A stretch of DNA of 64,000 nucleotides from positions 1 through 64,000 of the IMG/VR virus record IMGVR_UViG_3300027704_003324. One strand, given 5' to 3'. The notes beneath the pieces were generated by a model. It was not told where the DNA came from, did no database searches, and saw only the letters and a program-made list of their open reading frames with translations. Positions 1 to 64,000 of the stretch are shown in pieces (position 1 is the stretch's first letter; each line of letters starts with the position of its first letter). Made by a program: the position numbers and the translations under genes. The DNA is from a virus.

Positions 1-34
1 TACCTCAAGGAGGCAACTATCTTAGTAACTCTTT

Positions 35-523
35 TTAAAGAGCTGCTAATTGTGATAGTGACTCAGAGAAATCTACTCCTGCAATAACAGGCTCTAGATC
101 TTCTACTTTAACTTCGTTCATTACAAAAGCTTTACTAGCCCAAGTCTTAGAATTGACTGCTGCATATTGATTACTATCCATTAGGTTAGTATTATCAAAA
201 CAACTGTTAATAGTTCCTACTTCAAGACCTCTCATGATAGCCTCATCCATAAACTTAACCTTCTTGCCTACTCTAGCAAAGACTGTTAACCAATGGTCAG
301 TTCCAGCAGGATTAAACTCTACAGTTAGTAAAGCTCCTCTTTTAAATGCGTTAAGTAATCTACCTGGATTCTCACTATACATTTTATTCTCTCTATCAAA
401 TCTTACTTCATTACAAGTTGGATATCCAGCTCTACATTTAGAAATAAATCTAAATTTACCAGTTCTACCGTCGATGAAGTTTACTGTTCTTAAGTCCTTG
501 ATTGTGTTGATAATTTCTGTCAT
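35..523 (-). CDS. hypothetical protein, 162 aa
   Basis: No family recognised. It is a soluble, mixed-composition protein with no signal peptide or membrane segment and three Cys (CRAGYPTC near residue 30, SCFDN near 107). It is the last gene before the left edge and has its own promoter (550-580), giving a leader of about 26 bases. Codon use and the clean promoter-to-ATG layout support a real gene. Function unknown. Confidence 0.75.
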   Translation of the reverse strand: MTEIINTIKDLRTVNFIDGRTGKFRFISKCRAGYPTCNEVRFDRENKMYSENPGRLLNAFKRGALLTVEFNPAGTDHWLTVFARVGKKVKFMDEAIMRGLEVGTINSCFDNTNLMDSNQYAAVNSKTWASKAFVMNEVKVEDLEPVIAGVDFSESLSQLAAL

Positions 524-549
524 AACCTCTATTTGTTTTTATTTATACT

Positions 550-580
550 TAAAGATACGAAATATTACTCGGGGAGGCAA
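550..580 (-). promoter_or_regulatory. Bacteroidota-type promoter for the gene at 35-523
   Basis: On the minus strand a GTTGCC block (TTG at 578-580) is followed after exactly 20 bases by TATCTTTA (550-557), preceded by TTCG. This matches the Bacteroidota -33 TTG / -7 TANNTTTG pattern. It lies inside and beside a terminator-like hairpin (568-592). Confidence 0.75.
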
Positions 581-592
581 CTTTTCCCCGAG
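568..592 (-). terminator. hairpin, terminator-like, overlapping a promoter
   Basis: Perfect 8-bp stem CTCGGGGA/TCCCCGAG with a 9-base loop that contains the TTG -33 element of the next promoter. It follows the small gene at 606-746. The downstream tract is only TAATATTT, so termination is likely but not certain. Confidence 0.55.
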
Positions 593-605
593 TTATTACC
601 GAGAT

Positions 606-746
606 TTATTCTTGGTCGGTTAAATTTTTATTGTATACTAAGTTGTATATATCGTCGGCGAATTCGGGTGTAATCGAATTAGATTCTAATAGAGATTGAG
701 TAATTTTTTTGATGTTGTCGTCGGTGTGATAAATTGGTTGAATCAT
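606..746 (-). CDS. small acidic hypothetical protein, 46 aa
   Basis: ATG at 744-746 and TAA at 606-608. The peptide starts MIQPIYHTDDNIKKITQSLL and ends NLTDQE. It has no Cys or membrane segment and looks like a small helical acidic protein. It sits between a promoter (802-832) and a terminator-like hairpin (568-592), the layout of a monocistronic gene. No family recognised. Confidence 0.6.
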   Translation of the reverse strand: MIQPIYHTDDNIKKITQSLLESNSITPEFADDIYNLVYNKNLTDQE

Positions 747-801
747 ATGAGAATAAATTAAGTTAAGTATGAAGAGAGTATATCTCTCTTTCTTTAATAC
801 T

Positions 802-832
802 TAAAGATAAGAAGAATATTCCGGAAAAGCAA
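802..832 (-). promoter_or_regulatory. promoter for the small gene at 606-746
   Basis: TTG at 830-832, 20-base spacer, TATCTTTA at 802-809 on the minus strand; the spacer ends TTCT rather than TTCG. Leader of about 55 bases. Confidence 0.65.
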
Positions 833-847
833 CTACTTACTAAGTTA

Positions 848-1561
848 TTATCCAAATATTTCTACTCTAATATCTTTCATCATTTCAAATCCTAGCTTAT
901 CTAAGTGAAACCTTCCTTCAGAAACCATTCTATCCCAACCACAGAAGTAAACTAATGGTTTATCATCCATCACATGAATATCATTAAGGTAATGCTCATG
1001 GACGTGTCCTTTTTTATATCCTAGTTTTTTCTCTTGAGACAGTACAGGAATATATTCAAAGTTAGGCATTTGTTTAGCTAAGAATTCAAACTCTTTTCTA
1101 TATAATATATCTTTATGAGTTCGAGTACCGAAGAATAGTTTAATGCTCTTAAATTTTATATCATTATCATATAAGTAATTGACCATTGAACGAAAAGGAC
1201 TTACTCCTGATCCAGTAGATACAAACATAATATCTCTATTCATAATGTCTTGAGGTAGTGTAAATATTCCCATAGGACCTCTATAAAGAAATTCGTCTCC
1301 TATCTCTGCTTCCAAGAATAAGTAATTAGACATATGACCTCCTTCAAGATAAGTTATAACTAGTTCGAAGTTATTACTACCGTCCGGCCATGAAGCAATG
1401 GAATAGTTTCTAACAACTGAGCCATCTGCTCCAGGCTTAGCAACTAACTGTAACAATTGCCCGGGTACATATTCTAGTTTCTCATACAAAGGTGATTCAA
1501 ATATGAACCTCCAGTTCTTATCTGTCTCTTTTATAATCTTAGTTAAGATTGCTACATTCAT
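848..1561 (-). CDS. ferredoxin-NADP reductase-like flavoprotein
   Basis: 237 aa, the size of a two-domain FNR-family oxidoreductase. An N-terminal FAD-binding barrel carries RNYSIAS (about residue 51, the family RxYS motif). A C-terminal NAD(P)-binding domain begins with STGSGVSPFRS (about 115) and contains YFCGW (about 206) near the end. It lacks a fused ferredoxin domain. It probably moves electrons between NAD(P)H and a small carrier; the phage also encodes a ferredoxin (51260-51571) and thioredoxin, but a partnership is inference. It lies just after a small membrane protein gene (1563-1766), with a 1-base gap. Confidence 0.88.
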   Translation of the reverse strand: MNVAILTKIIKETDKNWRFIFESPLYEKLEYVPGQLLQLVAKPGADGSVVRNYSIASWPDGSNNFELVITYLEGGHMSNYLFLEAEIGDEFLYRGPMGIFTLPQDIMNRDIMFVSTGSGVSPFRSMVNYLYDNDIKFKSIKLFFGTRTHKDILYRKEFEFLAKQMPNFEYIPVLSQEKKLGYKKGHVHEHYLNDIHVMDDKPLVYFCGWDRMVSEGRFHLDKLGFEMMKDIRVEIFG

Positions 1562-1562
1562 A

Positions 1563-1766
1563 TTAGTAATCGTTTTTAAATATCTCTTTCAAGAAATTAT
1601 AAACAAATATAGACAGTGATAAAGGCCATAATACTATATGGTATACTCTTTCATTATTAGTCCAAGGTTGACCTAATCTTCCTTCTAAGTTATTAGTAGT
1701 CCATGTCTCTAAAGCCATAGAGTATATTACTCCTATAATAAAATAAGTTGCTATTGCTAAAATCAT
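1563..1766 (-). CDS. small membrane protein, 67 aa
   Basis: Begins with a hydrophobic segment (residues 1-18, MILAIATYFIIGVIYSMAL) and has a second one around 44-60 (IVLWPLSLSIFVYNFL). Between them is a hydrophilic, Asn-rich loop. Two-pass inner-membrane protein of unknown function, translated just upstream of the FNR-like gene; it could anchor or regulate a membrane process, but nothing in the sequence says which. Confidence 0.65.
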   Translation of the reverse strand: MILAIATYFIIGVIYSMALETWTTNNLEGRLGQPWTNNERVYHIVLWPLSLSIFVYNFLKEIFKNDY

Positions 1767-1768
1767 AT

Positions 1769-1927
1769 TTATTCTTTTTTAAAAGCACGAAACGTACAAG
1801 CATTCCTTCCATTAATAAGAGGCATACCATGTGTATCGTATGTTATTGAGTCTACTTTAACTTTCTTATTCTTAAACCTTCCAGTTAAAATATAGTCTCC
1901 TGTTTTTATTCCTTGTAATTTAACCAT
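1769..1927 (-). CDS. small basic hypothetical protein, 52 aa
   Basis: ATG at 1925-1927 overlaps the TAA of the SGNH gene in the pattern ATGGTTAA; stop at 1769-1771. The peptide begins MVKLQGIKTGDYILTGRFKN and is Lys/Arg-rich with an alternating strand pattern, like a small beta-barrel. It fills a 150-base gap between two genes exactly, with overlaps typical of this genome. Function unknown. Confidence 0.65.
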   Translation of the reverse strand: MVKLQGIKTGDYILTGRFKNKKVKVDSITYDTHGMPLINGRNACTFRAFKKE

Positions 1928-2639
1928 TCTTAATAGCTTTAGTTATGTGTTTAGCAAACTTATGACCACCTGCCCATCCCCAATGTCCATCTTTAATCTT
2001 ACCTTTTGTCTCTTCTTCAATACTTGAGAAGTCTCCTACTATCTCTACTAAATTCCAAATATGACATTTAATACCTTTTGTTTCTAGGTAATCAGTAACT
2101 AATTTAACTCTTAATGTATCTTCCACTTTAATTAAGTTGTTATTAGGTACTTTATAGTTACGATTAAAGTTAAGCATAGCTATAGATAAATCCTCTGTCT
2201 CTCTACCGTATAATTCAGTTAGCCTATGTTTAAATCTATCTGGGGGATAGATGTTTTCAAAGTTATTACTAATAGTCTGGCAGTAAGTAGGTCTGGTTAT
2301 ATCTCCGTTTATGTTTACCGGTTCTAAGCTTTCTCTAGTAGCTTTATCTACTATGAAATCAGTACGTTCTGTCCAGCCGATTGAATAGAGAATTGTATCT
2401 CCTTCTTTAAACTTATCTAAATCAGCTAAAAACTTCATAAATACTATATTATTAGATAGTCCACCTATTCCCCTATTTACTACGTTAGCATTAAGATTTT
2501 TACCAACTATATCTACCCAGAATTTAAACTTAAGAGGGTTAGGAACATCTATTTGGGTTTTACCATCGTCTTTAACTAATGGTACTCGAGTTCCATCTCC
2601 AGCTGTAAAGCTATCTCCGTATGTATATAATTTAATCAT
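1920..2639 (-). CDS. SGNH/GDSL-like hydrolase
   Basis: 239 aa. GDSFTAGDGT at about residues 8-17 is block I with the catalytic Ser; NRGIGGLSNN (about 57) resembles the Gly block. SIGWTERTD and the C-terminal GHWGWAGGHKFAKHI could carry the block V His. Members of this superfamily are esterases or acyltransferases acting on lipids, glycans or peptidoglycan. I start at MIKLYTYG because its ATG overlaps the stop of the preceding small gene (ATGATTAA); a longer GTG start at 2720 is possible but would run through that gene. One of three SGNH genes here. Confidence 0.8.
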   Translation of the reverse strand: MIKLYTYGDSFTAGDGTRVPLVKDDGKTQIDVPNPLKFKFWVDIVGKNLNANVVNRGIGGLSNNIVFMKFLADLDKFKEGDTILYSIGWTERTDFIVDKATRESLEPVNINGDITRPTYCQTISNNFENIYPPDRFKHRLTELYGRETEDLSIAMLNFNRNYKVPNNNLIKVEDTLRVKLVTDYLETKGIKCHIWNLVEIVGDFSSIEEETKGKIKDGHWGWAGGHKFAKHITKAIKNG

Positions 2640-2739
2640 CGGTCTCTTCTTTATACTCATACCATGAAGGGTTAGGTAGTTCTGAATAGTGATCCCATAA
2701 ACCTCTTTTAACGATTTCACTTTCTTTACCTATTTCCAT
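2632..2739 (-). CDS. possible 35-aa protein
   Basis: ATG at 2737-2739 overlaps the stop of the membrane protein gene (2730-3095), and the TAA at 2632-2634 overlaps the ATG of the SGNH gene. Peptide begins MEIGKESEIVKRGLWDHYSE and ends YKEETDD. The double overlap has the form seen at confident genes in this window, which is the main reason to believe it. Very short, so uncertain. Confidence 0.45.
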   Translation of the reverse strand: MEIGKESEIVKRGLWDHYSELPNPSWYEYKEETDD

Positions 2740-3095
2740 AGAACCTGAATTGCTACTAGTATGAAACATAATGATAAACTTACAACTGTTTTAGTATTTA
2801 TTCCTTCACTAAAGTGATGGTTAAGTAGTATTGCGTATAGTATCATACCTATACTAAATCCTATGAACCTTGCTGGCCATAGTAGTCCATCCATTCCGGC
2901 AACTGTATACTTAGTTCCGTAAATATAGAAATAAGATAATCCTATACCTGCAGCAGCTACTAGGAACTCATTCTTTCTGAACCAATCTGTGGTCTTTAAA
3001 AACTGACCATTTAATTGGTAGAATGTTATAAAATGAGCTCCTAGAAAAAATAGTATACCTATTGCTAAACTTTTACCGTTTACCATACTATGCAT
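2730..3095 (-). CDS. multi-pass membrane protein, 121 aa
   Basis: Four hydrophobic segments at roughly residues 9-30, 44-62, 70-90 and 100-119; the C-terminus is short and basic. The start is either MHSM (overlapping the preceding stop) or MVNG four codons on. No family recognised. It is one of several small membrane proteins in 1.5-4 kb, which suggests a cluster acting at the host inner membrane. Confidence 0.65.
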   Translation of the reverse strand: MHSMVNGKSLAIGILFFLGAHFITFYQLNGQFLKTTDWFRKNEFLVAAAGIGLSYFYIYGTKYTVAGMDGLLWPARFIGFSIGMILYAILLNHHFSEGINTKTVVSLSLCFILVAIQVLWK

Positions 3096-3285
3096 ATATT
3101 ACTAACTTAGTATTAGATTCAGTACTTAATAGAGTACGCTTTTTAGCTCTCCCAACTGGTCTCTTACTTAATTGTTCATACTGATACCCATCCATCATGA
3201 TGTGCATTCCTGGCATTACTAACTCTTGAATTCTAGCGTTGATTCTTGTTGCTTTAACAAAGAACATTTGTGTTGGTTTTTCCAT
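3088..3285 (-). CDS. small basic hypothetical protein, 65 aa
   Basis: Begins MEKPTQMFFVKATRINARIQ, followed by a Met-rich turn (MPGMHIMMDG) and a basic stretch KRPVGRAKKRTLL. No membrane segment. First gene after the promoter at 3313-3342 (leader of about 27 bases), so it heads an operon with the membrane and SGNH genes. Function unknown. Confidence 0.65.
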   Translation of the reverse strand: MEKPTQMFFVKATRINARIQELVMPGMHIMMDGYQYEQLSKRPVGRAKKRTLLSTESNTKLVIYA

Positions 3286-3312
3286 AACTTTTATTTTTAT
3301 TATTTATTTCTA

Positions 3313-3342
3313 TAAAGATACGAAATATTATTATCGTATCAA
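3313..3342 (-). promoter_or_regulatory. promoter for the operon starting at 3285
   Basis: TTTG (TTG at 3340-3342), a 19-base spacer ending TTCG, then TATCTTTA at 3313-3320 on the minus strand. It is the only member of the set with 19 rather than 20 bases, and the TTG is inside the 3' end of the cytidylyltransferase-like gene. Confidence 0.7.
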
Positions 3343-3732
3343 ACTGTCTGCTATTAATTGTTTAAACTTTGTTGTAGACCAACCGTGACTTCTATCTAAA
3401 TAATGAATAGGAACCTTTAAATTATCTCCCGTAAATGGTTTGTTTATGTAGTCATCTCCTAAGAATCTAACATCAAACTCACCCATTTTAATAAGGTCTA
3501 AGAGCTGCTCTTCGTATGTATAACGTACTACGTCATTAACATATTTCAATGAAAGCAACATATCTTTACGTTCTTCTACGCTAAGGATAGGCTTTAACTT
3601 AGATGGTCTTTCTATGGAAGGATCGGTATGAAGTAACACAACTAAGCAATCACACTTTGTTCTCATCTCTTTAAACATTGCTATGTAGCCTGGATGTATT
3701 ACATCAAAATTACCTGCTATAACTCCTTTCAT
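3331..3732 (-). CDS. cytidylyltransferase-like nucleotidyltransferase
   Basis: 133 aa starting MKGVIAGNFDVIHPGYIAMF: GNFDVIHPGY is the GxFDxxHxGH block of the cytidylyltransferase family (TagD/RfaE type). LSVEERKDMLLSLKYVNDVV and FLGDDY are further family-like blocks, and DRSHGWSTTKFKQLI resembles the C-terminal STTKIK block. The last His of the HxGH motif is Tyr here. Such enzymes activate polyol or heptose phosphates with CTP or ATP. The chosen ATG overlaps the upstream stop (ATGA); longer starts would lie inside the neighbour. Confidence 0.8.
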   Translation of the reverse strand: MKGVIAGNFDVIHPGYIAMFKEMRTKCDCLVVLLHTDPSIERPSKLKPILSVEERKDMLLSLKYVNDVVRYTYEEQLLDLIKMGEFDVRFLGDDYINKPFTGDNLKVPIHYLDRSHGWSTTKFKQLIADSLIR

Positions 3733-4010
3733 ATAAGTTTGTAAAATACAATTCCATAACCTATAATTAGGTTTAAATTTACTGCTACTAAGTTCCATTG
3801 CTTAGCTATCCATACTTGAGGAAGACATAATAATGCTCCAGCTAAATAGGTATATACTCCTATATTATCATAAGGTAGGAGGTAGGGAGACAGCATAATA
3901 AATGCTGTTCCCATATAACCTACTCTGTTTGCTAATCTCTCTATTGGTGTTAGCTTTCTAGCTTTTACTAATAGGTTGATAAACCTAGTTACTAATTTCT
4001 TACTCTTCAT
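3729..4010 (-). CDS. small membrane protein, 93 aa
   Basis: A basic N-terminus of about 28 residues is followed by three hydrophobic segments (about 30-48, 50-67 and 74-91). The short multi-pass topology recalls sugar-permease-like small proteins, but no signature is present. Its stop overlaps the ATG of the cytidylyltransferase-like gene and its start overlaps the DUF932 stop, so the three are probably co-translated. Confidence 0.6.
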   Translation of the reverse strand: MKSKKLVTRFINLLVKARKLTPIERLANRVGYMGTAFIMLSPYLLPYDNIGVYTYLAGALLCLPQVWIAKQWNLVAVNLNLIIGYGIVFYKLI

Positions 4011-4846
4011 TATATTAATGCTGTTGCTAATTTAAACAATTCTTTATTGACACTTAAGTCCTTTTCAAAAGATTTAATCTTACGTACCTTCCTTACTTTA
4101 GCTCCTTTTAATGCAGCGTGAAACTCTCCTTGAGTAATCTTCTCTTGAACTACGTTAAATACTTTCCAAAGACTATCTCCTTCATCTTCTTTTCTCTTAG
4201 GTTCTAAGATATCTACAATAGTTTCTTCATCATATTCGAACCCCTTAGCTTTATCTGAGCCAATTTTAATACCGGCTCTTACTAGCATTGCATCTACTGC
4301 TAACTTATTCTTTTCCTCTTCAGTAAGAATTCTATTTCTCATACTGTTTAGTACCTCTACCTTGTTAGGAAGATCTTTAACTGCAAGTGATACAACGTCT
4401 CTTAGCTCGTTAAACGTATACCCTTTATGCTTTATTTTGAAATCAGAAAACTTCTCATCAGCTACAACTAATCCATTCGAACAAACTAGTCTAAAAATAC
4501 CAACTGAGAATTGAAATGACTGTAAACCATCGTGAGAGTTTGTCATAATAATACGTGGGAATGCATTATCTCCATCTGTACTAGTAATTTGGATATCAGG
4601 ATTTTGAAACGATACCATGTGTTTACTAAAGATTGTACTGTCACCTCTTTGCTTTCTTTGTGCAGCAGTCACTGGTTTCCAACCTAGTTTATCTAGATCA
4701 TCAATAATAGTTTCCGTATTAACAAACAGATACTTTCCACTAACATCAGGGTTAGTAGGAGCTTCAGCGAATGCTAATGGACAAACTTCTTTTACTTGCT
4801 CTTTGGTAAGGTAAGAGTCTAAACCTTTTTGAAAATTTTGAATCAT
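4010..4846 (-). CDS. DUF932-like phage/plasmid protein
   Basis: 278 aa. The core DGLQSFQFSVGIFRLVCSNGLV (residues about 110-131) with a following Lys/His-rich segment (FKIKHKGYTF) is the hallmark of DUF932 proteins, which occur in phages and plasmids and are expressed abundantly in some of them. The upstream part (IIMTNSHDG) also fits. Biochemical role unknown in the family. Has a strong promoter (4877-4907). Confidence 0.75.
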   Translation of the reverse strand: MIQNFQKGLDSYLTKEQVKEVCPLAFAEAPTNPDVSGKYLFVNTETIIDDLDKLGWKPVTAAQRKQRGDSTIFSKHMVSFQNPDIQITSTDGDNAFPRIIMTNSHDGLQSFQFSVGIFRLVCSNGLVVADEKFSDFKIKHKGYTFNELRDVVSLAVKDLPNKVEVLNSMRNRILTEEEKNKLAVDAMLVRAGIKIGSDKAKGFEYDEETIVDILEPKRKEDEGDSLWKVFNVVQEKITQGEFHAALKGAKVRKVRKIKSFEKDLSVNKELFKLATALI

Positions 4847-4876
4847 AATTATAACCGTTTAATTTTATTTATAATA

Positions 4877-4907
4877 TAAAGATACGAATTAAAACGTTGT
4901 GAGGCAA
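4877..4907 (-). promoter_or_regulatory. promoter for the DUF932-like gene
   Basis: TTG at 4905-4907 inside GTTGCCTCAC, 20-base spacer ending TTCG, TATCTTTA at 4877-4884 (minus strand). About 30 bases of leader. One of the best matches to the set. Confidence 0.8.
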
Positions 4908-6098
4908 CTAATTTAGTGACTTTATCCAGTTACTTGAAAATAAATCTGTACCGCTAAAGTACTCGTACATCTTTTCGCCAGGAGATAATATAGGTTTGTA
5001 ACCTTTTTTTATTCTATCATCTCTAAAGTAACTATTAACTTTAAGGGCATAGTCTTTTCCAAAGTGTTTTACTATATGACCTATAAGCATAGCTTGTACC
5101 CATGCTATAGTTTTATTTGATCCTCCTACATGCCAGAATTTAAACTTATCTAAATTCAAATTAGCTTTAAACTTTGATTCGTAAGGAATAGTATGTGACA
5201 TTGAATGAGGTTGGTGACAGGAATTACAGTAAGCTTCATGCCAAAATGTTAAAGGAAAAGAAGGAAGAGATTCATTAGTAGCTGTAGAATTTTTAAGTTC
5301 ATTATAGAATGAGCATTTGACTGGATCATCTTTAAACAATACGTGAGTATCTATCTTAGTATCTTCTGCTCTAATTTGCCATTCTTGGTATTCTTTTGAC
5401 ATCGCTTTAAGGTACGTGTGAATACATCCTTGCTCTATAAAACAAGATAGTTCCCAAGGAGCTTGTTTTTCGTAATCTACTATTATACTTTCATAAACCT
5501 TTTCTACTTTCTCTATAACAGCACTGAAAGTTTTTACATCGTTGACCTTTATTATATTCATATTAGGTACTGTAGATGCATCGAAGTGGTGTATTGGAAA
5601 GTCTAATTTGGATAGGTTCTGCTGGTAGTAACTTATAAATCTGTAATAGGCTTGGTTAGCTTGCTGATACCATTCATCCTTGTTAAGATGGTTAAACATA
5701 TTAGGAAGGCTTAAACGTTTCTTCTTTGGTTTCTTCTTTACTATTGGTTGATCTATATGCGAGAATAAAAAAGGTTGTTCCGGAAATGTAGGAGGCTCAA
5801 TAACCATAGAGTCTAAGTCTAAATGTAAAAATGGCTCTGTTTGAGCTTTCATAGCTTTTAGCTTAGGCATTGCAAAAGCTTTAGCTTCTTCTTTAGATAA
5901 TACTTCTGTATCTATATTAGTATATGGAATACCTATTTCATTAAATACCTTTTTACATACTTCATTTGTATAGATATTCGATTCACCATAATGCTTATTA
6001 ATTAATAGAGAAGAAAGCATACTAACATACATCTCATCCTTTAGTGGTTGAAATTTATTTGGACTATTATACGGTATGTAACTCTGTATTACTTTCAT
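4908..6098 (-). CDS. glycosyltransferase-like protein (DUF6734 type)
   Basis: 396 aa. FLHLDLDSMVIEPP (residues about 90-103) has the DxD-type metal site of GT-A fold transferases and sits at the expected position after a Rossmann-like half. A basic linker (KKKPKKKR) follows. A similar arrangement occurs in the protein at 32638-33420. No signal peptide, so probably cytoplasmic. The acceptor cannot be inferred; the gene is outside the main glycan cluster. Its start overlaps nothing unusual and it follows a 101-aa gene by ATGA-type overlap. Confidence 0.65.
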   Translation of the reverse strand: MKVIQSYIPYNSPNKFQPLKDEMYVSMLSSLLINKHYGESNIYTNEVCKKVFNEIGIPYTNIDTEVLSKEEAKAFAMPKLKAMKAQTEPFLHLDLDSMVIEPPTFPEQPFLFSHIDQPIVKKKPKKKRLSLPNMFNHLNKDEWYQQANQAYYRFISYYQQNLSKLDFPIHHFDASTVPNMNIIKVNDVKTFSAVIEKVEKVYESIIVDYEKQAPWELSCFIEQGCIHTYLKAMSKEYQEWQIRAEDTKIDTHVLFKDDPVKCSFYNELKNSTATNESLPSFPLTFWHEAYCNSCHQPHSMSHTIPYESKFKANLNLDKFKFWHVGGSNKTIAWVQAMLIGHIVKHFGKDYALKVNSYFRDDRIKKGYKPILSPGEKMYEYFSGTDLFSSNWIKSLN

Positions 6099-6400
6099 TC
6101 AGTCATAATCTTACATGCTTCTAATAGCTTCCATGTATCAATACACTTATCTGTTTCGCCTCCTTTTTCGTGATAGAAATCTAGGCACGACTGTAATGCT
6201 ATCGTCCATTGACTCTGTGGGAGAGTAATTTCATATGCTAATTCTACATCATCAAATGAAATATTAAATAATTCAGCTTGTTTCTTTTGATTAGTAAGAG
6301 CTTTTTCTACTCCTAAAACTATACCATCAGTAACTTGTGTATTCTTTTTACGGAATAAAGTTTCGAATTCTTCAGTACTTGAAAATTTTAAATTTATCAT
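6095..6400 (-). CDS. hypothetical protein, 101 aa
   Basis: Acidic, helical, with a single Cys pair region (QSCLDFYHEKGGETDKCID). No membrane segment and no family recognised. Overlaps the stop side of the 4908-6098 gene start by 4 bases and follows the 2OG oxygenase gene by one base, so it is translated with both. Confidence 0.65.
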   Translation of the reverse strand: MINLKFSSTEEFETLFRKKNTQVTDGIVLGVEKALTNQKKQAELFNISFDDVELAYEITLPQSQWTIALQSCLDFYHEKGGETDKCIDTWKLLEACKIMTE

Positions 6401-6401
6401 C

Positions 6402-6908
6402 CTATAGTAATTGTTTCTTAGTATTAAACCAAATTATCAGAGCTTCTCTCTTTCCAGTTATTACCTCTTTAACCTCATGTAAGTTATCATGTCCGTTAAA
6501 ATTTATATAATCTCCATTTGAGTATAGTCCTCTATCTATACCCTCTATAATAGTTTCTCCTCCTTCAATAGCTCCTTCAAGTATTAAAATTGTAGTCTGA
6601 GTTGAGCTTTTTACATCTTTATGAGGAAGAGATTTGTCTCCTTTAGAGTAACTAAGTTTATAAAATGTATCTACTACCCAATCAGGTTTGCCAAATTTAC
6701 GTACTAAGTAATCATTGAACAGTTCGTTCTCTGTACTATAATATTTTTTTGTACAATCTATAATATCTACTCCTTCAAAGGGATCAACTACATAAGGATG
6801 TTTAGAGCTGAATCTTCTCATCTCTTCATCAGATATATTAGGAGTCCTATCTAATGTAATCTTAATAATTGCTTTGTCTTCGTTACTTAATTTACCTTTA
6901 TTTATCAT
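6402..6908 (-). CDS. 2-oxoglutarate/Fe(II)-dependent oxygenase (prolyl 4-hydroxylase-like)
   Basis: 168 aa. PHKDVKS (about residue 99) supplies the HxD iron ligands. HEVKEVITGKREALIIWF at the C-terminal end supplies the second His and the Arg/Lys that binds 2-oxoglutarate. GGETIIEG and NGDYINFNG form the middle strands as in P4H-type hydroxylases. Probable oxidative modifier of a protein, sugar or base; the substrate is not visible. Located between two unknown small genes. Confidence 0.85.
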   Translation of the reverse strand: MINKGKLSNEDKAIIKITLDRTPNISDEEMRRFSSKHPYVVDPFEGVDIIDCTKKYYSTENELFNDYLVRKFGKPDWVVDTFYKLSYSKGDKSLPHKDVKSSTQTTILILEGAIEGGETIIEGIDRGLYSNGDYINFNGHDNLHEVKEVITGKREALIIWFNTKKQLL

Positions 6909-7240
6909 TATTCTCTTGATCCTGATTTCTTTCTAAACTCTAATGACTTAGTGCTATCGATAACCTTTTGAGTATTCTTATAATATACCTCTCTATTAGT
7001 TAGAGACATATAAACTGGTCCATCAGTAAAGTTTACAGTTCTCATAGGAACATCACTAAAAGACATTCCATGCTTTGGTTGCTGTATAGGTTGTCTATAT
7101 TGTCTAGGACCATCATAAGATCTAAATACCATAGAAGTTACTCTATGCCATCTATCTAATTTATCCATCCATATTTCTAATACTGCTTCCGTAGGGAAGT
7201 CATATCTTAGCTTCTCAGTATTTCCACCTTTTTCTGCCAT
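6908..7240 (-). CDS. hypothetical protein, 110 aa
   Basis: Basic C-terminus (RKKSGSRE) and a central stretch PIQQPKHGMSFSDVPMRTVN; one predicted beta segment begins VLEIWMDKLDRWHRV. No family recognised. It has its own promoter (7270-7300), so it heads the operon with the oxygenase. Overlaps the oxygenase start by one base. Confidence 0.65.
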   Translation of the reverse strand: MAEKGGNTEKLRYDFPTEAVLEIWMDKLDRWHRVTSMVFRSYDGPRQYRQPIQQPKHGMSFSDVPMRTVNFTDGPVYMSLTNREVYYKNTQKVIDSTKSLEFRKKSGSRE

Positions 7241-7261
7241 AACCTTTATTTTTATTATCTA

Positions 7262-8044
7262 TTACTCTGTAAAGATACGAAGATTATCTGTATGCTCCAA
7301 CTGTTTATACATAATATCTGCTAACATTTTTTGAGTACCTTTGTCAAAATGTTTACCATCAAACCTTCTATACTGATATGCTTTTGTTAACTTAGAAGTA
7401 AACGATTGTTGCATAACTAAATATGGAATCATCTCCATATAGTATGGATTAGTAGCAGGATTGTATAACTGTGTAGGGTATGAATCTACATGAAAATATA
7501 ACATCTTACCACCTCTATTTTCAATGAAGTTTTTAATAGAGATAATATCTAAAGCTAATTGTTCTAGAGTAACATTTTTAAGTTGTTGTGATCTAGGAGG
7601 AGCTTCATATGTAAGTATGTTACTTGGTTCAGTAATACCTACAAGTACAGTTGCGTTTGATAGATCCATATTAATTGGATCACCTTTCCAGAAAGGCTCT
7701 TTTAAAATTCTTCTGTAAAGATCTTTATTACTTATAGCATCAAAAGATATATTCTCATACTCTATGTTTATTTTATCAGCTAACAACTTACCCCAGCCGA
7801 ACTTCTCTCTTATAGATGTCATTTCATCCTCAGCTGGAGTGCCAATAATTTTAGGAGCCATAGCTTGTACGAATTCCTGAGCAAGTTTAGGTAAATTCTC
7901 TTGACCTTGTCTAATAGTTCTTAACCATGAATGTTGATTAAACTCTATTGGTACTGGACCTATAAATTTATATAGATCAGGCCACTCAGTTCCAAAACCT
8001 GCACAATGACTATCTCCTAATAATATTAACCTTTTCTTATTCAT
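7262..8044 (-). CDS. SGNH-like hydrolase
   Basis: 260 aa. LILLGDSHCAGFGTEW at the N-terminus is a block I GDS motif (Ser 13 region), VGITEPSN is a plausible Asn block, and RRFDGKHFDKGTQKMLADIMY near the C-terminus gives the Asp/His pair in the position of block V. Likely an esterase or acyltransferase. No signal peptide, so cytoplasmic or virion-associated. Separated by 4 bases from the muramidase-like gene, whose product acts on peptidoglycan. Confidence 0.75.
   Translation of the reverse strand: MNKKRLILLGDSHCAGFGTEWPDLYKFIGPVPIEFNQHSWLRTIRQGQENLPKLAQEFVQAMAPKIIGTPAEDEMTSIREKFGWGKLLADKINIEYENISFDAISNKDLYRRILKEPFWKGDPINMDLSNATVLVGITEPSNILTYEAPPRSQQLKNVTLEQLALDIISIKNFIENRGGKMLYFHVDSYPTQLYNPATNPYYMEMIPYLVMQQSFTSKLTKAYQYRRFDGKHFDKGTQKMLADIMYKQLEHTDNLRIFTE
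7270..7300 (-). promoter_or_regulatory. promoter for the operon starting at 7240
   Basis: TTG at 7298-7300, 20 bases ending TTCG, TATCTTTA at 7270-7277 (minus strand). The site lies inside the last codons of the SGNH-like gene. Leader about 29 bases. Confidence 0.75.
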
Positions 8045-8048
8045 TTTA

Positions 8049-8642
8049 TTAATTTATATTTAATCTATACTTACTAAACTGTACCATATAAGAAGTAATT
8101 TTTACTCCATTACCGTCTTTTCTTACAGTACCATTCCTAAACCATTTCTTTACACTACCAGCTCCTCCTAAATGAGCAGCAGCTAATAATCCAGATTCAG
8201 TAACTAATACACCGTGAACTATTTGTCCGTTATATTTTTCAATATACTTACGCAGTGATCTTTTATTTCGTATCAAAAGTTGTTGCATAGCATATTCTTG
8301 TAACTTAGGGCTACTTAAAAAAGCTTCTGGAGATACTTTTATTTTTAGGGTCTTTAGAGTTGATTTACCAAATTGGTATTTACCCATGTAACCGTATCTG
8401 TTTACAATATCGTATCTATTACCTGATTCTCTATGTCCAAGAGCATCTAAGAACTCATTGTGGCCTTTTACTTTTATTTCTATTTTGACTAGTAATGGTG
8501 AATCTATTACTAAGGGTTTAATTGGTTTAGGTTCTAACTCTGTAATTGGAGTTAGCATAAAGGCAGGTCTCATCGATGGAGCAAATGCCATAACAGCTGT
8601 GATCATAATTAGAGCAACAGGTATTAAAATTATTTTTTTCAT
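8049..8642 (-). CDS. membrane-anchored or exported lysozyme/transglycosylase-like protein
   Basis: 197 aa. An N-terminal hydrophobic segment (residues 3-22) looks like a signal peptide or anchor and is followed by a Pro/Lys linker. The catalytic-type block LGHRESGNRYDIVNRYGYMGKYQFG (about 67-92) with Glu after HR and YMGKYQFG is typical of the soluble lytic transglycosylase/lysozyme-like fold. AAAHLGGAGSV follows near 155. Probably cleaves peptidoglycan during entry or lysis. Confidence 0.8.
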   Translation of the reverse strand: MKKIILIPVALIMITAVMAFAPSMRPAFMLTPITELEPKPIKPLVIDSPLLVKIEIKVKGHNEFLDALGHRESGNRYDIVNRYGYMGKYQFGKSTLKTLKIKVSPEAFLSSPKLQEYAMQQLLIRNKRSLRKYIEKYNGQIVHGVLVTESGLLAAAHLGGAGSVKKWFRNGTVRKDGNGVKITSYMVQFSKYRLNIN

Positions 8643-8655
8643 ATTAAAGTTTTAG

Positions 8656-8805
8656 TTAAAATAAATCTAGGAAAGATGTACCTATATCTTTCTCTCGTAA
8701 CAATTCGTTACGTTCGTGTTTTCTGACTAAGTCATCAGCAACACGTCTCTCTAATGGTTTCTGCTTTTTAAACGTTGATAATTTGTTTGTTCGCTTTTTT
8801 GCCAT
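8656..8805 (-). CDS. small highly basic protein, 49 aa
   Basis: ATG at 8803-8805, TAA at 8656-8658. It begins MAKKRTNKLSTFKKQKPLER and ends GTSFLDLF; about a third of the first 35 residues are Lys or Arg, then a hydrophobic tail. Composition suggests nucleic-acid or protein binding. It fills the gap between the HNH and muramidase-like genes. No family recognised. Confidence 0.65.
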   Translation of the reverse strand: MAKKRTNKLSTFKKQKPLERRVADDLVRKHERNELLREKDIGTSFLDLF

Positions 8806-8819
8806 GATAATAAATAGGG

Positions 8820-9449
8820 TTATTGTCTCGATATAAACTCATCTCCAGGTTTAGAATCATCATACAGACCTAATTCCTTAAGGTGGTTAATAGTATGATC
8901 ATCCATTTCCCATTCAAATTCATCTTTAGATTTATCTACATAATGTTCCATAGCATCTACTTCTTTATCTGATATAGCTGATTTAGCGTATAGGAAAGCA
9001 CAGTTATAACATAAGAACTCTAAATTCTCTAAGTGCCAGTTCTTTCTATTACCGTCTTTATGGTTTAGTATAATTGGTACCTTAGTATCATGCACTCTTC
9101 TTTCTGAGAAAGTACAATGGTTACATTGCTCTTCTATTAAACATTCCTGTATAATTCTAGTTTTAACCTTCTGAGGGTCGAAATGTTCTATTGGAACTCT
9201 TCCTTCTAGTAAATCTATAAGAGGAGGTTGGTTACCTTTATTACTTAAGAACTTAGGTATCCCTTTACCTTCTTGGTTCTTATGAACTTCCAATAGAGCC
9301 TCACCATCTTCATCCTTATACATCTTAGCGTACTTCTTATAATGGTTATAAGAGACATGAAGATATCTGGCTGCTGCCATATTAGAACGAGTCATCTTCA
9401 TCGCTCTTAATATATCTTCTTTAGGAAGTATTTTGGAAGGTCTAGCCAT
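8820..9449 (-). CDS. HNH-type nuclease-like protein
   Basis: 209 aa. The N-terminal 60 residues look like a helix-turn-helix (ILRAMKMTRSNMAAARYLHV). The C-terminal half has a zinc-finger HNH arrangement: CNHCTF (about 116), then ILNHKDGNRKNWHLENLEFLCYNC (about 136-159). The order matches free-standing phage HNH proteins. It could be a DNA nuclease or a packaging accessory. Its stop is separated from the next gene by 10 bases and its start overlaps by one. Confidence 0.8.
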   Translation of the reverse strand: MARPSKILPKEDILRAMKMTRSNMAAARYLHVSYNHYKKYAKMYKDEDGEALLEVHKNQEGKGIPKFLSNKGNQPPLIDLLEGRVPIEHFDPQKVKTRIIQECLIEEQCNHCTFSERRVHDTKVPIILNHKDGNRKNWHLENLEFLCYNCAFLYAKSAISDKEVDAMEHYVDKSKDEFEWEMDDHTINHLKELGLYDDSKPGDEFISRQ

Positions 9450-9850
9450 TAGTAGTCTATTCCGGAAATGCCATGCTGAGTATCATCTACTTGAGATTGA
9501 ACTTCAGATTCGCTATCCAATATGGTTATGAGAGTTTCTTTTACTGATTGGGATACTGCTAACTCACTATGTTCTGGATCGTTCTCATAAGTTGAGTTAA
9601 TCTCTAAGGTAGCTTGCTTATCGCCTCTAAGTTCAGCATCTTTAAGTGCTAACAATCTAGCTTTACCAGCATCCATAATAATAATATCATTGTACGTATG
9701 GTCGCCAGTACCTTCTACTGTAGTAATACCTACCACTGACTCTACAGTCGAACAATTAACACAGAAATTATATCCGTATTTAGTCTTTCTTAGTTCAGGG
9801 TAGTCTTCTTGGCACTTAGGACAAGGAATCATCTTTAAATTTTCTAACAT
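9449..9850 (-). CDS. zinc-ribbon protein, 133 aa
   Basis: Near the N-terminus CPKCQEDYP and NFCVNCST give a four-Cys zinc ribbon (about residues 9-34). The rest is acidic, ending SQVDDTQHGISGIDY. No catalytic motif. Likely a small zinc-binding regulator or adaptor; no family recognised. Promoter at 9880-9910; co-transcribed with the HNH gene. Confidence 0.7.
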   Translation of the reverse strand: MLENLKMIPCPKCQEDYPELRKTKYGYNFCVNCSTVESVVGITTVEGTGDHTYNDIIIMDAGKARLLALKDAELRGDKQATLEINSTYENDPEHSELAVSQSVKETLITILDSESEVQSQVDDTQHGISGIDY

Positions 9851-9879
9851 ATTTATAACCTTTATATTTTAATTATAGT

Positions 9880-9910
9880 TAAATATACGAACATTTAAGT
9901 TCATAAGCAA
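9880..9910 (-). promoter_or_regulatory. promoter for the zinc-ribbon and HNH genes
   Basis: TTG at 9908-9910, 20-base spacer ending TTCG, TATATTTA at 9880-9887 (minus strand). Leader about 29 bases. Confidence 0.75.
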
Positions 9911-9918
9911 CTAATAGT

Positions 9919-10329
9919 TTAATTGATTGCCTGTAAAGCAGTCCATACATCATCGACTGTTTTAAAGTTTACGACTTTTTCTTGTTTATCTTTACCTACT
10001 TCTATTGTAATTGTTCCGTCCCATTCAGGATCAGGCAGCAATTGATAAAGATAGCACTGTATTAATGCTTGTTGTTCTTTATTAAAAGCCATTTTAATTA
10101 AGTTCTCTATTACATCGAAGAACTTATCTTCGTATGCAGTTACATCCATTCCTATTTCATCTTGAAGAAAGTCTCTTCTATCTTCAATCTCTCTAAGACC
10201 TTGGATAACTGCTTTAAAACTTTTTTTATCCATATCTTCTCTGCTGGGTTGTACTTGTTTTATCCTAAACTTAAGAGGATGTCCTATATCATGAAATACT
10301 TTTCTGAGTTTTTTTATTGGTTCCGTCAT
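9919..10329 (-). CDS. hypothetical protein, 136 aa
   Basis: Acidic helical protein with QQALIQCYLYQLLPDP and a C-terminal KFTVDD-like block (NFKTVDDVWTALQAIN). No membrane segment. The annotated start overlaps the preceding gene by 41 bases, which is long for this genome, so a later start is possible. No family recognised. Confidence 0.6.
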   Translation of the reverse strand: MTEPIKKLRKVFHDIGHPLKFRIKQVQPSREDMDKKSFKAVIQGLREIEDRRDFLQDEIGMDVTAYEDKFFDVIENLIKMAFNKEQQALIQCYLYQLLPDPEWDGTITIEVGKDKQEKVVNFKTVDDVWTALQAIN

Positions 10330-10486
10330 GCGCTTTTACTTTGAAAATTTTTTGAAATTCTGATAGAATTAAACCTTTTCTTCTTGCGAAGATGCTTGTA
10401 GCTTCATCTATTGTTTGCGCTTTAGACTTAGCGATGATCTCTTGAGAAGGATCACTTACCGAATAATATCCGTACGACCACGACAT
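10289..10486 (-). CDS. hypothetical protein, 65 aa
   Basis: Start chosen at MSWSYGYYSVSDPSQ (10486), right after the stop of the 10488-10862 gene; an earlier in-frame Met would overlap that gene. Compact alpha/beta pattern with a basic C-terminus (KAHDGTNKKTQKS). Function unknown. Confidence 0.6.
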   Translation of the reverse strand: MSWSYGYYSVSDPSQEIIAKSKAQTIDEATSIFARRKGLILSEFQKIFKVKAHDGTNKKTQKSIS

Positions 10487-10487
10487 A

Positions 10488-10862
10488 TTAGACAGCTGGT
10501 TTTTCAAGTTCAGGTGCAGCATTAGGATTCTGTCCTGATAATGCTTTCCTTATTATCTTGTCAAAGTATTCAATATAAATAAAGAATCCAATAATAGTCT
10601 TATCTTTTAAGTTTCTATCTCTTTCGACTCTTAACTCATACTCTCCTAAACCTTTTTCTAGTCTAGTTTCTAATTCAATAGCAATATCATTCTGTTCAGT
10701 AGGTGTTATCTTACCGAAAGTAGTTGGTAGAAATTGAACCTTTACTCCTTTTTTCTGTGGATCTTCGTTAGTGTCCACTTTAAGTACAAACGTATGACCT
10801 GCAAATGTTACTTTGGCAGCTTCGTTAAGTACTTGTTTTACTATTTTTTCTAGTTGTTTCAT
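10488..10862 (-). CDS. hypothetical protein, 124 aa
   Basis: Begins with a helix (MKQLEKIVKQVLNEAAKV), then alternating strands (FVLKVDTNEDPQKKGVKVQF), then a long amphipathic helix region. Ends in a Pro-rich tail. The -7 box of its promoter ends only 4 bases before the ATG, so its message is probably leaderless. Structure suggests a small phage structural or chaperone protein, but this is a guess. Confidence 0.65.
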   Translation of the reverse strand: MKQLEKIVKQVLNEAAKVTFAGHTFVLKVDTNEDPQKKGVKVQFLPTTFGKITPTEQNDIAIELETRLEKGLGEYELRVERDRNLKDKTIIGFFIYIEYFDKIIRKALSGQNPNAAPELEKPAV

Positions 10863-10866
10863 ATTA

Positions 10867-10897
10867 TAAAGATAAGAAATAAAATTCAGTTATACAA
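10867..10897 (-). promoter_or_regulatory. promoter, probably leaderless, for 10488-10862
   Basis: TTTG (TTG at 10895-10897), 20-base spacer, TATCTTTA at 10867-10874, then ATG 4 bases on (minus strand). Confidence 0.7.
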
Positions 10898-10917
10898 ATA
10901 AATAGCTTGTTATTATA

Positions 10918-11091
10918 CTATCCAAATAGCATTGCTTTACTATTCGTATTGTTTTCGTTTATTACATTCCACTTGGCAACTGCTCTATTTCTAGACCATT
11001 GGTCAATTGTCCACTGTAATCTGTCTGTTTCGAATGTGACTCTCTCTTTAGAGCCGTCCATCATTTTAAATTCAACTAAGTACTTCTTCAT
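10918..11091 (-). CDS. small hypothetical protein, 57 aa
   Basis: ATG at 11089-11091, TAG at 10918-10920. Begins MKKYLVEFKMMDGSKERVTF, then ETDRLQWTIDQWSRNRAVAK: a beta-hairpin then a helix, well-formed for such a short frame. It overlaps the 3' end of the glycosyltransferase gene by 20 bases. No family recognised. Confidence 0.7.
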   Translation of the reverse strand: MKKYLVEFKMMDGSKERVTFETDRLQWTIDQWSRNRAVAKWNVINENNTNSKAMLFG

Positions 11092-12205
11092 AATATTTTA
11101 TTATTTCTATTTTTAAATTGCCTAAGGTGAAAGTACCTTTGGACTGCTCGCTTTGTTTTACTATGGCAGCTAATTGCATCAGGTATGTAAAGTCCTGCTG
11201 GTTAAATGTCTTTCCATCTATTGTTATAAATATAGCGTTTTGCTTCTCGTTGTCAAGTGGAAGTAACTTTCGTTTCATATCCATTATGCTAACCTTCTGC
11301 TCTTTATCAATATACTCTTTATAGTCTAAGTCACTATATAATGTATCACACCAAGGTTCTAATGCTTCTAAGAGCTGTTCGTTACCATTATGTAATATAA
11401 TTCCTCTATCAAACTTAGGATTTATAGTTGGGTATTGGTACTCATCATTCTGTATCCAATCACCCCACTTACGTATGTACTCTTTACGGCAACGTTCCAT
11501 AGTATCTTTATAGTCTGAGTTCTCTATACCAACTCCAGCATTCCATTTATGACCTCTACAAGTCATATGATAACATAAAGCATCTCTAGATTGAATCATT
11601 TGATAACCTGCTTGAATCCATCTGTTAAATATATCAGAGTCTTCATATCCATAAGGAGCAAATCTTTGATCATGTCCTCCAATACTTAAATGATCTTCTT
11701 TATATAACATCCAAGGAGCAAAGATACCTTTAGTAGTAATACCAATTTGCTTATTGCTATGGTCTTCTACAAACTTCTCAAATAGATCCCATTTAAAGTC
11801 TTCAGCTTCCATACCAAAGTCTCTTACTATCTTCTCTTTACCGGCAGGATGGATTGGTGGCTCTATTCTAGTAGCACAAACTATACTCAAAGGCTTCAAA
11901 TGCTTTAACATATTTTCAAAGTATCCTGGACCTATTATCATATCTGAATGTAATATAGAGACAATAGGAGTATTAGCCATCTTCATACCCTCGTCGTACC
12001 AGTGTGTATGCCCACGTCTCTCCTTAGCAATATGAAATGTTAAGTCCTTATTAACTAATGTACCTAACCATTCAGCTGTACCGTCAGAGGATGCATCATC
12101 AATTATAATTATATCAACATCTTTAGCATACTTAAGTAAACTACTGTAAGTGTTCTTTAGATGCTCTAATGTATTATATGATGGTATTATTACTGTATGC
12201 CGCAT
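11072..12205 (-). CDS. family 2 glycosyltransferase
   Basis: 377 aa. VIIPSYNTLEHLKNTYSSL at the N-terminus, IIIDDASSDGTAEWL (about 32-46), then HSDMIIGPGYF (about 86) with the DxD-type site. GGHDQRFAPYGYEDSDIFNR (about 178-197) carries the acidic catalytic ED. About 130 C-terminal residues are of unknown fold. Cytoplasmic; likely adds sugar to a glycan of the cluster. It is the 3'-most gene of the 11-24 kb glycan cluster. Confidence 0.88.
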   Translation of the reverse strand: MRHTVIIPSYNTLEHLKNTYSSLLKYAKDVDIIIIDDASSDGTAEWLGTLVNKDLTFHIAKERRGHTHWYDEGMKMANTPIVSILHSDMIIGPGYFENMLKHLKPLSIVCATRIEPPIHPAGKEKIVRDFGMEAEDFKWDLFEKFVEDHSNKQIGITTKGIFAPWMLYKEDHLSIGGHDQRFAPYGYEDSDIFNRWIQAGYQMIQSRDALCYHMTCRGHKWNAGVGIENSDYKDTMERCRKEYIRKWGDWIQNDEYQYPTINPKFDRGIILHNGNEQLLEALEPWCDTLYSDLDYKEYIDKEQKVSIMDMKRKLLPLDNEKQNAIFITIDGKTFNQQDFTYLMQLAAIVKQSEQSKGTFTLGNLKIEIIKYYEEVLS

Positions 12206-13023
12206 ATCATTCCGTATTCGTTCTTTTTAGGCATTCCGCCCCATTTCTTATAAAATTTTTGAGCATTTATTTGCTCATGTTTACTTTGTCTAGCTGAGGT
12301 CTTATTATCATTCTCTTCTAATCTATGTGAACCTCTTGCACCGAAGTGCCATACTACTGATTTAGTAGGCATCATAAACTCTACTCCATTCTGTATCATT
12401 CTCCAAAATAGATCATAATCATCCCAGCTTGTAGGAGCGAATTGAGGATCATTACCTCCTGTTTCGTCCCATACTTCTTTCTTAACCAATCCAGATACTC
12501 CTTCACCTTTAGGTATCATAAAATCATTCATCTTAGCTAACTCTTTAGCATACTTGAACATAGCATGTTGGTTAAAGTCATCATGATATGCTCCGAATGC
12601 TTCTTTAGGAACAAAATGAGTACCGGGTCTATCTGTATCGTTAAACATATTAGGCTCTATTCTAAAAGAATTAACCCATAGTTTTTTATCTTCATTATCA
12701 TCATGCACCTTCATTAATTCTAAGTCCCAGTTAGGAGTTACAACAAAGTCTGAATGTAAGAAGTTAATGTATTCTGTCTCTACTCTTTCAGCACAGAAGT
12801 TCATTCCTCCTCCTATACCTTTTGGCTTATCGTTTGTATCTATATAATAGGTTACGTCGTAGCTCTCAGCAAAACCCTTTAGCCATTCATTAGTTCCGTC
12901 GGTACAATTCTCTGCATGAATAATAAATGGAGCGTCTTTCCAATATGAATGCTGCCTTACAGATCTTATAGCAAGCTTAAGGTACGGTAAGTTGTTATGT
13001 GTACTAATACAATGTGTTATCAT
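12190..13023 (-). CDS. family 2 glycosyltransferase
   Basis: 277 aa. HNNLPYLKLAIRSVRQH, ENCTDGTNEWLKGFAESYDV and FLHSDFVVTPNWDL are the GT-A motifs; GGNDPQFAPTSWDDYDLFWRM (about 191) gives the downstream acidic motif. Unusually, the first loop reads HAENCTDGT where GT2 proteins normally have an acidic DxD; the family call rests on the overall arrangement. Overlaps the next GT by 16 bases. Confidence 0.85.
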   Translation of the reverse strand: MITHCISTHNNLPYLKLAIRSVRQHSYWKDAPFIIHAENCTDGTNEWLKGFAESYDVTYYIDTNDKPKGIGGGMNFCAERVETEYINFLHSDFVVTPNWDLELMKVHDDNEDKKLWVNSFRIEPNMFNDTDRPGTHFVPKEAFGAYHDDFNQHAMFKYAKELAKMNDFMIPKGEGVSGLVKKEVWDETGGNDPQFAPTSWDDYDLFWRMIQNGVEFMMPTKSVVWHFGARGSHRLEENDNKTSARQSKHEQINAQKFYKKWGGMPKKNEYGMICGIQ

Positions 13024-13901
13024 AGTTCTGTTAAAAATTTACTCATAGCTGCTATACTAGCTGTTTGATAGTCTTTAAATACTTGATCGTTTCTAGTAGC
13101 ATCTGTTCCTATACGCTTACTAGGATGTTTATAGTTATGTCCTTTCAATCTAGAAGTAACACATAATTGTATTATTTCTTTCTTTCTACAATACTCCTCA
13201 AAGCAAGTATCTTCTCTAACAAAATGCATGCCTGGTGCTATAAATGGAGTATCGAATCCTGAAGAGATACAAACTAAGCTTCCATCTATCTTAAGAGGAA
13301 CTTGTTTAATATTTATGTCACCAGCCTCGTCGTTAAATTTATCTAATTCTTTCTGAGATATATAATCCTTATATTTTAAAGGTGCTTCTAATAATTCTAT
13401 ACAGTCTTCTCTATGATCTGAGGTACATTGACAGGGCTTACTATATCCTTGAAGCTTATCATGAGTAACTATATCCCAAGAGTTATCCCACATAGGTCTT
13501 GAAGCAAACGTTACTACATGCTTAACAGGTACTTGTAATGCTCCTAACACAGCAAAGAAGTCTCTCGGCATTAGACAATCAGACTCTCCCCATACAGTAT
13601 ACTTTGCATCTACATCGTATATTTCTCTTCTCCAATCAGCTATATTATAGAATGGATCTTTATCTGTCTTAATAGTTAATTCCGGATTAAACTCCTGCAT
13701 TAGTCTATGAGTCTCAAACTTGTTAAAGAAGTCTCTAGGGGATGCATGCTTAGGTTTTTCTATATAAGTCTGTTCGTTATAACAGATCTTAATTTTAACC
13801 TCAACAGCTGGTGCTGACTTAATAGCTCTGTATATAGAGTCCCAACATTCTTCTATAATGTTAGACTCGTACCACATATGGTGTAATTGTAATAGTATCA
13901 T
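13020..13901 (-). CDS. glycosyltransferase-like protein, 293 aa
   Basis: Mixed alpha/beta with AKYTVWGESDCLMPRDFF (about 101-118), placed like the DxD of GT-A proteins, and TSRLKGHNYKHPSKRIG near the C-terminus. It lies between two GT genes with ATGA-type overlaps, and a role in the same glycan pathway is inferred from that. Specificity unknown; a more exact family name cannot be given. Confidence 0.65.
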   Translation of the reverse strand: MILLQLHHMWYESNIIEECWDSIYRAIKSAPAVEVKIKICYNEQTYIEKPKHASPRDFFNKFETHRLMQEFNPELTIKTDKDPFYNIADWRREIYDVDAKYTVWGESDCLMPRDFFAVLGALQVPVKHVVTFASRPMWDNSWDIVTHDKLQGYSKPCQCTSDHREDCIELLEAPLKYKDYISQKELDKFNDEAGDINIKQVPLKIDGSLVCISSGFDTPFIAPGMHFVREDTCFEEYCRKKEIIQLCVTSRLKGHNYKHPSKRIGTDATRNDQVFKDYQTASIAAMSKFLTEL

Positions 13902-14713
13902 GTCCAGTTGCTTTGTAATATTATTCCGTTATAATTTTTAGATATCTTATCCTTATCGAACCATTGGTTAGTGACTTCGAAATCATATAACTCTTTCCAG
14001 TGATATACTTTAAAGAATGGACCGCAAGGTATAATTGGTATAGGTCTAACAGCATGTAGATACTCACCATACGTTAATGTCTCTCTAAAATGAATACCAT
14101 ATTGACTCTTCATAGCTAAACAAAACTCTTCCATCTTAATATTATTAACCTGAAGGTATGTTCGCTTGAAGCTATCGATTACTTCTCTATTCCATAGATG
14201 AGGATTAGGACCGTAGTCGTATATCTTATCTCCTTTACCGCCAAAGATAGTTCTATAAGCTCTTACTGCTTTAGCGTAACCTGTATTATTATAGTCTCCT
14301 CCTTTAAGTAACGTTTCATACTCCATCATTTGCTTATTCTCATACATAATAGTATATGGAATATTATCATACGCAATGAAGTCTTTTATGTAAAATGGTT
14401 TAATAAAGTAAGCATCTGAGTCTAATATAAGAATATTATCTGCAGGTATCTCATCGAAAGCATGAAGCTTTATTAACATTTGGTCTTCCCATCCTCCTAG
14501 TTGATTCTTAATTTTATATATCTCTTCATCAGATATAAAAGTATACCCTTCATCACCTATAAGGTCTTCAAGCATTCCTTCTTCTAACTTAGGACAAGAT
14601 ATAAAGAAAGGTATATCATCTTCATTCCATTGCTCTATTGAGTCTAATAGTCTCTTTACTCTTTTAAAGTCTCCTTTATATGTCTTACAGTATAGTGCTA
14701 ATTTACAATTCAT
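13898..14713 (-). CDS. glycosyltransferase-like protein (DUF6492 type)
   Basis: 271 aa. ADNILILDSDAYFIKPFYI (about 95-113) contains the DSD metal site and the following hydrophobic strand of DUF6492/GT8-like transferases; NPHLWNREVIDSF (about 173) matches the downstream acceptor block. It overlaps both neighbours, so it is part of one transcript with GT2 and DUF115-like genes. Confidence 0.72.
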   Translation of the reverse strand: MNCKLALYCKTYKGDFKRVKRLLDSIEQWNEDDIPFFISCPKLEEGMLEDLIGDEGYTFISDEEIYKIKNQLGGWEDQMLIKLHAFDEIPADNILILDSDAYFIKPFYIKDFIAYDNIPYTIMYENKQMMEYETLLKGGDYNNTGYAKAVRAYRTIFGGKGDKIYDYGPNPHLWNREVIDSFKRTYLQVNNIKMEEFCLAMKSQYGIHFRETLTYGEYLHAVRPIPIIPCGPFFKVYHWKELYDFEVTNQWFDKDKISKNYNGIILQSNWT

Positions 14714-15491
14714 CTATATTTATTCGTTCAAACCTATTATCCGCTGGGTTACTCTTAGACAAGATACGAACTTTTATTTTATTATCCAAGAACCAATCGT
14801 ACATTTCTTTAGTACAATCGATAGTTTCTTTTAGTTCTAAATAGTCTGGTCCTCCATCTGCTTTTATTTTATACAGTTCATGAGCATGTTCTTCATGCCA
14901 AGCATCACCTAACTTGAATCCCTTCTCAGGCTCAAATTTAGATAAGTCTCCTATGTCCCATCCAATAGTAACAATGTCTTTACATCCTAAATGTAATGCT
15001 AAAGGGAAGCCTGACTCATACATAATACCGGGACCCCATATCGCTTTACCTTCTCCATATGCTTTCCAGTTATCAAACTCTCTACTAAATGCAGTTGTTT
15101 GTTTCATCTGTATCCATGGAGTAGAGTAACAAGGTATTAATATATCAGCTGGTGACTTCCATTCGTTCTGAATTCTATTAATTTCGTATGGCATATTCAT
15201 TGCTGTTAACTGCCAATGTACAATCGTATCTTCGTTATGATATTCATATGGTTGGTAAGAATAGCAAGACATTAAATGAAACGTTGCTACTTCTTTAACA
15301 TACTCATAGGATTGTTTACATGCTATTACTAGTTTACCTTCTAGCTTTTCAAGTAACTTAGATCTATCTAGCTCTGTTAGTGAAGGTCCGGCAGTAATTA
15401 AGTATGCTGTTTGATCTTTAAACTTATCTTTGAGTAACTTAATTCTTTCGTAACTGTCTTCAACTTTATATATTTCCTTCTTTAAACTCAT
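14703..15491 (-). CDS. DUF115/MAF-like Rossmann protein
   Basis: 262 aa. AYLITAGPSLTELDRSKL (about 29-46) is the N-terminal Rossmann-like GPSL motif. LVIACKQSYEYV and LALHLGCKDIVTIGWDIGD (about 176-194) fit the same superfamily of glycan-related proteins (DUF115, near MAF flagellin-modification proteins). Some of these transfer nonulosonic acids to protein; here NeuB and a CMP-sugar synthetase lie close by. Function is inferred only. Confidence 0.65.
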   Translation of the reverse strand: MSLKKEIYKVEDSYERIKLLKDKFKDQTAYLITAGPSLTELDRSKLLEKLEGKLVIACKQSYEYVKEVATFHLMSCYSYQPYEYHNEDTIVHWQLTAMNMPYEINRIQNEWKSPADILIPCYSTPWIQMKQTTAFSREFDNWKAYGEGKAIWGPGIMYESGFPLALHLGCKDIVTIGWDIGDLSKFEPEKGFKLGDAWHEEHAHELYKIKADGGPDYLELKETIDCTKEMYDWFLDNKIKVRILSKSNPADNRFERINIDEL

Positions 15492-16167
15492 TGTATAGTA
15501 TTTCTCCTACTTTAAATTGCCATTCATAATCTATATCGAAAGCTTCTAGTTCAGCCATAGGGAATAACTTTATACCACCTTCTCTCTCAAAGTCTCCCAT
15601 GAACCTGTCATCCTTTATTATATCTAATCGTGAAGCGTATAAGACATGAGCTGCTTCAGATGTAGGTTCTACAACTTTAGTGTTCATTATTGTTTGACTT
15701 TCAGGCCAAGGAGTAACTAAAGAGCCTTCTTTATTCCAATAGTATTGTTTCTTCTCCATTACAGCAAATAAGTTCTCTTCATCTTGCAGAACTAGTTCAT
15801 TGTAAAACTCTCTAATTGTTTCTGGTTTGAGAAGTGGATTACATCCAGATACTAACATTACATATTTGTAATTATTTGGTAGCTTATCATGCCATTCGTA
15901 TATCTTCTGCAATGAGTTATCATTATTAGCCGACTCATGACTTCTATTGAAGATATTAACTCCCTGCTTCTTAGCTATTTCTACTAACTCAGGTTCGTAT
16001 ACTGAAGCCCATATATGTTCTTGTTTACTTGGTAGTGCTTCTTTGATCTTCTCTAATACTAAATCATATAGAGTAGTATCGGCGAATGGCCTTATCATCT
16101 TTTGTGGCACCCTTTGACTGTTTAGTCTAGCTTGTACTACTATTGCTATCTCATCTAATCGTTTCAT
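15466..16167 (-). CDS. CMP-nonulosonate / sugar cytidylyltransferase
   Basis: 233 aa. IAIVVQARLNSQRVPQKM (about residues 7-24) is the N-terminal A-x-x-S/N-x-R-x-P-x-K motif of CMP-acylneuraminate synthetases and SpsF-like proteins. YVMLVSGCNPLLKPETI (about 97) is the P-loop-like middle motif and FDIDYEWQFKVGE is the C-terminal IDTP-like block. It probably activates an acidic sugar made by the NeuB-like enzyme with CTP. Neighbour overlaps (16-26 bases) indicate translational coupling. Confidence 0.82.
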   Translation of the reverse strand: MKRLDEIAIVVQARLNSQRVPQKMIRPFADTTLYDLVLEKIKEALPSKQEHIWASVYEPELVEIAKKQGVNIFNRSHESANNDNSLQKIYEWHDKLPNNYKYVMLVSGCNPLLKPETIREFYNELVLQDEENLFAVMEKKQYYWNKEGSLVTPWPESQTIMNTKVVEPTSEAAHVLYASRLDIIKDDRFMGDFEREGGIKLFPMAELEAFDIDYEWQFKVGEILYNEFKEGNI

Positions 16168-16855
16168 ATATATCTTTTGATAATGGAAAATACTTCTTAC
16201 TAAGCTCAGTACCTAAATTATAATCTAATCCTTCTCCTAAGTTCCTAAGTCTATTATTATCTTCTAAAGAAGCTAAAACTGTATAGGCATCTACAAATAC
16301 ATTTACAAACGAATGAATTGAATCATTCCAATCTCTTCTAGTATCAGTATCTTTTAATCCTACTCTACCTGAGAATGCATGAGCATTACTAAATTCTTTA
16401 TTGAATCCATCAAATCCTACAAAATTAACTTTACGAGCTCTTGTTGCTTGCATAGCTAATAGTATCATTCTAAATGTAGCTCCTGATTTTTGAGCTGGAT
16501 TATACTGAACTTCACCTAAGTCTATATTCATTGCAAGAATAGGAGTATCTATATACTCTTTGAATGCTATGAACTCATCTGATTTTTCTTTATTGTTCCT
16601 AAAATGCTCTGGTTCGTAATATACGAATGGTTTATCTGCCTTTAGCTTATCCATTAATACCTTACTAGTTATATCAGTTTCATAACCTAATTGGTATAGG
16701 TCTATCTTCTTTGACAATACCTTATCATTCTTATAGAAATCATTACAGGTCCAAAGGAAATCATAATCTAACTTATCCCAATTTCTGTCTAAAGTAGATG
16801 TTCCTCCACCTACTATTAAAATTGATTTACCTATATAGTCTTTTCTAAAATCCAT
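16151..16855 (-). CDS. DUF115-like Rossmann protein
   Basis: 234 aa. ILIVGGGTSTLDRNWDKL at the N-terminus (about 12-29) is the GGG nucleotide-binding-like motif, and NFVGFDGFNKEFSNAHAFSG (about 135) is the downstream block. Similar in layout to the protein at 14703-15491. Probably a glycan-transfer or sugar-nucleotide protein. A second DUF115-like gene in one operon may mean two steps. Confidence 0.65.
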   Translation of the reverse strand: MDFRKDYIGKSILIVGGGTSTLDRNWDKLDYDFLWTCNDFYKNDKVLSKKIDLYQLGYETDITSKVLMDKLKADKPFVYYEPEHFRNNKEKSDEFIAFKEYIDTPILAMNIDLGEVQYNPAQKSGATFRMILLAMQATRARKVNFVGFDGFNKEFSNAHAFSGRVGLKDTDTRRDWNDSIHSFVNVFVDAYTVLASLEDNNRLRNLGEGLDYNLGTELSKKYFPLSKDIYETIR

Positions 16856-17927
16856 ATTTTTCCGGCTCTAAATAGTAAAGCTCTTTAAAGTCTTTTTCTA
16901 TTTCATTAAAGTCTAACATATGCTCCATACCTTCTGTATTATTATCTATTGTACATTCAATATGTCCTTTAAAATAAGGTTTAAGTCTTGTATATTTATC
17001 ATTTAGTTCAAGAGTATCTACTTCACGGTTACTATAGTTCTCCATAATAAAAGAGTATAGCTCTTTCTCATTATTAGCAGCGAAGTGAAAGTATCCATTA
17101 GGGCCGTAAAGCATCTGATCTCCTTCTGTCTTCCACATATTAGAATCAAAGGAAGCTGATGGAGTCTTACCTGCAAAAGCCATAACCATTCCGTGATGAC
17201 GGCCTGTAATATTATACTTAGCAGTCTTAACAGCATCATAGTAATTCTCAAATCCTCCTGTAATATGTTTAATAGCTGGATGTAATCTAGAGCCTGCAAT
17301 GTTTAGGTCACTTGCTGGGTTGCTGGGAAAATCTAAGAAAGCACATTTGTATCCTTCTTCAGCTATTTTATTAATTACATTAATATAGTTCTGTAAAGGT
17401 TTTTCAATTTTTTCTCTCATCTTAGTAATAGCTCCTAATCCGAAACAAAAGTCTAATGTCTTTTTGTCTATACTTTCTTCTTCAAAGTAAGCTGTACCCA
17501 AGTCCGGAAACAATTTGATATTAGTTAACCCTAATTTCTTACAGTACATATAACTTAGAGGCTCTCTTAATGCTACTACTTCTAAACGATTTAGTAAAGG
17601 AATATGAGGCTCTAGTATTTCCTTACTTACTTGTATGGTTACATTTACTAAGTATATAGGAGTATTGGAACTTAAAAAGTGTTTAATTATTCCTATCATT
17701 TGAGCTTTAAAGCCTCCGGGAAGTTGAAACCTATGCCCGAATGATCCTTCTCCATTGATAATTACCTTATCGAATGTTCTAGTCTCTTTTGAATAAGAGC
17801 CCATAGGTTGATAATAAATACTAGCTGATGGGTATACTTCTCTCATAGTCTTTCTAATGGAATGACTAACAAGTTGGCAACCGTAATTGTCGCTGTTAAT
17901 TGTATCGTTTAGTATTAGAATATCCAT
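16845..17927 (-). CDS. polysaccharide pyruvyltransferase
   Basis: 360 aa. ILNDTINSDNYGCQLVSHSI opens as this family (N-x-G-x-x-x-x). VIINGEGSFGH (about 54) is the GEG block, and YNITGRHHGMVMAFAGKTP (about 232-250) is the signature GRxHG block that binds PEP-derived groups. These enzymes put pyruvyl ketals on sugars, giving acidic glycans. Located directly before the NeuB gene with a 1-base overlap, so both act in one pathway. Confidence 0.85.
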   Translation of the reverse strand: MDILILNDTINSDNYGCQLVSHSIRKTMREVYPSASIYYQPMGSYSKETRTFDKVIINGEGSFGHRFQLPGGFKAQMIGIIKHFLSSNTPIYLVNVTIQVSKEILEPHIPLLNRLEVVALREPLSYMYCKKLGLTNIKLFPDLGTAYFEEESIDKKTLDFCFGLGAITKMREKIEKPLQNYINVINKIAEEGYKCAFLDFPSNPASDLNIAGSRLHPAIKHITGGFENYYDAVKTAKYNITGRHHGMVMAFAGKTPSASFDSNMWKTEGDQMLYGPNGYFHFAANNEKELYSFIMENYSNREVDTLELNDKYTRLKPYFKGHIECTIDNNTEGMEHMLDFNEIEKDFKELYYLEPEKYGF

Positions 17928-18778
17928 TACCCTCTTAGTTTTTTCCTTACTGGCTTTTCTGATTCTGTAACTTTAATTACTCCATCACCATAAGCTAATT
18001 CTAATTCTCTAATGCCTGATACTAATTTGAATAGTCCATGAGGAGTTACTGATGCGCTATGATCAGATCCTTCCATTGACCTATCTAATGTTATATGTCT
18101 CTCTATAATAGAAGCTCCTAATAGAACGGATGCTACTGTTGTACCTAATAACATTTCATGACCTGAGTATCCTATTTCAAAGTCAGGGTATTTATCTGCT
18201 AAAGTCTTAATAGCTGATAGGTTTAATTCATCTACTGGTGCTGGGTATGTTGAATTGCAATGTAGTAACCCTATTGGTTCGTCTTTTCTAAAGTAAGCCT
18301 TAGCCTGTCTTAGTATCTCAACTGCATGATCAATTTCTTCTTCAGTAGACATTCCTGTAGAGAATATTACTTTAGGGAACCTTTTAACACATGCTGTAAG
18401 TAGTGCATCGTCCGTAAGAGATGCTGATGGGAGTTTAATAAATGGTAAGTTATACTGTTCTAAGAAATCAACTGAATCTAAGTCCCAAGGAGAAGCTGAC
18501 CATGCAATTCCTTGCTGCTTACAATAGCGATCAATTTCATCATACTCTTCTTTACCGAATTCAACTTTATACTTGTACTCTAAGTATGTCATATCTTCTC
18601 CAGCCCAACGTCTAGGTTTATTCTTCTGTGCTTCTGGAACACATACGTCAGGGTTTCTCTTTTGAAACTTAACTGCATCACAACCTGATGCTGCTGCTAT
18701 GTCGATTAACCTCTTAGCAATCTTCATGTCTCCTTGGTGATTGATTCCAATCTCTCCAATAATGTATGTTTTTTTCAT
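17927..18778 (-). CDS. neuB: N-acetylneuraminate/nonulosonate synthase (NeuB-like)
   Basis: 283 aa. IGEIGINHQGDMKIAKRLID (about 6-25) and CDAVKFQKRNPDVC (about 34-47) match the NeuB start. SASPWDLDSVDFL (about 94), KLPSASLTDDALL, IFSTGMSTEEEI and the metal-binding LLHCNSTYPAP (about 175-185) complete the PEP-aldol barrel. IERHITLDRSMEGSDHSAS (about 225) is the C-terminal barrel end. The usual C-terminal SAF/antifreeze domain of about 60 residues is missing, so it ends soon after the barrel. It condenses PEP with a hexosamine to a 9-carbon acid. The epimerase NeuC is not in the window, so the substrate would come from the host. Confidence 0.9.
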   Translation of the reverse strand: MKKTYIIGEIGINHQGDMKIAKRLIDIAAASGCDAVKFQKRNPDVCVPEAQKNKPRRWAGEDMTYLEYKYKVEFGKEEYDEIDRYCKQQGIAWSASPWDLDSVDFLEQYNLPFIKLPSASLTDDALLTACVKRFPKVIFSTGMSTEEEIDHAVEILRQAKAYFRKDEPIGLLHCNSTYPAPVDELNLSAIKTLADKYPDFEIGYSGHEMLLGTTVASVLLGASIIERHITLDRSMEGSDHSASVTPHGLFKLVSGIRELELAYGDGVIKVTESEKPVRKKLRG

Positions 18779-18781
18779 AAC

Positions 18782-19090
18782 TTAAATTTCTTCTATTCGT
18801 TTAGTTTTATCGCATATCATTAAGTCATATGCTGGCTTTTCGCCGGTAATTAAATTGTGATACTTTGCACCAGCTTCTCCTAATTGATCTCTAGTTAGTT
18901 CATAATAGTCAATACCTGATACAGATCCTCTAGCTGTATAGTAGGTAATGGTATTACCTTCATCATACAGTTTGTTTATCTTATCGATATTCATATCAAT
19001 AGGTCTTGCTAATGAGTATTCTGTACTATCTTCTCCTGGCTCATAGTCCATAATAGTATCGTCTATATCTACATATATATTTTTTCCCAT
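18782..19090 (-). CDS. HAD-family small phosphatase
   Basis: 102 aa. IYVDIDDTIMDYEPG at the N-terminus is the DxDxT nucleophile motif; ITYYTARGS (about 48) is motif II (Thr) and YDLMICDKTK at the end is the motif III/IV region. It is a truncated HAD phosphatase of the capsule-biosynthesis type. Its position upstream of NeuB suggests it could dephosphorylate a sugar-phosphate product. The promoter's -7 box ends 4 bases from the ATG. Confidence 0.8.
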   Translation of the reverse strand: MGKNIYVDIDDTIMDYEPGEDSTEYSLARPIDMNIDKINKLYDEGNTITYYTARGSVSGIDYYELTRDQLGEAGAKYHNLITGEKPAYDLMICDKTKRIEEI

Positions 19091-19094
19091 ATAT

Positions 19095-19125
19095 ACAATA
19101 TACGAACTTTAATTGGTTAAAGCAA
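19095..19125 (-). promoter_or_regulatory. promoter for the HAD-NeuB-glycan operon
   Basis: TTG at 19123-19125, 20-base spacer ending TTCG, TATATTGT at 19095-19102 on the minus strand. The ATG of the HAD gene lies 4 bases after the -7 box, so a leaderless message is expected. This appears to be the main promoter for the tightly packed genes down to about 11 kb. Confidence 0.72.
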
Positions 19126-19611
19126 CGATAATGATGGAAACTTTTCAGGCAAATATTTCTTATATCTTTCTAAATAATTACTGTATTTAGCTTTATTAGT
19201 ATGCATAGCTTTTTGTAACCATTTTATTTTATCTAATGCTGTTCTATGTTTAACTATTACTTCTCTTTCGTTACATAAAAGAGTAGTTGAAGTAAGTTCA
19301 TTGACTTCATCTGATATAAATACTTCTACTTTAAGATTAGAAATACCATCGTATGCTCGCCATTTTGGCTCAACCAGATGTGTTAGCTTTAAACTACATG
19401 CCATTGCATCTGGGAACATTATGTGCCATTGCTCTAATGCGTCCTCAGTATAGATTCTTATATCAAAATCTCCTACGGGTCTTTTCCTAAATCGTGAACC
19501 TAATATGCAAAAGTCTTCCATACTACCAATAAAACTCCAACTGTTGTCAGGTAAATAGTAGTTAAGCTTTTCAATCATATTAAGCTGATCTTGTGTCAGC
19601 TTGTCAGTCAT
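19117..19611 (-). CDS. hypothetical protein, nucleotidyltransferase-like, 164 aa
   Basis: SWSFIGSMEDFCILGSRF and RPVGDFDIRIYTEDAL (about residues 24-57) recall the GSxxxR...DfDi site of nucleotidyltransferase-fold proteins. The rest (DKIKWLQKAMHTNKAKYSN) is helical. Role unclear. It lies between the methyltransferase gene and the HAD promoter, so it ends the upstream operon. Confidence 0.5.
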   Translation of the reverse strand: MTDKLTQDQLNMIEKLNYYLPDNSWSFIGSMEDFCILGSRFRKRPVGDFDIRIYTEDALEQWHIMFPDAMACSLKLTHLVEPKWRAYDGISNLKVEVFISDEVNELTSTTLLCNEREVIVKHRTALDKIKWLQKAMHTNKAKYSNYLERYKKYLPEKFPSLSLL

Positions 19612-20198
19612 TAAGTCATAACGGAACGAGTACGTTTAACTCCGGATTGAATTGGAGTTATTGTTCTCTTTGTTAACTTAGCAAAAGCTTTGTTAGTTTC
19701 TAATTTGAATTCAGATGCATGTAACGCATAAAATTCATCCACAGCTGATTTAGTTCCTGGAAATGCTTCGTAATCTGTTATTATAAAGGAACCGTTTACT
19801 TCCAGCTTGGAAGCTAGTTTTTCTAATGCAAACTCTGTACTAGTATAGCTTACTAAGTGTGAGTGTACTAGTGCTACTGGTTCTGTTGATACTTCTTTAA
19901 GTAAAGTGTCCTCTATATATCCTACTTGTACTTTAATATCTCTATTAATTAGATGTATCATATCAAATGCTGGTTGAGGAGGTCTTTTAAATTCACCTTT
20001 CTGGAATGCGTTATTATCTTTTTCTGATGGTGTATTATATCCTGAGAAAGATTCGTAAATAAGGATGTTTCTTTTTATTATACTTCCTTCATTCATGTAT
20101 CCTATAAATTCTTTAAGGCTATTTCCTTTGCCAAACCCTAACTCTACCAGGCTGCCTGGGATGTTATTTGCTGTCGCTAATGCTGCTTTGTAGTTCAT
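19611..20198 (-). CDS. SAM-dependent methyltransferase (TylF-like)
   Basis: 195 aa. GSLVELGFGKGNSLKEFIGYM (about 15-35) is SAM motif I (E-x-G-x-G-x-S). LIYESFSGYNTP, VGYIEDTLL and ALVHSHLVSYTSTEFALEKL are downstream motifs as in macrocin O-methyltransferase-type enzymes. VNGSFIITDYEAFPGTKSAV (about 134-153) is the DD-YxxPG block. Likely methylates a sugar hydroxyl of the glycan. One-base overlap with the 19117-19611 gene. Confidence 0.78.
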   Translation of the reverse strand: MNYKAALATANNIPGSLVELGFGKGNSLKEFIGYMNEGSIIKRNILIYESFSGYNTPSEKDNNAFQKGEFKRPPQPAFDMIHLINRDIKVQVGYIEDTLLKEVSTEPVALVHSHLVSYTSTEFALEKLASKLEVNGSFIITDYEAFPGTKSAVDEFYALHASEFKLETNKAFAKLTKRTITPIQSGVKRTRSVMT

Positions 20199-20211
20199 AC
20201 TTATAAATATA

Positions 20212-20838
20212 CTAAGTTAATGTATCATAGTAATCGTTTTGCTTTTCTTGCTTTACAATATCTTTTGGATGATAAAGTGCAAGTTCTTCTTGAGGCGGTA
20301 AAGCTGAATGAGATTTAAATCCTTCTAGAACTTCATGTACTTTATTGACCCATTTAATTTCAGGTTTGTTCTTCCAAATTCTCATTTGATAATCAGGCCA
20401 ATTAATCCACCCTTTATCGCTTACATTCCATCTCCATTTATTAATATGCTCTTCTGTAAGTCCTTCTACTGTATTTACTCTTGGTACATAGTATACATCC
20501 GTGTCGCTATTACTTTCTAATATGGTTGGTAAGTTCTTTATAAGTAATTCATTAGGAAGTTCATCGGCATCAATTTGAAATATATAATCTCCGTCACAAT
20601 ATTCAGTTAATTTATTTTTCCAATCTGCAAAATGTCCTTCAAAATATCCTCTCCAAAATTGATGATTAGGTTTAATATTCATCTTCGTTAGCCATTTAGC
20701 TACCTCCGGGTCACCATTCTTCTGATCGTATAGAACTACAATATCATCATGAGTTCTTTTATGTTTCAGAAGAAACGTAACTAGTCTTTGTATCTCTACA
20801 AATTCAGTACAGACTGTTATTGCATAAGTTATATTCAT
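20212..20838 (-). CDS. family 2 glycosyltransferase
   Basis: 208 aa. ITYAITVCTEFVEIQRLVTF at the start, IVVLYDQKNGDPEVAKWL (about 33-50), YIFQIDADELPNELL (about 84-98; DAD metal site) and a C-terminal WVNKVHEVLEGF with the WxxxxHE block of the GT2 family. Small for a GT2 but complete. Probably acts in the same glycan pathway as its neighbours. Confidence 0.85.
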   Translation of the reverse strand: MNITYAITVCTEFVEIQRLVTFLLKHKRTHDDIVVLYDQKNGDPEVAKWLTKMNIKPNHQFWRGYFEGHFADWKNKLTEYCDGDYIFQIDADELPNELLIKNLPTILESNSDTDVYYVPRVNTVEGLTEEHINKWRWNVSDKGWINWPDYQMRIWKNKPEIKWVNKVHEVLEGFKSHSALPPQEELALYHPKDIVKQEKQNDYYDTLT

Positions 20839-21306
20839 CTATCCTGCTACTACTTGAAAGAATCCGATATGATCAACTGCATCCATAAAGTCGTTTTGTC
20901 CGAACATCTTTCTATTTTGCATATCCATTTTAAACTTTTGATCGGCTGGGAAAGCTTTTTGTTTTCTATCTACTTCTGTAATAGGGACTGCCTTAACAGC
21001 AGACCAAGTCCAACTATCTTTATCAGAACCGTCTAAGAATACCATTCCTTTTTCTGGTACTGTAATAGTAGCTGGAGCCCATATGTATCCTTTATCATCT
21101 TTATATAGTAAGTCCACATAAAGTGAAGGAGAAGTTTCTTTTAAGTTAGTTACTATAGTACTTCCTTCAGTCATTAAAGTAGAAGTTGTAAAACCACAAC
21201 CCATACAAGTCCAAGTAGTAATCTCTTCTGTTGATCCTTCAGGTGTAAAGCTTTGCTCGTAGCAGGCATCACTTCCACATTTTCTGCATTCAGTTAATTT
21301 ATCCAT
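20839..21306 (-). CDS. zinc-ribbon protein, 155 aa
   Basis: N-terminal CRKCGSDACYEQSF and TWTCMGCGFTTST make a four-Cys zinc ribbon (residues about 8-40). The rest is a soluble alpha/beta part with MVFLDGSDKDSWTWSAVKAVPI. Found as a single-copy protein in marine phages as far as I recall, but I cannot name a family. Stop is 1 base from the GT2 start. Confidence 0.65.
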   Translation of the reverse strand: MDKLTECRKCGSDACYEQSFTPEGSTEEITTWTCMGCGFTTSTLMTEGSTIVTNLKETSPSLYVDLLYKDDKGYIWAPATITVPEKGMVFLDGSDKDSWTWSAVKAVPITEVDRKQKAFPADQKFKMDMQNRKMFGQNDFMDAVDHIGFFQVVAG

Positions 21307-21309
21307 TTT

Positions 21310-22587
21310 TTATAGTTTAGGAAGCTCAAGCTTCGGTAATGTTAATTTTATTTCTTTAGGAAACTCTGGTAAGTTATTATCTAATGTTTTATCTAAAAGC
21401 TCTACCATTTTGTCAAACGTAAAATTGTTTTTAATTTTATGTGCTTGTCTCTTAGCTCCTTCTTGTGTCTTTTTATAATGCTTAGTAACTTGTTTATATG
21501 CTTTACTTACATCGCTATCATTAGGTCTAAACCATAATGCTTCTTGTGTAATCATATTTTTAAGTACCGCTGATGGATGTACCTTTTGCAAAGTACCTCC
21601 TAATAGTATAGAATCTTCTCTATTTAAGAAGTCTACTTGTCCTGACCAACCTGAAGCAATAACTGGTTTACCTGTTGCTGCAAATTCTAATAAAGGTCTT
21701 CCAAATCCTTCTCCTTTTGTATGACTAACATATGCTTTTACTTTAGGATGATTATACAAATCAGCCATTTCATCATCAGTAACTTCTCCATGAAGTAAGT
21801 ATATGTTCGGTAGAGTACCTGTAACTGTAGAACGTATTTGATCTATTTTAGCTAGTATTTTATCTCTATCCATAATAGAAGTACCTACTGAGTGAGTCTT
21901 AAGAATTAAAGCAGGTATCTTTTTTGACTTAAATGCTCCATTTTTATATGTCTCTAAGAACGTTTTAATAGTGTACCCTATATTCTTTCTATCTTCTCCA
22001 AAGTCTCCTTGCATCCAATGCCCTACACTAAGAAAGCAAAACTCTTCTTTTATCGTACTAATAGATTTAAATAAATCTGATTGTTTATTTACTGTTAAGT
22101 ATTTCTGTACGTCGATACCTTCAAATAATACTTCGACTGGTTTCTCTACTTTAAGCTCTTTAATTTTTTGCTTAGTCTTAGAATCGAAAGCATCTAACTT
22201 AGTTCCTAAGAATACATTTTTAGCATGCTCAGATGATACCAGGTTTAAGTCCATTCTATTGAGTCCTTCTATCCAGCTACCATCACATAGTGTAGTTTCT
22301 ATACCAGCTGTCATACCTATATTATATTTACCTACAGCTTGGAACTCGTTAGGAACTGATATTTGAATCCATACGTCAGGTTTAAATGATAGTTGAGGTA
22401 TTACTAAAGATGTTAATTCATCTTCGTTATGGTCTCTTAAGTACCCACTTCTCGTATTGCCCCATCGTTGTGATAGTACATTTATATCGTACTTACCAGT
22501 CTTTATTAAAGCTTTTACTACATCTCTTGCTCTAGCTCCATAACCTGAATATGTATTAATTGGTGCGCTTATAACTAATGATATCAT
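21310..22587 (-). CDS. family 4 glycosyltransferase
   Basis: 425 aa. N-terminal VISAPINTYSGYGARARDVV is the GT-B substrate-binding side with the glycine turn. The C-terminal half has YLLHGEVTDDEMADLYN (about 267-283), KAYVSHTKGEGFGRPLLEFAATGKPVIAS (about 290-318) with the E-x7-E-type motif EGFGRPLLE, as in GT4. Cytoplasmic. Follows another GT4 gene by one base. Confidence 0.88.
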   Translation of the reverse strand: MISLVISAPINTYSGYGARARDVVKALIKTGKYDINVLSQRWGNTRSGYLRDHNEDELTSLVIPQLSFKPDVWIQISVPNEFQAVGKYNIGMTAGIETTLCDGSWIEGLNRMDLNLVSSEHAKNVFLGTKLDAFDSKTKQKIKELKVEKPVEVLFEGIDVQKYLTVNKQSDLFKSISTIKEEFCFLSVGHWMQGDFGEDRKNIGYTIKTFLETYKNGAFKSKKIPALILKTHSVGTSIMDRDKILAKIDQIRSTVTGTLPNIYLLHGEVTDDEMADLYNHPKVKAYVSHTKGEGFGRPLLEFAATGKPVIASGWSGQVDFLNREDSILLGGTLQKVHPSAVLKNMITQEALWFRPNDSDVSKAYKQVTKHYKKTQEGAKRQAHKIKNNFTFDKMVELLDKTLDNNLPEFPKEIKLTLPKLELPKL

Positions 22588-22588
22588 A

Positions 22589-24034
22589 TTAATAATTTAA
22601 AAGTTTATGTTTAATATATTTTTTAGGTAACGTTTCTATTTTGATTAAGTCGAACTTAGTCCTTGGAACAAACTTATCTAATGCTTCGTTGATAGTAGTA
22701 CCAATAGCAAATGACATATTCTTAGCTGTAAAACCAGACTCATCTGACATTGACCATTCTCTACCTTTAAGTCCTCTATTATTTCTCTCTTCTTTAGATA
22801 AGTTAAATGATTCTAGGATAGCTTGTGCTACATCTTCTGGTCTACATCTATCGTCAAATATATAAGGAGTAGGTACTGAGCCAGTTAGAGATATATTAGA
22901 TGGAAAAACTGGTATAGCCCATTCACCATGATCTTTTACTGTCCCTCTATGGTTAGAAGGAAAATCAGAATCAAAGTCAATCCATTTACCATCTTTTTCA
23001 AATCTCATTTGATCTTGCATTCCTCCTGTAACATTGGCTATAATCATAGTCCCTGCCATCATAGATTCTGTCAATGATAAACCCCAGCCTTCGTTAGAAG
23101 ATATTAAACAAGTTACATCTGCAATATTATACAGAGCATTCATTTGAGCTGGATTAATTTTCTCTTGAGAAAAATATACGTTCACATATTCTGGATCACA
23201 TAGTGCTTCTTTTACTGCATTTAAGTCTGTTCCGTTAGGATCAACTGCTGCTGTATGCATTACTAAAGCACATTTTTTAGCTTTCTCTTTTGGTATTGAA
23301 TCACAGAACATTCTAAAAGCTAGTATTACATCTGCTGTCTTTTTACGTTGGATGTTCCTAGAGTTATAAAACATTACAAAATCAATATCTTTACCAGTAA
23401 ATAATTCTTTCCTAAAATTAGTAAACGTTTCGAATTCAGGATCTTCTTTCTTTATAGGTTTAAATACATTTTCATCTATACCATGTGGAATATACTTTAA
23501 TACTTTATTCTCTGCTTCTTCTTCTAATACTAGTTTATTAATGTTTAATGTCTGTTTAGATATAGCCATTAAAGCATCTACTGAGTTATAGTAAGTTTTA
23601 TTGTATAAAGGAGAAGGATAATCATCCCATATGTTTAACCATACAATAGGTATTTTAGATCTAATCTCTCTTTCTATATCAAATAACCAAATCCAATATC
23701 TTGGATCAGTAAAAATAAAGATAGCATCTGGCTTTTCTTTTTCAATTAACTGACGTACTACGTCTGCATTACCGTATCCATTACTAGGAAGTATCTTGAC
23801 GTAACTATCTGTTAATTTTTTACTTTTATTGATATCATCTGATAGATCGAATATCTTTCCTTCATCTTGATGACCTACAGCTGCACCTAAATTAAGCCAG
23901 TTAAAATGTTGCGCACTATTTACTACAAATTCTCTAGCCATTGTAGCAATCCCTGAATGCATACGAATGTCATCGCAAAGGAGTAGTATTTTCTTTCTAT
24001 CTTCCTTTGGAATATATGGTAACTCTTTATTCAT
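22589..24034 (-). CDS. family 4 glycosyltransferase
   Basis: 481 aa. DDIRMHSGIATMAREFVVNS (about 17-36) is the N-terminal GT-B turn; VMFYNSRNIQRKKTADVILAF (about 209) starts the donor domain; CLISSNEGWGLSLTESMMAGTMIIAN (about 315-340) is the GT4 donor site (S-E-G-x-G-L...E). Long C-terminal tail. Together with the previous gene, it forms a pair of GT4 enzymes at the start of the glycan cluster. Confidence 0.88.
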   Translation of the reverse strand: MNKELPYIPKEDRKKILLLCDDIRMHSGIATMAREFVVNSAQHFNWLNLGAAVGHQDEGKIFDLSDDINKSKKLTDSYVKILPSNGYGNADVVRQLIEKEKPDAIFIFTDPRYWIWLFDIEREIRSKIPIVWLNIWDDYPSPLYNKTYYNSVDALMAISKQTLNINKLVLEEEAENKVLKYIPHGIDENVFKPIKKEDPEFETFTNFRKELFTGKDIDFVMFYNSRNIQRKKTADVILAFRMFCDSIPKEKAKKCALVMHTAAVDPNGTDLNAVKEALCDPEYVNVYFSQEKINPAQMNALYNIADVTCLISSNEGWGLSLTESMMAGTMIIANVTGGMQDQMRFEKDGKWIDFDSDFPSNHRGTVKDHGEWAIPVFPSNISLTGSVPTPYIFDDRCRPEDVAQAILESFNLSKEERNNRGLKGREWSMSDESGFTAKNMSFAIGTTINEALDKFVPRTKFDLIKIETLPKKYIKHKLLNY

Positions 24035-24039
24035 AAACC

Positions 24040-24225
24040 TTATTTAATTTTTATATTATTTTGATTGTGTACTTTATGCTTAAACTCCTTATCAGTAAGA
24101 TAAAGAAAAATACTACGATCGGCAAGCTTTTTAAAAGAAAAATTATTTTGTAAGCAAGCCATTTTAAACTCATCAAAGAGTGGTTGGGTAATTTTAACTG
24201 ATGTCAGTTTTTCATCTCGTTTCAT
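24040..24225 (-). CDS. small basic protein, ribbon-helix-helix-like, 61 aa
   Basis: TSVKITQPLFDEFKMACLQN (residues 8-27) is a strand-helix pattern like the first half of an RHH DNA-binding fold; FSFKKLADRSIFLYLTDKEF (29-48) could be the second helix. Basic C-terminus. May be a small repressor, perhaps autoregulatory, but there is no direct evidence. Lies at the head of the GT4 genes. Confidence 0.6.
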   Translation of the reverse strand: MKRDEKLTSVKITQPLFDEFKMACLQNNFSFKKLADRSIFLYLTDKEFKHKVHNQNNIKIK

Positions 24226-24265
24226 AATGCATAACTTTAATTGATTATATATAAATATATATAGA

Positions 24266-25201
24266 TTACAAAACCGCTACAGAACATATTCTCATATTCT
24301 TAACCTCACAGAATCTGCAGTTGTCTTTTGAAGGAGTAGGTTCTAAGTCTTCAGTGACATAGTTACCATTCCCATCTAGTGCCTTGTCAACAAAGTTTTG
24401 CATCAAATCGATTGCTCCTTTAATCTTTCTTGGTCCAGAGGCGGGTCTAAATTCTTGTACTCTTCGTTGCATTGCAGCAAAGTCTGCATCTACAGGTACT
24501 CTTCTCTTAACTATAAAGTACTCAACGTCTATTTTATCTATAGGAATATTGAACTGCTTAGAAAAGAACTCTTTGTACAGTAACAATTGTGACTGGGTTT
24601 TAGTATCTTTCTTTTGTTCGGCACTCCAGCCTTTAGTACTTGTTTTAATATCTACAATTGTCCATTTATCTAATGTTTCATTATAGAATACTAAATCAAT
24701 ATATCCTTTGAAAAATACTCCGGGTTTTAATTCTTGATAGAGTAGAGTTTCAATTCCAGCTAAATAAGTATTTTTAGTAGAGAAGTATCCGCCTCTTTTG
24801 CTCTTTAAGAACTTAAGAATATGTTTACCGTCTAGCCAAAATTGCCTAAGCTCGTCAGGAGTAGTAAAGTTTTGATGAGCATTTTGAGCTCTTCCACTCT
24901 TATATGCTTTAATCATATTTTCATACAATAGAGCATCTAAGTCCATTGCATTAGCATCCTTTACCTTACCGTTATATATGGTGTCTAACCAAGTTTGAAT
25001 AGTTTCATGCATTGCAGTACCAAACGTCATATGAATAGATGGCGTAAACGCTACTATTTTACGTACGTATGTAAGTTGCCACTTTTTAGGGCATGTAGCA
25101 AAGTTGGATAACTGACTATAAGAAATATGTTTATTCTTTTTAGACTGTTTAATATAACTTTCCTGTACAAGCTTAACTTGACTTGGAATTTTCTTCGGCA
25201 T
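24266..25201 (-). CDS. PD-(D/E)XK nuclease (RecB/Cas4-like)
   Basis: 311 aa. HISYSQLSNFATCPKKWQLTY (about 24-44) and FGTAMHETIQTWL (about 59-71) are the RecB-family N-terminal blocks with the His. KGYIDLVFYN (about 158) and WTIVDIKTSTKG (about 172) give the PD...ExK-like DxxxDxK. C-terminal NCRFCEVKNMRICSV with the upstream FATCP Cys can form the Fe-S cluster of Cas4/AddB-like nucleases. Probably a 5'-3' DNA exonuclease in recombination or processing of replicated DNA. Confidence 0.85.
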   Translation of the reverse strand: MPKKIPSQVKLVQESYIKQSKKNKHISYSQLSNFATCPKKWQLTYVRKIVAFTPSIHMTFGTAMHETIQTWLDTIYNGKVKDANAMDLDALLYENMIKAYKSGRAQNAHQNFTTPDELRQFWLDGKHILKFLKSKRGGYFSTKNTYLAGIETLLYQELKPGVFFKGYIDLVFYNETLDKWTIVDIKTSTKGWSAEQKKDTKTQSQLLLYKEFFSKQFNIPIDKIDVEYFIVKRRVPVDADFAAMQRRVQEFRPASGPRKIKGAIDLMQNFVDKALDGNGNYVTEDLEPTPSKDNCRFCEVKNMRICSVAVL

Positions 25202-25204
25202 AAA

Positions 25205-25588
25205 TTATTTTTTCCAACGGTCACTAGCTACTAATTGAGCTATGATTCCGTAATTAGCTAGATCTTGAAATGTATCTACTAGCGTTTCGTTTTGTGGATC
25301 TCTTTCTGTGATGATCATATTCTTCCATCTGTTTACTTTATCTGAGATTCTATACCAAAGCCCTGTTAGAGCAAAGTCCCTTTCATCATCAGTCTCAAGC
25401 CCAGTACCAGCAGAAATATTACCCATACCGTAGTCCAGATGTTTTTTACTAAATAACTCCAACTGCTCTTCCATGATATCCATATAGCCATTGTAAATAT
25501 TAGGATACTCTTCTTTAAGGATTTCACTAGCTTTTTTGTTAGGTGCTGTTTTTCCATGTTTTGCGTTCATAATTTCTCTATCGCTCAT
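25205..25588 (-). CDS. DUF1599-like protein (nucleotide-modification-associated type)
   Basis: 127 aa. ELFSKKHLDYGMGNIS (about 44-59) and LTGLWYRISDKVNRWKNM (about 74-91) resemble the helical DYGxxN...D-K-x-x-R pattern of DUF1599/Nmad1 and MazG-like proteins, and TFQDLANYGIIAQLVA the last helix. Such proteins often sit beside modified-base pathways. Assignment is moderate; the pattern is short. Overlaps the next gene by 11 bases. Confidence 0.55.
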   Translation of the reverse strand: MSDREIMNAKHGKTAPNKKASEILKEEYPNIYNGYMDIMEEQLELFSKKHLDYGMGNISAGTGLETDDERDFALTGLWYRISDKVNRWKNMIITERDPQNETLVDTFQDLANYGIIAQLVASDRWKK

Positions 25589-25799
25589 TTTTTCCGTAGT
25601 AAGTTTCTATTGTTTTTAACATATCGTCTGCGTCTGTAAGTCTATTAATTGATTCCTTAGCGTCCTTAAAAAAGTCTTCAGCGGTATGATCACCGATACC
25701 TACTCCATTTTCTGTTAAGAGTTCTAAAGCCATTAGAGCTTTATCTTTTTCTGCTTGTGCATAAGATTTAAGTGCAACTATAACCTTGTATTGTGCCAT
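25578..25799 (-). CDS. hypothetical protein, 73 aa
   Basis: Starts MAQYKVIVALKSYAQAEKDK, then helices rich in Ala and Asp (EDFFKDAKESINRLTDADDM). Helical bundle shape, no Cys. First gene after the promoter at 25832-25862 (leader about 32 bases). No family recognised. Confidence 0.6.
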   Translation of the reverse strand: MAQYKVIVALKSYAQAEKDKALMALELLTENGVGIGDHTAEDFFKDAKESINRLTDADDMLKTIETYYGKNER

Positions 25800-25831
25800 T
25801 TATAACTTGTTTTTAATGATTAACTTATATG

Positions 25832-25862
25832 TAAAGATACGAATAAATATTATCGTAGGCAA
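25832..25862 (-). promoter_or_regulatory. promoter for the operon starting at 25799
   Basis: TTG at 25860-25862, 20-base spacer ending TTCG, TATCTTTA at 25832-25839 (minus strand). Leader about 32 bases. Drives 25578-25799 and then DUF1599-like, nuclease and RHH-like genes. Confidence 0.8.
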
Positions 25863-25866
25863 CTAA

Positions 25867-27057
25867 TTACATATATTTTATTGTTAAAGAATCGTCGTCT
25901 ATATCCTTTCTATTAACCCATTCTATTGAACCGTCTGAGAATTCTATTCTTCTAGAGCTTGGAGATTTCTGTAGTACCTTAACTGGCTTCTTATGATCAA
26001 TTGGTTTATCATTTTCATCCAGAGTAATCCAACCTTCGTTGTTTTTTTCTGAGAAGTCTCCTTTTTGCTTTTTCTCTACAATAGGAGCTTCAACTGGAGG
26101 ATCTATTTCATCCTCGTCATCCTGTTCACCCCTTAAGTACTCTTCATAGCCAGGGTCATATTCTTCAAACACTTCTGGACCTTCATTATCTAAGTCACTC
26201 CATAAGTCTGGTTTGGGTTTGTCTTCTAATTCACCGTAAAGGTTTCTCTTATAAGCTTGATCAAATGCAAAGTTTGCTGCTACTACTAATGCTATTGCTA
26301 ATGGATCGAATACAAATATAATAATTAACAATAGTATGTTAATAATCTTATCCATAGGAGTGCCTGTAAGTCCGGAAAGGTACTGCAATGGTCCTAACTC
26401 TCCTGCTACTTCAGTATTGTTATCTAATTCTAATATTTCTAATTGAAACTTTTGTAAACTATCTGCTGCTACGACTCTTTTCTCTTGAACAGCTTTTCTA
26501 TTCTCTTCTTCAACTTCAATTCGTTTAGATGCCATTCTAATCTCTGAAGTCGAGATGGTGGTTCTAAAGCCTGCAGCCAACGATGTGTCCTTAACTTGGA
26601 TTGAGGAAGATTTTGCGTTACTGAGAGTAGAAATATTGCTAGATATTCTTTCAAGTTCTGAGTCAAAACGTATAACGTCTTTTTCATAAAAGTCTTTTTT
26701 CTGTGTAAGGTATGCTGTTTGGTTTTCTTTAGTAGTTAGTTGTCTATAAGTATCTTGATATGCAGCACTTAAAAATCCGTATATACCCATACTAGTAATC
26801 AATACTAGAACTACTGTAGCCACTGTTAGGTACGTTCTAAGACCTTTATTTATTGTATCCCAGTACTTATATAATAAAGAAGCTATCACTAGCTTAGCTA
26901 CTTCTAAAGATCCTGCCATTATAATAACTTCTAGCGAAGCTCCAGCAAATAACTTACTCAGTCCACTTACAGAGTAGAATGCAGCTGATGCAGATACAGA
27001 TAGTGCTGATAGTGCAATAATACCTGGGAAGATCCCTTTAGTAAATCGTTTAAGCAT
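25867..27057 (-). CDS. large membrane protein with periplasmic coiled coil
   Basis: 396 aa. Three N-terminal membrane segments (about 11-31, 42-63 and 75-97), a long hydrophilic coiled coil of about 120 residues (LTQKKDFYEKDVIRFDSELE onwards), a fourth hydrophobic segment near 240-262, then an acidic tail (DEDEIDPPVEAP). I recognise this layout from other Bacteroidota phages but know no function. It may insert in the host inner membrane during infection. Confidence 0.65.
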   Translation of the reverse strand: MLKRFTKGIFPGIIALSALSVSASAAFYSVSGLSKLFAGASLEVIIMAGSLEVAKLVIASLLYKYWDTINKGLRTYLTVATVVLVLITSMGIYGFLSAAYQDTYRQLTTKENQTAYLTQKKDFYEKDVIRFDSELERISSNISTLSNAKSSSIQVKDTSLAAGFRTTISTSEIRMASKRIEVEEENRKAVQEKRVVAADSLQKFQLEILELDNNTEVAGELGPLQYLSGLTGTPMDKIINILLLIIIFVFDPLAIALVVAANFAFDQAYKRNLYGELEDKPKPDLWSDLDNEGPEVFEEYDPGYEEYLRGEQDDEDEIDPPVEAPIVEKKQKGDFSEKNNEGWITLDENDKPIDHKKPVKVLQKSPSSRRIEFSDGSIEWVNRKDIDDDSLTIKYM

Positions 27058-27089
27058 GTTTATATTTTGATTATAAATAGTTGGATATT

Positions 27090-27497
27090 TTACTTAGCCA
27101 GTAGAATTAGTGTTACTACGGCTCCTATACCTGTACCAACCTTATAGAAAAACGTACGTCTTTTTTGCCTCTTTAATGCTTTCTCTAAATCTTTTACTAA
27201 CTGAGTATTCAGTGATTGTTGCTGATCTTTAGTGTTTATTATAGATCCAAAGTTTATTATCTTTTGATTAAGCGATATTATAATAGTATCCTTAGTAGAT
27301 AACTGAATGCTTTTCTGTGCTATGATGTCATTAAGCACTACGACTTCTTTCTTAGAAGCATCTCCTTTAATAAGGTCTTTAATTACCTCCTTTACTATTA
27401 CTTTCGGTAATGGAATCTTTAAGGTATCTGTAACGCTCTGTGAAAAAGCTGATAAGCTCATCGTCAGAGTAAGTGTTAATAGAAATAAGTTTCTCAT
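27090..27497 (-). CDS. exported protein with C-terminal TM, spanin-like partner
   Basis: 135 aa. Signal peptide MRNLFLLTLTLTMSLSAFSQ, coiled-coil middle (QKSIQLSTKDTIIISLNQK), basic KRQKRRTFFYK and a C-terminal hydrophobic segment (about 114-133). It overlaps the end of the 27379-27765 gene by 119 bases out of frame, an Rz/Rz1-like architecture. No lipobox Cys follows the signal peptide, so a classical o-spanin is not proved. Confidence 0.6.
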   Translation of the reverse strand: MRNLFLLTLTLTMSLSAFSQSVTDTLKIPLPKVIVKEVIKDLIKGDASKKEVVVLNDIIAQKSIQLSTKDTIIISLNQKIINFGSIINTKDQQQSLNTQLVKDLEKALKRQKRRTFFYKVGTGIGAVVTLILLAK

Positions 27498-27765
27498 CTG
27501 TCTGTTTTTTAATGGTCCAAATACGGCCGTTTAGTTGTTTAATTTTAGCATTAGACTCTTCTAAATTAATAGCCATGGTTTTTATTCTAGCAGTTAACTT
27601 TGAGTTTAGGGTATATGTTGAGTCTACTACTTTTTCTAGATTTGAAATTTTAGTTTCATATCCTTTCACATCAACGTTGATGGGTTCTTGTCCGAATATC
27701 ATCCAAGCTACAAATCCTCCAAGAATTGCAAACATTAAATAGCTCTGTAATTTTTTTAGCTTCAT
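27379..27765 (-). CDS. i-spanin-like protein
   Basis: 128 aa. N-terminal TM (residues about 8-24) with cytoplasmic KLKK, then a long periplasmic coiled coil (YETKISNLEKVVDSTYTLNS onwards). This is the layout of Rz-type i-spanins that fuse membranes at lysis. Its -7 promoter box is 6 bases from the ATG and the downstream gene overlaps it. Confidence 0.6.
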   Translation of the reverse strand: MKLKKLQSYLMFAILGGFVAWMIFGQEPINVDVKGYETKISNLEKVVDSTYTLNSKLTARIKTMAINLEESNAKIKQLNGRIWTIKKQTDEKLISINTYSDDELISFFTERYRYLKDSITESNSKGGN

Positions 27766-27771
27766 AACTAT

Positions 27772-27802
27772 AATATAAGAAATATATATCTAATTAGCAA
27801 CT
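27772..27802 (-). promoter_or_regulatory. promoter for the spanin-like pair
   Basis: TTG at 27800-27802, 20-base spacer, TATATTAT at 27772-27779, then the ATG of 27379-27765 6 bases later (minus strand). Spacer ends TTCT, not TTCG. Confidence 0.62.
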
Positions 27803-27803
27803 T

Positions 27804-28412
27804 TTATACTATATCATTACTTTCTAATAAAGTATAGGTAAAAGAGTTACCCCATTTTTCTCTTGCGATTTGACATATATCTAGAAACTCATGCCAATCA
27901 TCGTTATCAGCTATGACTTGACATCCTGCTGACCATTTGTCTACTCTGGTAGATGTACCACCAGATCTGCTAGTTGCTCTATGAATGTTAATTCCAAATA
28001 TACCTTCTTCTACTCTTTCTTCAAATAAATCGTATTTACTATCTCTATTACTATCTCTGTATACTTTAACGGGTTTTTGTTGCCCTAAAGCTAAGTATTT
28101 TCCTTGATGTAATCTTAATTTATGAGAGCTTCTGTATTGACCTGGTTTCAATATTGCTACTCCATTTTCATTTAGTACATTCTCTACCCAATGTGTTCCT
28201 GGATCAGTAGTACAATTATAGCAATGAAATTGCCATTCACCTTCTACTTTATATGATATAGTAATACAGTCATCGAAAGCATTAGTAACTCTGTTTTTAG
28301 TTGCTGAGTTTCTTATTCCGATAATGTTTACATCGTAATCACCACCTGTAAAGTACTTATACCCTTTACTCTTCATTGTGGCTTCTACGTCTTCTCTTTT
28401 ATAACATGCCAT
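27804..28412 (-). CDS. L,D-transpeptidase/YkuD-like protein, candidate endolysin
   Basis: 202 aa. GIFGINIHRATSRSGG (about 148-163) followed by VDKWSAGCQVI (about 167-177) gives the H...S-x-G-C arrangement of the YkuD catalytic site with Cys nucleophile. N-terminal part with CYNCTTDPG and Gly-rich loops is unassigned. Next to a holin-like gene and just upstream of the spanin-like pair, so a lysis role is plausible. No signal peptide, consistent with holin-dependent release. Confidence 0.7.
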   Translation of the reverse strand: MACYKREDVEATMKSKGYKYFTGGDYDVNIIGIRNSATKNRVTNAFDDCITISYKVEGEWQFHCYNCTTDPGTHWVENVLNENGVAILKPGQYRSSHKLRLHQGKYLALGQQKPVKVYRDSNRDSKYDLFEERVEEGIFGINIHRATSRSGGTSTRVDKWSAGCQVIADNDDWHEFLDICQIAREKWGNSFTYTLLESNDIV

Positions 28413-28430
28413 GTTTTTTTTATTTTGAAT

Positions 28431-28667
28431 TTAACTACATTTATTTTTAATCTCGTTATACAACTCATCAGCATATCCTTGTGGGTTTTCGAAGTGTTGT
28501 TTAGTAGATTCCATTTTACCTATCAAACAATTTTTAAAATGTTTACCACTTTTACCTTTCAATAAAGTATCTATTGCACATGCTTTCATCCAAGTTCTTG
28601 GGTCATTACCTTGAACTGAGGACTTTACGTCGTTAATTGCTAAAATACATTGTACTGCATCTGCCAT
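28431..28667 (-). CDS. hypothetical protein, 78 aa
   Basis: MADAVQCILAINDVKSSVQG followed by KACAIDTLLKGKSGKHFKNC and a C-terminal Cys (NKCS); helical with four Cys in total. No signal or membrane segment. Lies between the holin-like and YkuD-like genes, a lysis-region neighbour. Role unknown. Confidence 0.55.
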   Translation of the reverse strand: MADAVQCILAINDVKSSVQGNDPRTWMKACAIDTLLKGKSGKHFKNCLIGKMESTKQHFENPQGYADELYNEIKNKCS

Positions 28668-28672
28668 AATCT

Positions 28673-28897
28673 TTATTTTTTATTAAATATTTTTCCTGCT
28701 TCTGCTATACCAAAGGAACCTAATACTACCCAAACAAAAGAATTGTAGATTATATCATTTATTACTAAATCTTTACCGAGGTAACCAGTAATTAAGTCTG
28801 CAAAGGCAAATATAATCATAATTGCGAATGCTATAAATCCAATTACAGATTTTTCGTTGATATTGTTGTCGTCTTTAAATAGGTCTGAGAATTTCAT
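28673..28897 (-). CDS. holin-like two-TM protein, 74 aa
   Basis: Two hydrophobic segments (about 17-37 and 47-65) separated by GKDLVINDI, a charged N-terminus (MKFSDLFKDDNNINEKS) and basic C-terminus (KIFNKK). Size and topology fit class II holins. Located next to the YkuD-like gene, which supports a lysis cassette. Confidence 0.65.
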   Translation of the reverse strand: MKFSDLFKDDNNINEKSVIGFIAFAIMIIFAFADLITGYLGKDLVINDIIYNSFVWVVLGSFGIAEAGKIFNKK

Positions 28898-28908
28898 AGG
28901 GTGTGTTT

Positions 28909-29313
28909 TTAGAATTTACTTTCTTGTAACAATTCATCTATAACTTCTTGTATCTCTTCTAATGTTGCGTTCAATGTAAAACCAATTCCAGCTTTAAAAT
29001 GCTTAGAATCTTCTCCATCTTTAAATATAATAATGTGGGGTATTGTACGAACACTATGTTCTTTTTTAGCTTTAGGTGCTTTAGATATATCTACTCTGTA
29101 GTATTTACATCCTTCAAGTTCGTCCCATTCTTTGAAAGCATTTGCATCATTAAAAGATGCCCAGAATTCAACTACAATTATACTATAGTCTTCATCTCCG
29201 AATGCGTCGCCGTTGGTAACCTTTTTGTCAAAGTCTTCATCTGTAATAACTGTTTGTGAATAACCCACATAACAGGTAAATAAGAAAACTAGTGATAGTA
29301 GTAACTTTTTCAT
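28909..29313 (-). CDS. exported thioredoxin-fold protein without CxxC
   Basis: 134 aa. Signal peptide MKKLLLSLVFLFTCYVGYSQ, then the thioredoxin fold: VVEFWASFNDANAFKEWDEL (about 48-67) at the position where WCxxC would be, YRVDISKAPK, and VRTIPHIIIFKDGE (about 92-105) with the cis-Pro loop. The active-site pair of Cys is replaced, so it cannot act as a disulfide oxidoreductase; it might be a periplasmic adaptor or chaperone. Near the holin-like gene. Confidence 0.7.
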   Translation of the reverse strand: MKKLLLSLVFLFTCYVGYSQTVITDEDFDKKVTNGDAFGDEDYSIIVVEFWASFNDANAFKEWDELEGCKYYRVDISKAPKAKKEHSVRTIPHIIIFKDGEDSKHFKAGIGFTLNATLEEIQEVIDELLQESKF

Positions 29314-29324
29314 TTATTTATTAA

Positions 29325-29648
29325 TTATTGTCTAGACTGTAAATCATATAGTCTTTCATCTATTTTATCAAGTTGTTTTTTAATCTCTTCAACATCGTTT
29401 TGAGTATTCATAATTGCATCACGTATTGCCTCATCCTTCATTTGAAACTCAATTCTTTGAATTTCAGCTTCCGGAAGTTCTTTTGCTAATTCAATATCAG
29501 CTTTTAATGTAAACCACATTCCAATTACAGTAGAGATTAGTACTAAAAACATCCCTACTGTTTTAAGATCAATTGAAAAGTCAGGTTTACCGTCTCCGTC
29601 TACATCTATGCCTAACTTTACTTTGTTTGTATCTATCTTCTTCGCCAT
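29325..29648 (-). CDS. TM protein with DxDGDGxPD motif and coiled coil
   Basis: 107 aa. KLGIDVDGDGKPDFSIDLKT (about residues 11-30) is a calcium-type DxDxDG loop before a TM segment (about 31-48), then a coiled coil DVEEIKKQLDKIDERLYDL. A DxDGD-like loop also occurs in the protein at 31226-31525. A small membrane protein, possibly exposing a coiled coil, of unknown role. Confidence 0.6.
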   Translation of the reverse strand: MAKKIDTNKVKLGIDVDGDGKPDFSIDLKTVGMFLVLISTVIGMWFTLKADIELAKELPEAEIQRIEFQMKDEAIRDAIMNTQNDVEEIKKQLDKIDERLYDLQSRQ

Positions 29649-29665
29649 TTTTATTTTTTCTGCTT

Positions 29666-30880
29666 TTACTTAAATGTGTAATTAAATCCGAATGTAGTTT
29701 GATAGAATTTACTATCCCACATCTTAGAGTATTCACCTTCTACGAATATTCCTATATTTTTACCTAACTTAGTTCCTAATGAAGCTCCGAATGAATAATC
29801 TACCCATTGTTCTAATTCATTATCTAATATTAGTCCACCTTTACCCCAATTATTTCTGTTTAAGTAAGATGCTCTTTCATCACCTTTAATGTATTTGTGC
29901 ATTGGAAGTATGTAGTTAGCATAACCATGGAACCAGAAGTCTCTTTTATAATGATAAAAATCTACTCCAATGATTGGTGCCACTTCAACCCATGAATCTA
30001 ATTCATCCCAAGCTTCTCCGTTAAATCGATTCATTAAATTTGGAAATATACTTTCTCTAAAATCTAAATCAGAATAAGCTACTATTTCTCCATCTTGATC
30101 TTTCCAAATCCAATCTTGAGTTTCTTCACCTGTTGTTTGATCTGTATAGGTTGTAAAATGGTCTGAGTAGCCATATTCAAATCCTAAAGTGTACCAAGGA
30201 TTCTTAGAACCTTCAAAGGGGTTGCCATTTTCATCATAATATGTTTCAGTTTCGTTCAACCATATCTCTATTGGATTATATCCATATGCTCTTTGGTGAC
30301 CTCTTGCTATAGCTCCTGCTGATATTGAAAACTTCTTACCTATTGGCAGTCTAGCTCTTACTTCTGCAGAATTAAAGTTAAGGTTTATTTTATCTACTTG
30401 TCTTGATTGAACTTTTACTATATGGTATTTACCTGTATGCTTAAGAAAGAAGTTATGATTAGTAAAATCTTCTCCTCTCCATCTTTCTTTTTCAAAGTGG
30501 AATTGATACTCTAGTCCTATAACTGCTGAGGAAGGAGCTGAAAATGTCAATTGTGATTCAGTACCGTCATAGAAGTTTTTAGGTTTTCTTTCGTATCCAA
30601 ACCTTGCTAGTTTTCTAATACCAAAACCGTATCTAAAATCGTATGGATAGATTGGGGTGTTGTCTACTACATCTGGTATAGAGTAAATGCTTCCGTCAGG
30701 ATTAGTTCTTAGAAAGTAAGTTGGTTCTGCTGCTTCAATGGAATTTGAGATATCACCAGCTGCATATACTGTACCGTATTTAAGAAAGTCTTTATATACA
30801 GAGGTAAAGAAAGAATCTTTATCCTGTGCTAATGCACTACTGGTGATCAGTAATGAAAGAATTAATAGTATGTGTTTCAT
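29666..30880 (-). CDS. outer-membrane beta-barrel-like protein
   Basis: 404 aa from MKHILLILSLLITSSALAQD, which is a signal peptide with SALAQ cleavage site. I use this ATG rather than the upstream one, which would add 17 residues before the signal peptide. The mature part is rich in aromatic alternating strands (GLEYQFHFEKERW, DYSFGASLG) and ends FGFNYTFK, a typical barrel C-terminal strand. A phage-encoded outer-membrane protein could block superinfection or alter the envelope. Confidence 0.72.
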   Translation of the reverse strand: MKHILLILSLLITSSALAQDKDSFFTSVYKDFLKYGTVYAAGDISNSIEAAEPTYFLRTNPDGSIYSIPDVVDNTPIYPYDFRYGFGIRKLARFGYERKPKNFYDGTESQLTFSAPSSAVIGLEYQFHFEKERWRGEDFTNHNFFLKHTGKYHIVKVQSRQVDKINLNFNSAEVRARLPIGKKFSISAGAIARGHQRAYGYNPIEIWLNETETYYDENGNPFEGSKNPWYTLGFEYGYSDHFTTYTDQTTGEETQDWIWKDQDGEIVAYSDLDFRESIFPNLMNRFNGEAWDELDSWVEVAPIIGVDFYHYKRDFWFHGYANYILPMHKYIKGDERASYLNRNNWGKGGLILDNELEQWVDYSFGASLGTKLGKNIGIFVEGEYSKMWDSKFYQTTFGFNYTFK

Positions 30881-30927
30881 ATTATATAGTATTGTATTAT
30901 TATACGTATATAAATAGTAAAGGTAAA

Positions 30928-30954
30928 ACAAAAAAGAGACCTTTTCAGGCCTCT
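30928..30954 (-). terminator. Rho-independent terminator after the zinc-ribbon gene
   Basis: On the minus strand a 7-bp stem AGAGGCC/GGTCTCT (one G-T wobble) around a TGAAAA loop is followed by six T. It lies between the zinc-ribbon gene (30996-31217) and the beta-barrel gene. Confidence 0.75.
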
Positions 30955-30995
30955 CTTTTCTTCAGTCGTAAATGTCTTCTTGTATACCTGAGTAG

Positions 30996-31217
30996 TTACT
31001 CCAACGCTTTGCCTTTTTTGGGCTGGAATTCGGAGTTGACGTGTCCACAGGCTTTGCAGCTGAAGACGGGGATTGGTATGTATGAAGCTTCGGCTTGGCC
31101 AGTGAGGATACCTGAGACCTTTCTGATTGTAAGGGCTTGTTCGAAGTATATTCCTCCACATTCTTCACATAGGACCGGAACAGTTTGATTAATGTCCACA
31201 TTGATGTTATTCTGCAT
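30996..31217 (-). CDS. zinc-ribbon protein, 73 aa
   Basis: VPVLCEECGGIYF (residues about 13-25) and FSCKACGHVNSEF (about 52-64) form the two Cys knuckles of a zinc ribbon. The middle IRKVSGILTGQ...YIPIPVF matches small conserved proteins of marine myoviruses, as I recall. Alternative frames over this stretch lack such motifs and are shadows. Role unknown, possibly in transcription or replication. Confidence 0.8.
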   Translation of the reverse strand: MQNNINVDINQTVPVLCEECGGIYFEQALTIRKVSGILTGQAEASYIPIPVFSCKACGHVNSEFQPKKGKALE

Positions 31218-31225
31218 AAAATTAG

Positions 31226-31525
31226 TTATTTTTTAGCCTTAGGTTTTCTACCTCTACGAGGTTTTCCTTGAGCTGCTTCTTTAATGTCCTTGACCTGTGC
31301 TGCTGCTTCTTTTAATTCTGCTGCAACGTCGCCAATCTCCTCTTTCACTCGCCTAGCACGTCTCTTGACTTCCTTAGCTGTGTCTTGTACTTTCTTAGCA
31401 CTATCTTCAACTACATCGGGGATATAATCACCATCGCGGTCTCCTATAATACCTTTTTTCTGGAGTACGATTACAACGGCTGCTGCAATAAGTATAACTC
31501 CTAAGATAATTAAAATTGTGTTCAT
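31226..31525 (-). CDS. single-TM protein with basic coiled coil
   Basis: 99 aa. N-terminal hydrophobic segment (about 3-20), DRDGDYIPDVVEDSAKKVQD (about 29-48; DxDGDxxPD loop), a charged coiled coil (AKEVKRRARRVKEEIGDVAA) and a Lys/Arg tail ending GRKPKAKK. Probably an inner-membrane protein facing the cytoplasm or DNA. Function unknown. Confidence 0.6.
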   Translation of the reverse strand: MNTILIILGVILIAAAVVIVLQKKGIIGDRDGDYIPDVVEDSAKKVQDTAKEVKRRARRVKEEIGDVAAELKEAAAQVKDIKEAAQGKPRRGRKPKAKK

Positions 31526-31570
31526 TTCTTTCTAGATTAATTAATGTTAATTTATATATAAATAGCTCTT

Positions 31571-32098
31571 TTACTTTAAAGATACGTAGCTGAGCTTCTT
31601 CTTGTATCTTTTCTCTAAGTTACGTACAATAGTAGATATCTTCTCCGCTTTACTATTCACCACATCTTCTTCCGCTTGTCTACGGGTAATGCCATACCTG
31701 CCAGTAATTGCACTAAAGAGTGAGTCTAGTTTAGTTTGTTCGTCCTTTATATAGTCTGCTTTAAGCCTCTTACGTCTTGCTAGGTTAACTGCTTGATCTT
31801 CTAAGAATCGGCCTTGATCAGGGTGCAGTTCTAGATAACGTTTACGTAGCTTATGCTCAACTAAGTCTATTTCAAATTTAAAAGGACTAATATCAAAATC
31901 TCCATTATCGGCTCTTTGCGATAAAGATGCTCTGCTACTCAACGGCTTAGTTTTTGTAGTATAGCTTCTCCACCACATAAACCTATCGTAGGGTTTAGTA
32001 TAGTAGTTCTTCTTGAAGAATTTAGACAGCCATTCTTCACTTCTTTGCGGCTGATAAGGGCATTGGTCAAATTTATCGTACTCTATTACATCGCTCAT
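31571..32098 (-). CDS. hypothetical basic protein, 175 aa
   Basis: KNYYTKPYDRFMWWRSYTTK is aromatic-rich; the rest is helical and basic, with RGRYGITRRQAEEDVVNSKAE-like blocks (RYGITRRQAEEDVV). No catalytic motif or membrane segment. Its -7 box ends 5 bases before the ATG (likely leaderless). May bind DNA or be structural; not recognised. Confidence 0.65.
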   Translation of the reverse strand: MSDVIEYDKFDQCPYQPQRSEEWLSKFFKKNYYTKPYDRFMWWRSYTTKTKPLSSRASLSQRADNGDFDISPFKFEIDLVEHKLRKRYLELHPDQGRFLEDQAVNLARRKRLKADYIKDEQTKLDSLFSAITGRYGITRRQAEEDVVNSKAEKISTIVRNLEKRYKKKLSYVSLK

Positions 32099-32103
32099 AT
32101 ACC

Positions 32104-32134
32104 TTAATATACGAAAGTTTATTTAAGTAAGCAA
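32104..32134 (-). promoter_or_regulatory. promoter, probably leaderless, for 31571-32098
   Basis: TTG at 32132-32134, 20-base spacer ending TTCG, TATATTAA at 32104-32111 (minus strand), with the ATG 5 bases on. Confidence 0.7.
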
Positions 32135-32650
32135 CTATATGAAAGATTCTTTTAAGATAAATTTTTGGTAATCTTTAAATACTCTAACAGAAGCTTTATT
32201 CCAAGGTTCAATTATAGCATATAAATACTCATAATTTTCACAGCAGTATTTCATTACATAACTACCAAAGTCCATTGCTGCATCAGCAGGGAGTTTTTGA
32301 TCTAAACATTTATACATTCCTCCTATATAGATACTATTAGGTTTAGGTAATGGTTTAGTATCAATCCAATCATGAGTAAATTCTGAGTTAAGCCAAAACC
32401 AACCACTTAACTCGCCTTTATAGTACTGATACATTACAAATGAACCGTTCTGGAATCTTTCTTTAACTGTTTCTATTGTAGGTCTAGTTGTCCAGAGAGG
32501 AAGTGAATCTTTAATGCTTTTTATTATATGGGCATTAGGAGCTTCTTCATTGTACTTAGAAACTCTATAAATATATTCACTATTATAATTGTAACTCTCA
32601 GCTATTACAATACCTTCTTTTGTAGGCATTTCATATTCTAAATAAGACAT
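32135..32650 (-). CDS. GNAT-like acetyltransferase
   Basis: 171 aa. SIYIGGMYKCLDQKLPADAA (about 106-125) lies where motif A would be. EPWNKASVRVFKDYQKF (about 149-165) matches the motif B region (N-x-x-S-x-x-x-x) of GNAT enzymes. N-terminal half is divergent. Acceptor unknown. It sits directly before a glycosyltransferase-like gene with a 13-base overlap. Confidence 0.6.
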   Translation of the reverse strand: MSYLEYEMPTKEGIVIAESYNYNSEYIYRVSKYNEEAPNAHIIKSIKDSLPLWTTRPTIETVKERFQNGSFVMYQYYKGELSGWFWLNSEFTHDWIDTKPLPKPNSIYIGGMYKCLDQKLPADAAMDFGSYVMKYCCENYEYLYAIIEPWNKASVRVFKDYQKFILKESFI

Positions 32651-33420
32651 TTTTTCGTATTTTCAAATTGAATTATATCTTTTGCTTTCTTCTGTACGTG
32701 CTTATCAAATTTCCATACTCCGTAATAATGGTCGTATTGTGCTTTACTCTTAGTGTATCCTACATTAATATTATGATTCATAACAATACATCCAAAAAGG
32801 TATTGACATATTACTATAGAAGGGATATATTTAGAGGTTACTAATTTTTCCTTTGGTTCTATTATTTCCAAAAAATATTTTCTAAAAGCTAGGTAATTGT
32901 TTATACATAAGTCTTTAGTTTTTTGGTTATTAAATTTTATTATACCAACATTACAAGCTAATGCTCCATCATGTACATATTCTTTTATAGTATCTCCTAT
33001 AGGATATTTTTTAAATATATTAAGCAAATAAATATAACCAATGTACATAGCTCTTTTAGCATTTAAAGCATTTGCTCTTGTTTCTGGGTATTCAAATATA
33101 ACGTCTTTGTCTCTGTATTCATCAAAAGGTAATTTAGATTTTAAAATTAAGTCTCCATCAATAGTAGCGCAATTAAGATCTTCTCTTTGATGAATGTAAA
33201 TTTTTAAATCATCTGTAAGTACAAACTCTTCTTTTTCTACATTGAAAGAATTATCGTAATGTCCTTTGAGATATTTTAATGTATAGTCGCAACCGTATAG
33301 CTTTATACCGTAGCCTAATTTCTTAGCCCTGATCATAGAAGCTTTGTAAAGCTGCAATACAGGATTAGGGTCTTTATACCCACCCTCCATTTTAGTAGTA
33401 AAGCTCCATATTAGTATCAT
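32638..33420 (-). CDS. glycosyltransferase-like protein (DUF6734 type)
   Basis: 260 aa. NCATIDGDLILKSKLPFDEY (about 82-101) has the DGD site in the position of a DxD, close to the LDLDSMVI site of the 4908-6098 protein. Followed by GxxxN-type alternation (YVHDGALACNVGIIKF). Likely a related glycosyltransferase; the pair may be paralogues. Adjacent to sulfotransferase- and acetyltransferase-like genes that could decorate the same glycan. Confidence 0.6.
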   Translation of the reverse strand: MILIWSFTTKMEGGYKDPNPVLQLYKASMIRAKKLGYGIKLYGCDYTLKYLKGHYDNSFNVEKEEFVLTDDLKIYIHQREDLNCATIDGDLILKSKLPFDEYRDKDVIFEYPETRANALNAKRAMYIGYIYLLNIFKKYPIGDTIKEYVHDGALACNVGIIKFNNQKTKDLCINNYLAFRKYFLEIIEPKEKLVTSKYIPSIVICQYLFGCIVMNHNINVGYTKSKAQYDHYYGVWKFDKHVQKKAKDIIQFENTKKCLI

Positions 33421-34001
33421 ATCATTGACCGTTTACCGTTGCGTAATCTTCTTGCTGGGTTTAATTCTGCTTTTGCTTTAGAAGTAAACTCTAATCCCAT
33501 TTCTGAGAATTCATTTTTAGTATCTCCGTAAAATAAAGCTTCATAAGATGTAATAGGTACGTTAACAGATCTAGATAATTTTACTAGTATCTCTTTAAGA
33601 CCCTTTAGTTCTTCTGTGTGTACTTCTGGTGAAGTAGTATAATCCTTATCTTCATAAGGTACCATTATTTCAATTCCGTTCTCATTGCAATATTTCAATC
33701 TAGCATAAGCAATAAGGTGGTCATTAAAATCGAACCTGTCTATTAAAAGAGTTTTATCAAATAAGGATACTAACCTTTTCCAAAATCTAGCTCTCTTAAT
33801 ATCAGAAGTACAATCTAATGGGTACTGTTCTACAGTTAGCTTTATGTTATTATCTTTTTCTAATAAGTCTTCAATCATACTGATAGCATCGTTGCTATGC
33901 TCGAACCTATTATAGAATGGTTCACTAACGTATTTATCTGACACTGCTTTTATAAGGCTTGTTGTACCGGATCTAGGTACTCCTATAACTAATAATTTCA
34001 T
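33417..34001 (-). CDS. sulfotransferase-like P-loop protein
   Basis: 194 aa. LLVIGVPRSGTTSLIKAVSD (residues 3-22) is the 5'-PSB loop of PAPS-dependent sulfotransferases (PRSGTT). The 3' site would be near LTVEQYPLD and the following Asp/Arg region. Short for the family. APS kinase, which makes PAPS, is at 57200-57640 in the same genome, so sulfation of a glycan or small molecule is possible. Confidence 0.7.
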   Translation of the reverse strand: MKLLVIGVPRSGTTSLIKAVSDKYVSEPFYNRFEHSNDAISMIEDLLEKDNNIKLTVEQYPLDCTSDIKRARFWKRLVSLFDKTLLIDRFDFNDHLIAYARLKYCNENGIEIMVPYEDKDYTTSPEVHTEELKGLKEILVKLSRSVNVPITSYEALFYGDTKNEFSEMGLEFTSKAKAELNPARRLRNGKRSMI

Positions 34002-34690
34002 AATATTCTTTTTGGAATGAGAGTTGACATAAACTCTTTAGCTATAAAAAGATGTCCTTTTACATTAGGGTGTAAGTCTTCTTCTGATATGTTAAGCTTA
34101 TTACTGTATATTATATCAACCCAACCAACTTTACCTTCATTAGATAGAGGTGTCCATAAATTTGTAGAAATAGTAGATGGTGATTCAGATACATTATCAT
34201 TAAACCTTGAATCGTTGTCTGTATTGTTTAACGCTGTAAGGTTCCATAGTATAACTTTAGCTCCTATATTTTTATCTATAAAGTTAACTAAGTTAATTAT
34301 ATTATTTATACATCTATCAGTTTCTACAATTTCCGGAAGGTACTGTGTATCGTAATACCACTGAATGCTTTTCTGTTCTTTAAATGTAAGTTTCTGCTTA
34401 TTACTGTCATCTACAGACAAAAAGAAATCTTGGTCGTTAAACCAAGACTTCCTGCTGTTTGCTCCTATCGGCAATCTTCCTTGACCTGATAGGTTAATAA
34501 TTATAATGTCATTGCTTGTGATTGACGGTAACTGTTCTATTATCGTATGAAGAATGTATAGATTAGTAGCTCCTGCTTTTGCAACGTTAAGTAACGGTTT
34601 GTTTAAAGTTCTTTCAATAATAGAAAACCATTGATTTTGGTGGTGATCCTTAATGATAGCAGAGAACGAGTCTCCAAAAACTTTTAACAT
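33998..34690 (-). CDS. SGNH-like hydrolase
   Basis: 230 aa. MLKVFGDSFSAIIKDHHQNQ starts with block I (GDSFS). NVAKAGATNLYIL (about 36) gives the Gly block, IIINLSGQGRLP an intermediate block, and EEDLHPNVKGHLFIA (about 202) the D-x-x-H block V. This is the third SGNH gene. It follows the sulfotransferase-like gene with ATGA overlap, suggesting a joint role in acyl and sulfate decoration. Confidence 0.8.
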   Translation of the reverse strand: MLKVFGDSFSAIIKDHHQNQWFSIIERTLNKPLLNVAKAGATNLYILHTIIEQLPSITSNDIIIINLSGQGRLPIGANSRKSWFNDQDFFLSVDDSNKQKLTFKEQKSIQWYYDTQYLPEIVETDRCINNIINLVNFIDKNIGAKVILWNLTALNNTDNDSRFNDNVSESPSTISTNLWTPLSNEGKVGWVDIIYSNKLNISEEDLHPNVKGHLFIAKEFMSTLIPKRIL

Positions 34691-34717
34691 AACATTTACA
34701 ATAAAATTAGTACTCCT

Positions 34718-34876
34718 TTATGAACTGTGCTTTACTACGATCTGGCTTAGCAATGCTTCAACCGTATTACGGATTGTCAATTGCTCTGCTTCAGTAGCAG
34801 GTACAAATGTTCTAATGTCATTAGTATCTTTTCTTTTATATACTAGTGCTTCTACTTGTTCTTTAGTTAATGCCAT
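34718..34876 (-). CDS. small hypothetical protein, 52 aa
   Basis: ATG at 34874-34876, TAA at 34718-34720. Begins MALTKEQVEALVYKRKDTND and ends IVVKHSS; two short helices with basic patches. Located in a 250-base gap before the structural protein gene, at a normal spacing. No family recognised. Confidence 0.65.
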   Translation of the reverse strand: MALTKEQVEALVYKRKDTNDIRTFVPATEAEQLTIRNTVEALLSQIVVKHSS

Positions 34877-34942
34877 ATTATTCTATTTGTTAATTATAGG
34901 TCTTGTAAAAAATCTCTTAAAATATCTCACTTTTGTTAAATT

Positions 34943-36343
34943 CTAAATAAATCCTTTTCTGTTGTGAGTTACGAATGCAAAAGATTGATCTCCAACCAAT
35001 AAGTTATCTACTGACTCTACATCTGCTGTAAAGAAGCTACCTGTTGCTACAGATAACTGTAACATTTCAGCTTTTACAATAGGGATTTTAGATCCATCTA
35101 GAGCTATAAGTGAGTGATGATCTTGATTGATTTCAAATACAGGTGTATACCTAGTTACTCCAACTTCAGTAGATTCATAATTGTGGGCTAATACTGCTGT
35201 ACTACCTCCAATGTAGAAATCTGTATCTGCTGTTTCTATTCTATACAATTCACCGCTAAGGTTTTTATTAGTATATACTGCAGTTTGTACTACTGAAGAT
35301 GTAACTGCTGTTCCTTCTGGCCATTGAGAACCTGTCATATTCCATGATAAGTAAACATCTGGTATATCTGTATCAGGTAAACCTGGCACATAAAAGGTTT
35401 TAAGGGTCTGTCCAACTTTAACGTCGTGAATACCTACTGCTTCTTCTGCTGCAGATGCTGAAGTATATGTTTCGTTTTCAAACATTCCGTCTTTAACATC
35501 TTTTGTTTTCCATGTAGAAGTAGAATACTCCATTCTGTGTTTAAGTCCAAACTTCCAGTTAGATGTTCCATCCCAGTCTAGTCCAGCTGCTGAAGGTATA
35601 TCAAATGTAGCTTGTGTAGTAATGGTACCTAAATCTATATAATTTAATCCACCACCATATGCGATTCCGTAGTTTCTATAAGACTTCATTATACCTGCTG
35701 CAATATCATCAGCATGTGTTTCGTAGCTAGTCATATAATAACTACCTGTTAATTCACTTTTTGCTGTATCCCAGTCTCCTACTTTTCCAAATTCAATAGG
35801 TCCGAATACATCCATCTTAGGTTTGTAAACTACATCTGGAATATTAGCTGCATTTGAAGAACTTACTAACGTAGATGTTACAATTCCTTCGTCTACTGAG
35901 TAGAACGGTACGGCTAATGAACCAGATCCATTCTCTTCAAAAAGAGCTAAAGGATTGATTGCTGACGCTGCATAGTAAGAATCTAAGATTGCATTCTCAT
36001 CATATGCTAAACGTAAAATAAATTTGTTTGCTGCATCTTCTACTGCTGTAGGAAATGAATTGTGTAGAGCTTCGTTTTGTAAAGTTATAGTTGTTATACC
36101 TGAACATCCTGCTGCTACTTTGCTTTTTATATCTTGTACAGCTGCTAAGTGAAGTTCTGCTTTGTATATAATATGTAATGTATTAAAGCCTGCATCTGCA
36201 TTTAAGAAGCTTACTAAAGCTTGCCAATCTGCATCATGTCTTAAGAAGTTACCGTATAACACGGTATCAGTGTTCATTTCAAGAAATTTTAAGTCGCCAT
36301 TTCTATCTTTGACAAAATCGTTTGATATTAGTGTTCCTTTCAT
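34943..36343 (-). CDS. virion structural protein (tail or fibre) candidate
   Basis: 466 aa. Ser/Thr-, Ala- and Gly-rich, with alternating beta segments and many aromatic residues in the second half, typical of virion proteins. A C-terminal ALDGSKIPIVKAEMLQLSVA precedes a last TADVESVDNLLVG and THNRKGFI. No catalytic motif. A -7-like TAGATTTA at 36358-36365 lies 14 bases upstream of the ATG but lacks a TTG. Phage-part assignment rests on composition only. Confidence 0.5.
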   Translation of the reverse strand: MKGTLISNDFVKDRNGDLKFLEMNTDTVLYGNFLRHDADWQALVSFLNADAGFNTLHIIYKAELHLAAVQDIKSKVAAGCSGITTITLQNEALHNSFPTAVEDAANKFILRLAYDENAILDSYYAASAINPLALFEENGSGSLAVPFYSVDEGIVTSTLVSSSNAANIPDVVYKPKMDVFGPIEFGKVGDWDTAKSELTGSYYMTSYETHADDIAAGIMKSYRNYGIAYGGGLNYIDLGTITTQATFDIPSAAGLDWDGTSNWKFGLKHRMEYSTSTWKTKDVKDGMFENETYTSASAAEEAVGIHDVKVGQTLKTFYVPGLPDTDIPDVYLSWNMTGSQWPEGTAVTSSVVQTAVYTNKNLSGELYRIETADTDFYIGGSTAVLAHNYESTEVGVTRYTPVFEINQDHHSLIALDGSKIPIVKAEMLQLSVATGSFFTADVESVDNLLVGDQSFAFVTHNRKGFI

Positions 36344-36403
36344 AATTTGTTTTATTGTAAATCTACGTTATTAATAAATATCACGTTTTAACCAATTCCA
36401 TTG

Positions 36404-36634
36404 TCAATTTAGCAGTTCATCACAAGCAACTTGTAAACCCAGTAGTAAGGAGGCTCCTCCAAACATTTTTTGTACCTCCGTGGCACGAATTTGCACTGCT
36501 GCTAATTTATTTTGTTTAGCTGCTTCGGCTAATAATCCCATAATCTTATCATCACGGTCTTTCAGGGGTATCCTCTTAGGATCTATCTTCCCTTGCTCTA
36601 CTAGTTCCTGATATTTTTTTATTGAATCTGACAT
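36404..36634 (-). CDS. hypothetical protein, 76 aa
   Basis: MSDSIKKYQELVEQGKIDPK, then a helical part with KLAAVQIRATEVQKMFGGAS and a C-terminal LLGLQVACDELLN. Small helical protein, no Cys pairs. Lies upstream of the structural gene and may be a scaffold or adapter, but this is not supported by a motif. Confidence 0.6.
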   Translation of the reverse strand: MSDSIKKYQELVEQGKIDPKRIPLKDRDDKIMGLLAEAAKQNKLAAVQIRATEVQKMFGGASLLLGLQVACDELLN

Positions 36635-36770
36635 AACATTTATTTTTAATTAACTCGGTTAATATATAGATTAATAAGCCCGTAGGATTATTTGATATTT
36701 TTAGTCTAGTGCTTACTCTTAATGCCTTCATTAGTCTTCATCCTGCCAATTATTACGCTTATGCTTTAGC

Positions 36771-36929
36771 TTACGCTTGTAAAGACTTTCGTCCCCGTGG
36801 CTTTTTTGAATCATCTTTCGTCTTATCAACTGGCTCAACTCTCGTTGCCCGTACTGCTCGTCCCCGACCAGGTTTTTCTTCTTCTTTTTCATTCCAACTA
36901 TCTTCGAAATAAATAAATTGCGGTTCCAT
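36771..36929 (-). CDS. small basic protein, 52 aa
   Basis: Start chosen at MEPQFIYFEDSWNEKEEEKP (36927-36929) because the promoter (36937-36967) ends 7 bases before it. A longer frame to 37040 reads through the promoter and part of a terminator, so I reject it. The C-terminus is rich in Lys/Arg (GRGRAVRATR, KKPRGRKS) with an AT-hook-like PRGRKS. Probably DNA-binding; overlapping frames here are shadows. Confidence 0.65.
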   Translation of the reverse strand: MEPQFIYFEDSWNEKEEEKPGRGRAVRATRVEPVDKTKDDSKKPRGRKSLQA

Positions 36930-36936
36930 ACTTGTA

Positions 36937-36967
36937 TAAATATAAGAACCTTTTGGTTCCGATGCAA
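36937..36967 (-). promoter_or_regulatory. promoter for the small basic gene
   Basis: TTG at 36965-36967, 20-base spacer, TATATTTA at 36937-36944, then ATG 7 bases later (minus strand). Spacer ends TTCT, as in two other sites. Confidence 0.68.
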
Positions 36968-37023
36968 CTAAAGCACCATGTTTAATGTAATTAATATATG
37001 CCCATATTTGAGCTATAAGTAGT

Positions 37024-37053
37024 AAAAACACGCCCCCCAATGAAGGAGGGGTG
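37024..37053 (-). terminator. Rho-independent terminator after the Hc1-like gene
   Basis: On the minus strand CACCCCTCC pairs with GGGGGGCGTG (nine pairs with one bulge) around TTCATT, followed by TTTTT. It ends the GC-rich 3' region of the Hc1-like gene. Confidence 0.8.
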
Positions 37054-37115
37054 AATTTAATTCGCGCGTGTCGACTTCGTCGACGAGAGAGTAATGCTCC
37101 CCCGCCGCCTCCATC
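37054..37115 (-). other. GC-rich structured 3' region, possible small RNA
   Basis: Between the Hc1-like stop and the terminator, about 60 bases are strikingly GC-rich in an AT-rich genome. They include the hairpin GTCGAC-GAA-GTCGAC (minus strand) and a GCGCG block. A 33-aa reading frame exists (starts MEAAGEHYSL) but has unlike codon use. Most likely a structured 3' UTR or small RNA; not proven. Confidence 0.4.
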
Positions 37116-37286
37116 TTACTTGCTTTCCGAAACAGATGCTGCCCTGTAGTCAGTGATTAATTTCTTAATCTCTCCTGCTGCTTTTCTTGCTCTCTGTTGC
37201 GATGCCTTAGTAGAACCACTGTTCTCTTCAGCTAATGTATTGAAGTGACCTTCAATAACTTCGAATAATTCTTGCTTACTTGCCAT
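37116..37286 (-). CDS. histone H1/Hc1-like DNA-binding protein
   Basis: 56 aa. ATG at 37284-37286, TAA at 37116-37118. The C-terminal half, GSTKASQQRARKAAGEIKKL followed by ITDYRAASVSESK, is the Ala/Arg/Lys-rich helix and tail of Bacteroidota Hc1-like histone H1 homologues. The N-terminus MASKQELFEVIEGHFNTLAE is also family-like. Likely compacts DNA; a phage copy may package or silence DNA. Too short to appear in a simple 60-codon cut, and directly follows NadE by 2 bases. Confidence 0.82.
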   Translation of the reverse strand: MASKQELFEVIEGHFNTLAEENSGSTKASQQRARKAAGEIKKLITDYRAASVSESK

Positions 37287-37288
37287 AA

Positions 37289-38029
37289 TTAATTTGATTT
37301 AGTGTTTTGACATACGGGTATTGCTACCATCTTATGTCGGTTATTAAAATTAAAACTATAAAAGATTTTTAAGACTTCTTTTTGTCTTTTGTTTAGCTTA
37401 CGTTTATCTCCGCCAAAAGTCATTGCCCATTCTAATTCATCATATGTAGCACCTATTTGGTCTTCGTCTGTTCTACCGTCTTCCCATAAGCCATCTGTAG
37501 GCTGAGCGTTGATGATTTCTAAGAGAATACCTAATTCACAAGCTGCTTCCTTTACTTCTGATTTCATTAGATCAGCAATTGGACTAATATCAACTCCTCC
37601 ATCACCGTATTTGGTGAAGAATCCAATACCAAAGTCCTCTACCTTATTACCGGTACCAACTACTAAGGCGTTAACCTTAGCAGCGGTGTGGTAAAGAGTC
37701 ATCATTCTTAGCCTAGCAGCAGAGTTTGCCGATGCTAAAGCGTCCGGTTCCATGAATAGTCCTTCAAAGCTTTTAAATGTATCCGTTAAATCAAATTCTA
37801 ACGGTGTTACATTCTCATACTTATTGTCTAACCATTCCATATGATCGTCTGCTAAATCCGACGTACCATTAATTGGAAGAGAAACTACATAGGTTGGTAT
37901 ACCTGTCTCAGCACATAGCGTTGATGTTACTGCTGAATCTATTCCTCCTGAGATTCCAATTACGAAGCCTTTATCTTGAGCACCTTTGCTATACTCCTTT
38001 AGCCAATTTATGATGAATTTATATTTCAT
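37289..38029 (-). CDS. nadE: NH3-dependent NAD synthetase
   Basis: 246 aa, the bacterial short form. GFVIGISGGIDSAVTSTLCA (about 20-39) is the PP-loop ATP-binding SGGxDS. VGTGNKVEDFGIGFFTKYGDGGVDISPIADLMKSEV (about 123-158) is the NaAD-binding and catalytic stretch, and PTDGLWEDGRTDEDQIGATYDELE (about 177) the C-terminal signature. Converts nicotinate adenine dinucleotide to NAD using ammonia. Ends with a divergent FNFNNRHKMV tail. It shares a compact operon with the GroEL gene. Confidence 0.93.
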   Translation of the reverse strand: MKYKFIINWLKEYSKGAQDKGFVIGISGGIDSAVTSTLCAETGIPTYVVSLPINGTSDLADDHMEWLDNKYENVTPLEFDLTDTFKSFEGLFMEPDALASANSAARLRMMTLYHTAAKVNALVVGTGNKVEDFGIGFFTKYGDGGVDISPIADLMKSEVKEAACELGILLEIINAQPTDGLWEDGRTDEDQIGATYDELEWAMTFGGDKRKLNKRQKEVLKIFYSFNFNNRHKMVAIPVCQNTKSN

Positions 38030-38030
38030 A

Positions 38031-39692
38031 TTATCCCATTAACATTGCTGGATCGATTCCTCCTGGCATACCTGCTGGTTCACCGTCTTTTGGTGGATCG
38101 ATTGATACAACTGCTTCCGTCGTTAACATTGTAGCTGCAACTGATGCTGCATTTTCTAATGCTAATCGTGTAACTTTAGTAGGGTCAATAATACCTGCTT
38201 TTAACATATCAGTATACTCTTCGAATCTACTATTATAACCGTACCATTGGTTCTTCTTACCTTCTACTACTTCTTTGATCTCTGCAACTTTCTCTGGTTC
38301 TACGCCTGCATTCCATAAGATCTGAGTAAATGGTGTTGTAAGTGCTTCGGTTAGAATATCTAATCCTATCAATTCACTCACAGTAAGGTCTTTAAACTTT
38401 CCTTTTCCTCGTTGCTTAGTTAAGTCTAAAGCAGAGTTCAATAAAGCGATTCCACCTCCAGGTAGTATACCTTCTTCTAATGCTGCTTTTGTAGCATGTA
38501 AAGCATCGTCTACTCTATCTTTCTTCTCCTTCATTTCGATTTCAGTATGACCTCCTACGTGAACTACTGCTACTCCTCCGATAAACTTAGCTAATCTAGC
38601 TTGTAAGTTTTCAATTTCGAATGGTGAATTTGCTTCATCAATTTGAGTTTTAATCTCTTCAACTCTTGCTGTAATAGCTGCATCTTCTCCTTTAGCATCA
38701 ATAATCGTAGTAATATCTTTACTAACTGTAACCTTTCCGGCTTTACCTAACCATTTAGGATCAAATCTATCTAATCGCATTCCTTTTTCACTAGAGATTA
38801 CTTGTGCTCCAGTCATAATAGCAATATCTTCTAAGATAGCTTTCTTACGATCACCAAAATCAGGGGCTTTAACAGCTACTGCTGGTAATATACCTCTCAT
38901 CTTGTTTACTACTAAGGTAGACAGTGCCTCTCCATCAAGATCATCTGCAATTAGTAATAGTGATTTGTTCTGTACTTGTACTGCTTCTAAGACGGGTAAT
39001 AACTCTTTAATACTACTCAACCTCTTATCTACAATTAGTACATACGGTGATTGAAGAACAGCTGTCATTGATGGATTGTCTGTTACGAAGTATGGAGACT
39101 TATAACCACGATTAAATTGCATTCCTTCTACTGTTTCTAGATAGGTTTCTCCAGTTTTAGATTCTTCGATTGTAACAACTCCATCACGGCCAACTTTTTC
39201 CATTGATGTTGCAATTAACTCACCAACTTCTTTATCGCTATTCGCTGATATAGTAGCTACTTGTTTTAACTGCTCTTCATCCGTAATATCTTTAGATAGA
39301 TTTTCTAAATACTCTACAATTACTTTTGTACCTTTTAGAATACCTCTCTGTACTTCAACTGCATTATAGTCTCCGATAGTACCTAGTCCTTTATTATAAA
39401 GCTCTCTAGCTAATAATGTTGACGTAGTTGTACCATCTCCAGCTTGTTCTGCAGTTTTAATAGATGCTTGCTTAACTAGCTGAGCTCCTATATTTTCTAA
39501 CTTATCTTCTAAGTCTATTGATTTAGCTACTGTAACTCCATCTTTAGTAGACTGTGGGTTACCCATTGCACTTTCAATAATAACATTACGTCCTGATGGT
39601 CCTAATGTGCTTATAACTGCTTGAGCTAACTTCTCAATTCCATCGCTAAGACCTTGTCTTGCTGCATGGTTAAATGTAATACTTTTACTCAT
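38031..39692 (-). CDS. groL: GroEL chaperonin
   Basis: 553 aa, full length. [20 protein letters not shown] (about 29-48), [35 protein letters not shown] (GDGTTT ATP site, about 84-98), [12 protein letters not shown]-type [14 protein letters not shown] (about 406) and C-terminal [14 protein letters not shown]. Catalytic Asp of GDGTTT is kept. Its start overlaps the groES stop by 8 bases, so stoichiometry is translation-coupled. Confidence 0.97.
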
Positions 39693-40005
39693 TGTCTTCT
39701 TTTTCTTTTACAACCGCTAGTATTTCTCTATCTTGAGCTAAATAGTATTCTTCTCCTTCAAAGTCAATACGTAAAGTACCAATTTTAGGAACCAATACCA
39801 CATCGCCTGCTTTACATGAACGTACTGTGATTAATTTACTTGGATCTAATTCGGACTGACGTCCAGGACCTACTGCTAGTACAGTGCCCATTTCCGGTTT
39901 TTCTTTTCCTAAATCTGGAATTACTAAGTTTCCATACATTTGTTCGCCTTCATCTATAGGCTTGATAAGAATCCGATCATTAGTCGGAGATAACTGTTTT
40001 GTCAT
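39685..40005 (-). CDS. groS: GroES co-chaperonin
   Basis: 106 aa. LSPTNDRILIKPIDEGEQMY with the expected mobile loop NLVIPDLGKEKPEMGTVLAV (about 26-45) and a C-terminal half DVVLVPKIGTLRIDFEGEEY. The usual loop Ile-Val-Ile contact is present as LVIPD. Forms the lid of the phage GroEL. First gene of the operon, with its promoter at 40026-40056. Confidence 0.93.
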   Translation of the reverse strand: MTKQLSPTNDRILIKPIDEGEQMYGNLVIPDLGKEKPEMGTVLAVGPGRQSELDPSKLITVRSCKAGDVVLVPKIGTLRIDFEGEEYYLAQDREILAVVKEKEDNE

Positions 40006-40025
40006 ATAACTTTATTTGTTAATTA

Positions 40026-40056
40026 TTAATATACGATTAATTTATAAAAGAAACAA
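40026..40056 (-). promoter_or_regulatory. promoter for groES-groEL-nadE
   Basis: TTG at 40054-40056, 20-base spacer ending ATCG, TATATTAA at 40026-40033 (minus strand). Leader about 20 bases. The TTG is in the 3' arm of the terminator hairpin at 40055-40070. Confidence 0.72.
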
Positions 40057-40070
40057 CCCTAGAGCGGGTT
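40055..40070 (-). terminator. short hairpin after the Hsp20 gene, overlapping a promoter
   Basis: AACCC/GGGTT stem with a six-base loop GCTCTA, followed by GTTTCTTTTA on the minus strand, only a few bases after the Hsp20 stop. A weak terminator whose 3' arm supplies the next promoter's TTG. Confidence 0.5.
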
Positions 40071-40073
40071 AAT

Positions 40074-40487
40074 TTAGCTAATTTTCAAAGTTTTTGATTC
40101 TTTTCCTTTAGCATACGGTATTGTAACTTGCAATAAGCCATTTATAAACTCAGCTTTTGCTTTTTGTAGATCAAATCTACTGTCTATCTTCCAACCTAAG
40201 TTAAATGATCGTTTGGCTATACCTTTATGTATATAGTCAGTTGCTTCACCTTCTAAGGTTGGTTTGTTGTAATTGATTTTAATAATATTACCCTCAATTA
40301 AGATTTCGATATCTTCTTTTGGAATTCCGGTACAGGCTATATCTAAGCCAAGGCCGTTTTCTAATTCGTAAATATCTACTGGGTGGGGTAATTTTGACTC
40401 TTCTAACGTTTGGTAGTTGTGAGTCTTTTGCAAAAAATTGCGGACTAAAATGTCGAACGGATTACGTTCTTGAAAAATGTTACTCAT
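40074..40487 (-). CDS. Hsp20-like small heat-shock protein
   Basis: 137 aa. The alpha-crystallin core runs from PHPVDIYELENGLGLDIACT (about 36) to KAEFINGLLQVTIPYAKGKE: AEFINGLLQVTIP (about 112) is the conserved A-x-x-x-n-GvL-x-i-x-l/P motif. N- and C-terminal arms are short. Probably prevents aggregation of phage proteins together with GroEL/ES. Upstream gene is the DNA polymerase. Confidence 0.88.
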   Translation of the reverse strand: MSNIFQERNPFDILVRNFLQKTHNYQTLEESKLPHPVDIYELENGLGLDIACTGIPKEDIEILIEGNIIKINYNKPTLEGEATDYIHKGIAKRSFNLGWKIDSRFDLQKAKAEFINGLLQVTIPYAKGKESKTLKIS

Positions 40488-40588
40488 AATGATATAAAAT
40501 TGTGGAGTCCTAAGATCTCCGGTTAATAAAAATAAAAATTGCTCTAGGGTCGATCTTTATTCTTTAAATAAATAGGTTTAATTTAAGT

Positions 40589-42952
40589 TTAATGCCCTTC
40601 ACTCCAGTTATTAGCGATTTCAGGAGGTGCTTTTAAAGTAACTCCAGGTAGTACTGTAGTATCTTCCATAATCTGTTGAACATGAGGAGCAAACATTGCA
40701 GCATCCTTTTCAGATACGTTAATAATCAATTGATCATGAACCTGAGCTTGAACAATAGCATCTATGCCTAGTTCTTTTGCTTTACGGTTAATCATTACAG
40801 CAGCTCTATTTACTACGGCAGCTGCTAGTGACTGCAATTGAAAGTTAAGACAGTTATTAAGTCCGTTACGGTAATCTCTATAAGCTTGCATAACAGCTTC
40901 TTTACCGTATTGAGGAGTAATACTTTGTCTGAATCTCCAATCCATCATTTGATCTCCGTACTTGCCAAAGATCTTTTTCACTTTAGGTAAGTGCCTAACT
41001 CTACCAACATAGTTTTTAATATAACCATGATCTTTAACTTGAGTTCTAGAATCTAACCTCCATTGCTTAAGTTGAGGAAATCCATCTAGATAACCTTTTA
41101 CTAATCCTTCAGCAGACTTTTGATCAATACCTAAAGTCATTTTAAGAGCATAAGCTTCCATACCGTATGCAATACCTAATGAATAAGCTTTAGCTTTATT
41201 ACGAGCAGGCCCATCTAACTTCTTTAAGTAGTTATCTGCTTTCTTATCTGCAGATACTCCGTTAGGAAAACGAGATTTCTGATCGTCTAACTTCTCAGTT
41301 TTAATAGCTACAGTAGAGTAGAAGTCCCATCCTTTATTAAAGATCTCTTGAAGAGCAGTATCACCAGTAACAGAAGCAAAGCAATGAGGCTCTAGAGATT
41401 CGTAATCGGCATCGATTACTTTTCTACCTTTACCTGCAATCATAAATTCTCTAACTATATTAGTATACTTAACGATAATAGGAGCATCCTCACCTTCTTC
41501 TTTAGGTTTAGGAAGCTGCTGAGCATCAGAACCATATCTACCGGATACAGTACCGTTCTGCTTATAGTAGAAGTAGTATCTACCGTCCTCTTGACGATCT
41601 CTAAAACGATCTACATAAGTAGATTTAATCTTAAGAAGCTTATTGTATACACGTAAATTTTCAGCCCAAGAATAAGTCTTCGCTAAATCTTCTATCATAT
41701 CCATATCGAATTGAGCTCTACCGCTTTTAGTCTGACCAGCAGCTTTTAGAGGTTTAATGCCCATATACCCAAATACTATTTCACCTAAATGCTTTTTAGA
41801 TTGAATATTTAAGTATTCACCGTCGTTAGACTCTTTCCACATAGCCATAGATATTCTAGCTTGCTCTACTTCTTCGATAAGATCTACGTTACCAGTCATT
41901 AAGAACTCTTTTACTTTTTCTTCTTTATCGTTAGACGGTTCATAAGCTTCTATATTCTTCTGAGTAAGAGAGTACTTGCCAGTCTTTTCAGATTTCGGTA
42001 AAGGTATAGAGTAACGAGTAACTAGGTTCTGAGCCCAATTACCTTTATGGGATACGGGATATTGATCTAATGCAGTAGCTACTATCCAACTCTTAGTTTC
42101 ATCTAAAGCTAATAAAGACTTCATTACGATCTCTTTATTATTAATCAAATCTGCTGCAATAGCAGTATAAGTAGATTCTATTAAGTCCATATCTAAATCA
42201 ACTCCTTCAGCTTCCATAGGTACAGTAACTTCTCTGTAGATAGGCATTACCTCATCCTCAAAGAAGAACTTCTCTAGTCCTTCCTCTTTAAGTTTCTTTA
42301 AATATAAATTACATATACGTAAAGTTAAATCCGTATCTGCCGATGCATACTTACTAAGTATATCTAAATCAGCTTTAAAGATTTCATAGAGTAGTTTAGT
42401 AGTAGAACCACCATTCTTCTTAATAGACTCTTTAAGCTCTAATTGCTCTTGGTTAGCAGCTTCCTGAACATCTAATCCTAACTCTTTTTGATTCATTATA
42501 GCAATAGACTTTAATCCAAAAGGATTACCAAATCCAAAAGCTCCTTCTTCGTATACCGTATGAACTAATAGTCCAGTATCGACATATATATCTTCTATCA
42601 AATCTACTCCGAAGTAGTTCTTAATAAACTGAACATCAAAGGAAGCATTATGGAAGACTAGTTTCTTACCTTTAAGTAACTTAAGTAAATTCCTAGATAA
42701 TAGTTCAGTAGAAGTACCGTCAATCTCTTGCAGCACTAATTCATCTTTCTCATAATCAAAAACTAAGGTTGGTAGATAAAAACCTACTCCTTCATCTCCA
42801 GATACAGACCATCCGATGATCTTATTCTTTCTAGGGTTTAAACCAGTAGTCTCAGTATCGACTGCTATTACGTCAGAGTCAATAATGTGTTGATGTAGTA
42901 GTTCAAGAGTTTCTTTATCTTGAACCGTGTAATACTTTTTTTCTAATTGCAT
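40589..42952 (-). CDS. family A DNA polymerase with 3'-5' exonuclease
   Basis: 787 aa. Exonuclease: VIAVDTETTGLNP (about 29-41), LVFHNASFDVQFI (about 95) and YASADTDLTLRI (about 201). Polymerase: motif A VIDADYESLEPHCFASVTGD (about 509-528), motif B RNKAKAYSLGIAYGMEAYAL (about 578), palm QSLAAAVVNRAAV and motif C QAQVHDQLIINVSE (about 740). The usual HDE is HDQ. No 5'-3' nuclease domain. It is the only DNA polymerase seen in this window. Confidence 0.96.
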   Translation of the reverse strand: MQLEKKYYTVQDKETLELLHQHIIDSDVIAVDTETTGLNPRKNKIIGWSVSGDEGVGFYLPTLVFDYEKDELVLQEIDGTSTELLSRNLLKLLKGKKLVFHNASFDVQFIKNYFGVDLIEDIYVDTGLLVHTVYEEGAFGFGNPFGLKSIAIMNQKELGLDVQEAANQEQLELKESIKKNGGSTTKLLYEIFKADLDILSKYASADTDLTLRICNLYLKKLKEEGLEKFFFEDEVMPIYREVTVPMEAEGVDLDMDLIESTYTAIAADLINNKEIVMKSLLALDETKSWIVATALDQYPVSHKGNWAQNLVTRYSIPLPKSEKTGKYSLTQKNIEAYEPSNDKEEKVKEFLMTGNVDLIEEVEQARISMAMWKESNDGEYLNIQSKKHLGEIVFGYMGIKPLKAAGQTKSGRAQFDMDMIEDLAKTYSWAENLRVYNKLLKIKSTYVDRFRDRQEDGRYYFYYKQNGTVSGRYGSDAQQLPKPKEEGEDAPIIVKYTNIVREFMIAGKGRKVIDADYESLEPHCFASVTGDTALQEIFNKGWDFYSTVAIKTEKLDDQKSRFPNGVSADKKADNYLKKLDGPARNKAKAYSLGIAYGMEAYALKMTLGIDQKSAEGLVKGYLDGFPQLKQWRLDSRTQVKDHGYIKNYVGRVRHLPKVKKIFGKYGDQMMDWRFRQSITPQYGKEAVMQAYRDYRNGLNNCLNFQLQSLAAAVVNRAAVMINRKAKELGIDAIVQAQVHDQLIINVSEKDAAMFAPHVQQIMEDTTVLPGVTLKAPPEIANNWSEGH

Positions 42953-42969
42953 ATATATAACCGTTTTAT

Positions 42970-43515
42970 TTATTTAATAATATACGAAAAATTATTCAGA
43001 ATAAAAAATTCTTGAACAGCTTTTTTTCCGTCTTTTATATTTAACTTGTCTTGGTACATTTTTTCTATTGTATCCAATCTTGGAGTATAATCTACTTCTA
43101 TATCATCGTCCATTTGCGTAATTTTATCATCAAATGCTCTAGTATAAATTTCAAATTCTCCTCCAAACTCTTTTAAGAATTCATGCATTGCTGGAGCTAG
43201 CCATCCTGTATTGGCTCCTGATCCTTGTAAGTAGTTTCTTCCTATTCTCTGGTAAAGTTTCTGTGTACATCCTATTTTAAAATGTTGCTGTTTTCCGTCA
43301 GGAGCTTTATACACAAGGTCATAAATTGCTCTTTGCATAGGAAAGTCTGTTGGGACCATAGTAATATGATCTTTAGTATCTCTTCTGACTTTTAGTTTAA
43401 GGAAATACTTGTATCTATTTACTTCTGTAATATGCTCTGTTAGAGCTCTTTTGCTTTGTTCTAGTTCTCTCGGCAAAACAAATGAGTCTAGGTACTCAAA
43501 ATTCTTTGGAATCAT
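42970..43515 (-). CDS. GIY-YIG-like nuclease candidate, 181 aa
   Basis: AIYDLVYKAPDGKQQHFKIG (about 63-82) then CTQKLYQRIGRNYLQGSG is the pattern of strand-strand-K-I-G-x-T-x-x-L-x-x-R-I as in GIY-YIG/T5orf172-type proteins. The first GIY is not clear. Its likely role would be DNA cleavage or repair. Upstream of the polymerase and with its own promoter (43543-43573). Confidence 0.5.
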   Translation of the reverse strand: MIPKNFEYLDSFVLPRELEQSKRALTEHITEVNRYKYFLKLKVRRDTKDHITMVPTDFPMQRAIYDLVYKAPDGKQQHFKIGCTQKLYQRIGRNYLQGSGANTGWLAPAMHEFLKEFGGEFEIYTRAFDDKITQMDDDIEVDYTPRLDTIEKMYQDKLNIKDGKKAVQEFFILNNFSYIIK

Positions 43516-43542
43516 TATAACCTTTTTAATTATTAATATACC

Positions 43543-43573
43543 TTAAGATACGAAATATTCTACAACTTACCAA
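43543..43573 (-). promoter_or_regulatory. promoter for 42970-43515
   Basis: TTG at 43571-43573, 20-base spacer ending TTCG, TATCTTAA at 43543-43550 (minus strand). Leader about 27 bases. The TTG lies in the last codons of the J-domain gene. Confidence 0.72.
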
Positions 43574-44138
43574 CTAATTCTTCAGGTAAATCTTCATCTT
43601 TTATCTTAATATTATTTTCTTTTTCTATCTGAATCAGACACATACGTTTCATATTAATGTCTCCTGTAGAATATGCCCAAATAATAGAAGCTTTAAGTCC
43701 TTCTATTTTATTGCCAAAACTTGAACAGCTTTTTTCTAGAAGCTCTTTCTCGTTTTCAGATACTTCAAAAGTAATATCATTGTTAGTAGCCCAATTGAGC
43801 AGTCCCATAAAATCATTAGAGTCATAGTACTCTTTTATTTCATTGAAATCTTCCAATGAGCCTCCTTTATCCGGATGAGCTTTAATTGATACTTTTCGGT
43901 ATAATTTTTTTAGCTTCTCTGGTTTCTCTTTCTTTTTAGCTATATTGTCTCCAGGAGGAGTATCTCTCATCTCTCCTGTGTCTTTATTTACCCAATATTC
44001 TTTTTTTACTTTATCAAAATACTTACCAAAAGTTGACTCCCATATTTTCTCATATTCTTTAAACTCCTCTTGAGTTTCTTCAAACTCTAGTTTTAAAAAT
44101 TGGTACTTATGAGAGTACTTCTTTATGAATTTTGACAT
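43560..44138 (-). CDS. J-domain protein
   Basis: 192 aa. KLYRKVSIKAHPDKGGSLED (about 77-96) has the HPD motif of the J domain after the helix II basic residues, and FNEIKEYYD the third helix. Preceded by a charged helical region (QEEFKEYEKIWESTFGKYFD). A J protein recruits DnaK; no phage DnaK is visible here, so it would use the host one. One base from the 44138 gene. Confidence 0.82.
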   Translation of the reverse strand: MSKFIKKYSHKYQFLKLEFEETQEEFKEYEKIWESTFGKYFDKVKKEYWVNKDTGEMRDTPPGDNIAKKKEKPEKLKKLYRKVSIKAHPDKGGSLEDFNEIKEYYDSNDFMGLLNWATNNDITFEVSENEKELLEKSCSSFGNKIEGLKASIIWAYSTGDINMKRMCLIQIEKENNIKIKDEDLPEELVGKL

Positions 44139-44407
44139 TAATATTCTCCGTATAAGTCGAATACCTTAGCTTCCGGAACTTCTTCTTCTACTATAAATTC
44201 TTTAATTGCAAATAGTTTTCCGTTTAATGGCTCTAACCTATAATGTCCTTTAAATTTAGTTTTTCGTAAGTACTGAGTTAATGCTTCTACTAGACCTTCA
44301 ACAACTGTCTCTTTATCTATTACTAGTTCCCAGTTATCTCCAGGAGGAACACGAACTGCAATTAGTTCGTATTCTTCTTCGATCTTTGTTTTGTTATCTT
44401 CAGCCAT
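44138..44407 (-). CDS. hypothetical acidic protein, 89 aa
   Basis: EEEYELIAVRVPPGDNWELV (about 10-29), then GHYRLEPLNGKLFAIKEFIV and an acidic end EEEVPEAKVFDLYGEY. Compact beta-rich shape, no Cys. Lies directly between QueF and the J-domain gene with one-base overlaps. No family recognised. Confidence 0.6.
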   Translation of the reverse strand: MAEDNKTKIEEEYELIAVRVPPGDNWELVIDKETVVEGLVEALTQYLRKTKFKGHYRLEPLNGKLFAIKEFIVEEEVPEAKVFDLYGEY

Positions 44408-45318
44408 TATTGTCTTAATGTTTTCTTAATTCTATAGTCTCTTGAAGTAAAGAATTCAGGTATTAAAGATGAATGGCTAGCTCTAACAGGGTTAATATCT
44501 AAACCTCCTCTACGAGTATACAGACAAGATACCATTAACTGTTCTGGTTCGTATGCGTCTGATAGATGCTTATATACCATTTCGCAAATCTCTTCATGAA
44601 AATGACTTACTGTACGGTGAGAAACTATATACTTAGCTAGTGAATCAGCAGATGGTAATTTCTTACCTACCATTTTAATAAATACATCTCCCCAATCAGG
44701 TTGATTAGTAACTCTACAATTAGATCTAAGTAAGTTAGATTTTAATTTAACCTCTTTAGCTACATCTGATGTATCTTCTACTGCTAATTGAGTAGCATCA
44801 GATTGAAACGATGTAAAGTCAATTTGATCTAAATCTACTAATCCTCCTAAGTCTTCGTAACCTTCAAAAGATAGTTCTAATCCTTCTTCTTCACTTGCAA
44901 AGAAAGTAACAATTGTATTAGTTTCTAAAAGTTCATCTAAGTCTCTTTTAACAGTAGCTTCTATTCCAGTAATACAGTCCATAGCATTATCAGCTATTCT
45001 AGTCATATTGAAAGAATTCAAATATAACTTAATAGATTTAGACTCTACGTGAAATTCAGAATCAGAAGGGCATGTAATTTTAAGGAGTCCTGCTACTGGT
45101 TGACCTTTAGTCGTAATAGCAGATACTTCATAACAGTTCCATGTATCAACTCCTACAAAACTATCTGATGTTAGGTCGTAGCCTTCTCTATTTAAGTATC
45201 TAGGGATTTTAACTAATAGCTCTCTATTATACTGGTCAGAGTATCCATCTCCACCAACTTTACCTAAGTGCTTTCCAGCAATTGCTACTACTTCGTCGTA
45301 ATTTTTTACTTTTTCCAT
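44407..45318 (-). CDS. queF: preQ0 reductase, QueF type II
   Basis: 303 aa from MEKVKNYDEVVA, chosen because the preceding nuclease stop lies at 45324; an earlier in-frame start would overlap it. NADPH site FHVESKSIKLYLNSF (about 93-107, E-S-K-S-x-K). The C-terminal half has LLRSNCRVTNQPDWGDVFIK with the catalytic Cys and Asp seven residues on, FHEEICEMVY, and YTRRGGLDINPVRAS. This is the two-module layout of E. coli QueF. Reduces 7-cyano- to 7-aminomethyl-7-deazaguanine; in a phage with DpdA, this sends the base to DNA. Confidence 0.93.
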   Translation of the reverse strand: MEKVKNYDEVVAIAGKHLGKVGGDGYSDQYNRELLVKIPRYLNREGYDLTSDSFVGVDTWNCYEVSAITTKGQPVAGLLKITCPSDSEFHVESKSIKLYLNSFNMTRIADNAMDCITGIEATVKRDLDELLETNTIVTFFASEEEGLELSFEGYEDLGGLVDLDQIDFTSFQSDATQLAVEDTSDVAKEVKLKSNLLRSNCRVTNQPDWGDVFIKMVGKKLPSADSLAKYIVSHRTVSHFHEEICEMVYKHLSDAYEPEQLMVSCLYTRRGGLDINPVRASHSSLIPEFFTSRDYRIKKTLRQ

Positions 45319-45323
45319 TTTAT

Positions 45324-45938
45324 TTATTTTATTATATAATCTATCCACTTTGTTCCTTTAGTATCTATATTAGGAAATTCAAATACTCTTACAATAGCGT
45401 GTTTATCATCACCAATTGTAATTGTCTTTCTAAACCCTGAGGGTATAGTTGCACCAGTCGGTAAAACTACTTCTTCTCCTTCAAATAATACGTCTACTCT
45501 TACTTTAACATCTTCGTTAAAGAAGTTTGCTGCTGATCTTTCAAAAGCCTCTAATTTACTCCATTGACCTCTATTTAACCCTTGATGCTGTAAAGCTGAA
45601 TTAAGGTAAGAGAACGTTTTATACAGCATACCGGTATTACAGCTAAATGATGCTGCTGGTGCTAAATGACCTTTATCCCATATATTGTCTTTATAGTCTT
45701 CATCATCTGAGGTTACAATCATGTCTGGTTCCCAGAATTCCATACCTACTCTTGAAGCATTTCCATTAGAACAGAGTACTGTATATTCTACCCATAATGG
45801 TTGCTGTCTCTGTTGATCGTACTCTACTGTGAATATATCGGTTACTATAACTTGTGCGTTTGCAGTAGTTGAAGAAATGATAAAAGCAAAAGCCAATAAC
45901 ATCATCCAAAACAATTCTACTTTATCTAATTTTTTCAT
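45324..45938 (-). CDS. exported DNA/RNA non-specific endonuclease (NucA-like)
   Basis: 204 aa. A hydrophobic N-terminal segment with signal-peptide shape (about 7-28, ending TTANAQ) precedes the nuclease domain. WDKGHLAPAASFS (about 88-100) is the DRGH-like active site with the catalytic His; the following FSYLNSALQHQGLNRGQWSK contains the metal-binding Asn region. Probably degrades DNA in the periplasm or outside; it may attack competing phage DNA or scavenge nucleotides. Adjacent to the QueF gene. Confidence 0.85.
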   Translation of the reverse strand: MKKLDKVELFWMMLLAFAFIISSTTANAQVIVTDIFTVEYDQQRQQPLWVEYTVLCSNGNASRVGMEFWEPDMIVTSDDEDYKDNIWDKGHLAPAASFSCNTGMLYKTFSYLNSALQHQGLNRGQWSKLEAFERSAANFFNEDVKVRVDVLFEGEEVVLPTGATIPSGFRKTITIGDDKHAIVRVFEFPNIDTKGTKWIDYIIK

Positions 45939-45939
45939 A

Positions 45940-46458
45940 CTATTTTATAAATTTTAATATTTGCTCTACTCTTTGCATAGGAGAACCTGTTATCGTCAAA
46001 TAAGGTTGACGTACACCTTCTAATACTGCTTTAAACTCTTCATCAATATCTGTTCTCCACTTTTCATTTACACTTCTTACTCCATCATCTACTGATTCAA
46101 ATTCAATAGGGAAGTAAACATAGTGAGTATATTCTCCTTTTACTCTATTCCAAGTATCATTTATATAGTTATATGTCTTAATAGATAATTCATCCATAAA
46201 CTTAGAATATACGAGTAAATCCATATAACACCTATCTAAGACTAGGTTATAAGGTTGAAGTAAAGCCTCTAAATGAAAACTACTAATAGCTAACTGAGTA
46301 GCATCAGTACCTTTCTCATTAATAGGAAATCCGTAACTACCTACAGTTCTAGTAGATTCATTTACGAATTCATATTTAGGTAATTTATTTTTAAGTAATT
46401 CATAAACAGTAGTCTTACCTGTACTACTAGCTCCTACTAATGCAATTCTCTTTATCAT
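45940..46458 (-). CDS. NadR-like P-loop kinase
   Basis: 172 aa. RIALVGASSTGKTTVYELLK (about 4-23) is a Walker A (GASSTGKT) as in NadR-type nucleoside kinases. NLVLDRCYMDLLVYSKF (about 75) is the D-R-x-x-x-D block and GVRSVNEKWRTDIDEEFKAV the lid. Related NadR proteins phosphorylate nicotinamide riboside. Here specificity is uncertain (AAA_28 family). A TATCTTTA -7 box without TTG is found upstream at 46477-46484. Confidence 0.75.
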   Translation of the reverse strand: MIKRIALVGASSTGKTTVYELLKNKLPKYEFVNESTRTVGSYGFPINEKGTDATQLAISSFHLEALLQPYNLVLDRCYMDLLVYSKFMDELSIKTYNYINDTWNRVKGEYTHYVYFPIEFESVDDGVRSVNEKWRTDIDEEFKAVLEGVRQPYLTITGSPMQRVEQILKFIK

Positions 46459-46507
46459 ATAACCTCTTTATTTACTTAAAGATACGAATTATTTCTCTAA
46501 TAACCTA

Positions 46508-47050
46508 CTACACACCTGCTTTTCTTAAAAAATGAATCCATAAGTATTCAGATCTCTGCTGTAATGCTTTAAACATTTCGTCCTTAGTAATACGCCAAGC
46601 ATTAAATCTTTCCTCTGATATTATTTTACCTTCATCTACTCCTGCAGTTACCTTATGTAATACACATCCCATAACATCATGTTTAGCTTCATAAGCTCTA
46701 ATTTGAGGGTCTTTACCTTTTAATTCTGGGTACTCAGTAATAAGGCCTGGATGACCGTTATAAATTCCATGCTTTTCGCATATTGATGGAGGAACTACTC
46801 TTAACCATCCGTGTAAAGTAATTAAACTATCTGGAAAGTATACAAGTAGGTCTTCATACTCTTCTAAGGTAGGTTTATTACTCATAGTGAAATAACCTTT
46901 CTTTTCTATTCTAGAATCTATTGTTCTAAGGTGTTCAGGTCTATCATTAGTAATTATCCTATCAGGCCAGCGTCCTAAGCTTTCCGCTAAGTTAGCTATT
47001 TCAGAACCTGTTTGACTAAAAAACGCTATCCAAGTATTTGATTCACTCAT
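46508..47050 (-). CDS. formyltransferase, candidate dPreQ1 formyltransferase (DpdN)
   Basis: 180 aa. WIAFFSQTGSEIANLAESLG opens like PurN/Fmt. The folate- and catalytic block YNGHPGLITEYPELKGKDPQ (about 117-136) has the N-G-H-P; the helix VMGCVLHKVTAGVDEGKII (about 146) contains the conserved H...D. It overlaps the 47043 gene by 8 bases, and lies between DpdA-like and QueF genes. By context it should formylate the aminomethyl group of preQ1, as proposed for DpdN of phages with formylated deazaguanine DNA. Small-molecule formylation is the alternative. Confidence 0.82.
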   Translation of the reverse strand: MSESNTWIAFFSQTGSEIANLAESLGRWPDRIITNDRPEHLRTIDSRIEKKGYFTMSNKPTLEEYEDLLVYFPDSLITLHGWLRVVPPSICEKHGIYNGHPGLITEYPELKGKDPQIRAYEAKHDVMGCVLHKVTAGVDEGKIISEERFNAWRITKDEMFKALQQRSEYLWIHFLRKAGV

Positions 47051-47672
47051 TTAATGTTGTTGATTTAATTCTAATATTTTCTATCTGTATAGGTTTTATA
47101 CCTCTAAGTTTAAAACTCAAACCTAATGCAAGACCTGGTCCATTACCTTTACCGCTAAAACTATTATCTTCAGATCCTATTTCAATCCATAGTTTTTCAG
47201 CTAAAGTTAAGTCTAAAACTATACCCTTAAGATACGAATTATAAGGCAGTATTCCAACTTGTTCTAGTACTGGTGTTACTTCAGTTGGGTCTACTCCTAA
47301 AGATTCCATATACTTTACTGCTTTGCTCCAGTATGCCTTTGTATACCAAGATCCTTTCCAACCACTTTGTACATAAAAATTATCGTCTGGTGGTATATGT
47401 GATGCTTTTACAGCATCTTTAAGTTTATCAGCGTCTGCATAAATAACTTGTTGTTTAATACATTGTGATATGAATATTGGCCAATAGTACTGTTCGAAAT
47501 AATTAAAAACTCCTTTGTTTGTCGGAGCCATATTAAAGATATTATAACCCTCTACTTCTATGTGAACATCGGTTTGAAGATATATAGTTGACTTCTTATC
47601 AATATATTTTATATTATTTAAAAAATCTTTTCTATGTTCATCTCCTATTGCTATGATACAATAATTAGCCAT
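47043..47672 (-). CDS. hypothetical protein, 209 aa, between DpdA- and formyltransferase-like genes
   Basis: Start chosen at MANYCIIAIGDEHRKDFLNN (47670-47672), where ATGGCTAA overlaps the DpdA stop. QQVIYADADKLKDAVKASHI (about 75-94) has a DAD acidic site reminiscent of GT-A folds, and the C-terminal LGLSFKLRGIKPIQIENIRI is beta-rich. No recognised family, though it may be a transferase acting on the modified base. Its co-translation with DpdA and DpdN candidates makes it a candidate missing step. Confidence 0.7.
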   Translation of the reverse strand: MANYCIIAIGDEHRKDFLNNIKYIDKKSTIYLQTDVHIEVEGYNIFNMAPTNKGVFNYFEQYYWPIFISQCIKQQVIYADADKLKDAVKASHIPPDDNFYVQSGWKGSWYTKAYWSKAVKYMESLGVDPTEVTPVLEQVGILPYNSYLKGIVLDLTLAEKLWIEIGSEDNSFSGKGNGPGLALGLSFKLRGIKPIQIENIRIKSTTLNE

Positions 47673-48462
47673 TTGTAAACCATTTAAATTTTTGTATATT
47701 ATTTTTAATAGTATCCAACTGCTCAATTGTGAGCTCTGAGTTAATTAGTTCATGAAGTTTCTGACGCTCTTTAGACCATAGTCCATCGGTTCCGTATGTA
47801 ATTCCTTTAATTCCATGTACTACAGGATTTGAAGTATCTAATGAGTAGATCCAATCATAGTCAGAATGCTTATAAAAACTAAACTCTTGAGGAAGTCCAC
47901 ATCCTAATAAGTGATGAGGCTTATCTTTATTAATTACCCCGTCTTTAAGTAAGTCTCCTAGTAGCTTAACACGTCCTAGCATCCAACTAACGTACTTGTT
48001 AGCATGAGGAAAAGAATCGGTGTAATACGAATAATCAAAAGAGATAGCAATCATATCTACATTAGCTATTTCATCCATAGCTTTGTAACATTCTCTGATT
48101 TGCTTATAATTTTTACCTTGAACAACCCCTATACTTTTACCAGGGACATCACTATGGTTTTTAGTCCAATTTGCAGCTTGTTGCATAGTCTTATGAGCAT
48201 CTTCTAAAGCATCCGGAATAATATACCAAGTAGGTCTTATTTCTTTAACCCAATATGCAAATTTATGTGCATCAAACGCTTCTTCTAATTCAAAGATAGA
48301 GTTATCTAAAATAACCTCTCTACCACTAGCTATTGCTTTCTTAAATTGTTCCAAATAAATTGGATCCTCTTCAAAGAGGTGCACTAAGGCATAATCGTAA
48401 TCAGTTAAATACTGTACTTCATCAAAAATACTCTTCGGACTTTCGTGTGCTATTTTAATCAT
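47665..48462 (-). CDS. dpdA: DNA guanine transglycosylase (DpdA-like)
   Basis: 265 aa, TGT-like TIM barrel without the zinc domain, as in phage DpdA. EVILDNSIFELEE (about 49-61) has the catalytic Asp region, YIIPDALEDAHKTM (about 80-93) and GVVQGKNYKQIRECYKAMDE (about 112-131) are TGT barrel blocks, ISFDYSYY follows, and HLLGCGLPQEF (about 183) with YSLDTSNPVVHG (about 206-217) gives the second Asp. It exchanges guanine in DNA for a 7-deazaguanine base. Strongly supported by queC, queD, queE, queF and folE in the same window. Confidence 0.87.
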   Translation of the reverse strand: MIKIAHESPKSIFDEVQYLTDYDYALVHLFEEDPIYLEQFKKAIASGREVILDNSIFELEEAFDAHKFAYWVKEIRPTWYIIPDALEDAHKTMQQAANWTKNHSDVPGKSIGVVQGKNYKQIRECYKAMDEIANVDMIAISFDYSYYTDSFPHANKYVSWMLGRVKLLGDLLKDGVINKDKPHHLLGCGLPQEFSFYKHSDYDWIYSLDTSNPVVHGIKGITYGTDGLWSKERQKLHELINSELTIEQLDTIKNNIQKFKWFTNG

Positions 48463-48643
48463 TTATTTCTGTTCTAAAACCTTTATCTAAATTAACCAAT
48501 GACTTTTGTACCATATTTACTACCTCATCTAATTTTAAAGTAACTAAATCAATGGCTGCAGTTGCAGTATCAAGAGGTATATACTTTACTCCCTCTATCT
48601 CTTTTACATCTTTCAGTAGATCTATTTGCTTATCTTTACTCAT
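48455..48643 (-). CDS. small acidic helical protein, 62 aa
   Basis: MSKDKQIDLLKDVKEIEGVK, then a long amphipathic helix (TAAIDLVTLKLDEVVNMVQK). Overlaps DpdA start by 8 bases and abuts the MazG-like gene by one. Function unknown, but it is in the modification operon. Confidence 0.6.
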   Translation of the reverse strand: MSKDKQIDLLKDVKEIEGVKYIPLDTATAAIDLVTLKLDEVVNMVQKSLVNLDKGFRTEIND

Positions 48644-49227
48644 TATATTCCTATTGATTCGTTTCTAAATTTAGCTAATTCATCATCAGAGAAGAATTGA
48701 TGTAAGTCTGGTCTGAAGTAATTAGTTGCTTTCATTACTTTTCGGTCTCTAGATCGATAGACAATATACCGTCCTTCCTTAACCTTCTCAAAATGGCAGG
48801 CCTCACCTTGCTCCGTACTTCTTTGGCTGACGGCCTGTATGGCTTCTTCTTCAGTAGTACAAGCTTTTGACATATTGCTTGCTTGTACTTCTGCATATGC
48901 GGGCCGTATCTTATCCTTAAGGCCATGTAGCATAACACCGTTCCCAAGGGAAACATAAGTAATGTCGCACAAAGCGTCCAGAACTTCCACAATGTCTCCG
49001 TTTTCGCAAGCGACTCTATATTCTTCAAGTTCTTCGAGTATGAAGTCGTAAACGAATTGCCACTCTTTCTTAGCTGGTATAGTAGGTTCATAATTATTTG
49101 GTTTATTAAAAGTATCGTTAAAAATCTCTACTTCATCTACGAAAGGAACTGGGTTGATAGTAACCTTACCATCCGCCTCACTCCAGTTTCCAGCTTTTTC
49201 AGGAAATAATTTTAATTGCTCACTCAT
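48643..49227 (-). CDS. MazG/HisE-like NTP pyrophosphohydrolase
   Basis: 194 aa. DFILEELEEYRVACENGDIV (about 67-86) is the E-E-x-x-E helix; VLDALCDITYVSLGNGVMLH (about 88-107) is the E/D-x-x-D helix of the all-alpha NTP pyrophosphatase family. Acts on (d)NTPs, possibly cleaning nucleotide pools. Located in the deazaguanine operon, so a link to the modified base is possible. C-terminal FRPDLHQFFSDDELAKF is additional. Confidence 0.78.
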   Translation of the reverse strand: MSEQLKLFPEKAGNWSEADGKVTINPVPFVDEVEIFNDTFNKPNNYEPTIPAKKEWQFVYDFILEELEEYRVACENGDIVEVLDALCDITYVSLGNGVMLHGLKDKIRPAYAEVQASNMSKACTTEEEAIQAVSQRSTEQGEACHFEKVKEGRYIVYRSRDRKVMKATNYFRPDLHQFFSDDELAKFRNESIGI

Positions 49228-49228
49228 C

Positions 49229-49432
49229 TTAATATACTTTAATAATTCTAGATTCTGTTAAGCTAATAATTTTAAAGTTAGTCTCACTAAGCTCTTCTAA
49301 CATTTTATATGTTTTAGCTTCAGCTTCTGTTCCTGTCATAGCATCTACTAAGTATACTTCTTTTACTTTTTGAATTCTACCATTATCGTTTTCTCTTTCA
49401 AACTGGGTAGTTACTTGCCAATAATTTGTCAT
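49229..49432 (-). CDS. DUF4494-like small protein, 67 aa
   Basis: MTNYWQVTTQFERENDNGRI followed by VKEVYLVDAMTGTEAEAKTY is the signature of the small Bacteroidota DUF4494 family. It has a beta-sheet with one helix. Function of the family is unknown. One base from the MazG-like gene. Confidence 0.7.
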   Translation of the reverse strand: MTNYWQVTTQFERENDNGRIQKVKEVYLVDAMTGTEAEAKTYKMLEELSETNFKIISLTESRIIKVY

Positions 49433-49439
49433 ATCTCTT

Positions 49440-49967
49440 TTATTTATTTAATTTATTAGTATTTTCTTTAGGCATTGTTAAACCTCCTATAAGGTTTATG
49501 TCATCTCTTTCGTCCTGTCTTTCATCTGGTTCGTTTGCTAAAAGCTCATTAGCCATTTCTATCCACTCCGGTAGGTCTACTTGTTCTTTATCTAAGACCT
49601 CTTGCATAGTTCCGATCCATTCATCTTCTCTTTTATAATCATCTTCTAATCGTACTATATCATCTTCTCCGAAGTAGGTACCAGTCTGTACTTCTATAAA
49701 TCTTACTGGTTTATCTGTTTCATTCCAAGCTCTATGTTTAGCTCCTAATGGTATTTTAATAGATTCTCCTGCTTTTCTAAATACTTTCTCATCATCAAGT
49801 ATAATAGTTAGTTCACCGTAGATAACAGTCCACTGCTCTTTACGTTTCGTGTGGTACTGGTAAGAGAGTCTTTGTCCGGGTTCAACTTCTATAATCTTAA
49901 CTTTAGCTTCTGAGGTATCATGTAATACTTCATATGCACCCCAAGGTCTATATTCTAATGACGACAT
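49440..49967 (-). CDS. cupin, mannose-6-phosphate isomerase type II-like
   Basis: 175 aa. RPWGAYEVLHDTSEAKVKII (about 7-26) opens as in the mannose-6-P isomerase/GMP cupin; RLSYQYHTKRKEQWTVIYGE (about 33-52) is the metal-binding H-x-x-R/K..E...G cupin motif and IKIPLGAKHRAWN (about 71) gives the second His. It probably isomerises or epimerises a sugar phosphate. Tail EDEWIGTMQ follows. Its start overlaps the FolE stop. Confidence 0.82.
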   Translation of the reverse strand: MSSLEYRPWGAYEVLHDTSEAKVKIIEVEPGQRLSYQYHTKRKEQWTVIYGELTIILDDEKVFRKAGESIKIPLGAKHRAWNETDKPVRFIEVQTGTYFGEDDIVRLEDDYKREDEWIGTMQEVLDKEQVDLPEWIEMANELLANEPDERQDERDDINLIGGLTMPKENTNKLNK

Positions 49968-50668
49968 ATGCTTGCTAATTCTATATTCTTATAAAACTCT
50001 GCTTTTGCAGAATCCTCATTTAAAAATGCTCCTGTTAACTTAGCAGTCTGCATTGAAGCTCCTTGATGCTTCACTCCTCTACAACTTACACAATTATGTG
50101 TTGCAGATATCATAACTGCTACTCCTAAATTACCTTCACATATCTTATTAACAGCATTATGAATAGCAACTGTTAATTGTTCTTGAATAGCACCTCTTCT
50201 TCCGAATTGCTCTACTATTCTATTTAATTTAGATAAGCCGACAACCTTCCCGGTCTCTGAAGCTATATAAGCTATGCTCACTTGTCCACCAATATTTTGG
50301 TGGTGGTGGGAGCACATAGACGTAACTGGAATATTAGATTCTTGTACGATTCCGTCGTAGCCGTCGCTAGGGAATGCCGTAATTCTGTCTAATGGCTCAT
50401 ATCGGCCCTTCCATAAATCGTTAACGTATGCTTTCGCTACTCTACGGGGAGTCTCAGAAGAGTTCGGATCATTTTTCCAATCCGTACCAAGAGCAGTCAA
50501 GAAGTCTCCAAATGCTTTTTCAGCATTATTAATGATAACTTCCTTCTCTTCTGATGTTAATCTAGCCTCAGGTCCGTCGGTTGCCTGCTTATCTGCTAGT
50601 TGAATGGATATACCGTTTGCATATCCAGCTTTTACTAATTCTGTTCCTTCTATAAACTTCTTTGCCAT
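49955..50668 (-). CDS. folE: GTP cyclohydrolase I
   Basis: 237 aa from MAKKFIEGTELVKAGY (ATG preferred; an in-frame GTG 12 codons earlier is close to the promoter). SMCSHHHQNIGGQVSIAYIA (about 116-135) has the zinc and catalytic Cys/His; GLSKLNRIVEQFGRR (about 142-156) and QEQLT follow, and HNCVSCRGVKHQGASM (about 195-210) contains the third zinc ligand. The N-terminal extension of about 35 residues is not usual. Makes dihydroneopterin triphosphate, the first step towards preQ0. Confidence 0.95.
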   Translation of the reverse strand: MAKKFIEGTELVKAGYANGISIQLADKQATDGPEARLTSEEKEVIINNAEKAFGDFLTALGTDWKNDPNSSETPRRVAKAYVNDLWKGRYEPLDRITAFPSDGYDGIVQESNIPVTSMCSHHHQNIGGQVSIAYIASETGKVVGLSKLNRIVEQFGRRGAIQEQLTVAIHNAVNKICEGNLGVAVMISATHNCVSCRGVKHQGASMQTAKLTGAFLNEDSAKAEFYKNIELASICRH

Positions 50669-50715
50669 TTTCTCTTTACTTGTTTTGTAGTGGTGCTTCA
50701 ACACTTATTAATACT

Positions 50716-50746
50716 TTAATATACGATTTTATTTTCATTTAACCAA
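50716..50746 (-). promoter_or_regulatory. promoter for the folE operon
   Basis: TTTG (TTG at 50744-50746), 20-base spacer ending ATCG, TATATTAA at 50716-50723 (minus strand). Leader about 47 bases to the ATG. The TTG overlaps the C-terminal codons of the phosphoribosyltransferase gene. Confidence 0.72.
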
Positions 50747-51142
50747 ATAATCTTGTATAGGATTTGAATTATCTTTTTCCCATGGATAAACTATCCACCC
50801 ATAATCATCTGCTATTTCTTGTGCATAGTACTCTGGTTTTGCTACTGATGTTGTCTTATAGTGAAGAGTAGCAAATTTAGGGTTAAACATAGTACCTCTT
50901 AAATCAAAGATTGTTTTACCGCTATCTGCTATATCATCTATAATCAATAGCTTAGGATAGTGGTTACTTGTGTACTGCATATAAGGTACTTCAAACCTAT
51001 GTGAGTACATTATTGCTAAAATGGTGCCTCCTCTTGGTATTCCAGTAACGTAGTCTATACTACCTTTACATTGTTCGTGTACTTTATCTAATAGTTCATA
51101 GACATCATCCCAAGTTAAGAATATTTTTTTTATTTCTCCCAT
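50735..51142 (-). CDS. phosphoribosyltransferase-like protein
   Basis: 135 aa from [39 protein letters not shown] (about 33-51) is a PRT pyrophosphate loop (xRGG). LLIIDDIADSGKTIFDLRGT (about 65-84) is the PRPP-binding D-D-x-x-x-S/T-G-x-T motif. It may be a purine or nicotinamide-type PRTase; length is minimal. Start chosen because the alternative at 51160 overlaps the neighbour by 31 bases. Confidence 0.82.
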   Translation of the reverse strand: MGEIKKIFLTWDDVYELLDKVHEQCKGSIDYVTGIPRGGTILAIMYSHRFEVPYMQYTSNHYPKLLIIDDIADSGKTIFDLRGTMFNPKFATLHYKTTSVAKPEYYAQEIADDYGWIVYPWEKDNSNPIQDYLVK

Positions 51143-51270
51143 GTTGTTGTTGTTGTCCATATCGTAGGATCTATTACGTAGTTAAGTTCTTTCTCAAAGT
51201 TTAATTCTCTTACTTTTTTGCCTAATTCTTGATCATTAGGTGTGTCGTGTATTATTTGTTTAAGGTTCAT
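51130..51270 (-). CDS. small hypothetical protein, 46 aa
   Basis: ATG at 51268-51270, TAA at 51130-51132. Begins [20 protein letters not shown] and ends TTTTWEK. It overlaps ferredoxin at its 5' end by 11 bases and the phosphoribosyltransferase start by 13 bases, a double overlap of the type seen elsewhere. Small helical protein with no family. Confidence 0.55.
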
Positions 51271-51571
51271 ATTTTAATCCAAAAAATTTATAATTATTTA
51301 TAACTGCTTCTTTTTCTCCGTCGGCGATTGCATCTTCTTCTGTTTCGTATATTGCGTCTACTGGGCATTCTGGTATACAGGCTCCACAATCAATACATTC
51401 GTCTGGGTTGATATAAAGGCTTTTGCCTATTAGTTGTGATTTGGTCATTTCTGCAACTTCTGCTCCTGCTCCTGTTATATCTATAGGACCATGTATACAG
51501 TCTACAGGGCAAACTGTTACGCAAGCTGTATCGCAGGTACTAATGCACGGACTTCCTATTATATAACTCAT
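51260..51571 (-). CDS. ferredoxin, two-cluster type
   Basis: 103 aa. N-terminal [20 protein letters not shown] (about 9-28) has the Cys ladder of one cluster; [18 protein letters not shown] (about 56-73) is a full C-x2-C-x2-C-x3-C 4Fe-4S site. Seven- or eight-iron ferredoxin. Its start overlaps QueE by one base. QueE is a radical SAM enzyme that needs one electron, so this ferredoxin is a good candidate partner. Confidence 0.92.
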
Positions 51572-52350
51572 TATACTTCTCTTTGATCTTCAAATGCAAT
51601 GATATGGGGTCTCCAAGTCATTCTATACCCATTATCTCTAACCCAATCAAACAATACAGGGTAAGACTTAAATAGAGATTCTCTTGAGTCTCCTGCAGGC
51701 ATAAACCATACTTTATCTTGAGGTGCTTCTAAAGTATCTATACATTCCATTATTTCTTTTAATGCTGCTTTATCTTTACCATCCCATACCGGCTTTAAGT
51801 GGTAGTTAGAATGGTATGCAATACTTTTTTTCATTGCTTCATAATTAAGTCTAAACTTATTATGTTGTTTAATCATCCTTTCATCAGTAATCTTACCTTG
51901 TGGTGTTGCCACTCCAAGTACAGGTACCGAGTTAGAGAATTTGGGACTGATAGAAAGCAAATTGATAGGATAATCCGTAGGTAGAAAATGACTACCTTCG
52001 TTCTCCATAGTAATAAAAATATCTTTTTCATTAGCAAAATGTGTTAATTCATTAACTAGTTTTCCATGCATTGAAGGTGATCCTCCAGTAAGCATCATTT
52101 CTTTAATATGAGGATTCTTCTCATATGCTTTAATTATATCATTAAAGTTATATTGACCTTTATCTGGATGAATAGATGTATACCAGCTATCACACCAGCC
52201 TCCTTCTCCAAAATAACATCTATGAGTACATCCTGTAGTTCTAATCACTACCGTTGGATAACCTGCTCTACTACCTTCTGACTGTACCGCTGTATATATT
52301 TCTACAATCGGTAAATTTTTATCGTAATCTTCTACTCTACCTAGGGACAT
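51571..52350 (-). CDS. queE: 7-carboxy-7-deazaguanine synthase (radical SAM)
   Basis: 259 aa. [20 protein letters not shown] (about 17-36) is the QueE start. [20 protein letters not shown] (about 39-58) contains the radical SAM Cys set in the modified spacing of Que[13 protein letters not shown] (about 90) is the SAM GGEP-like motif, [19 protein letters not shown] (about 130-148) the substrate part and KPVWDGKD and [11 protein letters not shown]-terminal parts. Converts carboxy-tetrahydropterin to 7-carboxy-7-deazaguanine. Overlaps QueD by 14 bases. Confidence 0.94.
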
Positions 52351-52804
52351 ATATTGCTGAGTTTTTACCGTGTTCTCTAAATTCTACTTTTATAACTTTT
52401 ACTCTACCTTCAGTTTCCGTTTCTATGAATGGAGCTAACTTTTCGTATATATACTGTGAGAACTTCTCTGCTCCTGTAGCAGGTACTACTCTAACCTGTG
52501 CTATACCTATTTGATTAAGCCTCATTGCTTCAGGTAGAAATGGATCGTCTTCTGCTATTAAGTAGGTATGGTCAAACATATGATCCATCCATACTTTTGG
52601 AGACATTCCATCTATTAAGGTCTTAGCTCTTTTCATTCCTCCGAAATCCCATACCCAGTTTCTTTCATCTAAATCTCCTTCAAACCATAGTTTAAAAGAT
52701 ACTCCATAACCGTGTAGAAATCTACAATGAGTAGTTTCGGCTTTCCATTGTCGAAAGACTGTACTGAATCCATCGAATACTTTTGTTGATTGATATTTTG
52801 CCAT
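52337..52804 (-). CDS. queD: 6-carboxy-tetrahydropterin synthase
   Basis: 155 aa. AETTHCRFLHGYGVSFKLWF (about 23-42) has catalytic Cys and the H-G-H/Y zinc site; WVWDFGGMKRAKTLIDG (about 51-67) contains the conserved D-F; MDHMFDHTYLIAEDDP (about 73-88) has the third His and catalytic D/H. C-terminal [15 protein letters not shown] (about 135) has the Glu for pterin. Converts dihydroneopterin triphosphate to carboxy-tetrahydropterin. Next to QueE. Confidence 0.92.
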   Translation of the reverse strand: MAKYQSTKVFDGFSTVFRQWKAETTHCRFLHGYGVSFKLWFEGDLDERNWVWDFGGMKRAKTLIDGMSPKVWMDHMFDHTYLIAEDDPFLPEAMRLNQIGIAQVRVVPATGAEKFSQYIYEKLAPFIETETEGRVKVIKVEFREHGKNSAIYVPR

Positions 52805-52812
52805 AATATAAT

Positions 52813-53064
52813 TTAAACTAATTCTTCCCCAATTCCAACTAATTCAGCTAAAAATAATAAAATAAAGCCTAACTCAAATAATCCGAAGAATCCAAAAGCA
52901 CATGCTCCTAGTCGAATTGCGGATTTAATAAAAGATATTTTTTGGTGTAAACTAGGATCGGGTATTTTTTGACCGTTGATCTCTAATGACGGTTTCATAA
53001 CTACTTGCCCTCGATCGTCTCTGTAATAAAGATCATCGTTCAATTTCTCTTGTAACTTTTTCAT
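52813..53064 (-). CDS. small membrane protein, 83 aa
   Basis: Hydrophilic N-terminal 45 residues (KLQEKLNDDLYYRDDRGQVV), then an apparently double hydrophobic region (about 50-79: AIRLGACAFGFFGLFELGFI and LLFLAELVG). Unknown function. First gene after the promoter at 53111-53141, so it leads the QueD-QueE-ferredoxin genes. Confidence 0.6.
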   Translation of the reverse strand: MKKLQEKLNDDLYYRDDRGQVVMKPSLEINGQKIPDPSLHQKISFIKSAIRLGACAFGFFGLFELGFILLFLAELVGIGEELV

Positions 53065-53110
53065 TTCGTGTTTTTAAAGTGGTACTGTGACACTATCGCC
53101 TTATATTAAT

Positions 53111-53141
53111 ACAATATACGAAAAAAGGAGATAGTAACCAA
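53111..53141 (-). promoter_or_regulatory. promoter for the queD-queE operon
   Basis: TTG at 53139-53141, 20-base spacer ending TTCG, TATATTGT at 53111-53118 (minus strand). Leader about 46 bases. Its TTG lies in the loop and arm of the terminator hairpin 53121-53149. Confidence 0.75.
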
Positions 53142-53149
53142 CTATCCCC
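53121..53149 (-). terminator. Rho-independent terminator after the tail-fibre-like gene, overlapping a promoter
   Basis: GATAGT/ACTATC stem (six pairs, plus two G-C pairs beyond a mismatch) with a five-base loop, followed by six T on the minus strand. It ends the 53172-54845 transcript and embeds the -33 element of the next promoter. Confidence 0.8.
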
Positions 53150-53171
53150 CCTTAATCTTCTGTATTTTATT

Positions 53172-54845
53172 TTATAAAGCTGCTATAGATGCTGTAAATG
53201 CATTATAGCTTGGAGCTGCTGCAACTAAATTCTTTAAAGCTGTTATGCTTATATAATTAGCAGATAGTGCATAAGAGCCTGTAGCTGCGTTAAGAGCACT
53301 AACTGATGGTAAGCTAGTAGTTAAAGCGTATGAACCTGTGGCTGAGTTAAGAGCTGTTAGGTCTACGTTAGTTAATACTGTTGAACCTGATAATAGTAAA
53401 GATCCTGTAACGTTTAAAGTTGTTGCAACGTTTACTTTTTTATTGAATAGCCATCTCTTATTAGATCTAACATATCCATCTTTTCGTGCTTCAAGTACTA
53501 CATCAGTTCCTCCTAATGACCCTGTTCCACCTCCTGTAAGTTGCATAGCAGGTTGTGTAGAGCCTGAGATAGCATACGAAGTTATAGAGATACCTGCATT
53601 TGGACCTGTCTTATCTGAAATGGTATAACCAGCGTAACGTTGTACTGATCCACTTTCTGTATCTAAGTAAGTCTGTACTCCAATTGAATTCCCTGGCTCT
53701 GCATAGGAGTTAATAGAAAAGTATCCTGAACCAGATATTGTCTGGTTACCTGTAAATGAATTACCTCCAGTTAAAGTAGCATGTGAACTAGTAGCTGCAT
53801 TTAAAGCAGTTACATCTGGTATATTACTTGCTAAAGCATACGAGCTTGTAGTTGCATTTAAAGCAGTTACATCTGGTATATTACTTGCTAAAGCATACGA
53901 GCTTGTAGCTGAGTTTATACTACTAACTGCTGTAGCTACTTGTGCATCTGTAGCAAAGGTAGCATCTAATGACCCTGTAAATGTATTAAGTGCTGTTAGA
54001 TCTGCGTTAGTTAATACTGTTGAACCTGATAATAATAGAGATCCTGTAACGTTTAGTACTCCTGTAACATTTACTTTCTTATTGAATATCCATCTCTTAT
54101 TAGATCTAACGTATCCATCTTTTTGAGCCTGAAGAATTACTGTTGTACCTCCTAATGACCCTGTTCCCCCTCCTGTAAGTTGCATAGCAGGCTGTGTAGA
54201 GCCTGATATAACATATGAATTAATCGAAATACCTGCATTTGGACCTGTCTTATCTGAAATGGTGTAGCCAGCGTAACGTTGTGCTGATCCGCTTTCTGTA
54301 TCTAAGTAGGTCTGTACTCCAATTGAATTTCCTGGCTCTGCATAGGAATTAATAGAGAAGTATCCAGATCCTGATATTGTTTGGTTTCCTGTAAATGAAT
54401 TCCCTCCAGCTAAAGTAGCATGTGAACTAGTAGCTGCATTTAAAGCAACAACTGCATTTGCTAATTGTGCATCAGTCGCATATGTAGCATCTAATGAACC
54501 TGTAAATGAATGTAAATTTTGTATGTGGCTATTTGCTGTTGCAATATTAGAATCAATAGACCCTGTTTTTGTATTTAAAGAACTTACTGCTGTTGATACT
54601 TGAGCATCAGTCGCATATGTTGCATCCAGAGAAGCACTAAATTGATCTAGCTTCTGTATAGCTGCAGTTACGTTTGAATATCCTTCAATACCTAATGAAC
54701 CGGTAACACTAAGGCTACCTGTAACTTTCAAAGCTCCAATAGATCCAGATACTAGTTTTCCTAGTCCATCTTGAAATTGAGCATTGTCAACTTGTACCAA
54801 TCGCTGGTACGTCTTGTTTATCTTCTTGCTTGTGAAATTTGCCAT
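53172..54845 (-). CDS. tail-fibre-like repeat protein
   Basis: 557 aa, low-complexity Ser/Thr/Gly/Ala with repeated segments such as SLSVTGSL, NVTGSLLLSGSTVLTN and DATYATDAQ. Typical of trimeric phage fibres and host-recognition proteins. Two long internal copies share about 150 residues at a period of 213 residues, and a 19-residue unit is repeated in tandem. No enzyme motif. Probably the host-recognition fibre or a baseplate fibre; located far from a visible tail module. Confidence 0.75.
   Translation of the reverse strand: MANFTSKKINKTYQRLVQVDNAQFQDGLGKLVSGSIGALKVTGSLSVTGSLGIEGYSNVTAAIQKLDQFSASLDATYATDAQVSTAVSSLNTKTGSIDSNIATANSHIQNLHSFTGSLDATYATDAQLANAVVALNAATSSHATLAGGNSFTGNQTISGSGYFSINSYAEPGNSIGVQTYLDTESGSAQRYAGYTISDKTGPNAGISINSYVISGSTQPAMQLTGGGTGSLGGTTVILQAQKDGYVRSNKRWIFNKKVNVTGVLNVTGSLLLSGSTVLTNADLTALNTFTGSLDATFATDAQVATAVSSINSATSSYALASNIPDVTALNATTSSYALASNIPDVTALNAATSSHATLTGGNSFTGNQTISGSGYFSINSYAEPGNSIGVQTYLDTESGSVQRYAGYTISDKTGPNAGISITSYAISGSTQPAMQLTGGGTGSLGGTDVVLEARKDGYVRSNKRWLFNKKVNVATTLNVTGSLLLSGSTVLTNVDLTALNSATGSYALTTSLPSVSALNAATGSYALSANYISITALKNLVAAAPSYNAFTASIAAL
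53352..53807. repeat. long imperfect direct repeat in the fibre gene, copy nearer the 3' end
   Basis: About 455 bases that match 53991-54446 with an offset of exactly 639 bases (213 codons), most differences being single bases. The frame is preserved, so the gene grew by duplication within a fibre. Confidence 0.8.
53806..53919. repeat. 57-base tandem repeat in the fibre gene
   Basis: Two near-identical 57-base units, 53806-53862 and 53863-53919, encode the repeated residues NIPDVTALNATTSSYALAS. Period 19 codons, so frame-preserving; recent duplication or slippage. Confidence 0.85.
53991..54446. repeat. long imperfect direct repeat in the fibre gene, copy nearer the 5' end
   Basis: Partner of 53352-53807, shifted by 639 bases. 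Its protein-coded segment contains FSINSYAEPGNSIGVQTYLD, found again in the other copy. Confidence 0.8.
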
Positions 54846-54870
54846 GTATCTGAGTATATCTTATAAATAG

Positions 54871-54987
54871 CTAAAAGTTCTTATAATTAAATGGGTCTCT
54901 GTTTTTTAACTCACGAATCTTTTTCTTATACGCTCTTGACGCTTTCCATGTGGTATAGTATTCTTTTATTACTTTAAGTATTCTCAT
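54871..54987 (-). CDS. small basic protein, 38 aa
   Basis: ATG at 54985-54987 overlaps the stop of the carbamoyltransferase gene (ATGA); TAG at 54871-54873. Begins MRILKVIKEYYTTWKASRAY and ends DPFNYKNF; highly basic and helical. Coupled translation and position support a real gene. Unknown role. Confidence 0.6.
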   Translation of the reverse strand: MRILKVIKEYYTTWKASRAYKKKIRELKNRDPFNYKNF

Positions 54988-56654
54988 TTTTTCATTATTA
55001 AATAATTGTTAATAACAAGATAAGGGATATCACTATTAATGAACCTTGTTACAGCTTGTTCTGGTGTTCTAGTTATCGTCTGATCTTTAAGGTTAAACGA
55101 TGTATTTAGTACAACACCATGTCCTGATACTCTTTTTAGTTCCTGTAGTAATAAATAGTACTTTTTGTTCCTTTGTTTAGTAACTGATTGAATCCTAGCT
55201 GTATTATCTATGTGAGTAGCAGAAGGAAATAAGTTTTTAGCAGTCTCTTTTACTTTAACTACTTGATTCATATAAGGGACAGCTTCATTAGCGTCAAAAT
55301 ACTTAAGTACATCCTCATTAAGAACTGATGGAGCAAAAGGTCTAAACCCTTCTCTCTTTTTTATTGTATAGTTTAACTTATCTCTCATTTTAGCATTTGT
55401 TGGGGAAGCTAGTATACTTCTATTACCTAATGCTCTAGCTCCAAATTCCATACGGCCTTGAAACCATGCTACAATATTCTGGTTGTTAATTAGTGAAGCT
55501 GTTCGTTTTAGTAAAACTTCATAATCTAGTTTTAAAAAAGAAACTTTCCCTACGTTGTCCTCTAGTACTCCCTGTATATACTCATCTGTATAATGGTTTC
55601 CTAAATAAGGTGTAATATTGGTATGTTTAGGTCCTAAATAAGCAACTAGACAAGCTCCTATAGCTGATCCAGCATCTGAAGGTGCAAAAGGTATGTGGAT
55701 ATTTTTAAAGTACTTATAAGCTTTATTATTTGCTACTCCATTATATGCACATCCTCCTCCTAAACATAAATTGTCAGAATTACATATTAGTTTAGCTCTT
55801 TCTACTAATTTTAAAAACTCTCTTTCGTAAATATTCTGTAAAGCGCAAGCTAAATCTTTATGTTCTTGAGTAACTGGTTCTTCCGGTAAACGAGGTGCTA
55901 ACTGAAGTAATCCTGCAAGGTGTTTCGTGAACATTATATTATCTGAGTATTCCCAGGTAAAGTATCCTTGGTCTATTTCGAATTTATTAGAAGTTACATT
56001 AATAAATACTTGGTCTAATTTTTCATAGTATGTATTAGGATTTCCATACGGTGATAACCCCATTACTTTGTATTCTCCTTCATTTGGCTTAAACCCTAAA
56101 AAAGCTGTTATAGTTGAATATAACATTCCTAATGAATGTGGGAAGTCTATACTTAATTTCTTATCAATACCTTTTTCATCTCCTTTACTTATAGTAACAG
56201 TTTCAAATTCTCCAACTCCGTCTACTGTTAAAATTGCTGCGTCTTTATAAGGGGAAGTATAAAAAGAAAAAGCAGCGTGAGATAAATGATGATCTATATA
56301 TTTAATTTTACCCTTATATCCGTAGTTTTCTTTTAATAAAGTTTCTGGGTTATTTGCCTTATACTCTTTAAGGAATTTTCTACGTTTAAAAAATGTTCTT
56401 ATTGGCCTTTTTGCAAAAGACTTAAGAACTCTTTGTTTCTTCTTTTCCGGAACTTCATACCAGCATACTTCATTAACTTCTTCCATACTAATGCCAGTAT
56501 CTTTAAGGCACCAATTAATTGAATTTGTGGGAAAACTATAATCATGTTTAATCTCTGTAAATCTTTCTTCTTCTACAGCTGCTACTACTTTTCCGTCTAT
56601 TACTAAACAAGCAGCACTATCATGGTAAAAAGCAGATATTCCTAATTGTATCAT
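54984..56654 (-). CDS. NodU/TobZ-type carbamoyltransferase
   Basis: 556 aa. LGISAFYHDSAACLVIDGKV (about 4-23) starts the ASKHA-like N-terminal domain; YIDHHLSHAAFSFYTSPYKD (about 119-138) contains the metal-binding HHxxH. LCLGGGCAYNGVANNKAYKY (about 298) is the nucleotide-binding loop, and FQGRMEFGARALGNRSILA (about 398-416) is the C-terminal YrdC-like/carbamoyl site. It transfers carbamoyl from carbamoyl phosphate (via ATP) to an oxygen. In phages it may decorate a sugar, or a hydroxymethyl base in DNA. Next to DUF2061-like, nucleotidylyltransferase and APS kinase genes. Confidence 0.92.
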   Translation of the reverse strand: MIQLGISAFYHDSAACLVIDGKVVAAVEEERFTEIKHDYSFPTNSINWCLKDTGISMEEVNEVCWYEVPEKKKQRVLKSFAKRPIRTFFKRRKFLKEYKANNPETLLKENYGYKGKIKYIDHHLSHAAFSFYTSPYKDAAILTVDGVGEFETVTISKGDEKGIDKKLSIDFPHSLGMLYSTITAFLGFKPNEGEYKVMGLSPYGNPNTYYEKLDQVFINVTSNKFEIDQGYFTWEYSDNIMFTKHLAGLLQLAPRLPEEPVTQEHKDLACALQNIYEREFLKLVERAKLICNSDNLCLGGGCAYNGVANNKAYKYFKNIHIPFAPSDAGSAIGACLVAYLGPKHTNITPYLGNHYTDEYIQGVLEDNVGKVSFLKLDYEVLLKRTASLINNQNIVAWFQGRMEFGARALGNRSILASPTNAKMRDKLNYTIKKREGFRPFAPSVLNEDVLKYFDANEAVPYMNQVVKVKETAKNLFPSATHIDNTARIQSVTKQRNKKYYLLLQELKRVSGHGVVLNTSFNLKDQTITRTPEQAVTRFINSDIPYLVINNYLIMKK

Positions 56655-56860
56655 TCTTTATTTATTCCGTATTTACTGTACTTATACCAAGCTCTCTCAT
56701 GAAAATAGTAAAGTATCATTTTTGTTATTACTTCTACTCCGCCAATTGAAAGTCCTATTTTCCAACTTCCTGTAATTAACCAAGATAGTATAAATGTATC
56801 TATAGTTCCAACTATTCTCCAAGATATAGTTTTAGCTAAATGTCTTTTATAATTTACCAT
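56651..56860 (-). CDS. DUF2061-like membrane protein, 69 aa
   Basis: KTISWRIVGTIDTFILSWLI (about 10-29) and SIGGVEVITKMILYYFHERA (about 38-57) are the two helices of DUF2061, including the W-R-x-x-x-T-x-D and E-x-x-x-K-x-x-x-Y-Y-x-H-E-R-x-W patterns. DUF2061 often neighbours sulfate-activation (CysC) genes, as here. Two membrane segments. Function unknown. Confidence 0.75.
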   Translation of the reverse strand: MVNYKRHLAKTISWRIVGTIDTFILSWLITGSWKIGLSIGGVEVITKMILYYFHERAWYKYSKYGINKE

Positions 56861-57203
56861 CCTCCTTCATTTGGTTCCTGATCTTAGTAGCTGAGATATC
56901 GTGTATGTCCTTGGGAGGTACGTGCTCTATTACTTCGTATCCTACTCCCCTACCGTAATTAATTGACTCAATATCCGGAATCTTAATTACCTTAACTCTT
57001 CCTTCTTCTATTAAATCTTTAAGCTCTTCTGCTAAATTCATTAGGACTTCTTGTGCAGTCCAAGGTTGTGACGAATTAGGCTCTACATCTCTAATGCAAA
57101 CTAATACGTTTTTACCTATTTTTAATCTTTGTTCGATTAACCATCTATGGCCTGGATGCCAAGGTTGCCATCTACCGATGTACATTGAAAATTGTTTGCT
57201 CAT
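56847..57203 (-). CDS. nucleotidylyltransferase (HIGH-family, NMNAT-like)
   Basis: 118 aa. MYIGRWQPWHPGHRWLIEQR (about 7-26) is the GRxQPxHxGH motif. LVCIRDVEPNSSQPWTAQEV follows, and ISATKIRNQMKEDG (about 103) is the ISxTxIR motif. Resembles archaeal-type NMN adenylyltransferase or a pantetheine/cytidylyl type. It overlaps APS kinase by 4 bases and DUF2061 by 14 bases. Its substrate is unknown; a role in NAD or in a nucleotide-sugar step are both open. Confidence 0.8.
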   Translation of the reverse strand: MSKQFSMYIGRWQPWHPGHRWLIEQRLKIGKNVLVCIRDVEPNSSQPWTAQEVLMNLAEELKDLIEEGRVKVIKIPDIESINYGRGVGYEVIEHVPPKDIHDISATKIRNQMKEDGKL

Positions 57204-57640
57204 AATCCGAATACTATATGTTCTATTAAATTATATGATGCTTCTGGGGTATCTATTGTTGTGTTGATAGCAATGAAGTCTTTTTTAGGAGCTATATAAG
57301 CTTCTGCTTTAAAATGATCTCTTTCTCTAGGTTCAGTAGTATAGACGTAAAATTCACAAATATTTTTTTCACCTATTAATGTTTTAAAATCCTCTCTTTG
57401 GTCAATATAAGGAGCTATTAAAGAAACAATAACTGTTCTTCCTTTTTTATGTAGGTAGTGTGCTATTTTTTGTGCTGTAGTTACGTTTTCTACTCTTCCT
57501 TTTATTGAATAGTCTTTATTAGTTGTTAACTCTCTTAAATCGTCTCCATCAATATGAAAAGAGCCTGGTATTGCTGTATGTAGCTTTTTAGCTAATGTAG
57601 TCTTTCCAGCTGCTGGCTGGCCTGTAAACCAATATATCAT
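57200..57640 (-). CDS. cysC: adenylylsulfate kinase (APS kinase)
   Basis: 146 aa. IYWFTGQPAAGKTTLAKKLH (about 2-21) is the Walker A loop and GSFHIDGDDLRELTTNKDYS (about 26-45) the D-G-D-x-x-R APS site; AHYLHKKGRTVIVSLIAPY (about 65) the catalytic helix region. Slightly short. Converts APS to PAPS; the sulfuryl donor would serve the sulfotransferase-like protein at 33417-34001. An ATP sulfurylase is not seen; the host could supply APS. Confidence 0.88.
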   Translation of the reverse strand: MIYWFTGQPAAGKTTLAKKLHTAIPGSFHIDGDDLRELTTNKDYSIKGRVENVTTAQKIAHYLHKKGRTVIVSLIAPYIDQREDFKTLIGEKNICEFYVYTTEPRERDHFKAEAYIAPKKDFIAINTTIDTPEASYNLIEHIVFGL

Positions 57641-57641
57641 A

Positions 57642-57836
57642 TTACTGTTTTGTTTTAGCTATTCTAGCTGCTTCAATTATTGCTTCTGTTGAATATTTAG
57701 TTAGGATTGTATAAGCTTCCTTAACCTCTTCTGGGGTAGGTATATAGTTGTTTATATACCTTACTGAAGGAATGTTCTGTATGAGACTTGTTGTCTCATC
57801 ATTATTTTCATACCATTTACTAATTGTATCGCTCAT
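57642..57836 (-). CDS. hypothetical protein, 64 aa
   Basis: MSDTISKWYENNDETTSLIQ and NYIPTPEEVKEAYTILTKYS (about 29-48), then a basic end. Small helical protein between APS kinase and the flavodoxin-fold gene, overlapping the latter by 4 bases. No family recognised. Confidence 0.6.
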   Translation of the reverse strand: MSDTISKWYENNDETTSLIQNIPSVRYINNYIPTPEEVKEAYTILTKYSTEAIIEAARIAKTKQ

Positions 57837-58420
57837 AACTTTAAATCTTTTCTAATATCTTTTTTTACTACGTTTAAATACTCAGCTCTTTTCTTTGCAT
57901 CTACAAATGGTACTGACCAGAATTGTTTTGTTTTAAACCATCTATTTAGATTCCATCCGAATACAAATGTATAGACTCCCATTACTAATCTCAATTTAAC
58001 TGAATTAAGGTATAACGTAATAACAGGTAACATCGGTGCTCCATGTGTAATATATGTTCTAACTTTCTTATCACTTAACCTTGGTTTAGGATAAGCATAT
58101 TTACCTGTAATAGGTACAAAGTTATATGCAAAACCTGGTGTTAGTACTTCATCAAAAAATGTTTCCATCTTCGGTGTCATTCTAAACCACCAAACAGGTG
58201 ATACAAAGTATATGTGAGTAGACCAAGTAATTAGCTTTTTATATTCCTTTATCAATTCTGTTCTATCACGATGTAGTTTATCATCATATACATCGATGAT
58301 TTCATATACTTCGTTATTCTTTTCCAATTGCCTTATGATAGTTTTAAATATACCATTATAACAAAATGATTTTTGATCAGGATGCCCTATTACTACTAAA
58401 TGTTTGAACTTCTTTTTCAC
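57833..58420 (-). CDS. NAD(P)H oxidoreductase, flavodoxin-like fold
   Basis: 195 aa. KHLVVIGHPDQKSFCYNGIF (about 6-25) and ITWSTHIYFVSPVWWFRMTP (about 63-82) are the FMN/FAD-binding blocks of the KefF/MdaB quinone reductase family. VRTYITHGAPM (about 120) is a further loop. Likely reduces quinones or other acceptors with NAD(P)H. Sits at the 5' end of the sulfate and carbamoyl genes, after the tRNA. Confidence 0.85.
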   Translation of the reverse strand: MKKKFKHLVVIGHPDQKSFCYNGIFKTIIRQLEKNNEVYEIIDVYDDKLHRDRTELIKEYKKLITWSTHIYFVSPVWWFRMTPKMETFFDEVLTPGFAYNFVPITGKYAYPKPRLSDKKVRTYITHGAPMLPVITLYLNSVKLRLVMGVYTFVFGWNLNRWFKTKQFWSVPFVDAKKRAEYLNVVKKDIRKDLKL

Positions 58421-58438
58421 TTACATTATTTTAATTTG

Positions 58439-58512
58439 TGGAGAATATCGGAGTCGAACCGATGACCTCCTGCGTGCAAGGCAGGCGCTCTAGCCAGCTG
58501 AGCTAATCCCCC
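58439..58512 (-). tRNA. tRNA-Ala (UGC anticodon)
   Basis: 74 bases on the minus strand. Acceptor GGGGGAT/ATTCTCC (two G-T pairs), D arm GCTC..GAGC, anticodon stem CCTGC/GCAGG around CTTGCAC with TGC anticodon, and T arm CATCGGTTCGACTCCGAT-like. Discriminator A at 58439. The 3' CCA is not encoded (CAA follows), so it needs host CCA addition. Confidence 0.93.
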
Positions 58513-58514
58513 AT

Positions 58515-58536
58515 AAAAGAGACATTTCGGGTCTTT
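58515..58536 (-). terminator. weak hairpin between the small gene and tRNA-Ala
   Basis: AAAGAC/GTCTCTTT-type stem (four strong pairs plus neighbours) with loop CCGAAAT, then TTTTAT on the minus strand. May end the small gene's transcript or act in tRNA processing. A palindrome AAGGTTAACCTT follows a little further upstream (58546-58573 area). Confidence 0.35.
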
Positions 58537-58614
58537 CAAGGTTACTGCATTAATGACAAGGTTAACCTTTACCTATATCTGTCAATTTAATCAGCTTTAC
58601 TGTCTCTCTTAATT

Positions 58615-58767
58615 TTAAATAGAACGATGTCTTCTTTTACTGTCCCATTCTACTTTTCTTGTACTACCTAACATAGATAGATTTGCTACTTTACTGTTAA
58701 AGGAATCCCTCATACCGTTTACTTGGGTATTTCCGTTTTGCTGACTACTTGAATCTACTTTTACCAT
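58615..58767 (-). CDS. small basic protein, 50 aa
   Basis: ATG at 58765-58767, TAA at 58615-58617. Begins MVKVDSSSQQNGNTQVNGMR and ends DSKRRHRSI; polar N-terminus and a very basic tail, like a small nucleic-acid-binding protein. In the gap between tRNA-Ala and queC, so otherwise empty space. No family recognised. Confidence 0.65.
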   Translation of the reverse strand: MVKVDSSSQQNGNTQVNGMRDSFNSKVANLSMLGSTRKVEWDSKRRHRSI

Positions 58768-58844
58768 TACTTTTACTTACTAAATTAATATATATTGTTG
58801 TTTACGAACATATAAATATACAAAAAATATTTTAAGTCGCTTAA

Positions 58845-59660
58845 TTAATCTCTTCCTTTAATAACGGCTGAATTATGGTCTGAAAGTATAAGCTCTACAT
58901 GCGTTTTCGCAACGTTGTATTCAACTTCTCCACTTTCATCCTCATATTGTACAGGGTCATCCACACCCAACATGATAAATGCTTCAATTCTTTCAACAGA
59001 TGATGCTGATTTATAGTCGCTATTACCGCTAGGATAAGGCTTATAGGAAGTATTAGTACGTTTGTACACTTCATTAAAATCAATTCCCAACTCTTTAACC
59101 AGTTTCTGTCCATCTTTTAATATTCCAAATTTGTCTGTATCTAAGTAAGGAGTAAAATACCCTACTCTTTCTGCATCCCAATTCCCTTCTCGAAATGCTA
59201 AATCATCCGCGTCTCTAAACTCTTGTCTACAGTCCGGATATACTGCATGATCACCTGCGTGAATACCTAAAGCAATATCACAGGTCTCTTCTGCTTTATT
59301 AGCTACTGATAATGCTACAGCTTGTGTAATAGAAGCAAATATCTTATTCCTATTAGGTACTACTGTTTCTTTCATATTATCATTCTCATAATGTCCTTCA
59401 GGTACATCATCTCCTCCTTCAACTAATGCTGAATCTAGAAGGCTTGCAAGTCCGTCTAGTTTAATTTGACGATAATTAACTCTATGACCATTATCAGCTA
59501 GATAATTAATTAAAGATTGAGCCTTTTCTAACTCTACTCTATGCTTTTGACCATAATCAAATGAAATACCAGTTACGGTATCGTACTCTTTTAATGCTCT
59601 TAATAATAATGTGGAACTATCCATTCCACCACTTAATGATACTACTACATGCTTTGCCAT
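58845..59660 (-). CDS. queC: 7-cyano-7-deazaguanine synthase, zinc-less form
   Basis: 271 aa. VSLSGGMDSSTLLLRAL (about 7-23) is the PP-loop. SFDYGQKHRVELEKAQSLIN (about 33-52), VPNRNKIFASITQA (about 96) and IALGIHAGDHAVYPDCRQEF (about 119-138) are QueC blocks. The region of the C-terminal zinc site reads TNTSYKPYPSGNSDYKSASS (about 197-216), with the usual four Cys replaced by Ser or Asp, yet VERIEAF follows in place. Makes preQ0 from carboxy-deazaguanine and ammonia. Promoter 59716-59746 gives a leader of about 55 bases with a hairpin. Confidence 0.9.
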   Translation of the reverse strand: MAKHVVVSLSGGMDSSTLLLRALKEYDTVTGISFDYGQKHRVELEKAQSLINYLADNGHRVNYRQIKLDGLASLLDSALVEGGDDVPEGHYENDNMKETVVPNRNKIFASITQAVALSVANKAEETCDIALGIHAGDHAVYPDCRQEFRDADDLAFREGNWDAERVGYFTPYLDTDKFGILKDGQKLVKELGIDFNEVYKRTNTSYKPYPSGNSDYKSASSVERIEAFIMLGVDDPVQYEDESGEVEYNVAKTHVELILSDHNSAVIKGRD

Positions 59661-59715
59661 GTTCTATTATTTTTTAATTTGCCAGGTATTGATAACGTAT
59701 AGGCGGACGTTTTAT

Positions 59716-59746
59716 TTAATATATGAAATATACTTCTATATTCCAA
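59716..59746 (-). promoter_or_regulatory. promoter for queC
   Basis: TTG at 59744-59746, 20-base spacer ending TTCA, TATATTAA at 59716-59723 (minus strand). Leader about 55 bases. Within it AACGT and ACGTT pair around CCGCCTAT, suggesting a small hairpin (about 59696-59713). I do not see a clear preQ1 riboswitch. Confidence 0.65.
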
Positions 59747-59748
59747 CC

Positions 59749-60054
59749 TTATACTTCTAAAACTGAGGTTAGTGAATTACTAACAGTTTTCCATTTAGCA
59801 GCATACTCTTTTAAACTGTATACTTTTTTAGTAGGGTCACCATTAAGTAACTCTTTAGCAACTGTTTTTAAAGCTCCACCGAAGTGGGCTGGGTAGCATA
59901 TGGTTTTAATGTATTCGGTATCGTTATCTCCTTTGATAACTCTTTCGTAAACCGTATAACCTCCTGATTGAGATTTAGCGATAAAAAACGGTTCCATTAC
60001 CGGATCTTGAATCACGGTATCTCCTGCGGGTATTGAATCTGGTTTTCTTAACAT
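59749..60054 (-). CDS. hypothetical protein, 101 aa
   Basis: VMEPFFIAKSQSGGYTVYER (about 20-39) and a C-terminal YSLKEYAAKWKTVSNSL; beta then helical. No membrane segment. Its stop lies 3 bases beyond the queC -33 element. Unknown role. Confidence 0.6.
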   Translation of the reverse strand: MLRKPDSIPAGDTVIQDPVMEPFFIAKSQSGGYTVYERVIKGDNDTEYIKTICYPAHFGGALKTVAKELLNGDPTKKVYSLKEYAAKWKTVSNSLTSVLEV

Positions 60055-60072
60055 AACTGATTTTAGTTTATT

Positions 60073-60336
60073 TTAAAATAATATTAACTCTTTTAGGGCT
60101 TGCTCTCTTAATTGCCCTACTTCTTTCTTTACTTCTTTACCTTCCTGTAGTACGACTGTAAAAGGAATACTCTTAACTTTATATTCTGCTGCTAATCCAG
60201 TAGTATCCGTTTCAATATTTACATTAACGAATTCTACCTTATCTTTTAGCTCTTCAGCTACTTTATCAAAAGTTTTAGCATAGACTTTACATGGTCCACA
60301 CCAATCGGCGTAGAACTTAATTACTTTTGTTCCCAT
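60073..60336 (-). CDS. thioredoxin
   Basis: 87 aa, small version. KFYADWCGPCKVYAKTFD (about 7-24) carries the WCGPC active site and SIPFTVVLQEGKEV (about 56) the cis-Pro loop. Can reduce NrdA (61089-62804) and other enzymes. The gene is four genes from NrdA with which it is probably functionally linked. Confidence 0.93.
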   Translation of the reverse strand: MGTKVIKFYADWCGPCKVYAKTFDKVAEELKDKVEFVNVNIETDTTGLAAEYKVKSIPFTVVLQEGKEVKKEVGQLREQALKELILF

Positions 60337-60469
60337 AAGGCTTGGTGTTGTTGTAAGAATCGGCTTTTGAAAACTTAGCTCGAGGCTTTGAAGTTGATGT
60401 TGTTCTTGTTGGTTTATCCAACCAGCTCATTAGTTGAGCTACAGTTTGTTTTGCGGAATTTTGCGACAT
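60317..60469 (-). CDS. small basic protein, 50 aa
   Basis: ATG at 60467-60469, TAA at 60317-60319. Begins MSQNSAKQTVAQLMSWLDKP and ends NNTKPYGNKSN. Ser/Thr- and Lys-rich, unstructured tail. First gene after the promoter at 60501-60531; overlaps the thioredoxin gene by 20 bases. No family recognised. Confidence 0.65.
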   Translation of the reverse strand: MSQNSAKQTVAQLMSWLDKPTRTTSTSKPRAKFSKADSYNNTKPYGNKSN

Positions 60470-60500
60470 AAATAACTTATTTTGTTTATATTCTATATAT

Positions 60501-60531
60501 ACAATATACGAACTATAAGGGGTAAAAGCAA
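60501..60531 (-). promoter_or_regulatory. promoter for the thioredoxin operon
   Basis: TTG at 60529-60531, 20-base spacer ending TTCG, TATATTGT at 60501-60508 (minus strand). Leader about 31 bases. Confidence 0.78.
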
Positions 60532-60534
60532 CTG

Positions 60535-61074
60535 TTAATAGTAATAACTTCCTAATTGATATCTAGCGTACCAGTTAAGGTTTCCGTCGTGGCTACCAGA
60601 AGTAATTGTTATTGGGGAGTTACCTAATGTTGAACCACTAAATGCGTTGTTTGCAAACCATCCAGCAAATTCATATGGGTAGGTTGCTGTAGCTGTTAGA
60701 GTCATTGAAGGGCTACTACCAAAGTCTTGACGGTAACTGACTTCTGCTGTGGTAGTTACTTCTGTTGATCCTACTATCTCTACTGATCCATATGTTCCAG
60801 CGTTTACTGTATAAAAGTAAACGTTTTGGGCTAATTCACCAATACTTCCGGAACCTAAGTTAACGCATGTTGTAAGGTTTTGAACGTAGAACTGTGTAGC
60901 ATTGTCTTCAACGGTAAAAAACAGTCCATCATATAGGTCTTCTCCAGTAAATACTCCACTTGCAGAAACACTACTAGTTAGCAGGTTAGATGCAGAGATG
61001 GAGTTCTTAAATATATTCAGTGTGAGTATATCACCTGAAATTGCTGTGTTTTTTATTTTAACTACTTTGCTCAT
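60535..61074 (-). CDS. structural or adhesin-like beta protein, 179 aa
   Basis: Ser/Thr-rich N-terminus (NSISASNLLTSSVSASGVFT, about 24-43) and a C-terminal repeat-like block SSPSMTLTATATYPYEFAGW then FAGWFANNAFSGSTLG, close to the Ala-Gly-Trp-Phe pattern of divergent InlB-type beta repeats. No signal peptide. Likely a virion or fibre-associated protein. It lies directly downstream of NrdA (15-base gap), an odd neighbour for a structural gene. Confidence 0.6.
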   Translation of the reverse strand: MSKVVKIKNTAISGDILTLNIFKNSISASNLLTSSVSASGVFTGEDLYDGLFFTVEDNATQFYVQNLTTCVNLGSGSIGELAQNVYFYTVNAGTYGSVEIVGSTEVTTTAEVSYRQDFGSSPSMTLTATATYPYEFAGWFANNAFSGSTLGNSPITITSGSHDGNLNWYARYQLGSYYY

Positions 61075-61088
61075 ATATTATAAATAGG

Positions 61089-62804
61089 TTAACCATCACA
61101 ACTTAGACACTCAGTAGATGTTCTACTACCTATATCCCCATTAATAACACTATCAGTACGTAAGTAGTATAGTGTTTTGACACCTAATCTCCAGGCTGTT
61201 TGGTGAACTTCGTTAATAAATTTAGGACTATCAGTAGGATCGAAAGCTAAATTAAGTGATTGAGTCTGGTCAATGTACTTTTGTCTAGCTGCTGCTTGCT
61301 CTACTAACTTTAATTGGTTAATTTCAGCAAAAGTAAGGAATATTGGTTTATCCTCTGAAGGCATTACATCTTCGGGTAAATTAGCGATAGAACCTCTATC
61401 TTTCATAATTTGATCCCAAATTTCTTCACTATTATGACCTCTTTCCTCTAAATAGGATTCTAGAGCTCCGTTTTTACGTATAAAAGTGCCTTTTGCAGAG
61501 TTAAATGTGTATACATTAGCTGGTACTGGTTCTATTCCTGCAGATACTCCTCCTGCTATAGTACTATTAGAAACTGTTGGTGCAATAGCCATAACATGAG
61601 TATTTCTCATACCAGTACCTTTACACCATAGCGGTTCTCCGTATTCATCTGCTAATTTTCTTGAAGCATTTTCAGCTTTCTGTTTGATATCAGAAAATAT
61701 CTGATGAGTATATGATGTTGCAGCTATAGAATCGAAAGGAATTCTTTCGTTCTGTAAAAATGTATGCCATCCTAATACTCCTAATCCAATTGCTCTTCCT
61801 TTCTTAGCAGATCTATGAGACCTTACTAAAGATTCTTTACCATTAGTTTTAACTAAAAACTCTTCCATTACTCCGTCTAAGAAGTAAATTGCAGTTTCAA
61901 TTAAGTCACTATTCTTCCATTCGTGGTATTTAGATAAATTAACAGATGAAAGACAGCATATAAAAGAGTGCTCTTCGTCAGTATGTAATGTAATCTCAGA
62001 ACATATATTAGTCATAGATACATCTAAATTATTTTTCTTATATGCTGGTGGGTTAGCATTATTAACAGTATCGGAGAACATAATATAAGGTTCACCTGTT
62101 TCTACTCTAGATTTTAGTATTTTTACCCAAGTACCCATTGCCTCAGGGTCTCTATGATCAAGTTTTTGCATAAAGTTATCATCCACTACAACACATTGGT
62201 GTAGGTTTAGACACTGTCTGTTAGGGTCTCCTTTAGGTCGTCTAATCTCTAAGTATTCGTTAATATCTGGGTGATTTATATCTAGGTTTACTGATGCTGC
62301 TCCTCTACGAACTGATCCTTGATTTGTAGCAATTATAGTAGAATCGTATATCTTAGCCCAAGGTACTATACCTTCGGATTGTCCTGTATCTCCGTTTCCT
62401 ATTTTACCGCCTCTACCTCTTACCTTAGATAATCCAATTCCGACTCCTCCTCCTAATGAAGTTAGTCTCATTAATTCTGCGTTAGTAAGTCCTATACCTC
62501 TTATAGAGTCTGGAGTATCTATACCGAAACAAGAGATTGGGAGTCCCTTGTCTGTACCGGTATTAGATAAAACAGGTGAGGCTAAGTTCAACCAACCTTT
62601 CCACATATAACGAAAAAACTTATTTGCTAAGTCAGGTCGATCTAATCTTCTAGCTACTGTATCAGCAACTCTTTTAAATGCTTTTTTAGGAGTTTCGTCC
62701 GAAAGTAAATATCCTTTGGATATAGTTGCAATTGAAACTTCATTCATCCATTCTGGATAATCTTTACCTTTTTCCCACACAGAGGTATCTATTTCTATAC
62801 TCAT
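61089..62804 (-). CDS. nrdA: class I ribonucleotide reductase large subunit
   Basis: 571 aa, short since it lacks the N-terminal ATP cone. LASPVLSNTGTDKGLPISCF (about 73-92), LGGGVGIGLSKVRGRG (about 116), GSVRRGAASVNLDINHPDI, QCLNLHQCVVVDD, the SMTNICSEITL active-site Cys block (about 266), then CLSSVNLSKY. C-terminal TECLSCDG (CxxC) is the thioredoxin acceptor. No overall allosteric ATP-cone regulation is expected. Reduces ribonucleotides for phage DNA synthesis. Confidence 0.96.
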   Translation of the reverse strand: MSIEIDTSVWEKGKDYPEWMNEVSIATISKGYLLSDETPKKAFKRVADTVARRLDRPDLANKFFRYMWKGWLNLASPVLSNTGTDKGLPISCFGIDTPDSIRGIGLTNAELMRLTSLGGGVGIGLSKVRGRGGKIGNGDTGQSEGIVPWAKIYDSTIIATNQGSVRRGAASVNLDINHPDINEYLEIRRPKGDPNRQCLNLHQCVVVDDNFMQKLDHRDPEAMGTWVKILKSRVETGEPYIMFSDTVNNANPPAYKKNNLDVSMTNICSEITLHTDEEHSFICCLSSVNLSKYHEWKNSDLIETAIYFLDGVMEEFLVKTNGKESLVRSHRSAKKGRAIGLGVLGWHTFLQNERIPFDSIAATSYTHQIFSDIKQKAENASRKLADEYGEPLWCKGTGMRNTHVMAIAPTVSNSTIAGGVSAGIEPVPANVYTFNSAKGTFIRKNGALESYLEERGHNSEEIWDQIMKDRGSIANLPEDVMPSEDKPIFLTFAEINQLKLVEQAAARQKYIDQTQSLNLAFDPTDSPKFINEVHQTAWRLGVKTLYYLRTDSVINGDIGSRTSTECLSCDG

Positions 62805-62818
62805 TTCTTATTTATTTT

Positions 62819-63799
62819 TTAAAACATTGTTTCTGCATCCCAGTCCATATGACCTTTAGCATAATTTGTAACTCTATTAGCAAAGAAATCTGTTTGTTGT
62901 TTACCTGCTATTACAGCATCAAACCATTTCATCGTTTTTAAAGCTCCTTTGTTGATATCCGCTGAAGGAATTAAAGGCTTTAGCCCTAAGTCCCCCATTT
63001 TAGTATTGACTCTATGTTTTATAAAGTTCTTAAGCTCGTCTTTAGTTAAATTTTCTAAATCACCCATTTCAAATACCTTATCAATAAAGTCAAACTCTAA
63101 CTTAATAGCTGCTGTAGCTGCTTCTCTAATATCTTCTTCTAATTTAGGAGTTTTAAACTCAGGATGTTCTTCCATAAGAGTTCTAAATAACCAGCATCCA
63201 GCATTACTATGAAGAGATTCATCTCTTACTGACCATTCTACTATCTGTCCGACTCCTTTCAATAGGTTTCTCATTTTAAAAGACAGTAACACTGCAAAGG
63301 AACTAAATAAGTTAACACCTTCTGTAAAGGCAGAAAAGATAGCTAGAGAGACAGCTCTTTGATGCCAATCTGGTTTATCATGACTATCCCGAACATTCAT
63401 TAAGTTCTCTATTTTAGCCATAGTTGCCTCATCTTCCATAAATTCCGCAAAGTTATCTAATCCTAATTGTTCATTGAGAAGTGAATAAGCTTCTGCATGA
63501 ATAGTTTCAAAAGAACCAAACGTTACGCCCATCATAATTACTTCTGGTTTTCTAAACCAAGTGGTAACCAAGTTTGTCCAGTAATCATTTACTACTGTTT
63601 CTGTTTGTGCAAAGCCTTTTAGAATACCTCCTATTAGGTTCTTTTCATGTTCTTTTAGATTAGAATTCCAATCTGTTACATCTTGTGACATGGGTACTTC
63701 CGTATGTAACCAGTGTGCCTGCTGTTGTTTAAGCCAGTAGTCATATGCTTGTGGGTACTCAAAGGGTTTGTAGACGATTCTTTCGTTTAATAAACTCAT
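62819..63799 (-). CDS. nrdB: class I ribonucleotide reductase small subunit
   Basis: 326 aa. FGSFETIHAEAYSLLNEQLG (about 95-114) contains the E-x-x-H metal ligands and a Tyr in the radical position (HAEAY). FSAFTEGVNLFSSFAVLLSF (about 155) and WSVRDESLHSNAGCWLF (about 189) give the other Glu/His ligands. The first acidic ligand must lie in the EVPMSQDVTDW region. Tyr-radical type R2. Ends GHMDWDAETMF, the C-terminal peptide that binds NrdA. Confidence 0.95.
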   Translation of the reverse strand: MSLLNERIVYKPFEYPQAYDYWLKQQQAHWLHTEVPMSQDVTDWNSNLKEHEKNLIGGILKGFAQTETVVNDYWTNLVTTWFRKPEVIMMGVTFGSFETIHAEAYSLLNEQLGLDNFAEFMEDEATMAKIENLMNVRDSHDKPDWHQRAVSLAIFSAFTEGVNLFSSFAVLLSFKMRNLLKGVGQIVEWSVRDESLHSNAGCWLFRTLMEEHPEFKTPKLEEDIREAATAAIKLEFDFIDKVFEMGDLENLTKDELKNFIKHRVNTKMGDLGLKPLIPSADINKGALKTMKWFDAVIAGKQQTDFFANRVTNYAKGHMDWDAETMF

Positions 63800-63832
63800 A
63801 TATTCTTATATATTATTGGTTGATAGTTAGAC

Positions 63833-63864
63833 AAAAACGTCTCCGAAACGTGAATATCGGAGAC
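63833..63864 (-). terminator. Rho-independent terminator upstream of nrdB
   Basis: Perfect 8-bp stem GTCTCCGA/TCGGAGAC with a ten-base loop, followed by GTTTTTG on the minus strand. It ends the operon whose last gene is at 63886. No good promoter is visible between it and the nrdB start (63799), so nrdB may use a weaker or different promoter. Confidence 0.8.
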
Positions 63865-63885
63865 TAAAATAAATAGCATATATAT

Positions 63886-64000
63886 TTAGGTTTTGTCGAA
63901 TATTTTTTCCATTTTTTCTTTAGTTAAGCTGTAAATCGGCTTATCGTCGGGAATTAAGTCTGAAGCGTTAGCTTCTCCGTCAAAAGTAATATGACCATTA
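63886..64000 (-). CDS. partial CDS, C-terminal end of an unknown protein
   Basis: Only the last 37 residues are in the window: NGHITFDGEANASDLIPDDK then PIYSLTKEKMEKIFDKT, ending TAA at 63886-63888. The reading frame stays open to the right edge. Too little to identify. Confidence 0.65.
   Translation of the reverse strand, partial: NGHITFDGEANASDLIPDDKPIYSLTKEKMEKIFDKT

Follow-up and report, generated by a model that had tools for sequence, protein, structure and literature searches.

We find that a predicted outer-membrane beta-barrel encoded by a phage is almost always accompanied by two further predicted envelope proteins, one a coiled-coil protein of the inner membrane and the other a periplasmic thioredoxin that is redox-dead, the main point here and one that the earlier note on this DNA had overlooked. 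The three genes are shown to occur together, in two operon-like orders, in many marine phages, a finding which is solid and well supported. With the trio the phage may break the host outer membrane at lysis in a manner not described before. The trio lies in the window (the whole stretch of 64,000 nucleotides that was analysed), which covers positions 1 to 64,000 of IMG/VR record IMGVR_UViG_3300027704_003324. This record has 139,240 bases (139 kb) and is a T4-like phage; its DNA polymerase has 70% identity to that of the closest cultured relative, Flavobacterium phage vB_FspM_immuto_2-6A (Immutovirus, NC_055915), whose annotation includes a T4-like gp20 and gp23. The features of the window discussed below are as follows, with gp numbers referring to Immutovirus.

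29666..30880, minus strand: predicted outer-membrane beta-barrel gene (component B), an intact ORF of 404 aa with 12 predicted strands and viral relatives
30824..30880, minus strand: barrel signal peptide, residues 1-19, ending ...SALAQ (from sequence and relatives)
30518..30610, minus strand: conserved barrel loop 91-121, placed in the periplasm by strand count (alignment and model)
29993..30295, minus strand: large barrel loop 196-296, placed outside the cell by strand count (model)
29325..29648, minus strand: putative inner-membrane protein (component I), 107 aa (about 95 in relatives), with one transmembrane helix and an acidic coiled-coil tail (alignment, topology statistics and heptad test)
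28909..29313, minus strand: putative exported thioredoxin-fold protein (component T), 134 aa, without CxxC (PF00085)
29140..29151, minus strand: codons 55-58 (NDAN), the NxxN found in place of CxxC (translation and alignment)
28673..28897, minus strand: small protein with two hydrophobic stretches, a possible holin (homology to gp192)
27804..28412, minus strand: endolysin-like gene, matching PHROG 33083 (endolysin) at E 2.7e-17 and PHROG 3000 (no assigned function) at E 6.3e-36
27379..27765, minus strand: type II membrane protein with a coiled coil (by eye), not part of the module, 36% identity to gp187
27090..27497, minus strand: overlapping frame with a signal peptide, a helix and a C-terminal membrane helix (by eye) and no lipobox, not part of the module, 40% identity to gp186

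A three-gene module in marine phages

Relatives of the barrel were recovered from 58 IMG/VR stretches with the window protein as query and from 246 with an alignment, and the finding that 246 stretches code for relatives excludes a chance ORF. Clustering at 95% identity, with barrels shorter than 350 aa excluded, gave 136 clusters, and the non-redundant loci analysed are the 117 whose flank is 6 kb or longer. Because 47 of these had been fetched via a partner gene and are biased for the trio, the unbiased count is that of the 70 loci selected by the barrel alone, and all 70 contain the barrel, inner-membrane and thioredoxin-fold genes; so do all 47 partner-fetched loci, and the overall figure is 117/117. 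The gene order is barrel, inner-membrane, thioredoxin in 114 loci and inner-membrane, thioredoxin, barrel in the other three, and among the 114 the gap is no more than 30 nt between barrel and inner-membrane gene in 91 and between inner-membrane and thioredoxin gene in 102. Both partners are likewise present in 91/91 loci with distinct barrels and at least 1.5 kb downstream, on the downstream side in 87 and upstream in four. The partner scans took the best 80 of 535 relatives of the inner-membrane protein and the best 80 of 548 relatives of the thioredoxin-fold protein, of which 4 and 7 were already in the set, and many of these contigs overlap the barrel set. Among those newly fetched the trio was found in 73/76 and 69/73, respectively, and each of the seven exceptions has the recovered gene no more than about 1.2 kb from a contig end.

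We also followed the module through 28 whole records, which were chosen for length and not at random. The barrel is single-copy in each, with one record also holding a partial match at its start and the full copy at its end. The most divergent barrel (L348, 35% identity) belongs to a run of M15-like endolysin, inner-membrane, thioredoxin and barrel genes with 1-nt gaps, and at L345 an M15-like endolysin gene shares 4 nt with the start of the barrel gene. The distance matrices of the three proteins correlate at 0.14-0.26, no better than with those of neighbouring genes, and this mirror-tree analysis therefore gives no co-evolution signal and no support for a physical complex. Immutovirus lacks the barrel and the inner-membrane gene, and its only match to the thioredoxin-fold protein is a weak one (E 0.0016) to the annotated thioredoxin-domain gene gp022. 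Some relatives of the module are followed by a gene for a second, small protein of 142 aa, by eye barrel-like and putatively of the outer membrane, as at L084:8834-9262 and, about 0.9 kb past the barrel, at L124.

A first scan of bacterial genome contigs gave 28 candidates, none of them related to the barrel, and a second gave eight barrel loci (L341-L348), every one of them in contigs of public metagenome-assembled genomes (MAGs). Both partners are present in seven of the eight, which suggests that these are probably phage contigs that have been mis-binned; at L341, with 917 nt of downstream sequence, neither partner was detected. The bins carry the names Woesearchaeota, Alphaproteobacteria, Maricaulis, Bacteroidetes and Flavobacteriaceae.

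Predicted structure and location of the components

The barrel ORF runs on the minus strand from an ATG at 30880 to a stop at 29666, and its product starts with the signal peptide MKHILLILSLLITSSALAQ. Bacteroidota signal peptides typically have Q at +1, and a signal-like N-terminal stretch with a final Q is present in 112/117 barrel relatives. The C-terminus, ...FGFNYTFK, is compatible with a last barrel strand. Both features on which the earlier note had founded its barrel, signal peptide and C-terminal strand, are thus borne out, and structure prediction agrees with them: AlphaFold2 with an 84-row alignment returned a 12-strand barrel with a mean pLDDT of 81.3 and a pTM of 0.69, as compared with a pLDDT of 74 from a 27-row alignment. 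The strands of this model are residues 37-45, 81-90, 122-134, 137-149, 153-162 and 167-180 (1 to 6) and 184-195, 297-312, 315-324, 361-371, 376-387 and 390-401 (7 to 12), with a helix at 24-33 and an insertion of 100 residues separating strands 7 and 8. A signal peptide together with an even number of strands, both by prediction, is consistent with an outer-membrane barrel, and we infer that the protein is inserted into the outer membrane. If, as is usual, both ends of the barrel are periplasmic, then the 196-296 insertion would be outside and loop 91-121, where model confidence is low (47-57 in ten-residue blocks), would be inside. Mean pairwise identity is 0.45 in residues 210-270 (no other long stretch of the mature protein is as variable), 0.49 in L1, 0.65 in 91-122, 0.83 in 196-209, 0.85 in strand 2 and 0.98 for the WD at 388-389. 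By these values the predicted outer parts seem moderately variable, unlike what a receptor decoy would be expected to show.

Database comparisons place the barrel in no known porin family of Pfam (0 families at E 10), PHROG (best E 0.15, not credible) or NCBIfam (best E 0.8, unrelated). Three members of the family, used as tblastn queries against 50,697 cultured-phage records at E up to 10, gave no match, and by sequence the PDB gave nothing credible (best E 0.66 and 0.98). A fold search of the PDB with the better model reached Z of at least 8 for 140/996 aligned chains, and the matches listed are barrels, led by CymA (Z 12.5, rmsd 4.8, 202 residues aligned) and OmpG (Z 12.4, rmsd 4.8, 185 aligned), with unrelated barrels following within about 3 Z. 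The first model had matched the nucleoside channel Tsx best (Z 14.7, rmsd 4.0, 196 aligned), which is absent among the 50 matches listed for the better model. With many unrelated barrels scoring about equally in Z, and with Tsx giving way to CymA and OmpG as the best match between models, no function was read from the fold. In BFVD the best match is A0A516LKJ4 (E 1.3e-26, TM to target 0.73, 22% identity).

The inner-membrane protein has an N-terminal transmembrane helix followed by a presumably periplasmic coiled coil, which is the anatomy looked for in a spanin. Over the 117 loci its tail has a median length of 59 aa and a mean net charge of -7, and in 85% of them the heptad pattern exceeds the 95th percentile of shuffled sequences. 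The charge around the helix (-0.5 before it, -1.3 after it) weakly supports this orientation, and we are probably dealing with an inner-membrane protein whose acidic coiled coil extends into the periplasm. It weakly matches PHROG 1009 (no assigned function) at E 5.3e-5; neither this protein nor the barrel matches a PHROG spanin model at E 1, and cultured phages gave two weak matches (E 1-3) and none with a divergent member as query.

The thioredoxin-fold protein matches PF00085 at E 1.4e-6 (28.6 bits against a cut-off of 23.5), which assigns it to the thioredoxin fold. The CxxC of an oxidoreductase active site is found in 0/117 members, its place being taken by NxxN in 114 and LxxN in three, and in 115/117 the motif is accompanied by a proline at the expected cis-Pro place. 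A signal-like stretch with a final Q is present in 108/117, and the protein appears to be exported and to have a thioredoxin fold from which the redox cysteines are missing; it may therefore serve as a binding adaptor and not as an enzyme. Cultured phages gave four weak matches (best E 9e-3), two of which are annotated thioredoxins.

The lysis neighbourhood

The earlier note placed the barrel near lysis genes, and this is what we see: the endolysin-like gene, with its PHROG 33083 match, starts about 0.5 kb past the module. Between the two lies the possible holin, which has 50% identity over 62 aa to gp192 of Immutovirus, a phage without the triad, and whose cluster recurs in 37/117 module loci. 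Beyond the endolysin-like gene, 27090-27765 (minus strand) has the Rz/Rz1-like layout of an overlapping pair, common to Immutovirus gp187/gp186. The wider region is colinear in the two phages, running from DpdA and thymidylate-kinase genes through GroEL to lysis and glycosyltransferase genes; the GroEL and GroES pair of our record is at 38031-40005 (minus strand). The glycosyltransferase-like genes form, with sugar-metabolism-like genes, a long series at 11072-24034 (minus strand, mostly identified by eye) that is partly common to Immutovirus. Also conserved in Immutovirus is a 396-aa membrane protein of no assigned function (25867-27057, minus strand), with distant relatives in large phages of Stenotrophomonas, Xanthomonas (XacN1), Microcystis, Pelagibacter (Mosig) and Salicola. 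Further minus-strand genes, at 44407-45348, 47665-48462, 51571-52350 and 58845-59660, form a 7-deazaguanine set, comprising homologues of the Immutovirus QueF-annotated gp202 and DpdA (63% and 74%), QueE and QueC, which suggests that the phage DNA is modified.

Across the family, 78/117 loci have a peptidoglycan-hydrolase gene on the module's strand at a distance of no more than 5 kb (no more than 1.5 kb in 73 and 50 nt in 14), the four model groups considered being M15, PHROG 33083, PG-binding amidase and short amidase. The other 39 have none of the four groups nearby, with other types seen by eye in some; for the 42 loci that lack the three large hydrolase clusters, 113 ORFs, one per cluster, were scanned and the outcome was read from the top 25 families. 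Among the 28 long records a hydrolase (PF08291, PF01510 or PHROG 33083) is present in 25 and absent from three, and DUF5675 was found in 0/28. The nearest hydrolase is within 5 kb in 12 of the 25 (13 if G010 is circular) against 2.8 expected, a number that 0/200,000 simulations reached, although these treat related records as independent and the probability is too optimistic. In 11 of the 25 the hydrolase is only far away (about 8-45 kb, with a wrap that assumes circular records), and in one it is at 6.3 kb.

A lipobox search of the window's record gave 11 matches, all on the other strand and none in an ORF on the coding strand; the search went by pieces and misses ORFs that cross piece ends, and the record may be incomplete. 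As a control, the pattern recovered 35/42 members of two lipoprotein clusters. In Immutovirus, plus-strand matches gave two likely lipoproteins, gp030 and gp122, a match in the annotated holin gp190 being discounted. Lipoprotein clusters 11 and 15 stand beside the module in 23 and 19 of the 117 loci, so absence of an o-spanin is not general, and as an argument it fails outside the window's own record. Cluster 15 genes come directly after the barrel at L042:11175-11735, L188:4260-4826 and L004 (+9 nt), which at L042 and L004 puts a lipoprotein gene between barrel and inner-membrane gene, and this lipoprotein is a possible, optional fourth part of the module.

Proposed role and comparison with known systems

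Our best guess, which we put forward tentatively, is that the trio has a role in lysis as a non-canonical spanin in which an outer-membrane protein replaces the lipoprotein o-spanin. The barrel would be the outer-membrane part of a three-protein complex that spans the envelope and bridges both membranes, with the integral barrel standing in for the lipoprotein and the pseudo-thioredoxin acting as coupler. Holin and endolysin would act first and the complex would then disrupt the outer membrane as the last step of lysis. In favour of this are the constant company of the three genes, the hydrolase genes, which lie near the module oftener than chance and are sometimes back to back with it, the heptad pattern of the inner-membrane protein and a record that has no lipobox ORF on the coding strand. 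Against it are the records with far-only or no hydrolases, the 39/117 loci with none of the four groups, the lipoprotein genes beside the module in some lineages, the lack of a co-evolution signal, the Rz/Rz1-like overlapping pair that the window also contains, an inner-membrane tail (median 59 aa) that is short for spanning the periplasm alone, an Immutovirus that manages without the module and the L341 barrel with no detected partner. As the outer partner is not a lipoprotein, we do not class the module among the canonical spanins, and what we propose is that it works in a spanin-like way.

The main rival is superinfection exclusion, in which the trio would block a second phage across the envelope, the barrel masking or replacing its receptor and the periplasmic and inner-membrane parts stopping DNA entry. 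Parts that would occupy all three compartments fit such a role, as do the partial variability of loops predicted outside (L1 0.49, 210-270 0.45) and the porin-like proteins encoded by phages of other groups (BFVD names). Phage PA-2, for example, encodes a porin. However, strong conservation extends over much of the barrel and takes in further parts predicted outside (196-209 at 0.83, the WD at 388-389 at 0.98), hydrolase genes are enriched near the module, and a search of defence families gave only E 0.0064 for the inner-membrane protein and nothing for the barrel and the thioredoxin-fold protein. We think exclusion unlikely. Moreover, a lone receptor mimic would not need coiled-coil inner-membrane and redox-dead thioredoxin partners. 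Of the earlier note's reading, what stands is a phage outer-membrane barrel encoded outside the virion genes and near lysis, whereas for its receptor mimic or exclusion porin nothing was found that points to either specifically.

The same anatomy and lysis neighbourhood, together with the encoded GroEL/GroES, could also belong to a trio that ties the membranes or props outer-membrane biogenesis until the phage is ready, a role in envelope maintenance or lysis timing. Here one might look to TamA and BamA, but their barrels match the better model at Z of about 9.3-11.4, within the generic range, and we consider this improbable. We rate as quite improbable an auxiliary metabolic role in which the barrel is a nutrient or nucleoside channel that imports a solute for phage replication: ribonucleotide reductase genes are present in the phage and Tsx was the best match of the first model, but its absence from the 50 matches listed for the better one, with unrelated barrels close behind CymA and OmpG, marks that match as generic, and the coiled-coil and pseudo-thioredoxin partners would be left unexplained. 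That the barrel is a virion or DNA-ejection component is hardly credible. Fibre-like genes (by eye) do lie near the barrel in a few lineages (L156, L161), but the barrel has a Sec-type signal peptide and no structural family match. In this record, tape measure, tail tube, sheath, gp23, gp20 and terminase, recognised by homology to Immutovirus, occupy 74-134 kb, which keeps them 35 kb or more from the barrel even on a circular record; the earlier note's remark that close virion neighbours are lacking holds for such genes, a fibre-like repeat ORF (by eye, without a family match) at 53-55 kb being nearer.

A spanin-like trio would touch on a question left open by a survey of spanins (Kongari 2018, PMC6139136), namely by what means tailed phages in which no spanin is recognised disrupt the outer membrane. 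The survey reports no spanin in 91/677 genomes (about 13%), lists one Bacteroides and two Croceibacter phages among them, and says that an outer-membrane protein could act as o-spanin while the survey's criteria did not consider one (Kongari 2018, PMC6139136). Bacteroidetes phages use only unimolecular spanins, according to a 2025 survey of lytic proteins (PMC12596118). In open-access PMC literature, judged by titles and the starts of abstracts, no barrel-type spanin or such module is described; should the trio have a role other than lysis, a phage complex with parts in three compartments would still be without a description there. More doubtfully, the trio may amount to a further spanin-like class, widespread in marine phages of Bacteroidota (a host group with several phages among those listed without a spanin), in which barrel, coiled-coil inner-membrane protein and redox-dead thioredoxin break the outer membrane.

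Compared with known systems, Immutovirus shares the colinear replication and lysis region but has an annotated endolysin, gp191 (GH19-like by eye), a holin, gp190, and its two likely lipoproteins. The PA-2 porin and Lom are phage-encoded outer-membrane proteins, and the outer-membrane protein of Aeromonas phage phiAS5 and the OMP-like barrels of cyanophages (BFVD) are, like ours, outer-membrane barrels of tailed phages, with no sequence match to it; we know of no inner-membrane and thioredoxin partners for any of these. With the thioredoxin family (PF00085) component T shares the profile match and the cis-Pro place, but it is a predicted exported protein in which CxxC has become NxxN. Finally, no sequence relation was found to the two-component spanins (lambda Rz/Rz1, T4 PseT.3/PseT.2), but like the module these combine an inner-membrane protein that has a periplasmic coiled coil with an outer-membrane partner, and are often encoded near endolysin genes; their outer partner is a lipoprotein, whereas the module has in its place a barrel of 12 predicted strands whose signal peptide ends in ...AQ, and the thioredoxin-fold protein in addition.
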